Made by a program: the position numbers and the translations under genes. From Zygnema cylindricum (taxonomy: Eukaryota > Streptophyta > Zygnematophyceae > Zygnematales > Zygnemataceae), in the NCBI GenBank assembly GCA_037447655.1, contig JBBHKE010001207.1, forward strand, positions 91,942-155,941: a DNA stretch of 64,000 nucleotides, read 5' to 3'. The notes under the pieces are model-generated. The model saw nothing but the letters and a program-made list of their open reading frames with translations. It did no database searches and was not told where the DNA came from. This document shows, one piece after another, positions 1-64,000 of the stretch (positions within the stretch are counted from its first letter, which is position 1; the number at the start of each line of letters is the position of its first letter).

Positions 1-506
1 CGGCGGTTTGTGGCCATCGCCACATCGGATGACGCGTGGCGAAATTCCGTTGGATTGTGGAATCTCCGGAGATTATGGCACCGAATCCGGATTTGACATG
101 TGTCGACATTTTGGCCATGTCGTACAATGTCGTACATAAAGTACACCGGTAGCTGTACTTTTGCGTACGGAACTCAATTCTGATTGGTTCCGTACATCAG
201 TAGATAGAGTCTGTGAGAGAGATAGGACTTAGAAAAATTAGAAGATAGGACCCCCTCTCCCAGAGAGCTTCTGTACAAAAGGTCAACTTTGACCCTCCAT
301 AACTTACTGCTCAGGGGAGCAAATTCAGAGATTCTTTTTGCTATCGACTCAGGGGAGTCTTGCCTTCACAGGGGTGAAGTTGGTCAGAGTTTTTGTCTGC
401 CAGGGTGGCAGTTATTTTTGCTTAAACACAAAGGGGTCAGGATTATCCTAGAGGCTTCTTCGAAGCTGTCCACTCTGAGGACTTATGGAGGTCTCAGAGT
501 TTCATT
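1..506 (+). mobile_element. Copia family A fragment: LTR 3' part and leader
   Basis: This stretch aligns along its length with the LTR and leader of the + strand family A copy at about 4480-5020. Shared blocks include the cacgtggc-like block near the start, the gtac-rich block, the near-palindromic ggtcaactttgacc motif and the leader with ctcaggggag. It breaks off at about 506, where an unrelated copia reverse transcriptase begins. The 5' part of the LTR lies outside the window. No intact reading frame is present. Confidence 0.7.
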
Positions 507-1641
507 AGTCTGTCACCTCATCAAAACAATGTACGGTTTGAAACAATATCCTCGTGTTTGGAACCATACTATCGATTTCACTATGAAGAAAGAAGGCTTC
601 ACTCGCATTGATGCTGACTTTAACATCTATTCCCGTGGCTCGGGTGCTTCCTTAATCATTGTTGCTATTTTTTTTGATGACCTCATCCTTGTTGGTCCGT
701 CTCTTTCTGAGATTTCCACCATTAAACTTCTCTTTAACGTCATTTTGACATAAGTGACCTCGGTGAACTCACATACTACCTTGGAATCCAAGTCCTCCGT
801 AATCGCTCCACTAAGACTCTTTGCCTCTCCCAGGAAACCTTTGTCTCTGATCTCTTTGACCGTTTTCGTATGAACGATTGCTCTTCTATCTCCACCCCCT
901 TGGATGCCAATTCTCCTCTTGTCCCCTCCACCGACACCCTCCTCTCCCCTCCCCACCATGCCACTTACCGCTCCATAGTGGGCGCTCTTATGTATGCCAT
1001 GCAAGCCACTCGGCCAGATATTGCTACAGCGGTTACAAAACTTTGTCAATTTCTTCACAGGCCTTCTCCAGATCATCATGCGGCTGCTAAACGAGTCTTT
1101 CGTTATCTGCAAGGCACTTAATCCTTCTGCCTCACTTACTCCTTCTTTGGTTCTACTGCCCTCATCAGCTTTGTTGACTCCGATTGGGCGCAAGATGAGC
1201 TTTTTCGCCGTTTTACTACTGGCTTGTCTTTTTTCTTGGGAAATAGGCTTATCTCTTCGTTTTGCAGGAAATAACCTACTACAACTTGCTCCATTACTGA
1301 GGCCGAATACATGGCTGCCTGCCATGTGGCTAAGGAGGCTGTTTGGCTTCGAACCCTCCTCACCAATCTTGGTTTTCCTCCACCCGGACCCACTCCCATC
1401 TACTCCGATTCTCAAGGTGCCCTTGCTTTTATCAAGAATCCAGTTCACCACAAGCGCACCAAGCAGATCGACATCCAATATCACTATTCTCGGGAGCGTG
1501 TCGAGGATGGTTACCTTTAATTTCTCTATGTGATATATGCGGATCAAGTTGTTGACTTTCTCACCAAAGCTCTTCATCGCCCCCATTTTGAGCAGCATCG
1601 TTTCTCCTCCGGCCTTCGTCCTCCACCTTCCTCCTAATTCT
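507..1641 (+). pseudogene. Copia family F reverse transcriptase-RNase H remnant
   Basis: Translations in shifting frames give the C-terminal half of a Ty1/copia polyprotein. The palm signature MYGLKQ lies near 530, a degenerate FFDDLILV active site near 670-690 (usually YVDD), and the RATRPDIATAV-like segment near 1005-1030. The RNase H block with EAEYMAACHVAKEAVWLRTL follows at about 1300-1350 and the terminal KRTKQIDIQYH segment at about 1455-1485. At least three frameshifts and stops break it, so it cannot be active. The N-terminal gag, protease and integrase are absent because the fragment is fused to family A DNA at about 506. It is followed by a polypurine tract and its own 3' LTR. Confidence 0.85.
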
Positions 1642-1701
1642 TCCAATTACCCTTTATTTTTCATCTAAATTACTCCTTTGTAGTTTTAGATTGAGGGGGG
1701 G

Positions 1702-2121
1702 TGTTAAGGGTAATTTCCGGTCAGTTTCCGTACGTCAACATTAGTCTCATTTCGTCTTATGTCAACCGAGACCGTACTCCACTTATTCAAGTACGGTCTC
1801 GTCAACTTAGTCTTTTGTCCTACGAGAACAAAGACCGTACTCCAGTTATTCGAGTGCGGTCTCGTCCACTTTAGTCTCATTTGTCCTATGTGAACAAAAC
1901 CGTACTCCACTTATTCAAGTGCGGTCTTATAATTGTACTTTTGGTCTTATTCTTTCCTTTTCTTTTCGTCGGTCAACTTTGTCTAATAGATTTGGTCTTT
2001 GTGTAGCCGCCCAAATCTACTTTGTGTAGCGTAGTATAGTACTATCCACAGTAATTAGCATTTTGTCACTTTACATAAAAGGATCTAGTTTCATAATGAA
2101 ATCATCAATCAAGATCACACA
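1702..2121 (+). repeat. 3' LTR of copia family F
   Basis: A polypurine tract (attgagggggg) ends directly before TGTTAAGGG at 1702, the expected position and sequence for a copia 3' LTR start. The right end is taken as the CA at about 2121, just before the ascorbate-oxidase-like gene's upstream region. The matching 5' LTR is not in the window, so the right border is an inference. Confidence 0.7.
1768..1926. repeat. Three tandem hairpins inside LTR F
   Basis: Three imperfect tandem units of about 65 bp each contain an inverted repeat. The first, 1768-1800, has a perfect 11-bp stem (GAGACCGTACT against AGTACGGTCTC) around an 11-nt loop. The second (1832-1862) and third (1899-1926) keep the stem with one G-T change and nearly the same loop. 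Confidence 0.8.
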
Positions 2122-2276
2122 AATTCCAAATGTTTTGACTCTCTCTGTCTTTTATTACAACGTCCAATAATCCTACACCTATAGTAGCGAACCTGTACGG
2201 AGAGATACATAAAGTTTGAAACAAGAGAGTGAGGAGGAGGTGAGGAAGAGAGTGACAGAGAAGGTGACACGTGGCA
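2122..2276 (+). promoter_or_regulatory. Residual upstream region of the ascorbate-oxidase-like gene
   Basis: Only about 155 bp separate the end of LTR F from the start codon at 2277. A G-box (CACGTG) lies at about 2269-2274, immediately before the ATG, and a GA-rich tract lies upstream. No clear TATA box is visible. The native promoter was therefore probably displaced by the LTR insertion. Confidence 0.45.
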
Positions 2277-2379
2277 ATGGCGGGTAAACTAGCGCGAATG
2301 GCGGCTCTAGTGGCCATTCTGGCTGTGGGAATGGCGGTGAAGGGAGGAAGCAGGGCCGTGGTGAAGTACGATTTTAAAG
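2277..2379 (+). CDS. Ascorbate-oxidase-like exon 1 (signal peptide)
   Basis: The ATG at 2277 opens a basic then hydrophobic leader (MAGKLARMAALVAILAVG...), consistent with a secretory signal peptide of about 25 residues. It runs into VVKYDFK, the usual first strand of multicopper oxidases. The exon ends AAAG before GTAAGAG (2380) in phase 1. The first ATG is chosen because a second one eight codons later would shorten the basic n-region. Confidence 0.85.
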
Positions 2380-2541
2380 GTAAGAGAGATGGAAAGAAGG
2401 GAGAGGCATTGGGGAATAGGAGAAGGTAGAGAGGGAGAGGGAGCCGGAGAGGGAAAGGGAGTGGAAACGGAAATGGGAGAGGGAGAAAAGAGGGGAAAGG
2501 GAGCGGGATTTGATACATCCGCTGTTTTTTTTTTATGGCAG

Positions 2542-2690
2542 TGGCGCACGGAGTCCTGGCTCCTGACTGCGCCAAAAAGACGATATTTTTGGTAAATGGG
2601 GTGTATCTGGGCCTCGACATCAGCGTGACGCAAGGGGATAATGTGCTGATTACAATCCACAACGAACTGTATGCGGAGGGGCTCACGGTA
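2542..2690 (+). CDS. Ascorbate-oxidase-like exon 2 (start of cupredoxin domain 1)
   Basis: A T-rich tract and AG at 2540-2541 precede the exon, which joins exon 1 in phase. It encodes APDC..KTIFLVNGVYLG followed by VTQGDNVLITIHNEL and AEGLTV, matching the NGQFPGP and GD..V.N.L pattern before the HWHG copper motif. The expected HWHG does not follow. The exon may end at the GT at 2688, or the rest may be lost to the adjacent retroelement mosaic. Confidence 0.85.
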
Positions 2691-2712
2691 CGGACGCCTG
2701 GGGACTCTTTTT

Positions 2713-3733
2713 TGGGAGCCGTTCTTGGGACTGCAATTCTGTGTCCTCCATTGGACTACAGAATACAGGAAGCCTCTAGATATTATTTAACTAACCCACT
2801 TTAAGCCACGACCACTGCTGCCCAAGAAGGCAATCTGACAATTTGACTGCACCCGTATGCAGCTCGGACTCCCCTGAGTCCGTAGCAAAAAGAATCACTG
2901 AAAACGGCCAACCAGCTGATAAGTTATGAGGCATCAAAAATGCCAATTTGTACAAACTCTCAAAGGGAGAGGTGACTACCTACCAAAAGTTTCTAAGTCC
3001 CGATTCCTTCTAATAACTTCTATCTACTGAAGTACGGACCAATCAAATTACTGTACCGTACCATAAAGTACTACTGCCGGTGTACCTTTTGTACGGCCTA
3101 TGTACGACAAGGCTATTAAGGGGACGTGTGTCCCCTTTTAACTCGTCCGTACGTTCCTCGGAATTCCCACGACCGAATGTCATCTCTCCACGTGGCTCCA
3201 GGTCATTCCACGTCACAAAACACTAAAGTGACCTTTCCGGGATTTCGGCGAAGACGTATGCCGTTGGATAAGAACCGACATTAAATATCGTCCGTCGAAA
3301 CAAATGTCAGATTCATTTGTTTCGCGCCGGATCCAGTCTGCATTGAATTTAACCTGTTTTATGATGTTACATTTGCATTTCCGTTTTTCGGTTTAGAGGA
3401 CGTAACAGACTTTAAATATGCATCACACCCTATATACTATAGGGAATATCTATGACAGATTGGTTAGAGCTGACGGCTACGCCACGCTCTACCGGTCGGG
3501 GGTTCGAGTCTTGCTGGACTCAACCTTTTTGTAGAGAGTGACTTAAGGTCACTCTCTAACCCTGTCTATGGAGCTGAGGCAGCCATGGCTCTATCACTCT
3601 CTCTCCCTCCTTTAAGGACTACAACAAGTATCGGAGTAAGAGAGAAGAGATGAAGACAAGCTGCATGCATGTTTCTTTTTCCGCTAATATATTAAGACCT
3701 AGAAAATACCCAAAAACTATTTATTTCAACAAT
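2713..3733 (-). mobile_element. Copia family A fragment: gag start, leader and LTR (minus)
   Basis: The stretch matches 10003-11075 in the same orientation: the gag start (MEDTELQ frame, ending at about 2758), the leader and the LTR up to ttcaaca at 3733. The rest of gag and all of pol are missing on the left, where the sequence abuts host exon 2. The LTR contains an antisense tRNA-related unit. Confidence 0.75.
3451..3530 (+). other. tRNA-related Pol III unit, antisense in LTR A (copy 1)
   Basis: The A-box-like segment TTGGTTAGAGC (3460-3470) and the B-box GGTTCGAGTC (3501-3510) lie about 31 nt apart. A T5 run at 3526-3530 directly follows the tRNA-like 3' end (GGACTCAACC). The T arm partly folds, but the acceptor stem does not. 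The unit runs opposite to the LTR that contains it. Confidence 0.6.
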
Positions 3734-4019
3734 TTTTGCGAAAACAAAAGAAGTTTTTAAATATCTTACGGATTACTTTTATGTATACTGTATTTTTATT
3801 TTTCTTTGCTCAATTTGGACACGTTTTGAATGCCCTGCTAATTTCTTGCGGTTATCGTAATGATTGAGTTTTTGCAAGATTTTTTTACGGGTTATCGCAT
3901 CACGGAGGACGACCTTTTCTTTGATAGCTTCACCCAACATTGTCTGGTAATTACTAAGACAACCTTACAAGGATCATACTTCGCTTTGTGATGTTTTGGG
4001 TGTATAAATTAGTGGTTTA
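3734..4019. other. Unassigned spacer between two family A copies
   Basis: These 286 bp are AT-rich and match no other sequence in the window that I can see. Six-frame reading shows no ascorbate-oxidase motif. It could be host intron DNA or an unrecognised element part. Confidence 0.4.
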
Positions 4020-5945
4020 TGTTAGGTATTTTCTAGGTCTTAAAAATGTAAAATAAAAGACAGGAAAGAAGCAGAGGCAACCTGCCTCTAACTCCTCTCT
4101 CAAGTCCCCACAGTTGTCCCAATCACAGAAGATTGGAGAGGGAGAAAGAGCCATGGCTGCATAGATTCTTAAGGAGACATGGAGCATTATAGGGTAGAGA
4201 TAACAAAAAGGGTGGACGGACCCAAGATTTGATGTTCGTACCTAATGTTCGTTAGGGTAGCCAGTAACCGTTAGTTCTTATCCTATAGTCTAGTTAAGAC
4301 ATATAGGGTTTGATAATTATTTAAAGATGTATATGTAGAGAATTCCATTTAACTGAGCAAACATACTTTAGAGCATTGACTCAGTTGAACATATAGTGCA
4401 AACAGAGGTACCACACGAAACAAATGTTTCGAACATTTGTCTTTCGATGGCTAGTATTAAAAGCCGGTTTGGATCAGACAACAACTGTGCGAGCGGACAT
4501 CACGAAATGGCCGCTTTGACGGTTTTCGGTCACAGCCACACCGGATGACACGTGGCGCTGTCTCATTGGTTTGCGACATTTCCGCAGAGCACCAGAACAA
4601 GTCTGGATGAGACATGCGTCAACTTCTTGGCCATGCTGTACAGTGACCGTACAGAAAGTACTCTGGCACCAATACCTTTTTGTATTGTAGAGTTATTTGA
4701 TTGGTGCTGTACTATAGTAGTAGGGTTTTAGAGAGGGGTTTTAGGACTTAGACAAATCTTTAGGTAGCCGCCTCTCTCACAGAGAGCTCTTGTATAAGAA
4801 GGTCATCTTTGACCATTAATAACGAACTGCTCAGAGGAGCAAATTGTTTATTTTTTTTTGCAGCAGACTAAAGGGAGTCTTGCCTTCACTACGGTGAAGT
4901 TAGTTAAATCTATTGTCTATCAATGTGGCATTCACTCTTGATCAAACCTGATGGGGTTAGGGCTATCGTAGGGGCTTCGTGTAAGCTGCCTACTTTGAGG
5001 GCCTATAGAGGTCTAGATTTACAAGTTATAGGCCCACACTATAGGGTGCCCATCTTTAACGGAACTGGCTTCATATACTGGGCGAGTATGATGGCACGAG
5101 CTCTGTGTGAGGAAAGGTTGTGGGATATTTGGGGATAGTGTGAGTAGACGAGTGGAGCGTCCATCCAGTCTAGGCATCCCTCCAAGATTTGGAGGAAGCA
5201 AATTTACCAGGATCGCAAATCCAACTCCACCGAAGGAGACAAAAAACGGCGAAGTGATCGACATTGGGAAGGTAAAGGAGAAATTGACACTCATAACAAC
5301 TGGTTCGGTATTCATGTCACCTATTCTAAGTAACGAGGAGAATGATATTGATACCTAGGACTATAATAATATGGCGGCAAAACACTTTGTTCTCCATCAT
5401 CTCACTCAAGGACTTCCATCTCCTCACTTGCAAGTAGAAAGGGCATTTAATCTATGGGAGGCACTCATAAATATGAACCGAAGTGGTATGATTCAACAAC
5501 AACAACTGGCAGATTATAAAATAGATGTATATGTATACAAAAGATGGAACGAAGGTATGACGTATGTATGACGCGCGCAGCGAAGATGCTAGATTTTTGT
5601 AATGAGCTTGCGAAACTTTTTATGGAGTTAGAGAGTGTTGGAAAGATAAAAACCGAAAAGACGAAGGTTAACTGTTTACTCATAAAAGTTACATAATGAG
5701 TATGAGAATATAGTCAATTATATATAAGATCTATCGGACTCTAGGTGGACTTGGAATTATGTGGTAAGGATGATTATCGTATGAGAGAATACGATAGAAA
5801 TGCGAAAGGGAGGAAAGAGCGGACAAGCATTGGCAACCAAGACTGATTGGAGGAACAAACACTGAAGGAAACCCTTTCAAAATTATGGAGGAGGGGGACA
5901 AAAAATTTGTCCGATGAGTGCGGGCCGAGGGTTTCCAATGGGCTT
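4020..5945 (+). mobile_element. Copia family A copy (plus): LTR, leader, degenerate gag
   Basis: The copy starts TGTTAGGTATTTTCTAGG and runs through an LTR and leader similar to the other family A copies. It then enters a gag remnant: LQVIGPHYRVPIFNGTGFIYWASMM at about 5020-5095 matches the intact gag at 9462-10025. Gag continues in broken frames to a degenerate zinc-knuckle region (GLCCNC near 5938). There it is joined head-on to a family A leader in the opposite orientation. No pol remains. Confidence 0.75.
4205..4290 (-). other. tRNA-related Pol III unit, antisense in LTR A (copy 2)
   Basis: On the minus strand an A-box-like ATAGGATAAGAAC (about 4274-4286) is followed about 39 nt later by the B-box-like CATCAAATC. 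A GGGTCCGTCCACCC segment follows, and then a T5 run (AAAAA on + at 4205-4209). The layout equals the other three family A copies. Confidence 0.5.
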
Positions 5946-6305
5946 TGTTGTAATTGTGTGACCTCCATTGGTCCACAGAATGTCCAGCTTATATAAAGCC
6001 TCTAGGATAATATTTACATTTTTGACTTTGGCAATGAATAAGTGCTACCCTTGCATGCAAAAACTCTAACTGACTACACCTCTGTGTAGCGTGGACTCCT
6101 TTGAGTACGCGGCAAAAAGAATCACTAAAATTTCTCATGTAAGCATTAAGTTATGGCCGGGCAAAGATGGCCTATAAATACAAAAGCACTCTAGGAGAGA
6201 GGCGGCTACCTTAATTTTTTCTAAGTCCTAAGCTCCCTCTTTAAACCTACTACTAGTGTACCCTAACCAATCAAATAACTATAAGGTACAAGAAGGTTTA
6301 GTGTA
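5946..6305 (-). mobile_element. Copia family A fragment (minus): gag start, leader, LTR inner part
   Basis: The ctccattgg start-codon block, the cctctagg block, the ggactcctttgag leader motif and the gagagaggcggctacc block match 10010-10400 in the same order. It abuts a + strand gag remnant on the left and a + strand LTR piece on the right, so both borders are rearrangement junctions. Confidence 0.65.
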
Positions 6306-6660
6306 GAAATTAATGATCCATTTAAAGTATTTTCTAGGTCTAAATAGAAATATAGAAAGAAGCCGAGGCAGTCTACCTCTAACTTCTCTCTCCAACTCTC
6401 AAACTTGTCGCTGTCACTGAGAAATTGGAGAGGGAGCTAGAGCCATGGCTACCTAGGCTAACCAGAAGTTTACGGGATTATATATTAGTTAGGGGTTTTA
6501 TTACTAAAAAGATATGGTGCCGGCTACAGGATTTGATCCTTGTACCTACCGGCCGGCAGGCAGCCGGTAGACGGTAGCCTTAACTGTTAAGTCTTCATCG
6601 AATGTTACGTAATATAGGGTATGATATTTATTTAAATGTTACTGAGTAGAAAAATTCATT
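6306..6660 (+). mobile_element. Copia family A fragment (plus): LTR outer part
   Basis: The tattttctaggtct block, the gaggcagtctacctctaac block and the agagccatggct block match the + strand LTR beginning at 4020. The following 6661-6790 is not assigned. Confidence 0.65.
6506..6600 (-). other. tRNA-related Pol III unit, antisense in LTR A (copy 3)
   Basis: On the minus strand GACTTAACAGTTAAGGC (A-box-like, 6577-6593) is followed by the B-box-like GATCAAATC (about 6530-6538). The sequence then ends TAGCCGGCACC and reaches a T5 run (AAAAA on + at 6506-6510). Confidence 0.55.
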
Positions 6661-6789
6661 TAACTATAACTGATTACGGGAGACATAGATCCATAATTGT
6701 AAAAGTACGGATAGCGGTACGAATAAGAAACCAATACCGCGCATTTATTTCTTTATAGAAAAGAATATCGCACATGTATTTATTACGGC

Positions 6790-9364
6790 TACGAGGAGCC
6801 TGTTTCAGTCCATATAAGGACTTTATGAGCCTGCAGACTTTGCTCTCTTCTCCTTCTTCCACAAACCCCTCGAGTTGCCTGATAAAAATTTCTTCCACTA
6901 ACTCACCATTAATAAAAGCAGTCTTAATGTCCATCTGGTGTATTTCCATGTCTTCTGCTGCGGCCAGACTAAGGAGAATTCTTACTGATGGGAACCGAAC
7001 AACTGGAGCAAAGGTCTCCTCATAGTCAATCCCCTCTTTTTGGGTGAACCCCTTCGCTACCAATCGAGCCTTATATCTCTCAATTGTATTATCTGGGTTC
7101 AGTTTTAGTTTAAATACCCATTTACATCCAATATGTTTTCTGTCTGGAGGGCAATCCGCTAGTTCCCAAGTATTTGCTTCCATGATAAAAGCCATCTCAT
7201 CATTTATGTCTCTAATCCATCTTTCTTTCTCTGGACTATTCTCTACCTCTAAGTAAGACTGAGGCTCATCTGGGTGAGATAGCTTAGTTACCTTATGAGC
7301 AACATGTTTTTCCTGTATCCTTTTGCTGCTCTTCCTTCCTCCCTCAAACTTCGAAGCTGGAATGGATAAAAGTCTTGGATTTCTTCTCACTGTCTCATCG
7401 GCTCCCCTGTCCATGGAAACCGGTTCTTGTCCGGCTTTTTCTATCTCCTCGAAGTCCATAGGAGTATGTGAGGTTTCCGGTGAGTCTCCTGTATCTTAGA
7501 TCTCCCCTGAATCTGTAATCACGGTTTTATTCATGTCCCTTTCGGGAACGACCGAATTCTCATCACTTTCGGACTCAAATCTGATCCTTATCTTATTTGT
7601 ATATTTGAAGGGGTCAAATGACTTCCCTTCATCCATGACAACTAAGTGTTTGACCAGAATGATATCTTTCTTTGCTAAGTCATAGACTCTATATCCCTTA
7701 ACATCCTCATCATATCCCACAAAGTATCCAGGATTTCCCTTAGCATCTAGTTTCCAGTTTTTCCTATCCGTGTCAAGACTGTAAACTTGGCTACCAAATA
7801 CTTTAAGGTGTGAGATATCTGGTTTCCTTCCAACCCATCTCTCATAAGGTGTCACTCCCTTTATAGCTAAGGTAAGGACTCTATTCTTAATGTAGTTGGC
7901 ACAGTTCATTGCTTCTGCCCAAAATCTCTTTCCTATTTTCTTGTCTGCCAACATATTGGGCACACTATCTCCTAGTGTTCGATTCAACCTCTCAGCTACC
8001 CCATTTTGTTCCAGGTTATATGGTATAGTTTTCTGGTGCTGCACTCCCTCATCTCTCAGATATTCCTCAAACTCGTTAGAGGTATATTCCCCCCCATTAT
8101 CACTCCTTATCCTCTTAATGGGGGTTTCATGCAACTTCTCACTCCAAGCTTTATATTCTTTGAAGTAAGTTGATGCTTCAGACTTTGTTTTCAGAAAGTA
8201 GACTCTAGAGTATCTAGACCAGTCATCAGTTATGGTCATCATGAACCTCTTTCCTCCAACCGAAGGTACTTTTGCAGGTCCCCAAATATATGTGTGGACC
8301 AAATCTAACACTTTCTCACCTCTATATGTGGCGGATTTGGAAAAAGGAAGTCTGTGAGCCTTACCTTGAGCACAACCACTACAATCATCCACCATTTCAT
8401 TATCCCCAAACTGAATGCCATCTACTACCCCAAGCTTTTTCATTTCCCTCAACCTATCAAAATGCACATGCCCCAACCGCTTATGCCAAATCATCACCTT
8501 AGGAACACCAACATAGTAAGCATTCTTCTTTCCATTACTCAGGTTAAGCCTAAACATTCCTTGGCTACCCTTATCTGCTGTGAAGTAAACGTCATTCCCA
8601 TACTTAGCTGTAAAGACACCCTTTCTGGTGAAGGTATCAAACTCTTTGTCATCTAACATAGACGTAGAGACAAGATTTTTACACAACTGTGGAATGTAAA
8701 GTACATCTGAGAATGTAAGTATAGTAGTCTTACCCTCCACTAAGACTTTTGGATCTAATGATCCCACTAGATCTGTAGTATCCACTCTCCCATCCCCATA
8801 CTCTATCTCTACAGTATGAATCTTTTTTAGCTTAGTGAAGAGTTCTTTATCACGACACATATGCATGGATGCACCTGAGTCGATGATCCATCCTTCCTGT
8901 GGAGCTTCCCGAATTGCTCCAAGGGCACACTTCTGCCTCCGAGGGATCTCCTTCTCCTCCAAACTCTCGTCAAGAAGAAGCTCCCCATCCTTCTCAAAGG
9001 ACTCATCCTCGGTTTCTCCTGACACTTTTGTAACCACAAGTGCCTTTTTCTTCCCTCCGGAAGAATCCCCTCCACGGTTCTCTTGGAGCCTCAGCTCTGA
9101 TAGCTTGACACAATCTGCAATAAAGTGTCCCGACTTTTTGCAATAATGACAAAGACCCTTTGGGGGCCTCTGTCCCCCAGAATGATCTCTCTCCCCTCTA
9201 TAAGGTTTCTTCGGGTCCTTCCCCCATTGGTCCCCTCTTGCTGCTAGAGCTTGAATGCTCTTTCCTCCTCTCCTAATCTCCATTGTGTTTTCCTGCACAA
9301 GTATCATCTTGACTACTGTGTTCCATTTCCATGAACAATCAGGCATTCCTTGTCCTTGGTACAC
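6790..9364 (-). pseudogene. Family A pol: zinc knuckle, protease, integrase, RT (partial)
   Basis: The frame contains a CCHC knuckle (CHYCKKSGHFIADC), the protease motif WIIDSGAS, the integrase HHCC zinc domain (HKRLGHVHFDRL...CSGCAQGK), integrase SDNGGEY and the NGVAERLNRT segment. RT then follows with WVFKLKLNPDN, YKARLVAKGF and MDIKTAFINGELVEE up to YGLKQAPR. One TAA at 7496-7498 interrupts an otherwise continuous frame. The first integrase catalytic Asp appears to be Tyr (HTYIWGP where D.WGP is usual). The product would have acted in retrotransposition, but this copy is inactive. Confidence 0.9.
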
Positions 9365-9461
9365 TATGTTTTCGAACTAATCTGGTAATTTCATGATATG
9401 GGTGTTAACTTTCATTTTTCATTGTATCTGTCCACCCGGCACTTTCCATTTCCATATACAA

Positions 9462-10025
9462 TCAAGAAAGATCATTACAGTAATCTAACATTTTTCCTCC
9501 TTTGTAATTGTAACTTAATAGCTTTTGCTCAACCAACTGGAGCTCCTGAATAGTTCTAGTTTTATAAATCTTTACCAAACTCTCCCACAACTCCTCGGCC
9601 TTGTAAATGTGAAGATGAGGAGTGGCCAAACCTTGAGTGAGGTGCCTCAGAATGAAGTTCTTGGCAGCCATGCTTACATCCTCCCACATTTGAGTATTGT
9701 TTTCCATGGTTTTCACGATCACCGCTCCCGATACTATGACAATAGGAGTGAGGGGTGTCTCCTTCCCTTTCTCCTTTTCGGACACACTGCTGTCCCCATC
9801 ATCTATCTCCTCCGCTGAGGCAGCCGTTGTTGCAGAAAACCTTACTCCCCCAAATCCTGGTGGAGTTCCCGAAGGTGGACGTTTCACTTGTCCACTGACG
9901 ATACCCCAGTATGGTTTCTCACAAAAAGCTCCCATCATCATGGCTTCCCAATAGATGAACCCAGATCCATTGAAGGTGGGCACCCTAGAGGGTGGGCCCA
10001 TAACCTGCAATTCTGTGTCCTCCAT
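9462..10025 (-). pseudogene. Family A gag (N-terminal part)
   Basis: The 187-codon frame starts MEDTELQVMGPP and carries FNGSGFIYWEAMM, the copia gag (UBN2-type) entry motif. The later LRHLTQGLATPHL..KAEELWESLVK and IQELQLVEQKLL segments are also typical. It ends at a stop before the zinc-knuckle frame that starts at 9364, so gag and pol are separated by a short degenerate stretch (9365-9461). Confidence 0.85.
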
Positions 10026-10747
10026 TGGACTACAGATTAAAGGAAGCCTCTAGATAGTATTTAACTAACCCACTTTAAGCCAAAACCACTTCTGCCCAAG
10101 AAGGCAAACTGACAATTTGACTGCACCCCTATGCAGCCTGGACTCCCCTGAGTTTGTAGCAAAAAAAATCACTGAAAACGGCCAACCAGCCGATAAGTTA
10201 TGAGGCACCAAAAATGCCAATTTGTACAAACTCTCAAAGGGAGAGGTGACTACCTACCAAAAGTTTTTAAGTCCTGATTCCTTCTAATAACTTCTATCTA
10301 CTGAAGTACGGACCAATCAAATTACTGTACCGTGCCAAAAAATACTACTGCCGGTGTACCTTTTGTACGGCCTATGTACGACAAAGCTATTAAGTGGACG
10401 CGTGTCTGCTTTTTATTTGTCCGTACATTCCTCGGAATTCCTATGACCGAATGTCATCTCTCCACGTGGCTCGAGGTCATGCCACGTCACAAAACGCCAA
10501 GTTGACCACTCCGGGATTTCGGCGATGACGTGCGCCGTCGGATTCATAATGAGACGTAATCTTAACCGTTATAATTACTTGCGAGATATTTGTTTCGCTG
10601 TCAACCAAATGGGAGGTATTCATTCTGAAATGATGTCGTACTAAAACTGTATCTATGCACGTCGTATCTAATTTTAGTTAAATGGATTTCTTACTTCCTA
10701 AATGTATATATATCTATCATACTCTATAGCACTTAGCATTGGTCCTA

Positions 10748-10835
10748 GTCTAGTAGGATAAAGCTGACCGCTATCGGCCAACTTGACGAACCGCAGGTTC
10801 CGAGTTCAAATCCTGGGTCCGTCAAGACTATTTTT
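10748..10835 (+). other. tRNA-related Pol III unit, antisense in LTR A (copy 4)
   Basis: An A-box-like TAGTAGGATAAAGC (10751-10764) is followed by the B-box GAGTTCAAATCC (10802-10813), the tail GGGTCCGTCAAG and a T5 run (10831-10835). The B-box half and terminator are then repeated once more in tandem (period 53 bp, second copy from 10861). The unit is antisense to its LTR. Confidence 0.55.
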
Positions 10836-11075
10836 AGTAACCTTCTAAAAATAATTGCCTAAATCCTGGGTCCGTCAAGACTATTTTTAGTAACCTTCTA
10901 AAAATAACTGCCTGTTGAACTAAGGCAGCCATGGATCAACCACCTCTCTATCCTTCAGTGACTACAACAAGTATGGGGGCTAGAGAAAGGGGATGGAGGC
11001 AGGCTGTCTGTCCTTTTTCTTTTTCCTAACATATTTAAACCTAGAAAATACTATAGAAATCTATGAATTTCAACA

Positions 11076-12503
11076 GGGACTCTTTTTCAGGATCTCTACT
11101 TTGGGAGCTGGTTTTGGGTGTAGTTAATGTTCTCCTAGATTTTGATTTCTTTCGTTTAGGTTATCCATCTTCTGAAAGGTTTGGTTTGGTTTAGCATCTG
11201 GCTCTGAGATCTTGGAGTTCCTTAGCCAGTTTTTTTGGAATTTTTTCTTGGAATTAATGCGGTGTTGCCATGTGTCCTGCCACGTGTGCAGTCGAACAGG
11301 GTAATAGGTAAAGGCTTGTCAGTACGGGCATGTATTACCCTTTTACCCCGTTTGGCTTATCTTTCGGTATGGGTTTGATTCAATTAATTTTGTCATCGGT
11401 AGGAATTTGTAACCGAAATGTAGTGTATGTTAAAGGACAAGCTTTATTGCAAAACCAGAGATGGGTTGCACTCGGAGTGACTGACACCAATTCGTGATGT
11501 GCGTGGTCGAATTGTCATGTGTATTCACACTATTTTGTGTCTATAAAATTTTACCGACAATATTAGTATACATAAGTGAGATATCCCGTGGTAATACCCA
11601 TTTTAAAGTGTTGGCTGACGAGAGCATTCACGCTATCTGTTGTGAATCACTCTAAATAAGATCCATGATTCAAATGGAACACCAGCTCCTATTTAACGCA
11701 TGACATATTAAGAACCACACACCGAATGACATTTAAACCGACGATTAGATCCTGAAAATTGTAGTAGGAATCCACCCATAACCTTCTACTTTTTCTTGAA
11801 CCCTCACCTCCTCATTCGTGGTTCAAATCCAGGTACCGTGTCCGACTTGAGAATGTGGGTTCCTTGACCTTCTTAAATTACGCCATCCAAGGCCACAATA
11901 TTACTGGTGAGGCTGATGAACTGCTTTAACTCTCAAATTTGAAAATGTCAGACTTCTCACACCCCTTTGCACAGGAAATTGTTTTAACTTGTTCCAATGT
12001 TAGGGCACGGCTCAACTTTACGTTTTAGTTCATTTAATCATGGTAGGAGCAGAATTGACAATGGCGGCAAGTTTAGAATGTTTATATAATGTTTATGCAT
12101 TGTTTTTGTAAAGTCACCCGATGTTTGGTAAAAATCGGGTAAAAATCAGGAGTATGACACAAATATCTCTCACACATAATATAAGCATTCCTTAACTTAC
12201 CATTTGAGTGAATACCCTTAGTGCATATAAGTTAAAAAAGTCATTCAATTTTAGAGAAATTTGAATCGCGTGTTCAAATATTATGTTCCATTATTGCTTA
12301 CACTTCAGTGGCCCAACGGAGCAAAACCTCCTTTTCTCCCATTTTTTTTTTAAATATCACTTGGATTTTTCTCCTCTTCCCTCTGTTTTGTGTTCATCCC
12401 GGAAGCCTAGGATTTTGTTCTGGCATTTGATCCTTCTCTGTTGTGACTCTTGGTTACTTCCGGAATTTCAGCCTGTTTTTTTTTTTGTCTTTTATGAGGG
12501 CAG
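11076..12503. other. Unassigned host DNA between family A mosaic and next exon
   Basis: This 1.4-kb stretch should hold the missing ascorbate-oxidase exons if they existed, but I find no HWHG, HGH or DWWH motif in any frame. A lone B-box-like GGTTCAAATCC lies near 11820. A run of T and a good acceptor lie at the right edge. It is probably intron or rearranged DNA. Confidence 0.5.
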
Positions 12504-12650
12504 TGGTCGAGGCCGACGGCACCTATGCCGATCTAGTGCTGCTCGAAAATCTGAACATCAACGGCTGACAGAGCTACTCTATCGTTTTCACGGCCAACCA
12601 ACCAATCGGCAACTACTGGATCACGACACACGTGCGACACAAGGCTAATG
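12504..12650 (+). CDS. Ascorbate-oxidase-like exon, domain 2
   Basis: AG at 12502-12503 follows a T-rich tract, and GTAAAT follows the exon. The translation gives VVEADGTY, then QSYSIVFTANQP and NYWITTHVR, closely following ascorbate oxidase domain 2. A TGA codon lies between NING and QSYS at about 12566, so the frame is broken. The exon joins the next one in phase 1. Confidence 0.9.
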
Positions 12651-13390
12651 GTAAATCAACAAAACTCGAAGTAGCTGCAAATGTCCATAGAGGCTTTTAA
12701 GTTTTGAGCCCGCTGGTAACTGATGTACGAACTGAGCTGTTTTAATGCCCCGAGGTTGAAATATAATGTCAACTCTACACTTGGAACCGCCCTCAAAATT
12801 TGAGTTTAAGCTGATTGCCTGACTGGCTGATTCCCAAGGTCCCTCTACTGTAAAATGAAAACGTTTTCGTTTGAACCGAACTCAATCGTACATAGCCTTC
12901 CCAGCTAGGTCTTAATGAACCGTTTTCTAGTCGGCCTGGTTTAGCTTTGTTCGGTTTGGTTCGGATCTACAGCTCAACAAAGATCTGTTGTTGTTAGCTT
13001 CAATTTAATTAGTTTCGGTTCGGTTTGATTCGATTCGGTCAACGGTGCAATAGATTACCCTCACGGTAAAATCGTTAATCTTCAGAAAGCAACAAACACC
13101 TTAAACATTTATCAGCGATTTGTTTTTTTGCCACTTAAAATCAATTTTCCCCCGTGCAGAAGTGTTTTACATTTGGAAACCGTAGATTGGAAGGTTTGAA
13201 GCCTAAGCCGTTGTAACCGTCGGATTAATCATCTGCACGCTGAAAAGATAATTCAAGGCCGGAAATAAAACAGTTAGCACTATCAACGAGACATGGAATA
13301 CTGCATAAACCTACATTAGACCTGAAATGCTCGGCAATATTCCCTTGAAAAACGGTTTTCTTTAAACTTTTGAGCTCTTTTCTCCTACAG

Positions 13391-13607
13391 GGCCTACTGG
13401 AGCTGCGATCCTGCGATACAAAGGAGCTGCTGCTGTTTATCCCACAAGCGCCATTCCGACCACATTCCCAGTATGGAACGACACAGTTTACAGTGTCACT
13501 AAGGAACGACAGATTGTGACCCGGAGCGGATACACAGAGACAATACCAGCGCCAACAAGAGAAATCATTCTTGTGGGATCGCAAAATCGATACGACGGTT
13601 ACATCGT
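13391..13607 (+). CDS. Ascorbate-oxidase-like exon, end of domain 2
   Basis: The exon follows ctcctacag and is followed by GTAAGT. It encodes GPTGAAILRYKG (the family's PPGL..LNY position) and ends GSQNRYDGYIV, the conserved segment before domain 3. Length 217 bp with phases 1 and 2 fits both neighbours. Confidence 0.9.
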
Positions 13608-13722
13608 GTAAGTTTCATTGAATTAAATTGTTATTGTGAGGCTAAGTTGTGTTTCAGAATCTGAAGAAAAAAGATGATGTTGGAGGAGGTTAAACTAAAA
13701 CCATAACGAGCTTGTTTTGCAG

Positions 13723-13915
13723 ATGGGCGTTGAACAACAATTCGTTTGTTCCCCCTGGAACCCCTTCCCTTCTTGAACAATATTATAGAATCAATCCGAT
13801 TAACGATAACATGTCTTATGACAAGCTAAAGGTTACATGGAACTACACTAATCCATTGCCTTCAGAAAATATTCCTATATATGCGAATGCCAAATGTATT
13901 ATCTACAAAACTCCG
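13723..13915 (+). CDS. Ascorbate-oxidase-like exon, start of domain 3
   Basis: After ttttgcag the exon encodes WALNNNSFVPPGTPSLL, a hallmark of plant ascorbate oxidases (WA.NNVSF..P.TP.L). It ends at GTGAGT in phase 0. Confidence 0.9.
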
Positions 13916-14330
13916 GTGAGTTTCAAGGTTTTGTTTGATCTGACAATTTTCATTAGGATGACTAAAGCATGATTTTTTATACAAAAACCGAGGATGATAA
14001 GCCCTTGGATGCTTGATTTCTCATTTTTTGTCTCACGTGCGTGCCTATGAAAGGAGATTTGAGTAAATTTAGGGCTAGTTTGGTAAAATGTTTTTTAATT
14101 TGTGCTCATCTATTATAGCTTGGTCATTCCACATTGCTCATTTGTAATGTATGGTTATGTGGCCAATTTACCATTAAGTAGCGATGCTTCTACGTTTGCA
14201 ATTGTATACCGTTCCAATAATTTAGGATTGGTATATCCACTTTGTGAAGACTTGCAACTTTTCTAAACGTGACATAACGTTATTGGAATTGTCTTTGCCG
14301 CTCAATACCGTGATTCAAATTGTTTTCCAG

Positions 14331-14356
14331 AACGCTATGGCACTAAACAATCTCAG
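14331..14356 (+). CDS. Ascorbate-oxidase-like micro-exon (26 nt)
   Basis: The 26 nt between ttttccag and gtaataa read NAMALNNL, resembling the QNANML.. segment before HPWHLHGH. Its end phase does not fit the next exon, so either one nucleotide has been lost or the boundaries differ. Confidence 0.5.
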
Positions 14357-14507
14357 GTAATAATGCGGTTGATTTCTCTCTATTTACTTTCCGTTCAAAC
14401 TTTGAAGCTTAGATTTTTTAGCGTAAGCTTTACGCTTTTATTTTTTTTCGGGGTATAGGAAACATCATTTTGACAAGCTTTTTGAGCAAATATTTTCTTT
14501 GGTCTAG

Positions 14508-14563
14508 CAACACCCATGGAATCTTCACGATCATGACTTTTGGGTGCTAGGTTGGAGAAATGG
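14508..14563 (+). CDS. Ascorbate-oxidase-like copper-site exon, left part
   Basis: The exon starts after ttggtctag and reads QHPWNLHDHDFWVLGWRNG. The family consensus is HPWHLHGHDFWVLG. The first His (type 1 copper) is kept, the second His of the HxH pair is Asn, and Gly is Asp. The copia family B element begins at 14564 inside this exon, and its right part resumes at 20603. Confidence 0.9.
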
Positions 14564-15191
14564 TGTAGGATCTTAAGCAAAAGACATTCACTCAAAATAA
14601 ATTCATAAAACATAAAACATTACACAGCGGAAGCTCATAATAAACAACAGGAATATTCAGCCAAAAAAAATTATAAGTGTTCTTGGCCCAAGCCTCTTTA
14701 CATCATCTCTCTTCACTCTTCTTTCTCTTCTCTCTCCTCTTTAAATTATCTCTTACTCCAAGATTAGTCCTCTAAGATTTTATCAGGTAAGATAAAATAC
14801 TCTGCACATGTACACTGCTTCCTAAATACTCGCTACTCTGCACTAAAAGACAACAAGGTAAGACAAAAAGAACTTAGCTTAGCGACGAAGTCTGTCCCTA
14901 GCTGACTGTGCACACTGCAAGGACGTTAAAATTGCATGCGCTTTCTTCCTTCAAAACGACTTACTCCAAACGTTTACTTAAACACGTGTCGTTACATGAA
15001 AACACTTGCACGCAAAATGTGACACCTGCGCACGAAAACATAAAGTGACACGAAACGAAATAGTACATTTCGTTCGCGGATAATAAAAGTACCGCCGCGA
15101 AACGACGTCGATGACGTGATACTTCACGTCAAACAAATAAATGTTAGTATGTCGCTTCGCGAATATAATGCGAAACGACAATAACCCAACA
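14564..15191 (-). repeat. 3' LTR of family B element
   Basis: The left edge is TGTAGGATCTTAAG and the right edge cccaaca, next to the polypurine tract. The LTR matches the one at 19948-20597 over its whole length with scattered differences. Confidence 0.95.
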
Positions 15192-16763
15192 ACCCCCCTC
15201 TTATTCCCGGAATTGCCAAACTCTTCAAAATAATCCAAGCTTTGGTCGCCCCCTCTCAAATACATCATGCGCAGCTACTTTGGTTAGCAAATGAGCCGCC
15301 TCCTCTTTTGTCGGTACGTTCGAAAATACAATCTCGTTCGCTGAACCAAATCTCTTACAAAATGCCATTGGATCTTGATGTGTTTCGTCCTCTTGTGAAA
15401 CACTGGATTTTTCGCCAACGCCATCGAACTCATGCTTCTGAATAAATTGTCATACAACCATTAGGAATGCTCAACTCGCGTACCATCTCCTTAATCCAAA
15501 TCGAAGCCTTAGATGCATGACATGCTGCCATATACTCAGATTCTATGTAACTCAAAGCAACCGTAGGTTGAAGCGTAGACCTCCACAAGATCGCGACTCC
15601 TCCAAAAATAAATGCGTACTGTGACGTGGACTTACTTGAATCAAAGTCGCCGCCCCAATCCGCGTCACAATAACCAACACACTCAAGAGAATTTTTATCA
15701 AAAGTAAATAAAAGTTCAAAATCAATCGTACCAACTAAATATTGAAAGATACGTCGTACGACCTCCCAGTGTGCCTTTTTTGGCTCGTGACAATAACGGT
15801 TGACGATGGAAACCGCGGCCGTAATATCTGGATGAGTACCAACGCTAAGGTACATAAGTGAACCAACCACCTCTTGATATGGTACGTCGACAGAATCTTC
15901 TTCCTCAAATTTGCGAATGTGTAGATTTGCATCCAATGGCGTAGAAAGCGGTTTCGCGTTAGTCATACCAAATCTCTCCAAAATCTCTTTATAATATTGA
16001 GCTTGACTCAATTTAATTTTCCCCTCTTTGTCGCGTATCACTTCAATCCCCAAAATATATCGTACTTCTCCAAGATTTGTTTCTTTGACATGTAATGTAA
16101 GGTAATGTTTCAACTTATTAATGCGCTCTAACTTGTCGCATGCCATCAAGAAATCATCGACATAAACAGAAAAGATGATTTGGTCAACTTCGTCACCTTT
16201 CACGTAAACTCCAAAATCGGATGTAGTACGTACAAATCCGAATTTCAATAGTACTTGATGAAGTCTCATATACCACGTGCTCGGTGCCTGTTTCAAACCA
16301 TATAATGACTTTCGCACACGCCATACATTTCCTTCCTGCAAAGGAGACACGCCTTCCGGTACCTTCGTGTATACCTCTTCCTCTAACTCACCATTTAAAA
16401 ACGCAGTTTCCACATCTATTTTATGGACGTGCTTCTTCCCCATCGCTGCAGTGCAATAATAATCCGTAATGAGTCCAACTTCACCAAGGGAGCATAAGTC
16501 TCCATAAATTCAATTCCCTCACGTTGTTGGATGCCCTTACAACGAAGCCTCGCCTTGTACTTAATAATTTCACCCGAAGCTCCACTCTTCGTCTTGAAGA
16601 CACACTTTGCATCAATCGTCTTTCCCCCCCCCGGTAATTTCACCTCCTCAGAAGTTCGATTATCAACCACCGATTTAAATTCTTTCTCCCACGCCGGTTT
16701 CCACTTACTCTCCCAATCTGTCGACCTTCTTGCCTCGACATAAGATTGAGGGTCGTCGGTCAT
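15192..16763 (-). pseudogene. Family B reverse transcriptase-RNase H
   Basis: RT starts near 16763 with SYVEARRS..WESKWKPAWEKEF. It continues with IDVETAFLNGELEEEVY, SLYGLKQAPSTWY and the active site YVDDFLMAC (near 16160). RNase H follows with VGYCDADWGGD, ESEYMAACHASKASIW and a frameshifted HKRTKH segment near 15330. A frameshift separates 16416-16763 from 15430-16443. This is the reverse-transcription module of the element. Confidence 0.92.
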
Positions 16764-17183
16764 ATTTTCCGTAAGTAATTGCTACAAAAGAAACTCCGTC
16801 TCTTTAGCATCGGAAAGAAAATAATGCGATTCGATGCATTTTCCCCTTTTCGATCGTAAGTGAGTTTCTCCAGTTTCTTCCTCTTTGTACTCCGAGAGCT
16901 CATTCTAAGAACTTACTCTTCCTCCTTCTCCTCTTTCTCTTCCTTGGATTGAATTTCAATTTCCTTCTCACTCGATTTAGAACTCAATTTAGAGATTTGA
17001 GATTTCCGAATGTTCGAAGGCAAACGGGAATCCAAAGATCCGTTACTCTTTCTTTCAAATTCAATTTCAACAGATTTCCCCAATTTCTTTTTTTTGAGTT
17101 TTTACATTCGGTTCCTCATTGGATTTTGAATCCCCAATGTACGGAAAACTCTCAATTTCACTCTCCTCATAAAAATCCAAACT

Positions 17184-18544
17184 TTATTTAAATTTCCCAA
17201 CGGAATTCATGGCGGATTTGAGATCCTCCTGAAAATCCACATTGTGAGATTCCTCCACGGTGTGACGAGCCGGATCATACACTTGGTACAAATTCCCCTT
17301 CGCACTATAACTAACAAAAAATCCCGGCCAACACCTTGGAGCAAATTTCCCCTTCCTTTGATTGATTCCACATAAACCGTAGCATGACATCCCCAAATTC
17401 TCAAATGATGAACCGTGGGCTTTCTCCCACTCCATAACTCCTCCAGTGTTTTACTTCCGGAAACCGAAGTGAGTCTTCGGTTACAAATGTAACTTGGCGT
17501 AAAAATGGCGTCTCCCCACAAAAACATTTGTCGTCCGGAGCTATGAACCATCGCACGGACCATTTCTTGTAAGGTACAATTCTTCCTTTCTGCCACTCCA
17601 TTCGACTCCAGAGAATAAGGCGCCGTGAATTGATGCCTTATCCCCCACTCCTTACAATACCCCTCAAAAACAACAAACTCCCCTCCATTGTCCGAACGAA
17701 TGGACTTAAGCTTTTTATCAATTTGCCTCTCGGCCATTACATGCCATTCTTTAAATTTTTCAAATGTATCCGATTTCTTTTTCAATAAATACACCCATGA
17801 CTTTTGAGAGAAGTCATCAACAATCACCAAAGTATACTTATTACCTCCAATTGTCTCGGGTTTAATATGTCCACAAAGATCGATGTGGACAACCTCCAAA
17901 GGACTTTGAGCTCGATGCTTGATGTCTTTATTCGGATGGGATTTCCGAATTTGACGTCCTTTGCTACATCCTCCGCATCCGTTCACCTTCTCACCGGATG
18001 CGAGGTCCAAACCCCTCACCGAAGAATGACGAATCATCTTCTTCAAACTTACCGCGGATGTGTGACACATCCAATGATGCCATAAGGTAAGATCACCTTT
18101 CAACTCCGAAATTTGATGTGAAATTCTCTCAGTGGGAACTTTAGATTTCGGCCTCCTCCATAAGAGCCGACTATGATCCGCATCCGTTACAACTCCTTCT
18201 CCAATTACATCCCCTTTCTCATTCCAAATCTCGATAGATTGATCACCTCTCGCAAGTAAGCTTCCACCACTCTTTTGGATTTGTGGAACCCTTAACAAAT
18301 TGACGGAACCGTCCGGAATATAATGTGTATTTTGAAGACGATACTCTGTCGATTTCTCTTTCCCATCATTATCCCATGAAAGGAGATCAAGCCGAACCGT
18401 GCCAACTGTACCAACCGAAATAACATGGCCGCTTGCAACCGTAGTAAACTTTGGAACCGTAAGTTCCCTCATGTCATCAAACAAGGTGGTATCTGTGCAA
18501 ACATGGTGAGATGCCCCCGTATCAATAATCCACTCTTTCTCCAA
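17184..18544 (-). pseudogene. Family B protease and integrase
   Basis: The protease motif WIIDTGASHHVC lies at the start. The integrase zinc domain (LWHHWMCH...CGGCSKGRQ), catalytic segments VVHIDLCGH, SIRSDNGGEF and ESNGVAERK, and the FFVSYSAKGNLYQVYDP C-terminal motif follow. A frameshift occurs near 17350. The integrase catalytic acidic residues appear intact. Confidence 0.92.
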
Positions 18545-18558
18545 ATTTCCTCCACTAC

Positions 18559-19905
18559 TTACCGAGTCAAGGGTAAGGTTAAGAACCGGAAACTCATCAC
18601 CAGCTCATTACCATAGTCAAAGTAATTTGCATTACCATAACCACGACCAACACCGCGGATTCCTGCTCGGCCGTCACCTCGGCCACCTCTATCAATTCCT
18701 CTACCTCCTCTTCCACTTCCGAAATCTCCACTCTTCACATAACATTGAGGGCTCCTATGCCCCCACTTACCGCAAAAATGACATTGCTTATCCTTATCCG
18801 GACAAAATGAAGACAAATGTCTAAGCCGGTTACATCGGTAACATGTCACATTGGAAAGATCCGAAGGGACCTTCGGTGGACGACCTTGCTCCTTCTTGTT
18901 GCCTCGGCCACCACCACCGCCTCTTGGGCCACCTCCTCTACCACCTCCTCTACCACCGGCACAGTTAAGATCCGGGGTTTCGGGACTAGTAGAGTTGAGA
19001 ACTCCTCCTCCACTTGAAGAAGCCGATTGAGTTCCCTCCAACATTTTGATAAAATTGACGGTGAATCCGAAGGTGTTATTTGCCTTTGCTCGTAAATTAG
19101 CTTAAAGATGAGAAAGCTTCTCTGGTAAAGCATTAAGAAAAACGCTTAACTTATCCGCATCCAAGATAACTCGGCCATTGTTGATTAATTGCTTGAGTAT
19201 AATATTGAAACGCTTCACGACATCATCCATCAATTCATTTGACTTGATTTTAAAATTCATAAAGTCCGTATAAACACATTGACCCTTGTTCTCAAGGCCT
19301 TTCTCATATTGATCCTCAAGTGCTTGCCAACACTCATGGGCCGTGCCGTGAGCGAGGCAATGATCAAGCACGGAAGAAGTGCAATTCTTCATCAAACCGG
19401 TCGTTGCTGCAATATCCTTCAACCTCCATTGAGCACGTGCCTTACTCTCGAGTGGCATTTTTTCTTCTCCATTGACAATCCACCAAAGCTTCTTGAGAAT
19501 AAGTTGGCCTGAAATAAACTTCTTCCAAACGGCATAATTGGAGCCATTAAAGGCCACAAATTTCCCCGACATATTATAATTTTCTTCGTTTTCCAATCCT
19601 TCGCTAAAATCGGACTCTTCTTCTTCTATCTTTGACTTTCCCTTCCTAATCCTCTATTTTCTCTCACTCTTATTAGCTCTTCTAATGAATGGATCGGTAG
19701 CCAGAAAGGAAGTGTTTTCTTTGGCCTCACTCGGTTGAGTTTGAAAACGGGAATCTACATATCTCATAAGTGTGTCAAACATTTCCTCAAATTTTCTCTC
19801 TGTATTTCGGGTCTCCTCAAATTGAGAACCCAAAAAACTGAACTCTCTTGCTCTCTCCGAAGTCAACAAGGGGGAAGGAGTATTTTTATTCTTCTTCCTC
19901 CCCAT
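18559..19905 (-). pseudogene. Family B gag
   Basis: Gag is split into three frames: 19905-19654 (MGRKKNKNT...), 19596-19102 (FVAFNGSNYAVWKKF..., copia gag core with WQALEDQYE) and 19044-18559. The last has a Gly/Arg-rich linker and two CCHC knuckles (CYRCNRLRHLSSFC and CHFCGKWGHRSPQC). The zinc knuckles bind element RNA. Confidence 0.9.
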
Positions 19906-19947
19906 GCGCTCTCTCTCTATCTCCGGAGCACTAGCTCCAATAACAAT

Positions 19948-20597
19948 TGTAGGATCTTAAGCAAAAGACATTCACTCAAAATAAATTCATAAAACATAAA
20001 ACATTACACAGCGGAAGCTCATAATAAACAACAGGAATATTCAGCCAAAAAAAATTATAAGTGTTCTTCGCCGAAGCCTCTTTACATCATCTCTCTTCTC
20101 TCTTCTCTCTCTTCTCTCTCCTCTTTAAATAATCTCTTACTCCAAGATTAATCCTCTAATATTTAATCATATAAGATACAATACTCTGCACATGTACATT
20201 GCTGCCTAAATACTCGTTACTCTGCACTAAGAGACAACAAGGTAAGACAAGCAGAACTTAGCGTAGCGACGAAGTCTGTCTATAGTTGACTATGCACACT
20301 GCAAGGACGTTTCCACAAAGAAAGTAGCACACGCTTTCTTCCTTCGAAACGACTAACTCCAAACGTTGACTTAAACACGTGTCGTCACACGAAAACACCT
20401 GCACGCAAAATGTGACACCTGCACACGAAAATCATAAAGTGACGCGAAACGAAATAGTACATTTTGTTCGCGGATAACAAAAGTACCGCCGCGAAACGAC
20501 GTCGTACATTTTGTATGATGACGTGATACACACGTCAAACAAATAAATGTTAGTATGTCGCTTCACGAATATACCGCGAAACGAGAATAACCCAACA
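19948..20597 (-). repeat. 5' LTR of family B element with adjoining PBS-like site
   Basis: The LTR ends (minus sense) in gatcctaca. The adjoining sequence in this copy is degenerate, but the paralogous copy near 43725 reads TTGGTATCTGAGC, matching the initiator tRNA-Met primer site. Confidence 0.92.
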
Positions 20598-20602
20598 AAT
20601 GG

Positions 20603-20721
20603 AACTTATGACCCTATCGAGGGTCCTAAGTCCTTCAATCTCAAAAATCCAATTAAGTGAAATATAGTTTCTCTTTACCCCAAATTTTGGTTGGCCATCC
20701 GTCTTAAGGCCGACAATGCAG
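20603..20721 (+). CDS. Ascorbate-oxidase-like copper-site exon, right part
   Basis: Across the insertion the frame continues GTYDP..KSFNLKNPIK, then a TGA where Arg is usual (LRN; a CGA to TGA change). It then reads IVSLYPKFWLAIRLKADNAG, equivalent to VI.P.GWTAIRF.ADNPG. It ends in phase 1 at GTATGG (20722). Confidence 0.92.
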
Positions 20722-21112
20722 GTATGGTTCAACATTTTTTTAACAAATGGCATCGAAATATTCATTGATAATGGAAAGAAATATAGAATTGAATGGCGGG
20801 GATTGAACCGTTTCTGAATGGATTTCATCAAGATTTTTTCAAAAAACACTCCCAATTCTTTGATTTTGATTTTTATGTGATTATCAACATCTAGTGAGAA
20901 ACGGGGAAGCATTTGTTCTTAAGATTATGTAGTAGCGTGAAGGTGAGAGATCTTGTATGTTTGTATTTATGGGAAGTGATTGTGCCGGTTTTACTCTCAG
21001 ATCAGTAAAAGATTTATGGATTCTGAAACTTGAAAGTTCTGGTGTTGGTTGGGTTGTTAATTGATTTGCAGGCATCGTTCTGGTGTTGGTTAGGTTGTTA
21101 ATTGATTTGTAG

Positions 21113-21132
21113 GCATCTGGGCCCTCCACTGT
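21113..21132 (+). CDS. Ascorbate-oxidase-like 20-nt micro-exon (IWALHC)
   Basis: Between gatttgtag and GTAAGTAG, 20 nt encode (G)IWALHC, the type 1 copper Cys and preceding His. Phase 1 in and phase 0 out fit both neighbours exactly. The acceptor region is duplicated in tandem just upstream (about 21023-21077). Confidence 0.85.
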
Positions 21133-21614
21133 GTAAGTAGACTTTTTCCACTTATTCACACTTAAATAACTGAGACATTTTTGTCAGCCTGAAACTTTTT
21201 TAATTTCATTATTTTTCTGTTTTCTTCTCTGGTTGCAACTTCCCTTTCTTATAACGTTCTGATCGCTAAATCTTATCCATCATCTTAACCAAAATAATGT
21301 TTCCTCGACCCAAATTTTCCTTTGAATCTGAAGATGCCATTTCAAAATAATCAATTAGCCCAATGACCGCTTTTCCATCAATCAACCAGAACAACCTCAT
21401 ACCAATTTGCTAAGTAAATCACTTAAAGCAGTAAATCCATACTTTTTAAGTAATCTTAACACATTGTCACCTTATGAAACTGCAATCACACCTTTTCTTT
21501 CCTCCATCAATCAAAACATTACACCAATGTTGAAGTAAAAATGGTAAAGAAGATGATAATTTCTCAACCAATGACCCTGACACATTCTACCATGGCCACT
21601 GCGTGGAACCGCAG

Positions 21615-21794
21615 CATATTGTCTTCCACCATGCCATGGGCATGCAAGTCGGCATAGCGGTCGGCCTTGACAAGCTTCCCTCCCTTCCTCGGAACTTTCC
21701 CACATGTGGAAACATCACTTCTGACGTTATCAAGAAGGGGAAAACAGGGATAGGCCGCCATCCTCCAGTGATAGGCCACCATAGGCACTTATGA
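21615..21794 (+). CDS. Ascorbate-oxidase-like last exon
   Basis: After ggaaccgcag the exon reads HIVFHHAMGMQVGIAVGLDKLP..PTCGNI, matching HIEPHLHMGMGVVF...ACG. Together with the micro-exon the type 1 ligands Cys, His (+5) and Met (+10) are all kept. It ends at TGA 21792-21794 after a short His-rich tail. Confidence 0.92.
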   Translation, partial: HIVFHHAMGMQVGIAVGLDKLPSLPRNFPTCGNITSDVIKKGKTGIGRHPPVIGHHRHL

Positions 21795-24579
21795 GGCGAG
21801 GGATGAATTGTTTCGCTTTCCTCCTTTTTGTCTTTCTCATTGAGGAAGTTTGATTGTTCTTCTAAAGAAAATAATTTAAAGTTGGTAATGGTTTGTATCT
21901 TAAAATTGAAGAAGGTATTAGTTTATGCTTTTTTTATTAATAATGCACACTAGGACTATGAAAGGTTGTTTCATACGAGAGAACAAATTTTGGGAACGTG
22001 AAGCTCCCGACAAGCAGAGATGATATTTTTAGGCTTTTTTCAATATTCGGATTATGTGGGTGGGTGGACAAAGCCCCAATTTTTTTCATTAAATTGTGTG
22101 TATTTTCTTGAATTTATCAATATATTTTACTTTTATATTTGTGTGAATGTGAGACACTTCCACGGCGACCATTTTTTCTGTGGGTACAAAATGTTGAAAT
22201 CCATATGTTTTTTTTTGGCCTTGTATCTGATATGTCTTCAAATATAATGATCTTTTTCATATTATCAACTTGTGAAAAAAATCAAAAAAATACAGTTACT
22301 ATGTAACCTTATAGCACAACTTTTTGCATCAGTTCTTTGATGACTTCATGATAACGTATACCCAAACAAAACTCAAAGCATATTCTTGAAAGTTAAATGA
22401 GCTTCAAGGTATTATTAACTATGATAAGATCACTTAAAAAAATTAGAGTGCGCAACAATATCACAAATCACAATCGGAAAAAAATAGTCACATAAACATT
22501 CACCATAGGTTGCACAAGGGTCCAGCCAATATCAATATCAATATAATAACAGAAGCCTTTCTTCACTCTTATTCTCATTCTCATAAAATTGTTCCTCATT
22601 CAGAATTGATCTCACTATAATTCTTCTTACATAGACTGGTTAATTGACTACCTATATTAAAACTCAATTAAAGCTGATGCCTATTTTTACCACATACTTT
22701 TAAGTATTATGCGCTACTTTACAAGTCTACTACTTTATTATAGCGTTTTTTACTTCTTTAAGTGGTTTATACTACCTTTGTTAGTGTAAAAGGTTCTTAT
22801 CGTAAAATCCCAAAACCCTTAATGACCCTGAAAAGCCCTAAGTAACCTTAAAAAACCCCCGAAATACTTTGATTCCTTTTACCGTAACTAGGTCTACATA
22901 CACTAGTCAGGCCTAGGATTAGGTCTACCTTATGGCGCCCTTACGGCTTCCCGATTCTCTAGTTTTCATTATAAAATCCTTCATGTGTTCTTTGAATATT
23001 ATCAATAAAAAAGACACTCTTACGACAAACTTCTCCTTTGTATCTTTTTTGTTTGTCGTTACTTTACTGAAATTATCTATCTTTGGCCTATTCCTATTTT
23101 GGCTTATTTTGTTATCCTTTGTCTTGCTTGTTTTGGCCTATTATGGTCTTTTATTCAATATCCCTCTCTTCCCCTCTTTCTAAAAAATACAGGAAAAAAT
23201 AAACCAAAACTAGTTAACAAAAAACCTAAAATAAACCCAAAAAAAATCCAAATAAAAAGCCGAAAAGAAAAAAACCCGAGGAGAAAAAAATGCCGAAAAG
23301 TAGAAAAATCCAATGAAAAAATAACTCCATAGTAACGCCTATAACAATAGTTGAAATAAATAAATAAATAAGCACATGAATAAAAACATACAAAAATAAA
23401 TCAAGAAATGACCTGAAATTAAATAACAATAATAATAATAATAATAATAAGGGCTTGTACAAAGCAATAATAATTCTCTATGAAAAAAAGGGGAGGGGGG
23501 GATGGGGAAAGGCGGGAAAATAGCCCCCCCCCCCCCCCCCCCCCTAATTTAAACTGTGAAAAACTAAAAAAAAAACAAAAAAAAATCAGAAAAAAAAAAA
23601 AAAAACCCCCACCCCCCCCCCCTTCCGATGTACCAATTTTCGGACCCCTTTTTCCGCCTTCAGAACCCCCACCAATACCGCCGCTATCTCCTTCTTTCTC
23701 TCTTTCTCCTCCCCTTTTTTTCTCCTACCCCTTCACTCAATCCCTTCTCCGCTTTCCCCCCCTTCCCCCATTTCCCTTCTGTCCAAGGATCTGCACCCTC
23801 CCTCTTCCCCTCCGACTTCCCCTCTCTACCCACCCTCTGCCTTTTCAAACTAGTTTTTTTAATGAAAATTCTCCATCGTAATTTTCAGTGTAACAATGTT
23901 CAAAAACGAAATCGCTACTCAAATCTTTAACACTTTAATTATGTCACAGTTGTAGACTTCTAAAACAACGACTACAAAACTTGCGGAAAATTGTGGACGT
24001 CGACAAAACTAGCGACAATTGTAAACGTCGAAAAATGTATGTTGTCAAACCACAATTTGATGACTTTTTGTGAGATGAAAGGTTTGGGTTTTGTGACATT
24101 TTGACGTCATGCTCACTTGTGACAACGTTGACGTCATTAATTCAAGAACTTTCCGCCATGGCTTTGTGAACTAGTTTTTTTTACTTTTATCACTCTACCT
24201 AGAATCAAACTACTCCCAAAGATATTAAAAGAAAAAAGAAAAGTTCTTTCATTTCATACCATTATTGTTGCATTTCATTCCAAGAAGAGGGAGAGAGGAG
24301 AGTCAAAGTGAGAGGGAGAGGGGGTAGGCAAAAGCGACGTAGACTTTTGCAAAGGACCCATGAATTAGAGTGGTGTTTCGAGAACCCAGCAATTGTTTTT
24401 TCGTACATGCTCGTCATTTTTTCCATATATGCTCGTGATAAGGGAGCTTAAAGGTAAATAGCCCTTGATTTCGGGGACTTGAGACTGGAAAAGGCGAGTG
24501 CATGCTTGATCACCCATGTGATTGAATTCAAATCCATACGTTGCCCAATTAGGCTGCACTTCTAAAGTTCTGAAATAAC
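21795..24579. other. Intergenic AT-rich and homopolymer-rich DNA
   Basis: No coding motif is visible. Contents include an AT-rich stretch (21800-22900), an A-rich stretch with AAAACC-like runs (23200-23340), an (AAT)n run near 23430, a run of more than 20 C at 23524-23544, further poly-A and poly-C tracts to 23620, and a CT-rich block to 23860. Open frames there are low-complexity artefacts. Confidence 0.7.
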
Positions 24580-25310
24580 TGGTGCTGCCGTGGTGTTTTT
24601 TTGAAATCCTATTGCTGCTTCCCGTTTTGCACTCGTCGATGTTGTCTAGAGTCCCGCCTTACTTTCAAAAAACATTCCTGCTGCTCTTTTCCGATATGCG
24701 TGACTGTGAGAAAAAGAGACCAAAGTCGGGAGTGCTTTCTGTGGGAATCTTGGTTTGTTGCACCGAAAGAAAGGGGAGCAGTCGGGTCGAGTCACAAGGA
24801 TGGCCATTCTTCCTTCCCCAAGTATTTGTTGCATCGAATTTTGGGGGTCGGGTATTTGCTTCTCCAACGGTTGCCGGAGGACTGGAAGCGGGATCATATT
24901 GGTCCAATATGCCTTGACTCTGTGTTCCGAGATCCCATCAAGGCGGCGTCGAAAACCAATGGAGCTCATAAAATCTGGGTTACGTGATTCCTTTGTCCGC
25001 AACCTATTTCCGTTTATCATCTTCCGGGTGGACATTTTCCAGAACGTACCCCACCGGTGTGTCTGGGAGCAGATGAAGCCACGAGATTAATTTGATCAAC
25101 CTGTAAAATGTTCCACTTCTTTGGTCTTGATGCTCTTTTCATTTTCTTGCTAGGGAGTATCCCTGATAAGGCCATCCTTCCATCACGAGATCTATTTTTG
25201 CCAAACAGATTAGATGGGGTTTCAGGGTTGTTTTCTATATTCTGCGGAAGGCTCCAGTGGGCTTTGGAAAAGGCAAACACTGGAAGCTGCTGAGGATATA
25301 GGGTGTGAAG
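24580..25310. other. Unassigned region open in several frames
   Basis: About 500 bp (24580-25090) of more balanced composition are open in two + and two minus frames of 80-129 codons. None shows a motif I recognise. It may be an exon or a decayed element fragment. It ends at the LTR start at 25311. Confidence 0.3.
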
Positions 25311-25987
25311 TGTTAGGATTTAGTATTGAGAACTCATTTAGCGACAAGACATTCTCGTAGCTAAAGCAGCGACGACCAGCGACGAAGTAGTTTCGTCGCT
25401 AGATATTTGAAGTGACCTGGAAATTGATTGTTCGTTTCGTTTTGTTTCACTTAAGTTTGAGTCATACTATAGAAGTGACGTGGAAATTGTTTGGTCATTG
25501 CGGTTCACGTAAGTTCTAGTCGTACCGTGTGGTTCAGGTTGGTTCACAATTGACTTTTTTAGTCGTACACTTTTCTAGTCGTACCGTGTAGTTCAAGTCG
25601 GTTCGCACTTGTTGGTCGTTTGTTTCACCACGTTGACTCTTACACGTTTTACATGTACAGTTTGGTTGGTATTGTTACGTGATGTTTGAAATAGTATATT
25701 GCGGCGTATGATCCTCCCAGAAGATTATGAAGGAGTTCAAGGAGTTAAGGGAGTTTGATAACTTTGTGGTGTTTCTTGAGGAGTAAGAGGAGGTTAGTGA
25801 AGATGATATTTTATATGATTAAGAGGAGTTAGAAGTGAGAGTGTTTTGAGGGTGTGAGGAAATTATGTAAGAAATGTTATCCGTGGAATATATTGGCTTC
25901 CGTGGCGTTATCTTTCTCTAGTGTGTGTTTTATCTTTTATGCTTCCGCTTGCATTTGCACTCAGTGTTTTATTATTCGATCCTATCA
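25311..25987 (+). repeat. 5' LTR of family C
   Basis: It starts TGTTAGGATTTAG and ends gatcctatca, and the PBS follows immediately. It matches the solo LTR at 42871-43597, except that it lacks one copy of a roughly 40-bp cgacgaag-rich internal duplication. Confidence 0.92.
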
Positions 25988-26039
25988 ATTGGTATCGGAG
26001 CAGGTTGTAGTGCTCCATGAGTGTTTTGATGATGGAGAT

Positions 26040-26400
26040 GGAGACGATTGAAGGCGAAAAGGATTGACGACGAAGACGACAGATTGAAGACGAAGAGAGA
26101 AGACGAAGACGAAGTTTGAAGACGAATATGAAGACAGAAGACGAAGATGAAGACGAAGATGAAGATGGAAGTCGAAGATGGAGACGAAAAAGAAGACAAA
26201 GACCGAAGACGAAAAAGAAGATGAAGATGAAGATTGAAGACGCAGAGTGAAGACGAAGACGAAGTTTGAAGACGAATACGAAGACAGAAGACGAAGTTGA
26301 AGACGGAAGTCGAAGATGAAGATGAAGTAGAAGACGAAGACTGAAGACGAAGATGAAAACTTAGACGAAGACGAAGACTAAAACGAAGACTGAAGATGAG
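26040..26400 (+). repeat. GAAGAC/GAAGAT low-complexity block
   Basis: About 360 bp consist of degenerate repeats of gaagacgaagatgaag. Both strands give low-complexity translations (Glu/Asp-rich or Ser/Phe-rich), so the long frames here are not evidence of a gene. Confidence 0.85.
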
Positions 26401-26454
26401 GTGAAGGTTGTTTTTTCTTTTGACAGCAATTATTGTGGATATTATGATGATGGA

Positions 26455-27495
26455 GGTGATACTTTTTTTGAAGTTGAAGAAGAAGAGACCGAAGATGTTG
26501 AAGAAGTCGAAGAAGGTGAAAAAGGCGAAGAAGAGAAGAGTGATTTGATGAGAGAGAAAAGAGTGAGGAGTAAAAAGAGGATAAATAAAAGAAGGAATTG
26601 ACAAAGTTGAAGAAGAAGAAAAATTGAAGAGAGGAGTGAAGAAAATTGTGACGAGAAGTGTATTAAGAAGAGTGACTTGATGAGAGAGAAAAGAGTGAGG
26701 AGTAAAAGGAGGATAAATAAAAGAAGGAATTGACAAAGTTGAAGAAGAAGAAAAATTGAAGAGAGGAGTGAAGAAAATTGTGATGAGAAGTGTATTAAGA
26801 AGAGTGATTTGATAAATAAAAGAAGGAATTGACAAAGTTGAAGAAGAAGAAAAAATGAAGAGAGGAGTGAAGAAAATTATCGTGATATGAAACTACCCGA
26901 TACCCAACAATTGTGATGAGAAGTATATTAAGAAGAGTGATAAAAGAGTGAGGATTAAAAGGAGGGTTTAAAAAAAAAGGAGTTGACGAAGATGAAGAAG
27001 AAGGAAAAGTGGAGAAATCGGATTCGAAAAAGTTGGAGGAGGAGAAGAAGGCAAAGAAGAGAAGAGTGAATTAAAATCAATCCGATGTGGAAATTAAGAT
27101 TGAGATGGGAGGAAGAAAAGGCATCTATCCTTTGATGAATGCATCGGATTCCAATCTGGATGGAGGTGATATTTATTTTGAAGTTGAAGAAGAAGAGACC
27201 GAAGATGTTGAAGAAGTCGAAGAAGGTGAAAAAGGCGAAGAAGAGAAGAGTGATTTGATGAGAGAGAAAAGAGTGAGGAGTAAAAGGAGGATAAATAAAA
27301 GAAGGAATTGACAAAGTTGAAGAAGAAGAAAAATTGAAGAGAGGAGTGAAGAAAATTGTGATGAGAAGTGTATTAAGAAGAGTGATTTGATGTATAAAAG
27401 AAGGAATTGACAAAGTTAAAGAAGAAGAAAAATTGAAGAGAGGAGTGAAGAAAATTGTGATGAGAAGTATATTAAGAAGAGTGATTTGATGAGAG
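26455..27495 (+). repeat. Tandem units of about 125 bp in family C interior
   Basis: A unit containing gagagaaaagagtgagg, ggataaataaaagaagg and gtgatgagaagtgtattaag recurs at about 26540, 26665, 26800, 27250 and 27370, with truncated versions. A larger block (about 26455-26830) is itself repeated from about 27170. This looks like array expansion inside the element. Confidence 0.75.
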
Positions 27496-27659
27496 ATAAA
27501 AGAGTGAGGATTAAAAGGAGGGTTGAAAAAAAAAGGAGTTGACGAAGATGAAGAAGAAGGAAAAGTGGAGAAATCGGATTCTTGTTCCGGTTTGAAAAAA
27601 AAAAAAAGGAAAGTGTAGAGATGAAGTGGAGATAGAGATAGGTTAGTGAATGAAAAAAA

Positions 27660-29777
27660 AAAGAATAGGAATAATCTTTCCCCCATGGTGGCTTCGACGT
27701 CCCGTTCGGAGAAACCAATTAGTTTTTCCCGGAGTTTTATTCGAGGGAGAATCTCGGATGTATGGAGTCCCGAGTAATTTGGAAGATCAAATTCCGAAAG
27801 TGTTCGACAAATTGATGTGGTATATTGATGTCCTATTGCAATCTGAAGCAAGAAGAAGAAAGGGGAAGAGTCATCTGCCGGATGATGTGGATCTCTATTA
27901 GGATAGAGATGAAGATGAGAGTCGAGGAGATAATTGTTTGAAGAAAGAGGAGAAAGAGAAGAGGTAAATTGACACGTAAAATTTCGAGGAGTACTGGTGA
28001 CATTTATGGAGTTTGGGGATATATTATTCCTCAATGTTACTTAAATTATTTTGGTGGAGGAAGAGGTCGTGCATAAGGCGACCGAGGCGATCGCGGTGTA
28101 GGCCACCACCTTGATTGGTGGTTATGAATTTGGAATTTATTGCGGTTATGTAAATGATTGATTCGATGAGTGGAGAAGAGAAATTGTAAGAAAACATTGA
28201 GTTTTTATGAGTGGAAAATTTATATTTTCTTGGACATCTCTAATTCAGAATTGGAGGAGAAATAACATTTCCACATTTGAAGGAGAAATTAGAGAACAAG
28301 TTGTGACATTAAGAGTGACATTGAAATTGAAATCGATGATTAGTGTGATGGGAAATTTGGTTCCAATGCTCCAAAATTTCAAGGTTTTACATCGAGTTCA
28401 CAATTAAGCTTCAACGTTGTAGAAGTGGAAGGAAGAGTGAAGAGAAGAAGATTAAAGTTTTTTGAAGGAGGAATGGAGTGCGTGAATGTGATTTATTGAT
28501 TGAGGCGTAAAGGAGTGTTTTATAAAGAAGAAAGTAAATGCATCGTCGTGAGTTGAAAATGAAGCTCGACGTTTTGAAGATCTATTTTTTCAAGAAGTTC
28601 TATTTCGTACATTTTTACGTTTATTTATTGAAGAAGTGAATGAGGTGACTAGCGTGACGATTACCTAAACCTCCGATCGGTTTGGAAGAAGCTTCATTCA
28701 AGTTCGGCATTTTCAATCTCTGTTTACATTTCGAATGTGAACAGATCTATTTGATTTTTTTTTGTTCTGGATGATTGAAGTTGTGAATCTTGTTGAAGTG
28801 AAGTTATAATGTGTCCATGATTAGGAGGAGGAAGAGGAAGAGTTCCGTGTTGGAACGAGACCGGCATTTCACCGGCTGTTTCGGTCGTTTTTGTGACTTT
28901 GTCAAAACGCCGAACTTTTGTGCGGCCGTTACGTTGGAATGTGGTGTAATATAGAAGTGAAGTTTTGTACCACAGACTGTTCGATTGTTACACTGAAGCA
29001 TAAAATGGTGTGACAATTACCTAAATCGATACGTGATTTATTATCAATCGTTAATATTTGGAGTTAAATCTACACAATTTGATTCTGACGTTTCTGTGGA
29101 GAGTGATCCTTCCGTACTTGGCTTTAATACCGCATGTACCTTGGAGTTTTCCGGATATTGATTTGACTAGCATTTGGCGGCTATTTTTTGGTCGTCAAAA
29201 ATTGTCGGTTGAGGAGTGATTCGAAATCCTTTTACGCTAATCTTCTCGTACCTTATGGTACCATATGGATGTGACTCTGGTTTTGGTCAACGAATAAATT
29301 ATATGAAACAATTTTATATGATGGAGGTGACGTGGATTTGCGACTTGAACTTTCGACTTTTTATTTCGAGATTTCACCGTCAACTTTCGTTTTCGTTTGG
29401 AGCACCAATATATTTTGACGTTGTTTGCACAAATGGGGAAGCGCCATGTGGCGTATGCGTGGAATTTGACGCGCGAAGATACAGATGAATTATGAGTGGT
29501 GATGGAAGAAAAATTAAAATATTTGTTATGTTGGAGAGGGGGCTACGACATTTGGAGTTGATTGAAGTTTGCGAGGATTATTTGATTTAACATTTGTGAA
29601 AAATCGCGTGGAGAAATTATCGTTTCGTACATCTGACATTTGTTGTTTTGTTTAGTACGTTAATTTGTCGTTAATGTTTGGCTCATGATGTTTTAAAGAA
29701 GAGAAGTTTTAAGTTGTGATTGGTGTAATGAAAACAAGTTTAACAGGGGGCTTTGAGTGTCTCAGTAAGAGGGGGAA
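27660..29777 (+). other. Family C interior, 3' part, non-coding
   Basis: No copia domain is found. Blocks around the ccggctgtttcggtcg and attacctaaatcg motifs match the reverse complement of the family D interior (about 46640-46870). The two families therefore share a common non-coding core. It ends at the polypurine tract. Confidence 0.6.
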
Positions 29778-30166
29778 TGTTAGGATTTAGTACTGAGAAC
29801 TCATTTAGCGACGAGACATTCTTGTAGCTAAAGTAGCGACGACCAGCGACGAAGTATTTTCGTCGTTGTATATTTGAAGTGCCAGCGACGAAGTAGTTTC
29901 GTCGCTAGATATTTGAAGTGACGTAGAAATTGAATGTTTGTTTTGTTTCACGTAAGTTTGAATAGAACTATTGAAGTGACGTGGAAATTGTTTTTTGCTG
30001 GTTTGTTAAAGGTACAGTGAAGTTATCAAGATAAGTTTGAATGCACTTTGTTTTGTTTGTAAGTTAAAGATGCAGTGAAGTTTATAGATCGCTGTTTTGA
30101 TGAAGCAGCGACCGTGAAGTTTATATGTTGCTGCTTTTATGAAGCAGCGACCAGCAGCGATGAAAT
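29778..30166 (+). repeat. 3' LTR of family C, cut by gap
   Basis: It starts after the polypurine tract and matches the solo LTR at 42871 for about 210 bp, including the internal duplication. After about 29990 it diverges into a stretch with repeated gaagcagcgacc motifs that is not in the other two LTR copies. The gap begins at 30167. Confidence 0.75.
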
Positions 30167-30402
30167 NNNNNNNNNNNNNNNNNNNNNNNNNNNNNNNNNN
30201 NNNNNNNNNNNNNNNNNNNNNNNNNNNNNNNNNNNNNNNNNNNNNNNNNNNNNNNNNNNNNNNNNNNNNNNNNNNNNNNNNNNNNNNNNNNNNNNNNNNN
30301 NNNNNNNNNNNNNNNNNNNNNNNNNNNNNNNNNNNNNNNNNNNNNNNNNNNNNNNNNNNNNNNNNNNNNNNNNNNNNNNNNNNNNNNNNNNNNNNNNNNN
30401 NN
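30167..30402. other. Assembly gap (236 N)
   Basis: A run of N separates the family C 3' LTR from the interior of a family B element. The right flank is repeated almost exactly at 44316-45273. Confidence 1.
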
Positions 30403-30596
30403 TTTCTTGCTCACGGCACGGCCCATGAGTATTGACAATCACTTGAGGAGCAATATGAGAAAGGCGTTGAGAACAAGGGTCCATATGTTTTACGGACTTT
30501 ATGAATTTTAAAATCAAGTCAAATGAATCGATAGATGATGCCGTGAAACGTTTCAATATTATACTAGAGCAATAAATTAACAATGGCCGAGTTATC

Positions 30597-32915
30597 TTGG
30601 ATGCGGATAAGTTAAGCGTTTTTCTTATTGCTTTACCGGAGAAGCTTTCGCATCTTAAAGCTATTTTACGAGCAAAGGCGGATAACACCTTCGCATTCAC
30701 CGCAAATTTTATCAAAATGTCAAAGGGAACTCCACCGGCTTCTTCAAGTGGAGGAGGAGTTCTCAACTCTACTACTCTCGAAACCCCAGATCTTTACTAT
30801 GCTGGTGGTAAAGAAGGTGGTACAAGAGGTGGCTCGAGAGGTGGTGGTGGCGGCCCAGGCAACAAGAGGGATCAAGGTCGTCCACCGAAGGTCCCTTCGG
30901 ATCTTTCCAATGTGACATGCTACCATTTTAACCGGCTTGGACATTTGTCTTCATCTTGTCCGGATAACGATAAGCAATGTCATTTTTGCGGTAAGTGGGG
31001 GCATACGATCCCTCAATGTTATGCAAAGAGTGGAAATTCTGGAAGTGGAAGAGGAGGTAGAGGAAGTGATAGAGGCGCCCGAGGTGGCGGCCGAGGAGGA
31101 GGCCGCGGTGGTGGTCGTGGTTACAGTAATGCAAATTACTTTGACTATGGTAATGAAACCGGTGATGAGTTTCCAGTTCTTAACCTTACCCTTGATTCGG
31201 TAAGTAGTGGAGGAAATTTGGAGAAAGAGTGGATTATTGATACGGGGGCATCTCATCATGTTTGCACGGATGCCACCTTGTTTGATGACATGAGGGAACT
31301 TACGGTTCCAAAGTTTATTACGGTTGCAAGCGGCCATGTCATTTCGGTTGGTACGGTTGGCACGGTTCGGCTTGATCTTCTTTCATGGGATAATGATGGG
31401 AAAGAGAGATCGACGGAGTATCGTCTTCAAAATACTCTTTATATTCTGGACGGTTCGGTTAATTTGTTAAGCGTTCCACAAATCCAAAAGAGTGGTGGAA
31501 GCTTACTTGCACGAGGTGATCAATCTATTGAGATTTGGAATGAGAAGGGGAATGTAATTGGAGAAGGAGTTGTAACGGACGCGAATCATAGTCGCCTCTT
31601 ATGGAGGAGGCCGAAATCTAAAGTTCCCACCGAGGGAATTTCACATCAAATTTCGGAGTTGAAAGGTGATCTTACCTTATGGCATCATCGGATGTGTCAC
31701 ACATCCGAGGTAAGTTTGAAGAAGATGATTCGTCATTCTTTGGTGAGGGGTTTGGACCTTGCATCCGGTGAGAAGGTTAACGGATGCGGAGGATGTAGCA
31801 AAGGACGTCAAATTCGGAAATCCCATCCGAATAAAGACATCAAGCATCGAGCTCAAAGTCATTTGGAGGTTGTCCACATCGATCTTTGTGGACATATTAA
31901 ACCCGAGACAATTGGAGGTAATAAGTATAATTTGGTAATTGTTGATGACTTCTCTTAGAAGTCATGGGTGTATTTGTTGAAAAAGAAATCGGATGCATTT
32001 GAAAAAATTAAGGAATGGCATGTAATGGCCGAGAGGCAAATTGATAAGAAGTTTAAGTCCATTCGTTCAGACAATGGAGGGGAGTTTGTTGTTTTTGAGG
32101 GGTATTGTAAGGATTGGGGGATAAGGCATCAATTCACGGCGCCTTATTCTCCGGAGTCAAATGGAGTGGCCGAGAGGAAGAATCGTACCTTACAAAAAAT
32201 GGTCCGTGCGATGGTTCATAGCTCCGGACGAGAGATGTTTTTGTGGGGAGACGCGATTCTTACGGCGAATTATATTTGTAACCGAAGAATCACTTCGGTT
32301 TTCGCAAGTAAAACACCGGAGGAGTTATGGAGTGGTAGAAAGCCCACGGTTCATCATTTGAGAATTTAGGGATGTCATGCCACGCTTTATGTGGAATCAA
32401 TTAAGAGGAAGGGGAAATTTGCACCCAGGTGTTGGCCGGGATTTTTTGTTGGTTATAGCGCGAAGGGGAATTTGTATCGAGTGTATGATCCGGCTCGTCA
32501 CACCGTGGAGGAATCTCGGAATGTGGATTTTCATGAGGATCTCAAATCCGCCATGAATTCCGTGGGGAAATTTAAAGAGAATTTGGATTTTTATGAGGAG
32601 AGTGAAATTGAGAATTTTCCGTTCATTGGGGATTCGGAATCCGATGAGGAACCGAATGTAAAAATTCAGAAAAATAAATTGGGAAATCGGTTGAAGTTGA
32701 ATTTGAAAGAAAGAGTAACGGATCTTTGGATTCCCGAGTGCCTTAGAACATTCGGAAATCTCAAAGCTCTAAATCGAGTTCTAAATCGAGTGAGAAGGAA
32801 ATTGAAATTGAATCCGAGGAAGAGAAAGAGGAGAAAGAGGAGGAGCAAGTTCTTAGAAGGAGCTCTCGGAGTACAAAAGGGAAGAAACCGGAGAAACTCA
32901 CTTACGATCGAATAG
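30597..32915 (+). pseudogene. Family B gag C-terminus, protease, integrase (copy 2)
   Basis: The frame begins LDADKL-like (MDADKLSVFLIALPEKLSHL). It carries a Gly/Arg-rich linker and two knuckles (CYHFNRLGHLSSSC, with the second Cys changed to Phe, and CHFCGKWGHTIPQC). WIIDTGASHHVC, CGGCSKGRQ, VVHIDLCGH, SIRSDNGGEF, ESNGVAERK and FFVGYSAKGNLYRVYDP follow. A TAG at about 31957 breaks the integrase. The frame shifts again near 32700. Confidence 0.92.
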
Positions 32916-32998
32916 GGGAAAATGCATCAAATTCGTATTATTTTCTTTCCGATGCTAAAAAGACGGAGTTTCTTTTCTAGCAATCACTTACAGAAAAT

Positions 32999-34372
32999 AT
33001 GACATGCGACCCTCAATCTTACGTCGAGGCAAGGAGGTCGACCAATTGGGAGAGTAAGTGGAAACGGGCGTGGGAGAAAGAATTTGAATCGGTGGTTGAT
33101 AATCGAACTTTTGAGGAAGTGAAATTACCGGAGGGGAAAAAGGCGATTGATGCAAAGTGGGTCTTTAAGACGAAGATTGGAGCTTCGGGTGAAATTATTA
33201 AGAACATGGCGAGGCTTTTTTGTAAGGGGTACTAACAACGTGAGGGAATCGATTTTAAGGAGACTTTTGCTCCCGTGGTGAAGTTCGACTCACTACGGAT
33301 TATTATTGCAATTCCAGCGATAAGGAAGAAGCACGTCCATCAAATGGACGTGAAAACTGCGTTTTTCAATGGTGAGTTTGAGGAAGAGGTATGCTCTTTG
33401 CAGGAAGGAAATGTACGGCGTTTGCGAAAGTCACTATATGGTTTGAAACAAGCACCGCGCACATGGTATTTGAGACTTCATCAAGTACTATTGAAGTTTG
33501 GATTTGTACGGACTACGCTCGATTTTGGAGTATTTGTGAGAGGTGAAGGAGTTGATCAAATTATCTTTTCTGTTTATGTGGATGATTTCTTGATGGCATG
33601 CGACAAGTTGGAGCGTATTAATGAGTTGAAACGTTATCTTGGATTACATTTCAAAGTAATGGATCTTGGAGAGGTACGATATATTTTGGGGATTGAAGTG
33701 ATAAGTGACAAAGAGGGGAACATTAAATTGAGTCAAGCTCAATATTATAAGGAGATTTTGGAGAGATTTGGTATGACTGACGCGAAACCGCTTTCTACGC
33801 CGTTGGATGCAAATTTACACATTCGCAAGTTTGAGGAAGAAGATTCTGTCGATGTACCATATCGAGAGGCGGTTGGTTCACTTATGAACCTTAGCGTTGG
33901 TACTCGTCCAGATATTTCGGCCACGATTTCCATCGCCAGTCGTTATTGTCACGAGCCAAAGAAGGCGCATTGGGAGGCCGTACAACGTATATTTCGATAT
34001 TTAGTTGGAACGATTGATCTTCGACTTCTATTTACTCCAGACAATTATTATTTGGATTGTGTTGGTTATTGTGACGCGGATAGGGGCGGTGATTTTGATT
34101 CAAATAAGTCCACGTTAGGATATGCATTTATTTTCGGAGGAGCTGCGATCTCGTGGAGTTCTAGGCTACAACCTACGGTTGCGTTGAGTTCCATAGAATC
34201 TGGGTATATGGTTGCGTGTCATGCTGCTAAGGATTCGATTTGGCTGAAGGAGATGTTACGTGAGTTAAGCATTCCTATTGGGTGTATAACGATTTATTTT
34301 GACAGCATGAGTTCGATGGCGTTGGCGAAAAATCTAGTGTTTCACAAGAGGACGAAACACATCAAGATCTAA
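32999..34372 (+). pseudogene. Family B reverse transcriptase-RNase H (copy 2)
   Basis: RT starts with SYVEARRSTNWESKWKRAWEKEF. After a stop near 33233 it resumes with MDVKTAFFNGEFEEEV, SLYGLKQAPRTWY, YVDDFLMAC and the RNase H segment ESGYMVACHAAKDSIWLKEML to KRTKHIKI. A short deletion (about 20 codons) removes the residues between EEEV and CSLQEGNV seen in copy 1. Confidence 0.92.
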
Positions 34373-34549
34373 TGGCATTTTGTAAGAGATTTGGTTATTG
34401 CAAACGAGATTGTATTTTCGTACGTACCAACAAAAGAGGAGGCGGCTGATTTGTTGACAAAGGCTGCCACACATGATGTGTTTGAGAGGGGGCGACCAAA
34501 ACTTGGATTATATTGAAAAGTTTGGCGATTCCGACAATAAGAGGGGGAT

Positions 34550-35203
34550 TGTTCGATTATTGTCGTTTTCGCGACATTTCGCGAAACGTCATAACAACAT
34601 TTCTTTGCTTGATGCGAAGTGTTGCGTCATTATACAAAAAGTACTACGTCGTTTCGCGACGGTACTTTTGATATCCGCGAACAAAATGTTCTATTTCGTT
34701 TCGCGTCACTTGTTTGTTTCGTGCGCTGGTGTTTCAATTTGCGTGCAGGTGTGTTCGTGAAGCGACACGTGTTTAAGTCAACGTTTGAAGTTTGTTGTTT
34801 CGAAGGAAGAAGCGTGTGCGCCTTTCTTCGTGGAACTTTCATTGAAGAGTGCACAGTCAGCTACGGATAGACTTCGTCGCTACGCTAAGTTCTGCTTGTC
34901 TTATCTCGTTGTCTTTTAGGGCAGAGTAGCAAGTATATATAGGTACATGTGCATAGTATCAATCGAATTAACTAATTCTATCTTACATGATTGAATCATA
35001 GAGGATTTGATATTGGAGTAAGAGATTATTGAAAGAGGATAGAGAAGAGAGAGAAGAGAGATGATCTAAAGAGGCTTCGGCCAAGAACACTTATAATTTT
35101 TTTTGGCTGAATATTCCTCTTGTCTTTTATCAGCTTCCACTATGTAAATGATTTATGTTTTGTGAATTATTTTGAGTGAATTTCTTTTGCTCAAGAACCT
35201 ACA
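34550..35203 (+). repeat. 3' LTR of family B (copy 2)
   Basis: It starts TGTTCGATTATTG after the polypurine tract and ends agaacctaca. It is clearly diverged (roughly one base in eight by eye) from the 5' LTR at 42357-43724. Confidence 0.92.
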
Positions 35204-36791
35204 ATAAGTTCTCGAATTTGAGTTACATTAGGTGCGCGTTTACAATAAGTCAACATTTGCCGAATGAACATGTTATCTTAGAGCTTCCTCTTTATTATTA
35301 ATTTGAATATAGACCTTTTTACACGACTCCTCAAATTTGGCGTGCCTTTGCTTCATTTCTTGTTTCTTGCAATGGCTTTGGCTTTAAGTCTCGTAGCAAT
35401 TGAAGGTTTTACTTCCACACCTCCTTTTCGATCAAAAACTTAAACTACAGAAAGCACACACATGTTATTGTTAGATATTTTTACAAAATGAAATGTTTGC
35501 TTCTTGGCAAAACCTCGAGCAAAACGGGATGTTTTTGTAATTGAAATGCCTCGCACTTTGGACAAAGTGAGTAACCCCATAATATTAAGTTATTTTCTAG
35601 AGAGGAGACTGAAGGTGCGTTGGATGAACAAATTCAAGAGCATTATTCAACTACTTTATCTATTCGAAGGCATTTGCTACTTGTGGAATCATCAGAGTTT
35701 CTTTTTGATCGATGTACATCCTTTGTTGTCAGTGGAACATCTAGATCTTGAATTAAAAAACCACTATTTTTTTTTATTTTTTTATTTAGGATCGGTTGGG
35801 CTATAATGTTGCCAACGGTATTCGACATTTTGTGAAATAAAATGTGGAAAATTCGTACGAATATTTGTTTCCTTCCCTTAGTTGCGGACATGTGAATATT
35901 AGCCAAATGAAACAAATCAACATAAATAAAATTGCTAACATAAATGAAAGGAATAAAAAAAAGTGTGTAAGGTCTTTCAACACATTCTTGAATCAAAAAA
36001 AATGAAAGGAATATAAACAAGTGTGCAAGATCATTCCATCGGTTAATCACATCGTTGTACAAAGAAGTGTAAATACATTGCAAAATATACACAATATAAT
36101 CCAGATTTAAAATATAATTCCATTATTTCAAATGACTTTGTCCGTACATTTAAAAATTACACAACGAAATTCTTGGTATAACGTTTAAGAAGAAAAAAAT
36201 TGCAACACTAAAAAAAAATACAACTTTAAGAATTTTCTACCAATCCATTAACCTACCTAGAAATATTGTTGTATTTATTGCCAAGAACCTGACGAACATT
36301 TGAAAGCGAAAAGAAAATAAAAATACAGAGTTCCAAATTTCGGAATGATTATCTTTAGTCATTTCAAAACTAGAGGAAATTGAGAGATATTATTGACAAA
36401 CGAATGATAAAAAAGGGTTGGAATCTGTAGATAAAAAAACCCTATATCGAAAATAGAACAAAACTAATAATAAACACACTTATGAATTTTTTACGATTCT
36501 AACAACTTCCAGATTTTGGGTTTTCATTAACTTCCCCATAAATCCTAGTTGGAATTTTATTCTCCTTTAACCTTCGGTACCGATGTCTATGAAAAAAAAC
36601 CAGAAAAATCAAAATGTAATCTGGAATGTCCTTTTCCATGCAAATCAAACAACAACATAAACACATCAACAAAAAGGAAGAAAACAGAAAAGTAAACTCT
36701 TTGGTGTTAAAATTTTAAGATGGTGCCTTTGATATACTTAGCAAGATCAATCTAAAAGGAAAAGTGAAAGAGGGAGATTTGTTGACATCAC
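35204..36791. other. 3' flank of gene-family copy G1, no coding support
   Basis: This region aligns with 53530-55050, 49240-50838 and 57080-58850 in the same orientation, so it belongs to the repeated gene unit. A conserved + strand frame starting KPRAK occurs in two copies (35504 and 53783), but equal conservation in all frames gives no coding argument. Confidence 0.6.
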
Positions 36792-37766
36792 CTTTATAAT
36801 CGCTGATGTAAACATTTTAAAATCTACCCAAACATCTTCAATGATGGGTGGCGCCATCAGAAAAAAAAAATAACAAGTGGTAAAACATTAACATCCGAGA
36901 AAAGGAAAGATAGAGAGGGACAGAGAGAGAGAGGGAGAGAAGGAGAAATGGAGATAGTAAGATAGAGAAAAAAAGATTGGGCAAGAAGGAGAGATGGATA
37001 GCGGCACAGAGGAAGAAAAAGGGAGGGAGAAAGGATGAAAGGGAAAGAGTGGGAAAGACTGGGTAGTAAAAAGAGCTTACTTGGAGGTGCCGAGAGAGTG
37101 GGATTGGAAAAAGGGGAGGGAACAAAAATATAAGTTGGAGTGGGAGTGGGAGTGGGAGTGGTAGTGGGAGTGGGAGTGGGAGTGGGAGTCGGAGGCGGTT
37201 TGGGAGTGTCGGAAGTATGACGAGGACGAACAAATTGAGGATGATTGGAATGAGATGGAATAGTAATAAGTAGCCCTACACACATGAAAATCACATGAAC
37301 GAAGAAGAAATAGAAAAAAAAAGCAAAAGTGCGCCGGTAAACCTACGCTTTAACACAGAAACTAACAAACTAGAAAAAAAAACGTTTCATTTAAGTTATA
37401 AGGTTAAATCCGAACCTTCGATTTTTGGGATGTGAGGGATTTCACGTTTCCCAAATTTTCCTCAAATTTACAAGGATCGAGTTTCCCAATACTCCAAACT
37501 TTCGACCTTCATTAGATGAAAAACAATTTGATCTTGTTACTTATATAGCAGAATGTTAAGAAATGGCAAAACAACATCATAAAAAAATAGATAAACAAAA
37601 AAAAAACATAGATATGAACAAAATAAATGTCTGCATTACTAAGATCCACAATTTTTCCGCTTCTTTTTCTTCAACTTTCACCAAAACATGAAGGAATAAT
37701 CGAAAGAAAGAACATAAACAATACTAAAATTGAAGGCCATAAACATATTGAGTTTTGTGTGGCCAT
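36792..37766 (-). pseudogene. Gene-family copy G1: secreted Thr/Pro-rich protein, decayed
   Basis: Exon 1 (37766-37682) encodes MATQNSICLWPSIL...PSCFG, a signal peptide. Exon 2 (37275-37081) follows tgtgtag in matching phase and encodes LLITIPSHS, then [11 protein letters not shown] repeats and SAPP, ending at GTAAGC. The exon 3 equivalent (about 36854-36792, [20 protein letters not shown]) has lost the acceptor seen in copy G4 and is followed by a one-base shift. The protein is of unknown function. Copy G4 is the better model. Confidence 0.6.
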
Positions 37767-38385
37767 CTTTTTTGTTGTTGATAAGAGTCAAATTTTAAGA
37801 ATCTGATTCCTAGAGTTAGGTATCGCAATTGGATGAAAATGATATTTTCTGACAAGTAAGAGGGAGTTGGGTCCTTTAGTGTGATAGAAATGAATTTAAA
37901 TGTGGGAATATGAATATGAATTCAAATATTACGGAAAGTTTGAAGTTTGCGAGAACTGAGTAAATCAAAGCAAACTCGGTGAAATCTGCGAATATGTATA
38001 TATATGAGACTCCAATAGTAGATGATATTAGGATGAAACTACGTGATACTGTAATTAAGCAAATCACAATGCCTTTCTCATTTTTACCCACGACCAGCTT
38101 TTCTTTTAATATACTTAGAATACTCAAGCTTAAGGTCTTCTTTTTGTCTGACTCTCGGGGAAGTCTACTATGTCGCATAACACTCCTATATCGGACGCTC
38201 CATGCATTTTCAGATCAGCGGTTGTATCAATTTGGGAGATTTGGCGCGCTTCGAGCTGTCGACGATAAAATCTAACTGAACCGTCAGCAGAAGTTACGGA
38301 CGACCACGCGCTGGGGTACGGCTGTTTCTACTTATCCGGTTTTGTGTACAGCATGACAAATCTCGTATTATCGTTTTATGATTTA
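37767..38385 (-). promoter_or_regulatory. Upstream region of gene-family copy G1
   Basis: It aligns with the upstream region of copy G4 (56130-56710) including the gactctcggggaagtctacta block. The TATA element of G4 is here degraded to a tatattaaaag-like sequence (minus strand). A MITE is inserted at 38386. Confidence 0.5.
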
Positions 38386-39079
38386 GGGTGGACTTCCATT
38401 AGCGAAAAATTGGGGTTTTTAACCGACGGCCGTACCGTTTCCTACAAGTTCGTACAGATTTTTTTTTTTCAACGAAAACAACATTACAAAAAATTGTCCA
38501 AGGTTGTAGGCGTAAATTAAGACCGTCGGATTCAATTGCATTTTTTATCCGTGACGCCACGTCACCAACCCTACAGTTTTCTAAGATCGTGCAGAGTGAG
38601 GACAGTTCTCGAATACAGAACGTGTAAAAATAGGCCGCGTGGAAAAGGTCAAAATAATCCAGGATGAGCGCGCGGGTATGTGCGTACATGTCGCAAGGGC
38701 CATGTGCCTTCCGCCAGGGTGGCAGTGAATCCGCCGAAATTATCCCGTCACGCTCCCACCATCAAAGTTTGCCGCCGCCTTTTTGTCGTTGCGTTTTGAA
38801 ATTTTGGGTAGTACATTTAATGCCCTCTGTACGAGTCATTAATTACCTCCGCTGGTACATGTATTATCTCCGCTGGTACAGATATTACCTTCGTCCGTAC
38901 AAATATTGCGTTCTGACATTGCATTCGAAGATTCTTTCAAGATTTTAGGCATCAAATATTAGCCTACGTGCTACCAACCAGAATGAGCCACGCAGGTTTA
39001 CAGACACGACCTAATAGAAGGCATGCCCTTCAGTAAAATCTTCCGTACAATTACCTGGACGCCTAATGGAAGTCCACCC
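38386..39079. mobile_element. Harbinger-like MITE, 694 bp, TSD TTA
   Basis: Terminal inverted repeats GGGTGGACTTCCATTAG are perfect over 17 bp at both ends. The element is flanked by TTA on each side (38383-38385 and 39080-39082). The two duplicated copies of the locus (about 48871 and 56706) have the uninterrupted site gatttagcg. Three-bp TWA target duplications are typical of PIF/Harbinger elements. No transposase frame is present. Confidence 0.9.
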
Positions 39080-39082
39080 TTA

Positions 39083-39437
39083 GCGTTGAGAAAGTCGATC
39101 GCACTGTACCATTATGTTAAATTTGCAACAAAGGTACAAGTAAGGTATTCAAAGGTACAGGTAAGGTATTTAACAGAAACTATCGTACAAGTAAAGTATC
39201 GTACAGAAACTATATTAGAGAAAGAAAGAATTATTAAGAAAAACGCGATGGTTAAACCATCAAAGTACAAAACTTGATTGAAAAGGGAAATTGTTCACTA
39301 CCATTAAAGGCTAAAATTATAAAACCAAAGTACGCACAAATACTATAAAAGCTAACCAACACTAAGAGTAAAATAAAACAAATAAAACATAAGAAACAAA
39401 AACAAACACTAAAACTAAACAACAAAAGCACTTAAAA
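39083..39437. other. Repeat-unit DNA and 3' end of the non-LTR element
   Basis: The left part continues the gene-family upstream repeat (gtac-rich, with aggtacaagtaaggtat tandem motifs). From about 39280 an A-rich stretch probably is the 3' untranslated end of the minus-strand non-LTR element. No gene is seen. Confidence 0.5.
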
Positions 39438-41760
39438 CTACACTATACAAAGGCTAAAGATGACAAAAAAAGGCCGTCCGCCCGAAGCCAAAAACAAGTC
39501 TACACTAAAGGTTTGAGGAATGTGCACCAGGTGGCGGGGAGATAAATCTCGCAAGCCGCGACCTTTGTTCACCACTATGCTTTGTCGGATAAGGGTCGAT
39601 GTTTGAGATCCTTGAAAGGCAACAGAGATCCGTTGGCGGTTAATGGCCGACATGAGAGCAGAGAAAGGGCTGCCAGGTCCTCGAGCTCAAACGACCGTTA
39701 AGCACAAACACGGCTGAAGTTGTCGAACGACGAATCCAAGGTCCCAAATATCTCCAAAGCAAACAGTATGAAGTTGTCGGCAGGGTACCGATGAGCGTAA
39801 TCGCGTTCTTTAGAGGCCGCTGCATCCCGAGCCGCAACACCAATCTCTAATACCGCACGCGATGAAACATGGGACCCCGTTAGGTCGGTTAGAACTACAT
39901 CCCACAATGTTGTCTGTGCGCCTTGCAAAAACACTAGGTCCACGCGAGGGCGGCGCACTCCACGTGATTGAGAACGTGGCGGGAGGATATGCGGCACCTA
40001 ACGTTTCACTGTATACCCGGCTTCACTACCAACCAAGGCAATTGCATCTCGAACTGTATCATGCGTCGTTGTACGTTATCCACCATGTGAACAAGGGAGA
40101 AAATGGAAGCCTTGCTCATCTATAGATTGACCACAAACGCAAAGAGGCTTACCCAAAAAAGAAGGGTGTGGTAAGCCAAGAAGCAGACATAGTGCACAAG
40201 AAAACTGTTGAGAAGATAAACAAAGTGAGGCAAAAATTGGAGTGGTGATGAGCCAAGCCCCAGCACCTGGTTTTGAACAAGAGTGCAGTCGAGCACGTGC
40301 GTCAGCTGTAGGTAGCGCCTCAAGTAGGTTTTTAAAATCAGCAGCAACGACCTTATCGGTGATATGTTGTTGCACCCGAGAATGACTGCTGGTGAGGAGG
40401 AAAGAGAATGAAAGAATGACATCTTGGGCCTCGACTGGCAAGAGCAAACGAGTAGACAACAACGATTGCTGAAATGAAAATGATCCTTCATCCACGGTAG
40501 AGATTGCATGGGCCATGATAGGATTTTCGTCCACCACAAACCTTGAACTAATGATAGATGCCACTAGAGCCCAACTATCCAAGTAAGCGGCCGGTGCTAT
40601 GGTCGCTGTGGAACACAAACCAAGAACCCCAAAAGAGACAGGTAAAGTCGGTTGGCAACGAGTGAGGAGCCCTTCCAGACGATCAATGATACCATGCCGA
40701 CAAGTTGATGCATATTCGAAAGTGAGGAAAAGAAAGAAGAACTTCGGGGTAAAGTGCACGCTAATTATATAGGACGTTAAGAAAAACAACGAGTTAAAAT
40801 AGCGGAAGCCACTTGAGGATTAGGCAATTTCGGAAGGTCCCCACAGTGGGAAAGGTCGTCCAATAAAGCATCCATAACAATTTGGTGATCAAATTTAAGG
40901 GCGCCAATTGGAGAACCTAAAATCCTTAAACCCTCTTGAGGCGTAAAAACACAAATGCCTATCGCAAGAGGAAAATTTGGTGGCAGATTAATAGGTGACC
41001 ACGCAACACATTTAGGGACTATGACTGACAAGCTTATCTTTGAAAGTTGCTCAAAAAAATAGTGGAAGGCAGAAACCACCTGGTCTGGTGGACCGATAAT
41101 ATGAGTGTCATCCGCCATCAAAGGGAACAAACAACTGGGGAAAGCGGTAGCTGATGCTCGCAAGGCTTGTACGTGGGCTAGAGCAAATAAAATCGATCCC
41201 AAAGGCTCGCCTGGACGAGTACCGATAACTAAATCTAAAGTGACAACATCTTCTAATGGGCCACCAAAGGAGTAAATAAGAGAGCTAGACGAAGAGTAAA
41301 AGGTGCGAACAAAAGGGAAAAGTTGGTTGATGGGAGGGGAGACGTGTCGCAACGCGGAAAAAATGGCGTTATGATGAACACTGTTAAAAGCATTAGCGAT
41401 GTCAACTTCAAGGACGACCCAATCTGGATGTTGGTCCATTGTCTCACGTAAACCATGGACGACTATCTCATAACCGCCCTGTGTAACGACACCAAATTGA
41501 TGAGGGGAAAAATAATCGTGGAACGTCCCTTGAAGTTGTAGAAATATTGATCGAGCCACCAGACAATAGAAGACCTCCCCCACAGCAACAGGTCAAACAC
41601 CACTGGTAGTCTTTGAGATAGCTGCAAGACGTGCCAGTTCCAAAAGGGGTAGTATAATGCGTGGCACATTTCCTTGAGCCAATTGGGAGGCCACCTTAAA
41701 CAGTAAATAAAACCCTGCGATGGATTTTTTGGAGGGAAAATATCACGAAAAAGCTCTTAC
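39438..41760 (-). pseudogene. Non-LTR retrotransposon reverse transcriptase with C-terminal nuclease-like region
   Basis: On the minus strand, frames from about 41690 give GNVPRIILPLLELARLAAISKT..GV*PVAVGE, with a TGA where Arg is expected. The RT core follows: EVDIANAFNSVHH, GTRPGEPLGSILFALAHVQAL and LMADDTHIIGP, where the YADD box is MADD. Further downstream are a C.CG...D..G.H..PC cysteine-histidine motif (near 40120), a segment RPRVDLVFLQ...DVVLTDLTG (39970-39890) resembling restriction-like nuclease domains, and INRQRISVAFQ at the end. Frameshifts separate these parts. It resembles early-branching LINE-type elements of plants and oomycetes; the clade is not certain. Confidence 0.8.
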
Positions 41761-42356
41761 ACTATCCCAAAAGGTCCTCCAGCCAAAAGATGAGGGGATC
41801 CGACAAGTGCTTCGTCGAATGTATCTTGGTCAAGCTCAAAAGGGTCTAAGGGTCATATGATTCAATAAAAGGCAAAGGTTCATTAGGTGCGGTGGGGTGA
41901 AGGTCGTGAACGGCCTTAACAGTTCACTTTGTAGGTGGCGATGGTGAGAAAAGCCGAAACGCCAAAACCGCTGGAGTGAGTTCACCACAACGCCGAAGGT
42001 GTACGGCGTGACGAATGGGGTTTGTGGAGGAAGGAAGTGGAGCTTGACGACGAGGAGTCATAGAAAGGGAGAAAACTCTATCCGTATGCTCTTGTTGAAA
42101 AGATTTTCAAACCCCGCGTAAGAAAACGTTGACATCTAGAACGTGTTTCACGGGCTCTGTTAGCGCACCCACAAGAAGGTAAAAATAGACCCAAAGCGGA
42201 AACAAGAGGAAAAGTTGCCAAGTAGCGTGATTATTGATATCGTCAGCTAACACTCTGAGTGGGAACCGAAAAGCGGCTTAGAAAGCCTCTCCAAGATGAG
42301 GAGGAATGCGTGAGTAAAGTCAAGGTCGAGAGTAACCGAGATGGTAACTCTTGGCT
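41761..42356 (-). other. Likely 5' part of the non-LTR element
   Basis: Short minus-strand stretches such as LHPTAPNEPLPFIESYDP (about 41910-41860) resemble the region upstream of RT in this element type. No continuous frame remains. The right edge abuts a family B LTR at 42357. Confidence 0.45.
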
Positions 42357-42870
42357 TGTTATCGTTTTCACAACATTTTGCGAAACGTCATACCAACATT
42401 TGTTTGCTTGACGCGAACTGTCGCGTCATTATACAAAAAGTACTACGTCGTTTTGCGACGGTACTTTTGATATCCGCGAACGAAATGTTCTAATTCGTTT
42501 CCCGTCACTTTTAGTTTTCGTGCGTAGGAGTTTCAATTTGCGTGCAAGTGTGTTCGTGGAGCGACACGTGTTTAAGTCAACATTAAGAGTAAGTTGTTCG
42601 AAGGAAGAAAGCGTGTGCTACTTTCTTCGTGGAACTTTCACTTGCAGTGTGCACTGTGAGCTAGGGACTGACTTCGTCACTACACTAAGTCTTGCTTTTC
42701 TTACCTTGTTGCCTGTTAGTGCAGAGTAGCGGTATATAGACAGCAGTGTACATGTCCAGAGTATTTAATCTTATATGATTGAATCATATAGGATTAATCT
42801 TGGAGTAAGAGATTATTTAAAGAGAAGAGAGAAGAGAGAGAAGAGAGAAGAGATGATGTAAAGAGGCTTC

Positions 42871-43597
42871 TGTTAGGATTTAGTACTGAGAACTCATTTA
42901 GCGACGAGACATTCTCGTAGCTAAAGTAGCGACGACCAGCGACGAAGTATTTTCGTCGGTGTATATTTGAAGTGCCAGCGACGAAGTAGTTTCGTCGCTA
43001 GATATTTGAAGTGACGTAGAAATTGAATGTTTGTTTTGTTTCACGTAAGTTTGAATAGAACTATTGAAGTGACATGGAAATTGTTTGGTCGTTTCGGTTC
43101 ACGTGAGTTCTAGTCGTACCGTGTGGTTCAAGTTGGTTCGTGGTTGACTTGTCTAGCCGTACCGTTTAGTTCAAGTCGGTTCGCAGTTGTTGGTCGGATG
43201 TTTTCACCACGTTGACTGTTACGCGTTTCTAATCGTGTACCGTAGTATTGTTACGTGACGTTTGAAGGAGTATATTGAGGCGTAGTGAGAGAGAGGTTTT
43301 TATCAATTTGGCGAGAGTTGATCCTCCTTGTAGATTATGAAGGAGTTCAAGGAGTTAATGGAGTTTGATAGCTTTGTGGTGTTTCTTAAGGAGTTAGAGG
43401 AGGTTAGTGAAGATTATCTTTTATATGATTAAGAGGAGTTAGAAGTGAGAGTGTTTTGAGGGTATGAGGAAATTATGTAAGAAATGTTATCCGTGGAATA
43501 TATTGGCTTCCGTGGCGTTATCTTTCTCTAGTGTGTGTTTTATCTTTTATGCTTCCGCTTGCATTTGCACTCAGTGTTTTATTATTTGATCCTATCA
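42871..43597 (+). mobile_element. Solo LTR of family C nested in LTR B (TSD GCTTC)
   Basis: TGTTAGGATTTAG...GATCCTATCA, 727 bp, is flanked by GCTTC on both sides (42866-42870 and 43598-43602). The interrupted family B LTR resumes at once with agccaagaacacttataa. A solo LTR arises by LTR-LTR recombination of a full element. Confidence 0.95.
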
Positions 43598-43724
43598 GCT
43601 TCAGCCAAGAACACTTATAAATCTTTTTGGCTGAATATTCCTCTTATCTATTATGAGCTTCCGGTGTGTAATGTTTTATGTTTTGTGAATTTATTTTGAG
43701 TAAATGTCTTTTGCTTAAGATCCT

Positions 43725-43740
43725 ACAATTGGTATCTGAG
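43725..43740 (+). promoter_or_regulatory. Primer binding site of family B
   Basis: ATTGGTATCTGAGC directly follows the LTR end gatcctaca. It matches the 3' end complement of initiator tRNA-Met (TGGTATCAGAGC) with one mismatch. Confidence 0.85.
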
Positions 43741-43748
43741 CTAGTGCT

Positions 43749-45273
43749 TTGGAGATAGAGATTCAGCGCATGTGGAGGAAGAAGAATAGAAATACTCCTT
43801 CCACCAATTCAACTTCGGATAGAGCAAAAGTGTACAGTTTTTCGGGTTCTCAATTTGATGAGACCCGAAATACTGAGAGAAAATTTGAAGAAATGTTTGA
43901 TACACTTATGAGATATGTAGATTCCCAGTTTCAAACTCAACCGAGTGAGAGCAAAGAAAACACTTCCTTTCCGGCTACCGATCCATTTATTGGAGGAGCT
44001 AATGAGATTGAGAGAAAAGAGAGGATTAGTAAGGGAAAGTCGAAGATACAAGAAGAAGAGTCCGAGTTTGACGAAGGATTGGAAAACGAAGAAAATTATA
44101 ATATGTCGGGAAAATCCGTGGCCTTTAATGGCACCAATTATGCCGTTTGGAAGTAGTTTATTTCAGGCCAACTTATTCTCTAGAAGCTTGGGAAGATTGT
44201 CAATGGAGAAGAGAAAATGCCACTCAGGAATAAGGCACGTGCTCAATGGAGGTTGAAGGATATTGCGGCAACGACCGGTTTGATGAAGATTTGCACTTCT
44301 ACCGTGCTTGATCATTTTCTTGCTCACGGCACGGCCCATGAGTATTGACAATCACTTGAGGAGCAATATGAGAAAGGCGTTGAGAACAAGGGTCCATATG
44401 TTTTACGGACTTTATGAATTTTAAAATCAAGTCAAATGAATCGATAGATGATGCCGTGAAACGTTTCAATATTATACTAGAGCAATAAATTAACAATGGC
44501 CGAGTTATCTTGGATGCGGATAAGTTAAGCGTTTTTCTTATTGCTTTACCGGAGAAGCTTTCGCATCTTAAAGCTATTTTACGAGCAAAGGCGGATAACA
44601 CCTTCGCATTCACCGCAAATTTTATCAAAATGTCAAAGGGAACTCCACCGGCTTCTTCAAGTGGAGGAGGAGTTCTCAACTCTACTACTCTCGAAACCCC
44701 AGATCTTTACTATGCTGGTGGTAAAGAAGGTGGTAGAGGAGGTGGCTCGAGAGGTGGTGGTGGCGGCCCAGGCAACAAGAGGGATCAAGGTCGTCCACCG
44801 AAGGTCCCTTCGGATCTTTCCAATGTGACATGCTACCATTTTAACCGGCTTGGACATTTGTCTTCATCTTGTCCGGATAACGATAAGCAATGTCATTTTT
44901 GCGGTAAGTGGGGGCATACGATCCCTCAATGTTATGCAAAGAGTGGAAATTCTGGAAGTGGAAGAGGAGGTAGAGGAAGTGATAGAGGCGCCCGAGGTGG
45001 CGGCCGAGGAGGAGGCCGCGGTGGTGGTCGTGGTTACAGTAATGCAAATTACTTTGACTATGGTAATGAAACCGGTGATGAGTTTCCAGTTCTTAACCTT
45101 ACCCTTGATTCGGTAAGTAGTGGAGGAAATTTGGAGAAAGAGTGGATTATTGATACGGGGGCATCTCATCATGTTTGCACGGATGCCACCTTGTTTGATG
45201 ACATGAGGGAACTTACGGTTCCAAAGTTTATTACGGTTGCAAGCGGCCATGTCATTTCGGTTGGTACGGTTGG
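43749..45273 (+). pseudogene. Family B gag and protease start (copy with 5' LTR)
   Basis: Gag opens near 43770 (MWRKKNRNTPS) and runs to a TAG at 44154, where the paralogue has a coding codon (VWKKF). It continues in broken frames and reopens at 44510 (MDADKLSVFL) through the Gly/Arg-rich linker, two knuckles and WIIDTGASHHVC. The frame runs into the gap. Confidence 0.9.
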
Positions 45274-45283
45274 NNNNNNNNNN
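45274..45283. other. Assembly gap (10 N)
   Basis: Ten N mark a join of unknown length. Family B sequence on the left and family D LTR on the right are not contiguous in any known copy. Confidence 1.
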
Positions 45284-45622
45284 GCCGCCAAATCATGGTC
45301 GGCCATGTATCTATTAAAGACGTACTACCAAGTCAAACCACACGCACTAAAACGAACTAGACACGTAAAACGAACTAGACACGTATAGCGCACTAAATAA
45401 CACAGTCACCAGTGACACGACCAAACTGAACCATCATGCAGAAATTATCTATGTACCGGCTGGTACTAAACCGCCGTACATTGAATGAACCAAAAGTACT
45501 CCGATGCAAATCGCGAAACCATACTCAAGATCGAATCGCGCCATGCGAGCCAAAACATCAACGAACTCGCGGATGACCAATTCTCCACATATCAACCGCC
45601 GATTCTTCCAATAATCCTAACA

Positions 45623-47839
45623 ATCCCCCTCTTATTAGGAGAAGCGGTGGAATGCCACGTCACCGATTTTAGCCGCCCCCTCTTAAAACATCTCACTGTA
45701 CAAAAGTACAAGATCGAATATAAATGCGGACAAAAAGATGTAACACTCCATTGTCCAATTTAGCTGTACACATATAAGTAATTATAAGTAATTTTTTTCT
45801 TTCTTTTTACGGGGAGGATCACGGCAATCGTTACTCCCGATTTTGTCGCCCCTCTCTCACACATAACATCCATTTGCGGATTGCAATTTTAATCACCACC
45901 CAAAAATTTATTTAGCTGCGCCACATGGCACGTCACCATTCGAGCCGCTCCAAACTGAAGCCTGCGATGAAATTTCGAAATCAAACGCGATAAATCCACG
46001 CTGCAAATCCACGTCAACGTAAAATAATAACTCCGCGTCACAACCTCCATCATAAAAAACAAATTAAAATTTCCGTACACATGGTACTAATAAAGTACCA
46101 GAAAATCTGCGTAAACAGAATTGAAATAAATCCACGTCCACCAAAAATATGACGACGAAAAAAAAAAGTACAATACAGTACTGTAGCCTCCAAAATACCC
46201 GGAAATAATATCCGGACAACTCCAAACTGAAAGACGAACCCCAATTCCATCGTACCAAAAGATACGGAAAATATTGCTTGGCCGTCAAATAATATCTCCT
46301 CCTCGCCTGACGATATATTTCGACGTCCAAAATCGGCCGCCGTAATATCCGGCATCGTTCCTTCTCCAAAGTACATGAGGCATTCGAGTGACGCCCTGTA
46401 CATAACGATTTCTCCTTAATGACAGATACGCTCGAATAGATTTTGTAAGTACAAATCTTCACGGCGTCTGTATAACTCCACACAGCGATTTATGTGATCG
46501 CAATCTATTTTAGGAGACCTTAAAATGATCTCCTCTCGGACTTTCAACCGTCACACCAAATCAAACTTAATTTTCACTCCTCTTTAGATGGCGGCCGTAC
46601 ACACAGCTGCGTCAACATTACTCCACAATGATTCTACCAATCCACATAGCGATTTAGGTAACCGCCGCACCGTAGTAGGCTTGACTGTAACACTCGAACA
46701 ATTTTGCCGTACTTCCAACTCCACATTCCAATGTCACACCAAAAAAAGGTATCAACAGAGTACCAAAAAAACATAGCGGCCAGTCGGCCACACTCCAGTT
46801 CGGCGCCTGACAATAGCAAACGACCGAAACAACCGGCGAAATACCGGTCTTTTTCCAACACGGAACATCTCCTCTTCCTCCTCAAAATTTAACATCGGCC
46901 TTGTTCACACACGGAACATGTCCTCTTCCCTCCTCAAAATTTAACGTCGAAATGAAGTGAAATTTCATGTACACACGGTACTGTACCAGTTCACGAAACG
47001 ATATATTAAGCGCCCGTACAAAAAGTGAACAGATTTACTTTCCGTACAGTGAACCGTACAATTTAACAATACAAAAAAATTCTCTTCGTTTCTGTTTGCT
47101 CCTTTCACTGCCTCTTCTCACTTTCACTCACGGACGCATCTTCACTCCCTTCCTCTTCACTGCAGCACTTCACTTATTAATCCATAGAATTTCCAAAACT
47201 TCCATTCGCTCTCTCTCTCTCTCAAGCTCCTCTACTACGGTCAGACACATGTCCACATTTCGGACAATACGCCATTCCTCTTCCTCCGAATTCTCTGGAG
47301 GCTCTGCGGCCTCTTCACCTGCTCAGTCTCCTCCTTCAAACATACTCGTCTCCTCCACTCATCATCTCAATCTCATCAATTTTTTTCTCTTCTTCCAAAA
47401 CTGAAACCGGAATCTAATTTCTCCTCTTCTTTATCTTCATTCCCCCTCATAAAATTCAGGAAATTCATCCACTGAACTTCTGAGATGACCATCTGATTGC
47501 GATTCCTATCAAAATTGAAGGGATCCGGCGGAAGGGATCCTCAATCACAAACCCTCCGAAACAAGATTCATTCTTCTTTAGGTAATAAATCACATTTGCA
47601 CATTTCAATTCCTTGTCTTCAAATTTTTCTTCAACCACGGATTCTCCTTATCTTCTTCTTCATTATCTTCTTCTTCAAAATCACCTCCATCCGGTTCAAG
47701 ATCCGGTTCATTCTTCAAAGAATATGTGCCTTTCTTTCCTCCCGTTGCCTCAACATCCTCACTGAATTTTACTACACTCACACTGAAGCATCTTACTCTC
47801 AAACGAAGAACTGGAGCACTAACCTGCTCCGATACCAAT
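45623..47839 (-). other. Family D interior, non-coding
   Basis: No protease, integrase or RT motif is present. A segment near 47720-47650 (minus) encodes Glu-rich low complexity like family C. Blocks at about 46870-46640 match the family C 3' part. Open frames here are short and unsupported. Confidence 0.65.
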
Positions 47840-48039
47840 TGATAAAAATCGATCAAGTGCTCAGATAGATGCTCACATACAAAAATCAATATCACAGCGG
47901 AAGCTTTGAATAAACACTCTTACACATAAAACACTCACAGCTCACAGAAATCATAAAGGCCAAATATCAATATATTAAGCCTTAGCTTTTCAATACAACC
48001 TCTCCCTCTCTCACTTTTTAATGTGTCCTCCCTGTAGAC

Positions 48040-48115
48040 ACATGATGCATCTCTTCCTAAAGACTGCATGATGCATCTCTTCCTAAAGACTGCATGATGC
48101 ATCTCCCCAGACTGC
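48040..48115. repeat. Tandem 26-bp repeat in LTR D
   Basis: About three copies of gatgcatctcttcctaaaga-type units with period about 26 bp lie inside the 5' LTR. Confidence 0.8.
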
Positions 48116-49668
48116 ATACTAAACTGATGGAAAACACTCACTAAAATACCTTCTTAACACCGACAACTCACGACCACTAACTCCACTAACTGAAAGCAGA
48201 CGAGGGCGCCGAAGTCCACATGCGGACGTGCGCCTAAAAAGCATTCAAGCGCCAAAACAAAGTGACACGCACTAAAATGCACTAGACACGTATAGCGCAC
48301 TAAATAACACAATCACCAGTGACACGACCAAACTGAACCATCATGCAGAAATTATCTATGTACCGGCTGGTACTAAACCGCCGTACATTGAATGAACCAA
48401 AAGTACTCCGATGCAAATCGCGAAACCATACTCAAGATCGAATCGCACCACGCGAACCAAAACACATGTGCTAAAAGAAGATTCCAATAGTAGATGAAAT
48501 AGGATAGAATGAAGTCAGAGACACTGAAATGAAGTAAAACACAATGCCTTTTCTATATTTTTTAACCACGACCAGCTTTTTCTATTTATATATACTACTT
48601 GGAATACTCAGGCTGAAGTTTAGGTCTTCTTTTTGTCTGACTCTCGGGGAAGTCTACTATGCCGCATAGCACTCTTAGATCGGACGCTCCATGCATTTTC
48701 AGATCAGCGGTTGCATCGATTTGGGAGATTTGGCGCGCTTTGAACTGTCAGCGAAATAGATCTAACCGAACGGCCGGCAGAAGTGACGGACGTCCACGCG
48801 CCTGGGTACGGCTGTTTCGACTTATCCGGTTTTGTGTACGGCATGGCAAATCTCGTATTGTCATTTTGTGATTTAGCGGCGAGCGAGTGCATCGCACCGT
48901 ACCATAATGCATAATTCGAAACAAAGGTACACTAAGGTACGAGGTAAAGTGCAATTAATGTGCAAAAATTGTTGGAAACGCTATGTTGTACCACCTTATA
49001 ATACTCATACTCCGAAACAAACTAACAATAAATAGCTTTTCCAATTGTTTTCACGCAGAAACCTAAAGTTTAGAATATCGGCATGAAAAACACGTTAATA
49101 GACTCAAAATTACTAATAATAATTATTCGGTTATAGAAATTATCATGCCCGAAATCGAGACACAGGCTCTCCTTTTTCCAAGTCTCCTTCCGTGAGATTT
49201 TCCTTCGTTGTCTTTTGTCTTGTAATGGCATATTTTTTAATATGATAAGCTTCACCAAATGAACATGTTCTCTTAGAGATTCCTCTGTACTTTTAACTTA
49301 AACAGATAACTTTTTACAGGACTCCTCAAATTTGGCGTGCCTTTGCTTCATTTCTCGTTTCTTGCAATATCTTAGGCTTTTAGTCTCGCAACTCTTGTAG
49401 CTTCTACTTCCACACCTCCTTCTCAGTCAGAAACCCTAATACTTATCAGAATAAATATCTTAGAAAAGTTATAGAAAGCACACACATGCAATCTCTAAAT
49501 GTTTTTAGAAATTGAAATGTTTGCTTCTTGGATAACGTAGTCAACAGTAATCGATATTTTCTGAAAGAAAAGGGGGGAAAGTTGGATACAGATGAACAAC
49601 TTTCGGTTGCCTTCCCTTAGTTGCGGAGATGTGATTATTAGCCATGTGAAGCAAATTAGCAAGTCACT

Positions 49669-50242
49669 TGTTAGATTTCCATGAAATTTGGGTATCGGCA
49701 TGTCCCATACTAGGGAAAAGTGAGCCAGCCAGGGCTCGAACCTGGGACCTCTGACTTGAGCTATCAGCGCACTAACCACTATGCCACCAGCTTTGTGCCA
49801 CCAGCTCACCAGCTTTGTGCCACCAACTCGATGTAGAGCCTGGCAGGTCTGTAACTATTTAATTAGGCGGCTTCGAGTGTGACGAATATTCTATCCCGTA
49901 TTGAACCGGCATTCACGTGCCAATCCAACACCCCCCCTCACAGGAAGGCGAGTCCCACCATCCCTAATCCCGCTGGCTATGATACCATGTTAGATTTCCG
50001 TGAAATCCGGGATTCGGCATGTCCCATACTAGGGAAAAGTGAGTCGGCTAGGGCTTGAATCTGGGACCTCTGACTTGAGCTGTCAGGGCACTAACCACTG
50101 TGCCACCAGCCCACTGTGCCACCAGCCCGATGTAGAGCCCGATGTAGAGCCTGCGGGTCCGTACCTATTTAATTAGGCGGCTTCGAGTGTGACGAATCAC
50201 ATTCTACCCCGTATTGAACCGGCATTCACGTGCCATCCAACA
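49669..50242 (-). mobile_element. TRIM element T1 with tRNA-like LTRs (TSD TCACT)
   Basis: The element is 574 bp, with LTRs 49669-49930 (262 bp) and 49988-50242 (255 bp) and an interior of only 57 bp. On the minus strand the interior starts with the PBS TGGTATCATAGC next to the 5' LTR and ends with the polypurine tract GTGAGGGGGGG next to the 3' LTR. TSD TCACT lies at 49664-49668 and 50243-50247. Paralogous loci (near 35930 and 54257) show the uninterrupted site. Each LTR contains a tRNA-like cloverleaf. Confidence 0.95.
49721..49793 (-). other. tRNA-like cloverleaf with Pol III boxes in TRIM T1 LTR
   Basis: Minus-strand reading gives an A box TGGCATAGTGGTTAGTGC and a B box GGTTCGAGCCC. The D arm (GCAT/GTGC), the anticodon arm (CTGAT/GTCAG around AGCTCAA) and the T arm (CCAGG/CCTGG around TTCGAGC) all pair. 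The acceptor stem pairs 6 of 7. Nominal anticodon is CTC, but position 33 is G, not T. A T4 run (AAAA on + at 49716-49719) follows the 3' end. The other LTR carries a slightly decayed copy at 50040-50112. Confidence 0.85.
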
Positions 50243-50838
50243 TCACTAACATAAATGAAAGGAGTAGAAACAAGTGTGTAAGGTCTTTCCACATATCGTT
50301 GAATAAAAAAGATGAAAGGAATCTAAACAAATTCGCAGGGTTGTACCATCAGTTAATCACACTCGTTGAATAAAAAAGTTTTGTAAATACAATGCAAAAT
50401 ATACACATTATTATCCAAACTTGCAATGTAGTTACATTGTTTAAAAGTACTTTGTACCTACATTTAAAAAATACACAACGAAGATCTTAGTGTATTGTTT
50501 AAGATCGAAAAAAGCGCTACACTAAAAGAACATACAACTTTAATAATCTCCTACCAATCCATTAGCCTACCTAAAAATGTTGTTGTGTATATTGCCAAGA
50601 ACATACCGAACGTGTAAAAGCGAAAAGAAAATAAAGTTAAAGAGGTCCAAAGTACGGAATGATTATCTTTAGTCATTTCAAAAATGTGAGGAAATTGAAA
50701 GATAATATTGACAAACTGATGATAAAAAAGGGTTGGAATCTGTTGAGAAAAACCCTACATCGGAGAAATCAACCCTATATCGAAAAAAGAACAGAAATAA
50801 TAATAAAAATACATATGACTGTTCTGCACTTCTAATAA

Positions 50839-51224
50839 TTTTGTGTTTGGTTGGTTCTCTTGTTGTGTTCACCACCTGGGTGGCCGGGAAGCTACGTTGG
50901 TGTGGTACGCTCACCAGACGCCAGAGCATCGATAGGGTGGAAGATTGAAACTGCCACTAGGGTGTCCTCCAGCAAGATGTCTTCACTCCACGAATAGGGG
51001 CCGAAGGGCAAAAGAGACACGAGACAGATTGCAGAAAGAAGGGATTTCCAGGAAAAAGGAAGTGGCCGCAACGAGAAAAAGAAAATGATGACGGTGGAGT
51101 GGTCACATTGGAAGGCCAGGCCAGTGAAAAATCGAAAGGGAAAAGGACACAAAAAAGAAAAGGAGAAAGAACGCCGAAAATCACGGGAGCGATTAAAAAA
51201 AAAAAAAAGGAATTTGAGGGGTTC
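50839..51224. other. Unassigned DNA after duplication break
   Basis: The gene-family repeat ends here and an unrelated, A-rich sequence begins. No coding motif is seen. It may be the edge of an inserted element that includes the following tandem repeats. Confidence 0.4.
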
Positions 51225-51780
51225 GGATGGATGTAAAACCCTATCTGTTGAGTAGGGGGACGGAAAAGCAGGTGCGAAAAAACCAAAAAGTAAAAGTAGA
51301 AAGGCGACCGAAATTTACAGGCCGGATCAAGTGAAAAATATAAAACGGAGAGAGCTGATTTGGATATCAATAGAAAGGTCTTGGAAAATCCTTTCTCTTG
51401 AGTACCTGCACGCTAAAATTGGCGGCAGATACAGAAAAAGAAAGCTAAAAAACGATATCAGCCAGACAAGGCCGAAGATTCAAGGGTTTGGAAAGCGAAA
51501 ATAGCAAGAAAGAGACACCTGGAAAGATATTACGTCTTTATGCTGAGTAGAGGGACGTAAAATTAGGCGTGAAAAAACCAAAAAACGAAAGTAGAAAGGC
51601 GGCCGAATCTGACAGGCCGGATTATTTTTTAAAAAAGGAATGGAAATATTTGATTTTGGTATGGATAGAAAGGTCTTGGAAAATCCTTTCTTTTGATTAT
51701 CTGCACGCTATAATTGGTGGCAGATAAAGGAAAAAGAAAGCCAAAAAACGATATCAGGCAGCCATGGCCGAAGGTTTGGG
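51225..51780. repeat. Two tandem units of about 295 bp
   Basis: The two units share gagtaggggg-type, gaaaaaaccaaaaa, ctgacaggccgg-type and gatagaaaggtcttgg blocks at a spacing of about 295 bp. Each ends with a short inverted repeat GAAAGG...CCTTTC. No coding potential is seen. Confidence 0.75.
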
Positions 51781-52690
51781 AAGGCGTCGTTGTAATCGTA
51801 AAACAGGTAAGGTACTACAGGTAAGGTATCGTACAGAAAATATTGTACAGGTAAGGTATCGTACAGAAAATATTGTACAAGTAAGGTATCGTACAAAACT
51901 GGTACGGCTCTACGGTACTCCGTAGGTGGCGAGAGCGCCAAAACCAGATTTCGGATTGCGTCACAGGATGCGACCCTGGTACAGTACGGTAGAGGTAGGT
52001 GCAATTAATGTGCGAAAAATTATTGTAAACGCTATGTTGTACCGCCGTATAATACTGTACTCTGAAACAAACAAACAATAAATAGCTTTTCCACTGTTTT
52101 CGCACATAAACCTGAAGTTTACAAATATCGGCATGAAAAGCACGTTAATAGATTCAAGTTTACTATTAATAATTATTAGGTTCGTTCATATATTCTATGA
52201 CCTACGTTCTAAGGGTAAATGGGGTTTTCAAAAATTAGTGGATCAGTGTTGTCGAATTAAGTTAATGTAACATACACATTGATAGATCCATAAATAGTGT
52301 GAGCTATCACAAACAGTACTTGTACATTCCAGGTGCTCAATGCTACTTCATATCATCTTAGTCACGTCACCAAGATTAAATGCACACCTCACATTCATTT
52401 TGGTTGTTGCCCAACATCCGAAGTTAGTCTGATGTTAGAATCGACGAACATTTGGCAAAAATGTTGGCTTTGGAATATGAAGTTATTTGACGTTCGTTCT
52501 TCAACTTGGGTGTTCTCTCATTTGTTATTTTCTTAACTTTTTCCTACAAAAATCATCATAGCCGAAATTGAGACATGTCTCTCCTTTTTCCATGAGTCTT
52601 TTCTTGAGCTTTTCTATCCTTTTCTTTTGTCTTGTTATGGCATCTTTTTTTTTAACTCCTCAAAGTCATGGGCGCTAAGCATAAACTGCT
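51781..52690. other. Gene-family upstream-type DNA with GTAC tandem repeats
   Basis: About 51805-51900 holds three copies of a roughly 27-bp unit containing ggtatcgtacagaaaatattg. The block after 51990 aligns with 48955-49100 and 56790-56930 (atatcggcatgaaaa, cacgttaatag). It is therefore another partial copy of the repeated unit. Confidence 0.6.
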
Positions 52691-53480
52691 CGTGAACGCT
52701 ATTTTAAGTTTGACGAGAGTCCTACTTTGATTTGAAATTACCGCCACATCCTTTTTAAGGAAAACAAATTTTCGCATTTTTTTTATTGGCGACATTCCAA
52801 ACCCTTCCGGTTTTTGAGAGCTAGGACGAAGAGAAAAAAATGTTAGACAAAGAGAACTTATTTGCGTGCCACACTATGAGGGATTCAAACTTATAAGGGT
52901 GAAGGATTGCGGGTAGTTGAGCGAGTAGGGGTTGGAGCTGGACTGGGACATAGAGTGGGGTTTGTAGACAGAGTAAGAGTAGGGGACGGAGTGGGTGTAA
53001 GAGAGGGAAGTGGGATAGGAGTGGGAGTGGATGCACATGTAAGGGTAGGAGTAGGAGAGGGTGTTAGAGAGTGAGCTGGACTGTCGCTGTTTGAGCAAGC
53101 TCCCTACTTGCTCCATGTGCAAGATAACGATAACAACAAATATGGGAAACTGACATAGCTTGTTAGCTTGCATATGGCAGAGGGTTGGCGCTTCGTTATG
53201 GAAATGTGTTCTTTCGCGTGTTTTACCATTCGACTTGAAATTTGTAAACGTTAAAGAATTTTAAAAATTGTCCTTAAACTTCGTTTTCGTATAACTCCGT
53301 TTTATATTTGGGATCAATAACGAAGTTGATTTGAACGCCTCCTTTGTTTTCTTTATTTTCCGTCCTATTCATTCGGGTGCGTTCCTTCTATTACGCACCA
53401 CCATTTCTTCAAAGTATGTCTTATCGTGTCTTTACACGTTGGGTTGAATACCGGTCTAGTTTGGCGCTCACCTTTAGGGC
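52691..53480 (-). other. Unassigned region with one 99-codon frame
   Basis: A minus-strand frame 53173-52874 starts MQANKLCQFPIFVVIVILH, a plausible hydrophobic leader, and continues Ser/Tyr/Pro-rich. The alternative frame over the same DNA is Thr/Pro-rich like the G4 protein. It may be a diverged exon pair of the same family. Coding status is unproven. Confidence 0.35.
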
Positions 53481-54970
53481 CCATATAGGTTTTTGAATTT
53501 AAGTTGCTCTCGATGCGCTCTTACGATAAGATAGGCTTCACCGAATGATCATGTTCTCTTAGAGCTTCCTCTATAGTATTAACTTGAACATTGACTTTTT
53601 TACACGACTCCTCAAATTTGACATGCCTTTGCTACATATCTGGTTTCTTGCTTGTAGCTTGTACTTCCACACCTAATTCTCAATCAAAAACACCAGTAAT
53701 CATCAGAGCAAGTTTCCTCGGAAAATATAGAAAGCACACACATGCAATAGTAAATATTTATAGAAGATGAAATGTTTGCTTCTTGTCAAAACCTCGGGCA
53801 AAATGGGATTTTTTTGTTATTGAAATACGTCGCACTTTGGACAAAGTGAGTAACTCCAGAGTCTTGAGTTATTCTTTGGAGAGGAGATTAAGTTATGTTG
53901 GTTTCCATCACATAAACTCGACCAACAAAACAAGGAGCATTCTTCAACCACTTTACCTACTCGAATGCATTGGCTGTTTGTGGAACCATGTGGAGTTCCT
54001 TTTCGATCAATGTACGTTATTTGCTGTAAGTGGAACATTTGGATCTTGACTTTCTAAAAACCAAACTGTTCATTTTTTATTTTTACACAGGATCAGTTGA
54101 AAATAACGTTGTCAACGGTATCCAGAATTTTCTGAAAAATATTGGGGGAAATTTGGATACGTGAAAATAATCAGCAACGTTCCTTCAACAACTTTCGGTT
54201 TCCTTCTCCTAGTTGCGGAACATGTAAAGCAAATCAACATAAATAAAATCACTAACATAAATGAAAGGAATAAAAAAAAAAGTGGAATGTTTTTCCACAC
54301 AAGACACATGTGCAACGCCATTCCATCAGTTAATCACATTGTTGAATAAAAAATACATTGAAAAATATACACAATATAATCCAAATTTGCAATACAATGC
54401 CGTTGTTTAAAAGGATTTTTTACGTACATTTAAAAAACACAACGAAATTTTTGTTATAATGTTTAACAACGAAAATTGCTACACTAACAGATCATACAAC
54501 TTTTAAGTATTTTCTATCAATCCATTAACCTACCTAAAAGTATTGTTGTATTTATTACCAATAACCTATTGAACTAGTGAAAACGAAAAGAAAAGAAATG
54601 TACAGAGGTCCAAAGTACGGAATGGTTATCTTTATGATTGATGCGTCATTTCAAATATTAAGGGAAATTGAAAGATAACATAGAGACGAATGATGAAAAA
54701 GGGTGCTGAAATCTGTGGAGGAAAAAACACATATCGAAAAATAAACAAAAAAGTTAAAATACTAACTAATAACTTCCAGATTATGGATTTCCATTAACTT
54801 CCGAAAAATCCTAGATGGAATTTTATTCTCCTTTCAGTTTTGGTAACAATTTCTATGAGAAAAATAGAAAATCCATAACGTACTTTGGAAATGTTCTTTT
54901 CCCTGCAAATGAAAAAAGAAATAAACACATCACCAAAATGGAAGAAAACAGAAAATTAAACTCTTTGGTG
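53481..54970. other. 3' flank of gene-family copy G4
   Basis: It aligns with 35250-36780, 49240-50838 and 57080-58850. No frame stands out from the overall similarity between copies. Target-site motifs such as aaatcactaacataaatg (54255) show the empty state of the TRIM insertion site. Confidence 0.6.
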
Positions 54971-56103
54971 TTATAATTTTAAGTTGGAGCTGTTGATATA
55001 CTTCACAAGATCAATCCAAAAGGAAACTGAAAGGGGGAGATTTGTTGACATCACCTTTATAATCGCTGAGGTAAACATTTTTAAATCTACCCAAACATCT
55101 TCAATGATGGGAGCCGCTATATTCCCCTGCAGAATAAAATAAAAAAAACAGCAAATGGTAAATACTATCCGAGAAAAGTAGAGGTAGAGAGGGAGAGAGG
55201 GAGAGAGCGAGAGAGAAAGGGAGAGAGAGAGGGAGAAAAGTAGAGAGAGAGGGAGATAAGGAGAGAGCGAGACAGAGAAAAAGGAGAGTGAGTAGCAGAG
55301 AGGGCTTACATGGAGGAGCCGAGGTAGGTGGATTGGTAAAAGGAAAGGGAACACGAACAGGAGTGGGTGTAGTAGGGGCGGGAGTAGGAGTAGGAGTGGG
55401 AGTGGGAGTAGGAGTGGGAGTGGGAGTGGGAGTGGGAGTGGGAGGGGGAGTGGGAGTGGGAGAGGGAGTGGGAGTGGGAGTGGGAGTGGGAGTGGGAGTG
55501 GGAGTGGGAGTGGGAGGCGGTTTGGGAGTGTGGGAAGGATGAGGACGAAGAGTGGAGTGAGGATTTTTGGAATGAGACGGAATAGTGATAATTGGCCCTA
55601 TACACATTAAAACCACAAGAACTAAGAGGTAAAAGAAGAAAAAAAATTTAATGGTGCACCTCTAAACCTACGTTGTAACACCGAAACTAACAAATAGTAA
55701 AAGAAAACGTTTCATTTAAGTTATGAGGTTGAAACCGAACCTTCGATTTTCGGGATGTGAGGGATTTCACATTTCCCAAATTTTCCTCGAAATTTACACG
55801 GATCGAATTTTCCCAATACTCCAAACTTTCGACCTTCAATAGACGAAAAACATTTTAGTCTTGTTAGTCGTACAACAAAATATTAAGAAATGGCAAAAAA
55901 AAATTGTCAAAGAATAGTCATACAATACAGAAAATAAAAAGAGTGTAGATATGAACAACATTGATGTCTTCATTACCAAGATCGACATTTTTTTCGCTTC
56001 CTTTTCTGGAGATTTCACCAAAACAAGAAGGAAAAATCGAAAGGAGCATGAAAGATAATAAAAGTGAAGGCCATAAAAATTTTGAGGAGTTTTGTCTGGC
56101 CAT
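54971..56103 (-). CDS. Gene-family copy G4: putative secreted Thr/Pro-rich protein
   Basis: Three exons are proposed: 56103-56019, 55597-55310 and 55116-54971 (519 nt, 172 codons plus stop). Exon 1 encodes a signal peptide ([18 protein letters not shown]...PSCFG). Exon 2 joins in phase 1 and encodes PIITIPSHS, then about 20 Thr-Pro repeats, then [12 protein letters not shown]. Exon 3 encodes [20 protein letters not shown], a hydrophobic stretch and DLVKYINSS. The exon 1-2 junction is also preserved in paralogue G1. A stronger acceptor (ttctgcag, 55129) would end the protein early with YSGSHH. The composition suggests a hydroxyproline-rich wall or arabinogalactan-like protein. Function is unknown. 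Confidence 0.6.
55370..55520. repeat. GGAGTG microsatellite within G4 exon 2
   Basis: About 150 bp of ggagtg repeats (minus strand CACTCC) encode the Thr-Pro tract. The equivalent tract in G1 (37138-37190) is much shorter, so the number of repeats is changing rapidly. Confidence 0.9.
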
Positions 56104-56414
56104 CTTTTTCTTTTTGTCAAGTTTCAATTTTTGAAAATCAGATTTCCTGGATTAGATATCTCAATCGGATGAAACTGATATTGTCTAACTAAATTGAAGT
56201 TAAGTCCTTAAGTGTGATAGAAATGAATTCAAATATGCAAATATTACGGAAAATTTGAAGTTTGTGGGAATTAAGTAAATCAGGTCAAAGCCGGTGAAAT
56301 CTGCTAAAAGAAGATTCCAATAGTAGATGAAATAGGATAGAATGAAGTCAGAGACACTGAAATGAAGTAAAACACAATGCCTTTTCTATATTTTTTAACC
56401 ACGACCAGCTTTTT

Positions 56415-56427
56415 CTATTTATATATA
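56415..56427 (-). promoter_or_regulatory. TATA box upstream of G4
   Basis: The minus strand reads TATATATAAATAG about 310 bp upstream of the proposed start codon. It is conserved in the duplicate (about 48592-48604) and degraded in G1. A transcription start near 56390 would follow. Confidence 0.5.
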
Positions 56428-57502
56428 CTACTTGGAATACTCAGGCTGAAGTTTAGGTCTTCTTTTTGTCTGACTCTCGGGGAAGTCTACTATGCCGCAT
56501 AGCACTCTTAGATCGGACGCTCCATGCATTTTCAGATCAGCGGTTGCATCGATTTGGGAGATTTGGCGCGCTTTGAACTGTCAGCGAAATAGATCTAACC
56601 GAACGGCCGGCAGAAGTGACGGACGTCCACGCGCCTGGGTACGGCTGTTTCGACTTATCCGGTTTTGTGTACGGCATGGCAAATCTCGTATTGTCATTTT
56701 GTGATTTAGCGTCGAGCGAGTCGATCGCACCGTACCATAATGCATAATTCGAAACAAAGGTACACTAAGGTACGAGGTAAAGTGCAATTAATGTGCAAAA
56801 AATTGTTGGAAACGCTATGTTGTACCACCTTATAATACTCATACTCCGAAACAAACTAACAATAAATAGCTTTTCCAATTGTTTTCACGCAGAAACTTAA
56901 AGTTTAGAATATCGGCATGAAAAACACGTTAATAGACTCAAAATTACTAATAATAATTATTCGGTTATAGAAATTATCATGCCCGAAATTGAGACACAGG
57001 CTCTCCTTTTTCCAAGTCTCCTTCCGTGAGATTTTCCTTCGTTGTCTTTTGTCTTGTAATAGCATATTTTTTAATATGATAAGCTTCACCAAATGAACAT
57101 GTTCTCTTAGAGATTCCTCTGTACTTTTAACTTAAACAGATAACTTTTTACAGGACTCCTCAAATTTGGCGTGCCTTTGCTTCATTTCTCGTTTCTTGCA
57201 ATAGCTTAGGCTTTTAGTCTCGCAACTCTTGTAGCTTCTACTTCCACACCTCCTTCTCAGTCAGAAACCCTAATACTTATCACAATAAATATATTTGAAA
57301 AGTTATAGAAAGCACACACATGCAATCTCTAAATGTTTTTAGAAATTGAAATGTTTGCTTCTTGGATAACGTTGTCAACGGTATTCGATATTTTCTGAAA
57401 GAAAAGGGAGGGAATTTGGATACGGATAAATAACTTTCGGTTTCCTTCCCTTAGTTGTGGACATGTGAATATTAGCCATGTGAAGCAAATTAGCAAGTCA
57501 AT

Positions 57503-58055
57503 TGTTAGATTTCCGTGAAATTTGGGTATCGGCATGTCCCATACTAGGGAAAAGTGAGCCAGCCGGGGCTCGAACCTGGGACCTCTCACTTGAGCTGTCA
57601 GCGCACTAACCACTATGCCACCAGCTTTGTGCAACCAACCACTATGCCACCAGCTTTGTGCCACCAGCTCGATGTAGAGCCTGGCGGGTCCGTACCTATT
57701 TAATTAGGCGGCTTCGAGTGTGACGAACATTCTACCCCGTATTGAACCGGCATTCACGTGCCAATCCAACACCCCCCCTCACAGGAAGGCCAGTCACACC
57801 ATCCCCAATCCCGCTGGCTATGATACCATGTTAGATTTCCGTGAAATCCGGGATTCGGCATGTCCCATACTAGGGAAAAGTGAGCCGACTAGGGCTTGAA
57901 TCTGGGACCTCTGACTTGAGCTGTCAGGGCACTAACCACTGTGCCACCAGCCCGATGTAGAGCCTGCGGGTCCGTACCTATTTAATTAGGCGGCTTCGAG
58001 TGTGACGAATCACATTCTACCCCGTATTGAATCGGCATTCACGTGCCAATCCAAC
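57503..58055 (-). mobile_element. TRIM element T2 (duplicate of T1 insertion)
   Basis: The structure equals T1: two LTRs of roughly 250 bp, a short interior with PBS TGGTATCATAGC and a GTGAGGGGGGG polypurine tract on the minus strand. Flanks are tcaat (57498-57502) and tcact (58056-58060), one base apart. The site is the same as T1, so a single insertion was duplicated with the segment. Confidence 0.95.
57555..57627 (-). other. tRNA-like cloverleaf in TRIM T2 LTR
   Basis: A box TGGCATAGTGGTTAGTGC, B box GGTTCGAGCCC and the D and T arms are intact. In the anticodon stem CTGAC now faces GTGAG, which leaves one mismatch. The T4 run follows. The second LTR has a decayed copy at 57881-57953. Confidence 0.8.
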
Positions 58056-58886
58056 ATCACTAACATAAATGAAAGGAGTAGAAACAAGTGTGTAAGGTCT
58101 TTCCACATATCGTTGAATAAAAAAGATGAAAGGAATCTAAACAAATGCGCAGGGTCGTGCCATCAGTTAATCACACTCGTTGAATAAAAAAATTTTGTAA
58201 ATACAATGCAAAATATACACATTATAATCCAAACTTGCAATGTAGTTACATTGTTTAAAAGTACTTTGTACCTACATTTAAAAAATACACAACGAAGATC
58301 TTAGTGTATTGTTTAAGATGGAAAAATGCGCTACAATAAAAGAAAATACAACTTTAATAATCTCCTACCAATCCATTAGCCTACCTAAAAATGTTGTTGT
58401 ATTTATTGCCAAGAACATACTGAACGTGTAAAAGCGAAAAGAAAATAAAGTTAAAGAGGTCCAAAGTACGGAATGATTATCTTTAGTCATTTCAAAAATG
58501 TGAGGAAATTGAAAGATAATATTGACAAATTGATGATAAAAAAGGGTTGGAATCTGTTGAGAAAAAACCCTACATCGGAGAAATCAACCCTATATCGAAA
58601 AAAGAACAGATATAATAATAAAAATACATATGACTGTTCTACACTTCTAATAACGTCCAGATTATTGGTTTTATTAAGTTTCTAAAAAACCGTAGTTGGA
58701 ATTGTATTCTCTTTTTCGTTCCGGTACCGATGTCTATGAGAGAAAAAGAAAAACACAAATGTGTTATAGAAATGTTTTTTTTCCCTGCCAATCAAACAAA
58801 AAAATAAACGCTTCAACAAAAAGGAAGAAAACGGAAAATGAATATCTTTAGTGTAAAATTTTTAAGATGGAGCCTTTGATATACCT
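58056..58886 (-). pseudogene. Gene-family copy G5, 3' part, cut by copia E
   Basis: The flank aligns with G1 and G4. The last coding bases (YIKGS.LK frame, about 58886-58862) are present and the copia family E element begins at 58887 inside this exon. The 5' exons, if kept, lie beyond the window. Confidence 0.55.
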
Positions 58887-59400
58887 TGTAATGAAAAGTA
58901 TCCTTTAGTAAGTCTTAGAAATTTTAGTCTAGGACTTAGAATATTTTTGGAATACCAACTATTCAATATTGACCAAATTTAGTGTGGAATTTTTGTAGTA
59001 TCTACACGAATAGTTATCTTTAAGTAAATTAGTGTGTAGGGCCGCCAATGAATGTGGACGTGATAAAAATCAACCGGATTTTTAGGGTATAGATATTGTT
59101 AGTGGACAATTCTGGTCCAAACACTTAGATTTTTGTTTGTAGGTTGTCTAGTGAACCCTGTACATACGTTTTAGATGTTTTCTAGATCTTTTGAGTATTT
59201 AGTTTTTTAAGGATTGATCAATTCGATACAAAATGTACATTCTACACAGAGTTTTTGGAAATGAGAGCACAAAGTGCAGTTTAAGGTGATTTGTGCTCTA
59301 TTTTCTTTGATTTGCTTGTAGTACATGTTTGTTTGATTGAAACACCTTTTTCATTTGTAGTTACATATCTTACAGTATTGATCTAGTCTGATAGGTATTA
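58887..59400 (+). repeat. 5' LTR of family E
   Basis: The left border is set by the break in the gene-family repeat and by alignment to the 3' LTR. The right border is approximate because no clear primer site is visible before the gag ATG at 59425. Confidence 0.75.
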
Positions 59401-59424
59401 TTTTTTGGGTTTGCTTCCGCTAAC

Positions 59425-60133
59425 ATGTCTGATATTAGCTCAGCTCCTGCTAGAAGTGCTCCTATTAGCCCTAGTGCTCCACCTGCTCCTCGAGAGACAA
59501 ATATCCCAGCTGGTGCAAGTGTGACTCCTAATGGGAGTGGATCACAGCCGAGTCTTAATGCCTATGACCTTCAACAGGTTATGGGCCCACCGCCCAAATT
59601 GCCTATCTTTGATGGATCGAACTACTTCTACTGGGAAGATATGCTGAGCTCCTATTTCGAAGAGAGGGACTGGTCATCCATTATGGATGGGACTACTAAT
59701 GAGACTGCACCGGATTGGAGAAAGAAGAATCTCCATTGCCTCAATGTCTTGAAGCAGTCTATGACAAAGGAGTTGGTAATGTCTTACCTTGATATGAAAA
59801 ATGCTTCTCAAATCAAGTTTATTGTACATGCTATGTATGTTCAGCTTGATGTTACTGTTCAGACTGATTTTGCAACAGAAATCATTGAATTTAGATATTC
59901 TGGAGGTAGTATGTCAGATCATTGCCAAGCTATGAAAAGGTTGTTGGTTCAGAGAACAAGTGCAGATGGGGACTTTTCACCACCTCAGCATGCTATGTTA
60001 TTGATGAGAACTTTACCCAAAAGTAAAAGGGAGCCATGGATAGGCTTAGGGCTCTTCCACAGCATCATTGGAAGAAAGCATTAGCAATTAAACTTATTTT
60101 GAGTGAAGAAGCTAACCAGTTTTCACAAAGAGG
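59425..60133 (+). pseudogene. Family E gag, first part
   Basis: The frame MSDISSAPARSAPISPSAPP... is Ser/Pro/Ala-rich, then reads LQQVMGPPPKLPIFDGSNYFYWEDML, the copia gag entry motif also seen in family A. A frameshift near 60035 ends it early. The other frame continues ALAIKLILSEEANQFSQ up to an inserted MITE. Confidence 0.88.
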
Positions 60134-60336
60134 TACACCTTGAATCGTTATTAGCGTATAAAAATTATTTCCGTAAAGAAAAAATTAGTGTCATTCATTC
60201 TAATTTAGAGCCAGGAGACGTGGCATATTATGGTCCACGTTCTTAAATAGTGTAATTCATTATATTTAAGGTATCAATGTCAAAATTTTGGGGTGCCGAT
60301 ATAGCGTACATAAGGCTAATAACGATTCACGGTGTA
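60134..60336. mobile_element. Small TIR element (MITE-like, about 203 bp) in family E gag
   Basis: The ends form inverted repeats TACACCTTGAATCGTTATTAGC and its complement, with one mismatch in 22. Gag coding similarity stops at the left edge and resumes at the right edge (SSKSVQALANQFSDS). The target duplication is not clear. No coding capacity is present. Confidence 0.75.
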
Positions 60337-61280
60337 GTAGTAAGTCTGTTCAGGCACTAGCTAACCAGTTTTCAGATTCTAAGATATGTAATGGCACTAG
60401 TAGAGGTAGTGGTCCTAGAAGGTCATTTTTAACCTGCTATTACTGTGATGAAAAAGGGCATGTGTTTAGAATGTGTAATGCATATAAGAGAGCGAAAGCC
60501 AAAGGAAATTTACACTCTGGATGGGGCGAAAGTCGGGTTCCTTCTCAATCATGTGGGTGACCAACTGCCCTCTTTAACGAACTTAAGGAGGAGGACGTGA
60601 GCAGCTTTCCCTCCAACAGTGAAAAGAAATACTTTGCGATGGCACAAGCAACGGAAGGCGTGGAGGAAGACGAATGGATTATGGACTCCGGCGCATCTGC
60701 CCACATGTGCCGCAATCGCCATCTTTTTGAGAGTATTCAATCTATTTCACCCATCAAAATTTATTTTAGTGATGATACCTTTGTTGAGTCAAAAGCAAAG
60801 GGGAGGGTGTCACTTATGTTGAATGTAGATGGAAAACCTGTGAAAAGGGTCTTGGAAGATGTGTTGCATGTTCCAGCTTTTAAAAGAAACTTTTTCTCTA
60901 CGTCAGTGGTAGAAAAGAAAGGTTTTAAGACTATATCTGAGAATGGAAAGAAAACAGTCAGTAAGAATGGGAAAATAGTTGCAGAAGGATTTGCTGGAGG
61001 TAACAATTTGTATCGGTTGAGTCTTGCAAATGATAATGACAATGATGTTATGTACTCAAGTGTAATCAGTGATTGTGATTTATGGCATAAACGTTTAGGA
61101 CATGTGAATTATGATAGATTAGAAAAGATGGTAAATCAAAAAATGGTGGAAGGTGTAAAAATTAGTCAAAAACCAGCATCAAATGTATGTGATGGTTGTG
61201 CAATGGGAAAAATCCATAAGTTGCATTTCCCTTTGCAAACTGATCATAAAAATAGCAGGGTGCTAGAATTAATTTATTGA
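60337..61280 (+). pseudogene. Family E zinc knuckle, protease, integrase N-terminus
   Basis: A CCHC-like knuckle (CYYCDEKGHVFRMC) lies near 60440-60480. The protease motif WIMDSGASAHMC follows, then the integrase zinc domain (LWHKRLGHVNYDRL...CDGCAMGK). The frame ends at a TGA at 61278-61280, directly before DVWGPS, which holds the first integrase Asp. Confidence 0.9.
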
Positions 61281-62265
61281 GATGTATGGGGGCCATCTAG
61301 GTATCCATCTGTGGGAGGTGCTAAGTTTATGCTTACCTTTACTGATAACTATAGTAGATTTACTACAGTTTATTTTTTGAAAAGTAAGGATGAAGTCTTT
61401 TCAAAATTTAAGGAGTATAAGGCTTGGGTTGAGAATCTACATGAGAGAAAGATAGCGGGATTCAGATCTGATAATCGAGGGGAGTACATTTGCATGGAAT
61501 CTCACGTCAACTAACCGTTCCTTATTCTCCAGAAAAAAACGGTGTTTCAGAAAGGATGAATAGGACCGTATCAAAGTGTGCTAGGACAATGATGGCTGAT
61601 ATGGACATAGATTTCAAATTTCGGGCAGAGGCTATGCATTGTGCAGCTTATGTGAGAAACATGCTAGAAACAAGGGCAGTAAAAGATAAAACTCCCTATA
61701 AAATGTGGACAGGACACAAACCAGATGTAAGTCACTTCAAAGTTTTTGGAAGTAAGGTATTTTTGCTTGATAATGATCCACAAAAATGGAAATTAGAGCC
61801 AAAAGGCATACGAGGGATATTTTTAGGGTATGATGATCATGCCAAGGGTTATAAAGTATATGAAATTAAAAGAAATAGAGTTGTGGTAGTTAGAAACATC
61901 ATAGTGAAGGATGAGGGAAAAGGAGTAGATATACTTAGTCAACGTAGCGATGAAAAGAAAAGTCGAAGTGTTGATTATACCTTTTTAATCCCATGTTTTT
62001 CAAGAAAAATATAGAAAATGCATCTTCATTAGCTCAAAGTGACTTGCAATCATCTTCTCCACCAGAAACAGGAAGTGTAATGCCCGAAAGAGTTGCAAAC
62101 TCTCCTCTACCTCAAGCCGAAACAGAATCACAAGAAGAATCACATCTATCAAGGAGGAGGACCCAACCATCTATACCAGCGACAGAATTTCTAGGTGGAG
62201 TTAGGCGAAGTGCACGACTCAGGGGAGAAAGTGCAGCCTTTGCTCACTCAGCACACACAAAATAG
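61281..62265 (+). pseudogene. Family E integrase core and linker
   Basis: DVWGPSRYPSVGG, a degenerate SDNRGEY (usually SDNGGEY) and, after a frameshift near 61500, PYSPEKNGVSERMNRT form the catalytic core. HFKVFGSKVFLL and GIFLGYDDHAKGYKVYE form the C-terminal part. A frameshift lies near 62010 and a stop at 62263-62265. Confidence 0.9.
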
Positions 62266-63804
62266 CCTCTAACGTTAACGGAAGCTTTTTCGAGTAATGA
62301 AAGGGAACACTGGGTGGAAGCAGTCAATGAAGAAATGAAGTCCATCATAGAGGCCCAAACATGGGATCTGGTGGAACTTCCTCTTGGAAGAAAGGCTATT
62401 GGAAGTAAATGGGTGTTTAAATTAAAATTGAACCCAGATAATACCATAGACAGGTATAAGGCTCGCTTGGTTGCTAAGGGATATAATTAAAAGGAGAGGA
62501 TAGACTATGAAAAAACATTTTCACCGGTTGTAAGGTTTCTATAAATCTGCATCTTACTTACATTAGCTGTCATAAAGGATCTTGACATCCACCAAATGGA
62601 TGTCAAAACTGCATTTTTGCATGGTGATTTACATGAGGTCATTTATATGAAGCAGCCAGAGGGGTATGAGGAAGCAGGAAAAGAAAATCTTGTGTGCAAA
62701 CTTTTAAAATATTTGTATGGCCTAAAACAGGCCCCTAGGCAATGGAACCGAAAGTTAGATGAGTTCTTGACAGGATTTGGATTTACTAGAATTAGTTCAG
62801 ATCATTCAATATATGTGATGTGTGGTGATAATCCTGATGAGGTGATATTCATTGCTGTGTATGTTGATGATTTCCTGCTAATTAGTAGGAACAAAGAAGG
62901 AATTGCTAGAGTAAAACACGCTCTTAATTCAAAATTTGAAATGAAGGATTTGGGTGACGCTAAATACATTCTTGGCATACAGGTTGAAAGAGATAGAGAA
63001 AAGAAAACCATTAGGCTAACTCAAAAAGAAGCGATAGGAAACATGTTGGAAAAATTTGGTTTGCCTGATGCCAAAGGTTGTGCAACTCCTATGGAGTATA
63101 AGCAAAAACTTGAAGGAATGGAGCATGGGTTTAGAGTCATAATAGATGAGGAACTCAGTGTAGAAGAGCAAAAATTTATGTCACAAGTACCCTACGGACA
63201 AGTAGTAGGAAGTCTGATTTACTTCATGAATTGTACTAGGTCCGATATAGCTGCAGCTGTTGGTGTGTTGAGCAAAAGTCTGCAAAATCCACGAAAGAGA
63301 GACTGGGAAGCAACAAAAAGGGACTTAAGATATCATGTTGGGACTAAGAATCTTTGGCTTACTTTGGGAGGGGACAAGGTTGGCATTAATACTTGGAGTG
63401 ATGCTAGCAATGGTGATGTGCCTAGTAGGAAGTCTACAACTGGGTATGTCATTCAGATTGGAAGTGGAACTTGTAGTTGGAGTAGTAAACTTCAAAAGGT
63501 CACGGCACAATCGACTATGGAAGCCGAATACATGGCTGCGAGTGCAGCCTTGAAAGAGCTGCTATGGATTAAGGCATTTCTTCAAGAATTGGGTTTTACA
63601 CAACACGGGACACAAATAATGTGGTGCGACAATCAAGCAGCCATTTCTGTGGCTACAAACCCAAGTCACCATTTTAAGAGTAAACATATGGACATTCGGC
63701 TACATTTGGTACGAGAGAAAGTATTTGCAAAAGTGGTCAAACTTTGTTATTTGCCTGATGAGAAAATGGTTCCGGATGTTGACAAAAGCCCTTCCTGCTC
63801 CTAA
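62266..63804 (+). pseudogene. Family E reverse transcriptase-RNase H
   Basis: The N-terminal part has two stops (about 62488 and 62543) within KWVFKLKLNPDNTIDRYKA and PVVRF segments. From 62596 the frame is continuous: MDVKTAFLHGDLHEVIYMKQPEG, YGLKQAPRQWN, active site YVDDFLLIS, then RNase H with TWSDASNGDVPSRKSTTGY, MEAEYMAASAALKELLWIKAFL and SKHMDIRLHLVREKV. It stops at 63804. Confidence 0.93.
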
Positions 63805-63860
63805 GTTGGAGTACTGCAGAAAAGCATGTGGTCTAAGTGAGTAAGCCTTCTAAAGCTTAA

Positions 63861-64000
63861 TGGGAGTATTTAAAAGTAAGCTTTAGTAAGTCTTAGAAAT
63901 TTGAGTTTAGGACTTAGAAATATTCTTGGAATACTAGCTATTCAATATAGACCAAATTTAGTGTGGAATATTTTTAATATCTACACGAATAGTTATCTTT
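63861..64000 (+). repeat. 3' LTR of family E, truncated by window
   Basis: It repeats the 5' LTR from its beginning and is cut by the window end after about 140 bp. The right flank and target duplication lie outside. Confidence 0.85.

Follow-up and report, generated by a model that had tools for sequence, protein, structure and literature searches.

The window analysed here, a 64,000-nucleotide stretch of the Zygnema cylindricum contig JBBHKE010001207.1, holds on its minus strand a retrotransposon of 574 bp (49669-50242), both ends of which proved exact on rechecking. Read along the sense strand, it runs from a target-site duplication (TSD) through a 5′ LTR (50242-49988), an interior (49987-49931) and a 3′ LTR (49930-49669) to the second TSD, which like the first reads TCACT (49664-49668 on the left, 50243-50247 on the right). 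The 5′ LTR (49988-50242) measures 255 bp and the 3′ LTR (49669-49930) 262 bp, the latter containing additional tandem repeats where its tRNA-like part begins. Between them, the 57-bp interior (49931-49987) has no coding capacity. It begins with TGGTATCATAGCCAG immediately after the 5′ LTR, and its primer-binding site (PBS; 49973-49987) is complementary at 14 of 15 positions to the 3′-end, CCA included, of the host initiator-Met tRNA. The gene for this tRNA was found at two genome loci, each 100% identical over 72 bases to a plant initiator-Met tRNA sequence; the PBS expected from its 3′-end plus CCA is TGGTATCAGAGCCAG, which the window copy and another member of the family (L034) each match at 14 of 15 positions. 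The polypurine tract (PPT) GTGAGGGGGGG lies directly before the 3′ LTR (49931-49941). Two empty paralogous sites read through the insertion point without the element, one at 35913-35940 and one at 54240-54262, where the target TCACT occurs once. The original prediction was of a miniature LTR retrotransposon (TRIM) with LTRs of about 260 bp, a 57-bp interior, PBS, PPT, 5-bp TSD and empty paralogous sites, and all of these were seen.

The tRNA-like part and the copies in the window

Each LTR carries, at an identical position and in the sense of the element (minus strand), a tRNA-like sequence. The cloverleaf of the 3′ LTR (49721-49793) has a box A (49776-49786) and a box B (49732-49742) free of mismatches, with 6/7 pairs in the acceptor stem, 4/4 in the D arm, 5/5 in the anticodon arm and 5/5 in the T arm, and is followed by a run of four T residues (T4; 49716-49719), a candidate terminator for RNA polymerase III (Pol III). 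Its counterpart in the 5′ LTR (50040-50112), also followed by a T4 (50035-50038), is decayed: box A (50095-50105) has no mismatch and is repeated at 50111-50121, the acceptor, D and anticodon stems pair at 6/7, 4/4 and 5/5, the T arm pairs only at 3/5, and box B (50051-50061), which reads GATTCAAGCCC, carries two mismatches. A cloverleaf with A and B boxes, paired arms and T4 had been predicted for both LTRs; this holds for the 3′ LTR and for both T4 runs, but not for the T arm and box B of the 5′ copy.

Gene finders agree with this picture. ARAGORN reports tRNA-Glu(CTC) at 49720-49793, 57554-57627 and 57880-57953, and a search of the whole window with the Rfam tRNA model gives 42.8 bits (E 9.7e-6) for the 3′ LTR sequence at 49721-49793 and 31.9 bits for the 3′ LTR of a second copy described below. 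For the 5′ LTR of the window element, neither ARAGORN nor Rfam at E ≤ 10 reports a tRNA. Among 3000 dinucleotide shuffles of the window 3′ LTR, not one yields a tRNA with ARAGORN. Rfam finds no 5S rRNA in the window; tRNA is found instead. The anticodon loop reads AGCTCAA, with G rather than U at position 33. Since translation tRNAs carry U33, the tRNA-like part is unlikely to be a working translation tRNA.

The second copy of the element (57503-58056, minus strand; tRNA-like parts at 57555-57627 and 57881-57953) was carried to its place by segmental duplication. Its flanks are shared with those of the first (48466-50838 vs 56299-58653, 95.9% identity), which rules it out as an independent insertion, and a third copy with the same flanks lies beyond the window at C906:158266-158843 (L002). 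The loci L001, L002 and L003 represent one insertion in a triplicated segment: judged by its flanks, the window copy is a single insertion, later tripled by segmental duplication. It is probably silent, because box B of its 5′ LTR is damaged. Between the two LTRs of the window element, 9-10 of 72 bases differ in the tRNA-like part and 4-5 of 52 in U5. The 5′ LTR of the first copy and the 3′ LTR of the second show 0/99 differences in U3 and 10/72 in the tRNA-like part, a result for which dating of the window copy by LTR divergence was dropped; conversion or a mixed origin is a possible source of the pattern.

Other features were recorded along the way. A unit repeated locally at 74 to 96% identity occupies 35204-38392, 48466-50838, 53485-56715 and 56299-58653, and in one such unit a short frame on the minus strand (about 55921-56123) starts like a signal peptide. 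Two Copia elements lie on the minus strand at 2731-10543 (LTR pair 92.0% identical) and 14564-20598 (90.0%); in the latter, the PPT is G-rich and the LTR begins with TGTTGGG, features that resemble the TRIM ends. A Copia protein encoded at 62596-63804 is 36-48% identical to its relatives among the 120 listed, the named ones being mostly from flowering plants. The light-harvesting family has at least 88 matches in the genome (150 of 160 candidates scored), with clusters in assembly G000 at C519, C2590, C610 and C1077, many of them in alternating orientation; these matches mark the host as a photosynthetic eukaryote. For the Lhcb at L092, the PDB chains 8htu_U and 7xqp_a (460 bits), which we take to be from moss complexes, score above 8c29_G and 1vcr_A (434 and 432 bits), while the score of the top-ranked row, 9vfj_2, is the sum of two domains of a longer chain. 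The dynein heavy chain has a single match in the assembly (3 candidates), a long intronless frame at L091 1405-3309, which is possibly contamination or a remnant. This lone match does not argue for a host with motile sperm and fits poorly with a moss, provided that the search was not blind to others; taken together, the proteins suggest a streptophyte, perhaps moss-like.

The family in the genome

The assembly searched comprises 352.8 Mb in 2689 contigs. Searching it with the 262-bp LTR, a check proposed together with the original prediction, uncovered a dispersed multicopy family with TSDs: at least 77 matches came from the 40 scored of 806 first-look candidates, and the TSD is complete (5/5) at 12 of 24 places in this first set. 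A second query, made of U5 and the interior, contained no letters of the tRNA-like part, so that the presence of that part was not built into the sample. It gave at least 40 matches, all from the 40 candidates scored out of 728 at first look, and 30 loci (L031 to L060) were fetched from these; the two sets overlap in several loci and their counts are kept separate. The least diverged elements measure 229+57+229 bp, or 515 bp. In the second sample, 27 of the 30 loci contain two or more full LTRs, 56 in all, full meaning a near full-length alignment to the 229-bp LTR, a definition that by itself misses LTRs devoid of the tRNA-like part. Among these 27 full elements, 12 have a TSD of 5/5 and 15 one of at least 4/5, a duplication of that quality not being found in the other 12. 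LTR pairs are 0.0% divergent in L032, L033 and L042, each with a TSD of 5/5, and up to 18.8% divergent elsewhere. The copies with identical LTRs are therefore probably recent, and the family that includes them has apparently been active not long ago.

Arrays of alternating LTR and interior also occur, with three LTRs in a row at L057 1037-1838 and L058 1326-2124, and with further, partly deleted LTR and interior pieces at L018. Such three-LTR tandem arrays are described in the literature for many plant TRIMs (PMC4717578) and for Cassandra (PMC7215508). The portion of the tRNA-like sequence that holds box A is tandemly duplicated over 18 to 47 bp in a few elements, each time differently and in one LTR per element only: in the 3′ LTR of L044/L010 and L015, in the 5′ LTR of L050/L027 and L052/L026, and in the window element at 49793-49830. 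An earlier impression from the long-LTR query, that these repeats were a general trait of the family, was abandoned, as they affect 3 of the 56 LTRs in the U5 + interior sample. Exact LTR patterns gave 0 matches in viral_contigs (one pattern) and 0 in genome_contigs (another pattern). About 400 bp from a family element, L039 739-866 matches U2 snRNA with 118.8 bits, its last third poorly.

The tRNA-like part is present in all 56 full LTRs of the 27 elements recovered with the query free of its letters, and scanning the 30 loci L031 to L060 again by separate segments shows U3, tRNA-like part and U5 in succession 56 times, in 29 of these loci. Box A agrees with TRGYNNANNGG without mismatch in 53/56 LTRs and box B with GGTTCGANNCC in 39/56; T4 follows the tRNA-like part in 53/56, and ARAGORN calls a tRNA in 46/56. 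Of the 24 LTRs that belong to the 12 least diverged elements, 22 pass the Rfam tRNA cut-off and 14 score 54.6 bits, and in L032 the acceptor stem pairs at 7/7. Exceptions were sought by segment scan over L001 to L060. In an old element at L055, one LTR (908-1094, plus strand) passes at position 104 from U3 into U5 (35/50 bases identical) and is short of exactly the tRNA-like part, which the other LTR (1095-1270) retains; the L018 array adds two pieces with deletions as further exceptions, and the tRNA-like part of the L006 5′ LTR is badly decayed (58/81 bases). The tRNA-less LTR of L055 is either a neat deletion or the trace of a tRNA-less relative. LTR copies without the tRNA-like part had been named beforehand as the observation that would count against the prediction: all the full LTRs have it, while one LTR of L055 and the L018 pieces do not. 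On these alignments the tRNA-like part is an integral and ancestral component of the LTR family, yet one that can be lost.

Could the cloverleaf instead be a late arrival in the window copy alone, a SINE or a tRNA gene, and so no feature of the LTR? tRNA heads are typical of SINEs, which lends this idea some appeal. Kojima's account of related elements (PMC10886601) also suggests a SINE insertion, there as ancestral origin. Against it, the two LTRs of the copy hold the tRNA-like part at one and the same place, as do all 56 full LTRs from 27 elements, and neither a tail nor a TSD was seen around it in the one alignment inspected. Such a late insertion is refuted by the family-wide presence of the module and its probability is practically nil, which leaves an ancestral insertion as the sole form in which the idea is possible. 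No cellular parent tRNA more than 70% identical was found among 18 distinct host tRNA sequences (30 loci; 63 of 24620 first-look candidates scored). The best match among these 18 is Trp-CCA, at no more than 70%, and the initiator-Met tRNA agrees at 47/73 positions; the host isotypes compared with each other have a median identity of 57% and a maximum of 93%.

Constraint and the probable promoter

The paired LTRs, which should match when an insertion is new, allow inherited and later changes to be told apart, a variant found in both LTRs having been inherited from the source, and one private to a single LTR being a mutation after insertion. For this comparison 53 of the 56 LTRs were aligned, the 3 with long duplications having been dropped beforehand, and 24 elements had both LTRs. 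U3 shows 53 inherited variants against 131 private ones, the tRNA-like part 6 against 110 and U5 22 against 49, the query behind this sample having contained U5 and thus favouring similar U5. Set against its flanks, the tRNA-like part differs with a Fisher value of 2.5e-8 when cells are counted, although related elements share variants and the cells are not independent; counted by columns, the effect is weaker (4/73 vs 24/156, p 0.032). The private rate is 0.063 in the tRNA-like part, 0.052 in U3 and 0.040 in U5. As it is not lower in the tRNA-like part than in the flanks, the deficit of inherited variants does not come from a low mutation rate. Bootstrapping over the 24 elements places the excess divergence of the tRNA-like part below that of the flanks by 0.025 (95% CI 0.017 to 0.032), and over the 12 least diverged elements by 0.020 (CI 0.012 to 0.029). 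By these measures, the tRNA-like part varies much less between sources than its flanks do, although, once inserted, it gathers mutations just as quickly. The constraint is equally strong at the 51 positions outside the boxes (between 0.067 vs within 0.064) and in the boxes themselves. For this reason it marks the module as important without singling it out as a promoter.

A TATA-like motif bears on the same question. In one subfamily, to which L034 belongs, TAAATA stands at LTR position 74 and the tRNA-like part at 106, and at this distance of 32 bp the motif could serve RNA polymerase II (Pol II) or help Pol III. Of the 27 elements, 18 lack the motif in both LTRs, 8 have it in both and 1 has it in a single LTR; it occurs in the window copies and in none of the three elements with identical LTRs (L032, L033, L042). 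Together, the loss of the TATA-like box and the constraint on the tRNA-like part favour Pol III over TATA-driven Pol II, and transcription of the element by Pol III, as inferred from sequence, is likely. By means of the internal A and B boxes, Pol III would begin with the tRNA-like module of the 5′ LTR or slightly ahead of it, pass the short T4 of that LTR, cross the PBS and the PPT, and stop when it meets the T4 in the 3′ LTR. This would make the tRNA-like part an R region, present at either end of the RNA and so permitting first-strand transfer, with reverse transcriptase and integrase presumably supplied by an autonomous LTR element. No such autonomous partner came to light in the searches, which were aimed at the TRIM family itself. 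The T4 of the 5′ LTR is expected to end some or many transcripts early, a caveat for this scheme. Taken as a whole, a TRIM family of the Helenus type (see below), with a tRNA-like module in its LTRs, probable Pol III transcription and a presumed autonomous helper, is the explanation that we consider best and hold with good confidence.

Two other readings must be set beside it. The element might be an ordinary TRIM, transcribed by Pol II from a promoter in U3, with the tRNA-like part a passenger derived from a SINE or a tRNA fragment. LTR retrotransposons usually have Pol II promoters, according to PMC10853983, and the TAAATA that one subfamily has in U3, 32 bp ahead of the tRNA-like part, fits this scenario, as does the old L055 LTR that lacks exactly that part, which would suit a tRNA-less ancestor. 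It sits poorly, however, with the loss of TAAATA from 18/27 elements, including the three with identical LTRs, and with inherited variation that is lowest of the whole LTR in the tRNA-like part, where a passenger should vary like its flanks. We regard it as unlikely. What is conserved might alternatively be a folded RNA rather than a promoter, the cloverleaf in R acting in packaging, in processing by RNase P or Z, or in strand transfer. This would account for constraint that extends over the 51 non-box positions, and for the acceptor stem of L032, paired at 7/7, a pairing that Pol III is not known to need. Single-strand folding of the L032 form alone, on the other hand, gives a rod rather than a cloverleaf at minimum energy, and position 33 is not U, which makes a translation tRNA unlikely. 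As a replacement for the promoter, the folded RNA seems to us quite improbable. Transcription by Pol III from the tRNA-like module thus stays our preferred reading, to which a bolder one may be tentatively added: the transposing lineage may have dropped the TATA-like box of U3 and come to depend wholly on the module, with selection acting on the entire cloverleaf, its 7/7 acceptor stem and non-box positions included, beyond the Pol III boxes. This is conceivable, at rather less than even chances; if true, an R region folded as a tRNA would itself take part in the retrotransposition cycle, besides being a promoter.

Comparison with known systems

The original prediction knew of no published TRIM with a tRNA in its LTRs, and in this it was wrong: Kojima described such elements in 2024 as Helenus, from fungi, animals and one plant, and proposed the class TRIMp3 for them (PMC10886601). 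A meeting report of 2026 repeats the finding (PMC12859917). By title or abstract start, no further description of TRIMs with tRNA-like LTRs turned up in the literature searched, which includes few subscription journals. In the text of Kojima (PMC10886601), the sole plant Helenus is that of Selaginella moellendorffii, with LTRs of 120 bp and an interior of 85 bp, and the use of Pol III by Helenus is inferred from motif conservation only.

Placed by its structure, the Zygnema family is a well-supported TRIM of the Helenus type. Like Helenus, it has a pair of LTRs within less than 1000 bp (the window copy spans 574 bp, the least diverged elements 515 bp), each LTR with a tRNA-like sequence and its A and B boxes. 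Also shared are a PBS and a PPT between the LTRs, the 5-bp TSD of plant and fungal Helenus, solo LTRs, tandem arrays and a tRNA-like part apparently unfit for translation. The family differs in the fifth base of box A, which is A here where most Helenus have TRGCY, and from the Selaginella element in its dimensions, the LTR being 229 bp rather than 120 bp and the interior 57 bp rather than 85 bp; an element size like that of the Zygnema family is not given for Selaginella Helenus in the text of Kojima 2024 (PMC10886601). What our alignments add is the deficit of inherited variation in the tRNA-like part together with the loss of the TATA-like box in 18/27 elements. With copies whose LTRs are identical, a TATA-less subfamily and the control offered by inherited and private variants, the idea of a tRNA-type Pol III promoter driving an LTR retrotransposon becomes directly testable. 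There is also a warning for annotation, as LTR pieces can account for many of the tRNA-Glu(CTC) genes predicted in a genome of this kind.

Other short elements resemble the family in part. Canonical plant TRIMs have its size, its structure and its tandem arrays (Gao 2016, PMC4717578), but the main text of that survey, in which the word tRNA is absent, makes no mention of a tRNA sequence in the LTRs; it reports no TRIMs in Physcomitrella. The tRNA-headed SINEs (SINE2) likewise pair a tRNA-like module of Pol III type with a short, non-coding mobile element. They have no LTRs, are target-primed and leave variable TSDs, whereas the LTR pairs, PBS, PPT and 5-bp TSDs of the Zygnema elements point to retrotransposition of the LTR type. 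Cassandra, with which the original prediction drew its parallel, is as described (PMC10853983, PMC7215508) also a TRIM with a small-RNA gene of Pol III type in its LTR, a Met PBS and tandem arrays. The gene in the Cassandra LTR is that of 5S rRNA, which Rfam did not match here, and in the Zygnema family its place is taken by a tRNA-like cloverleaf.
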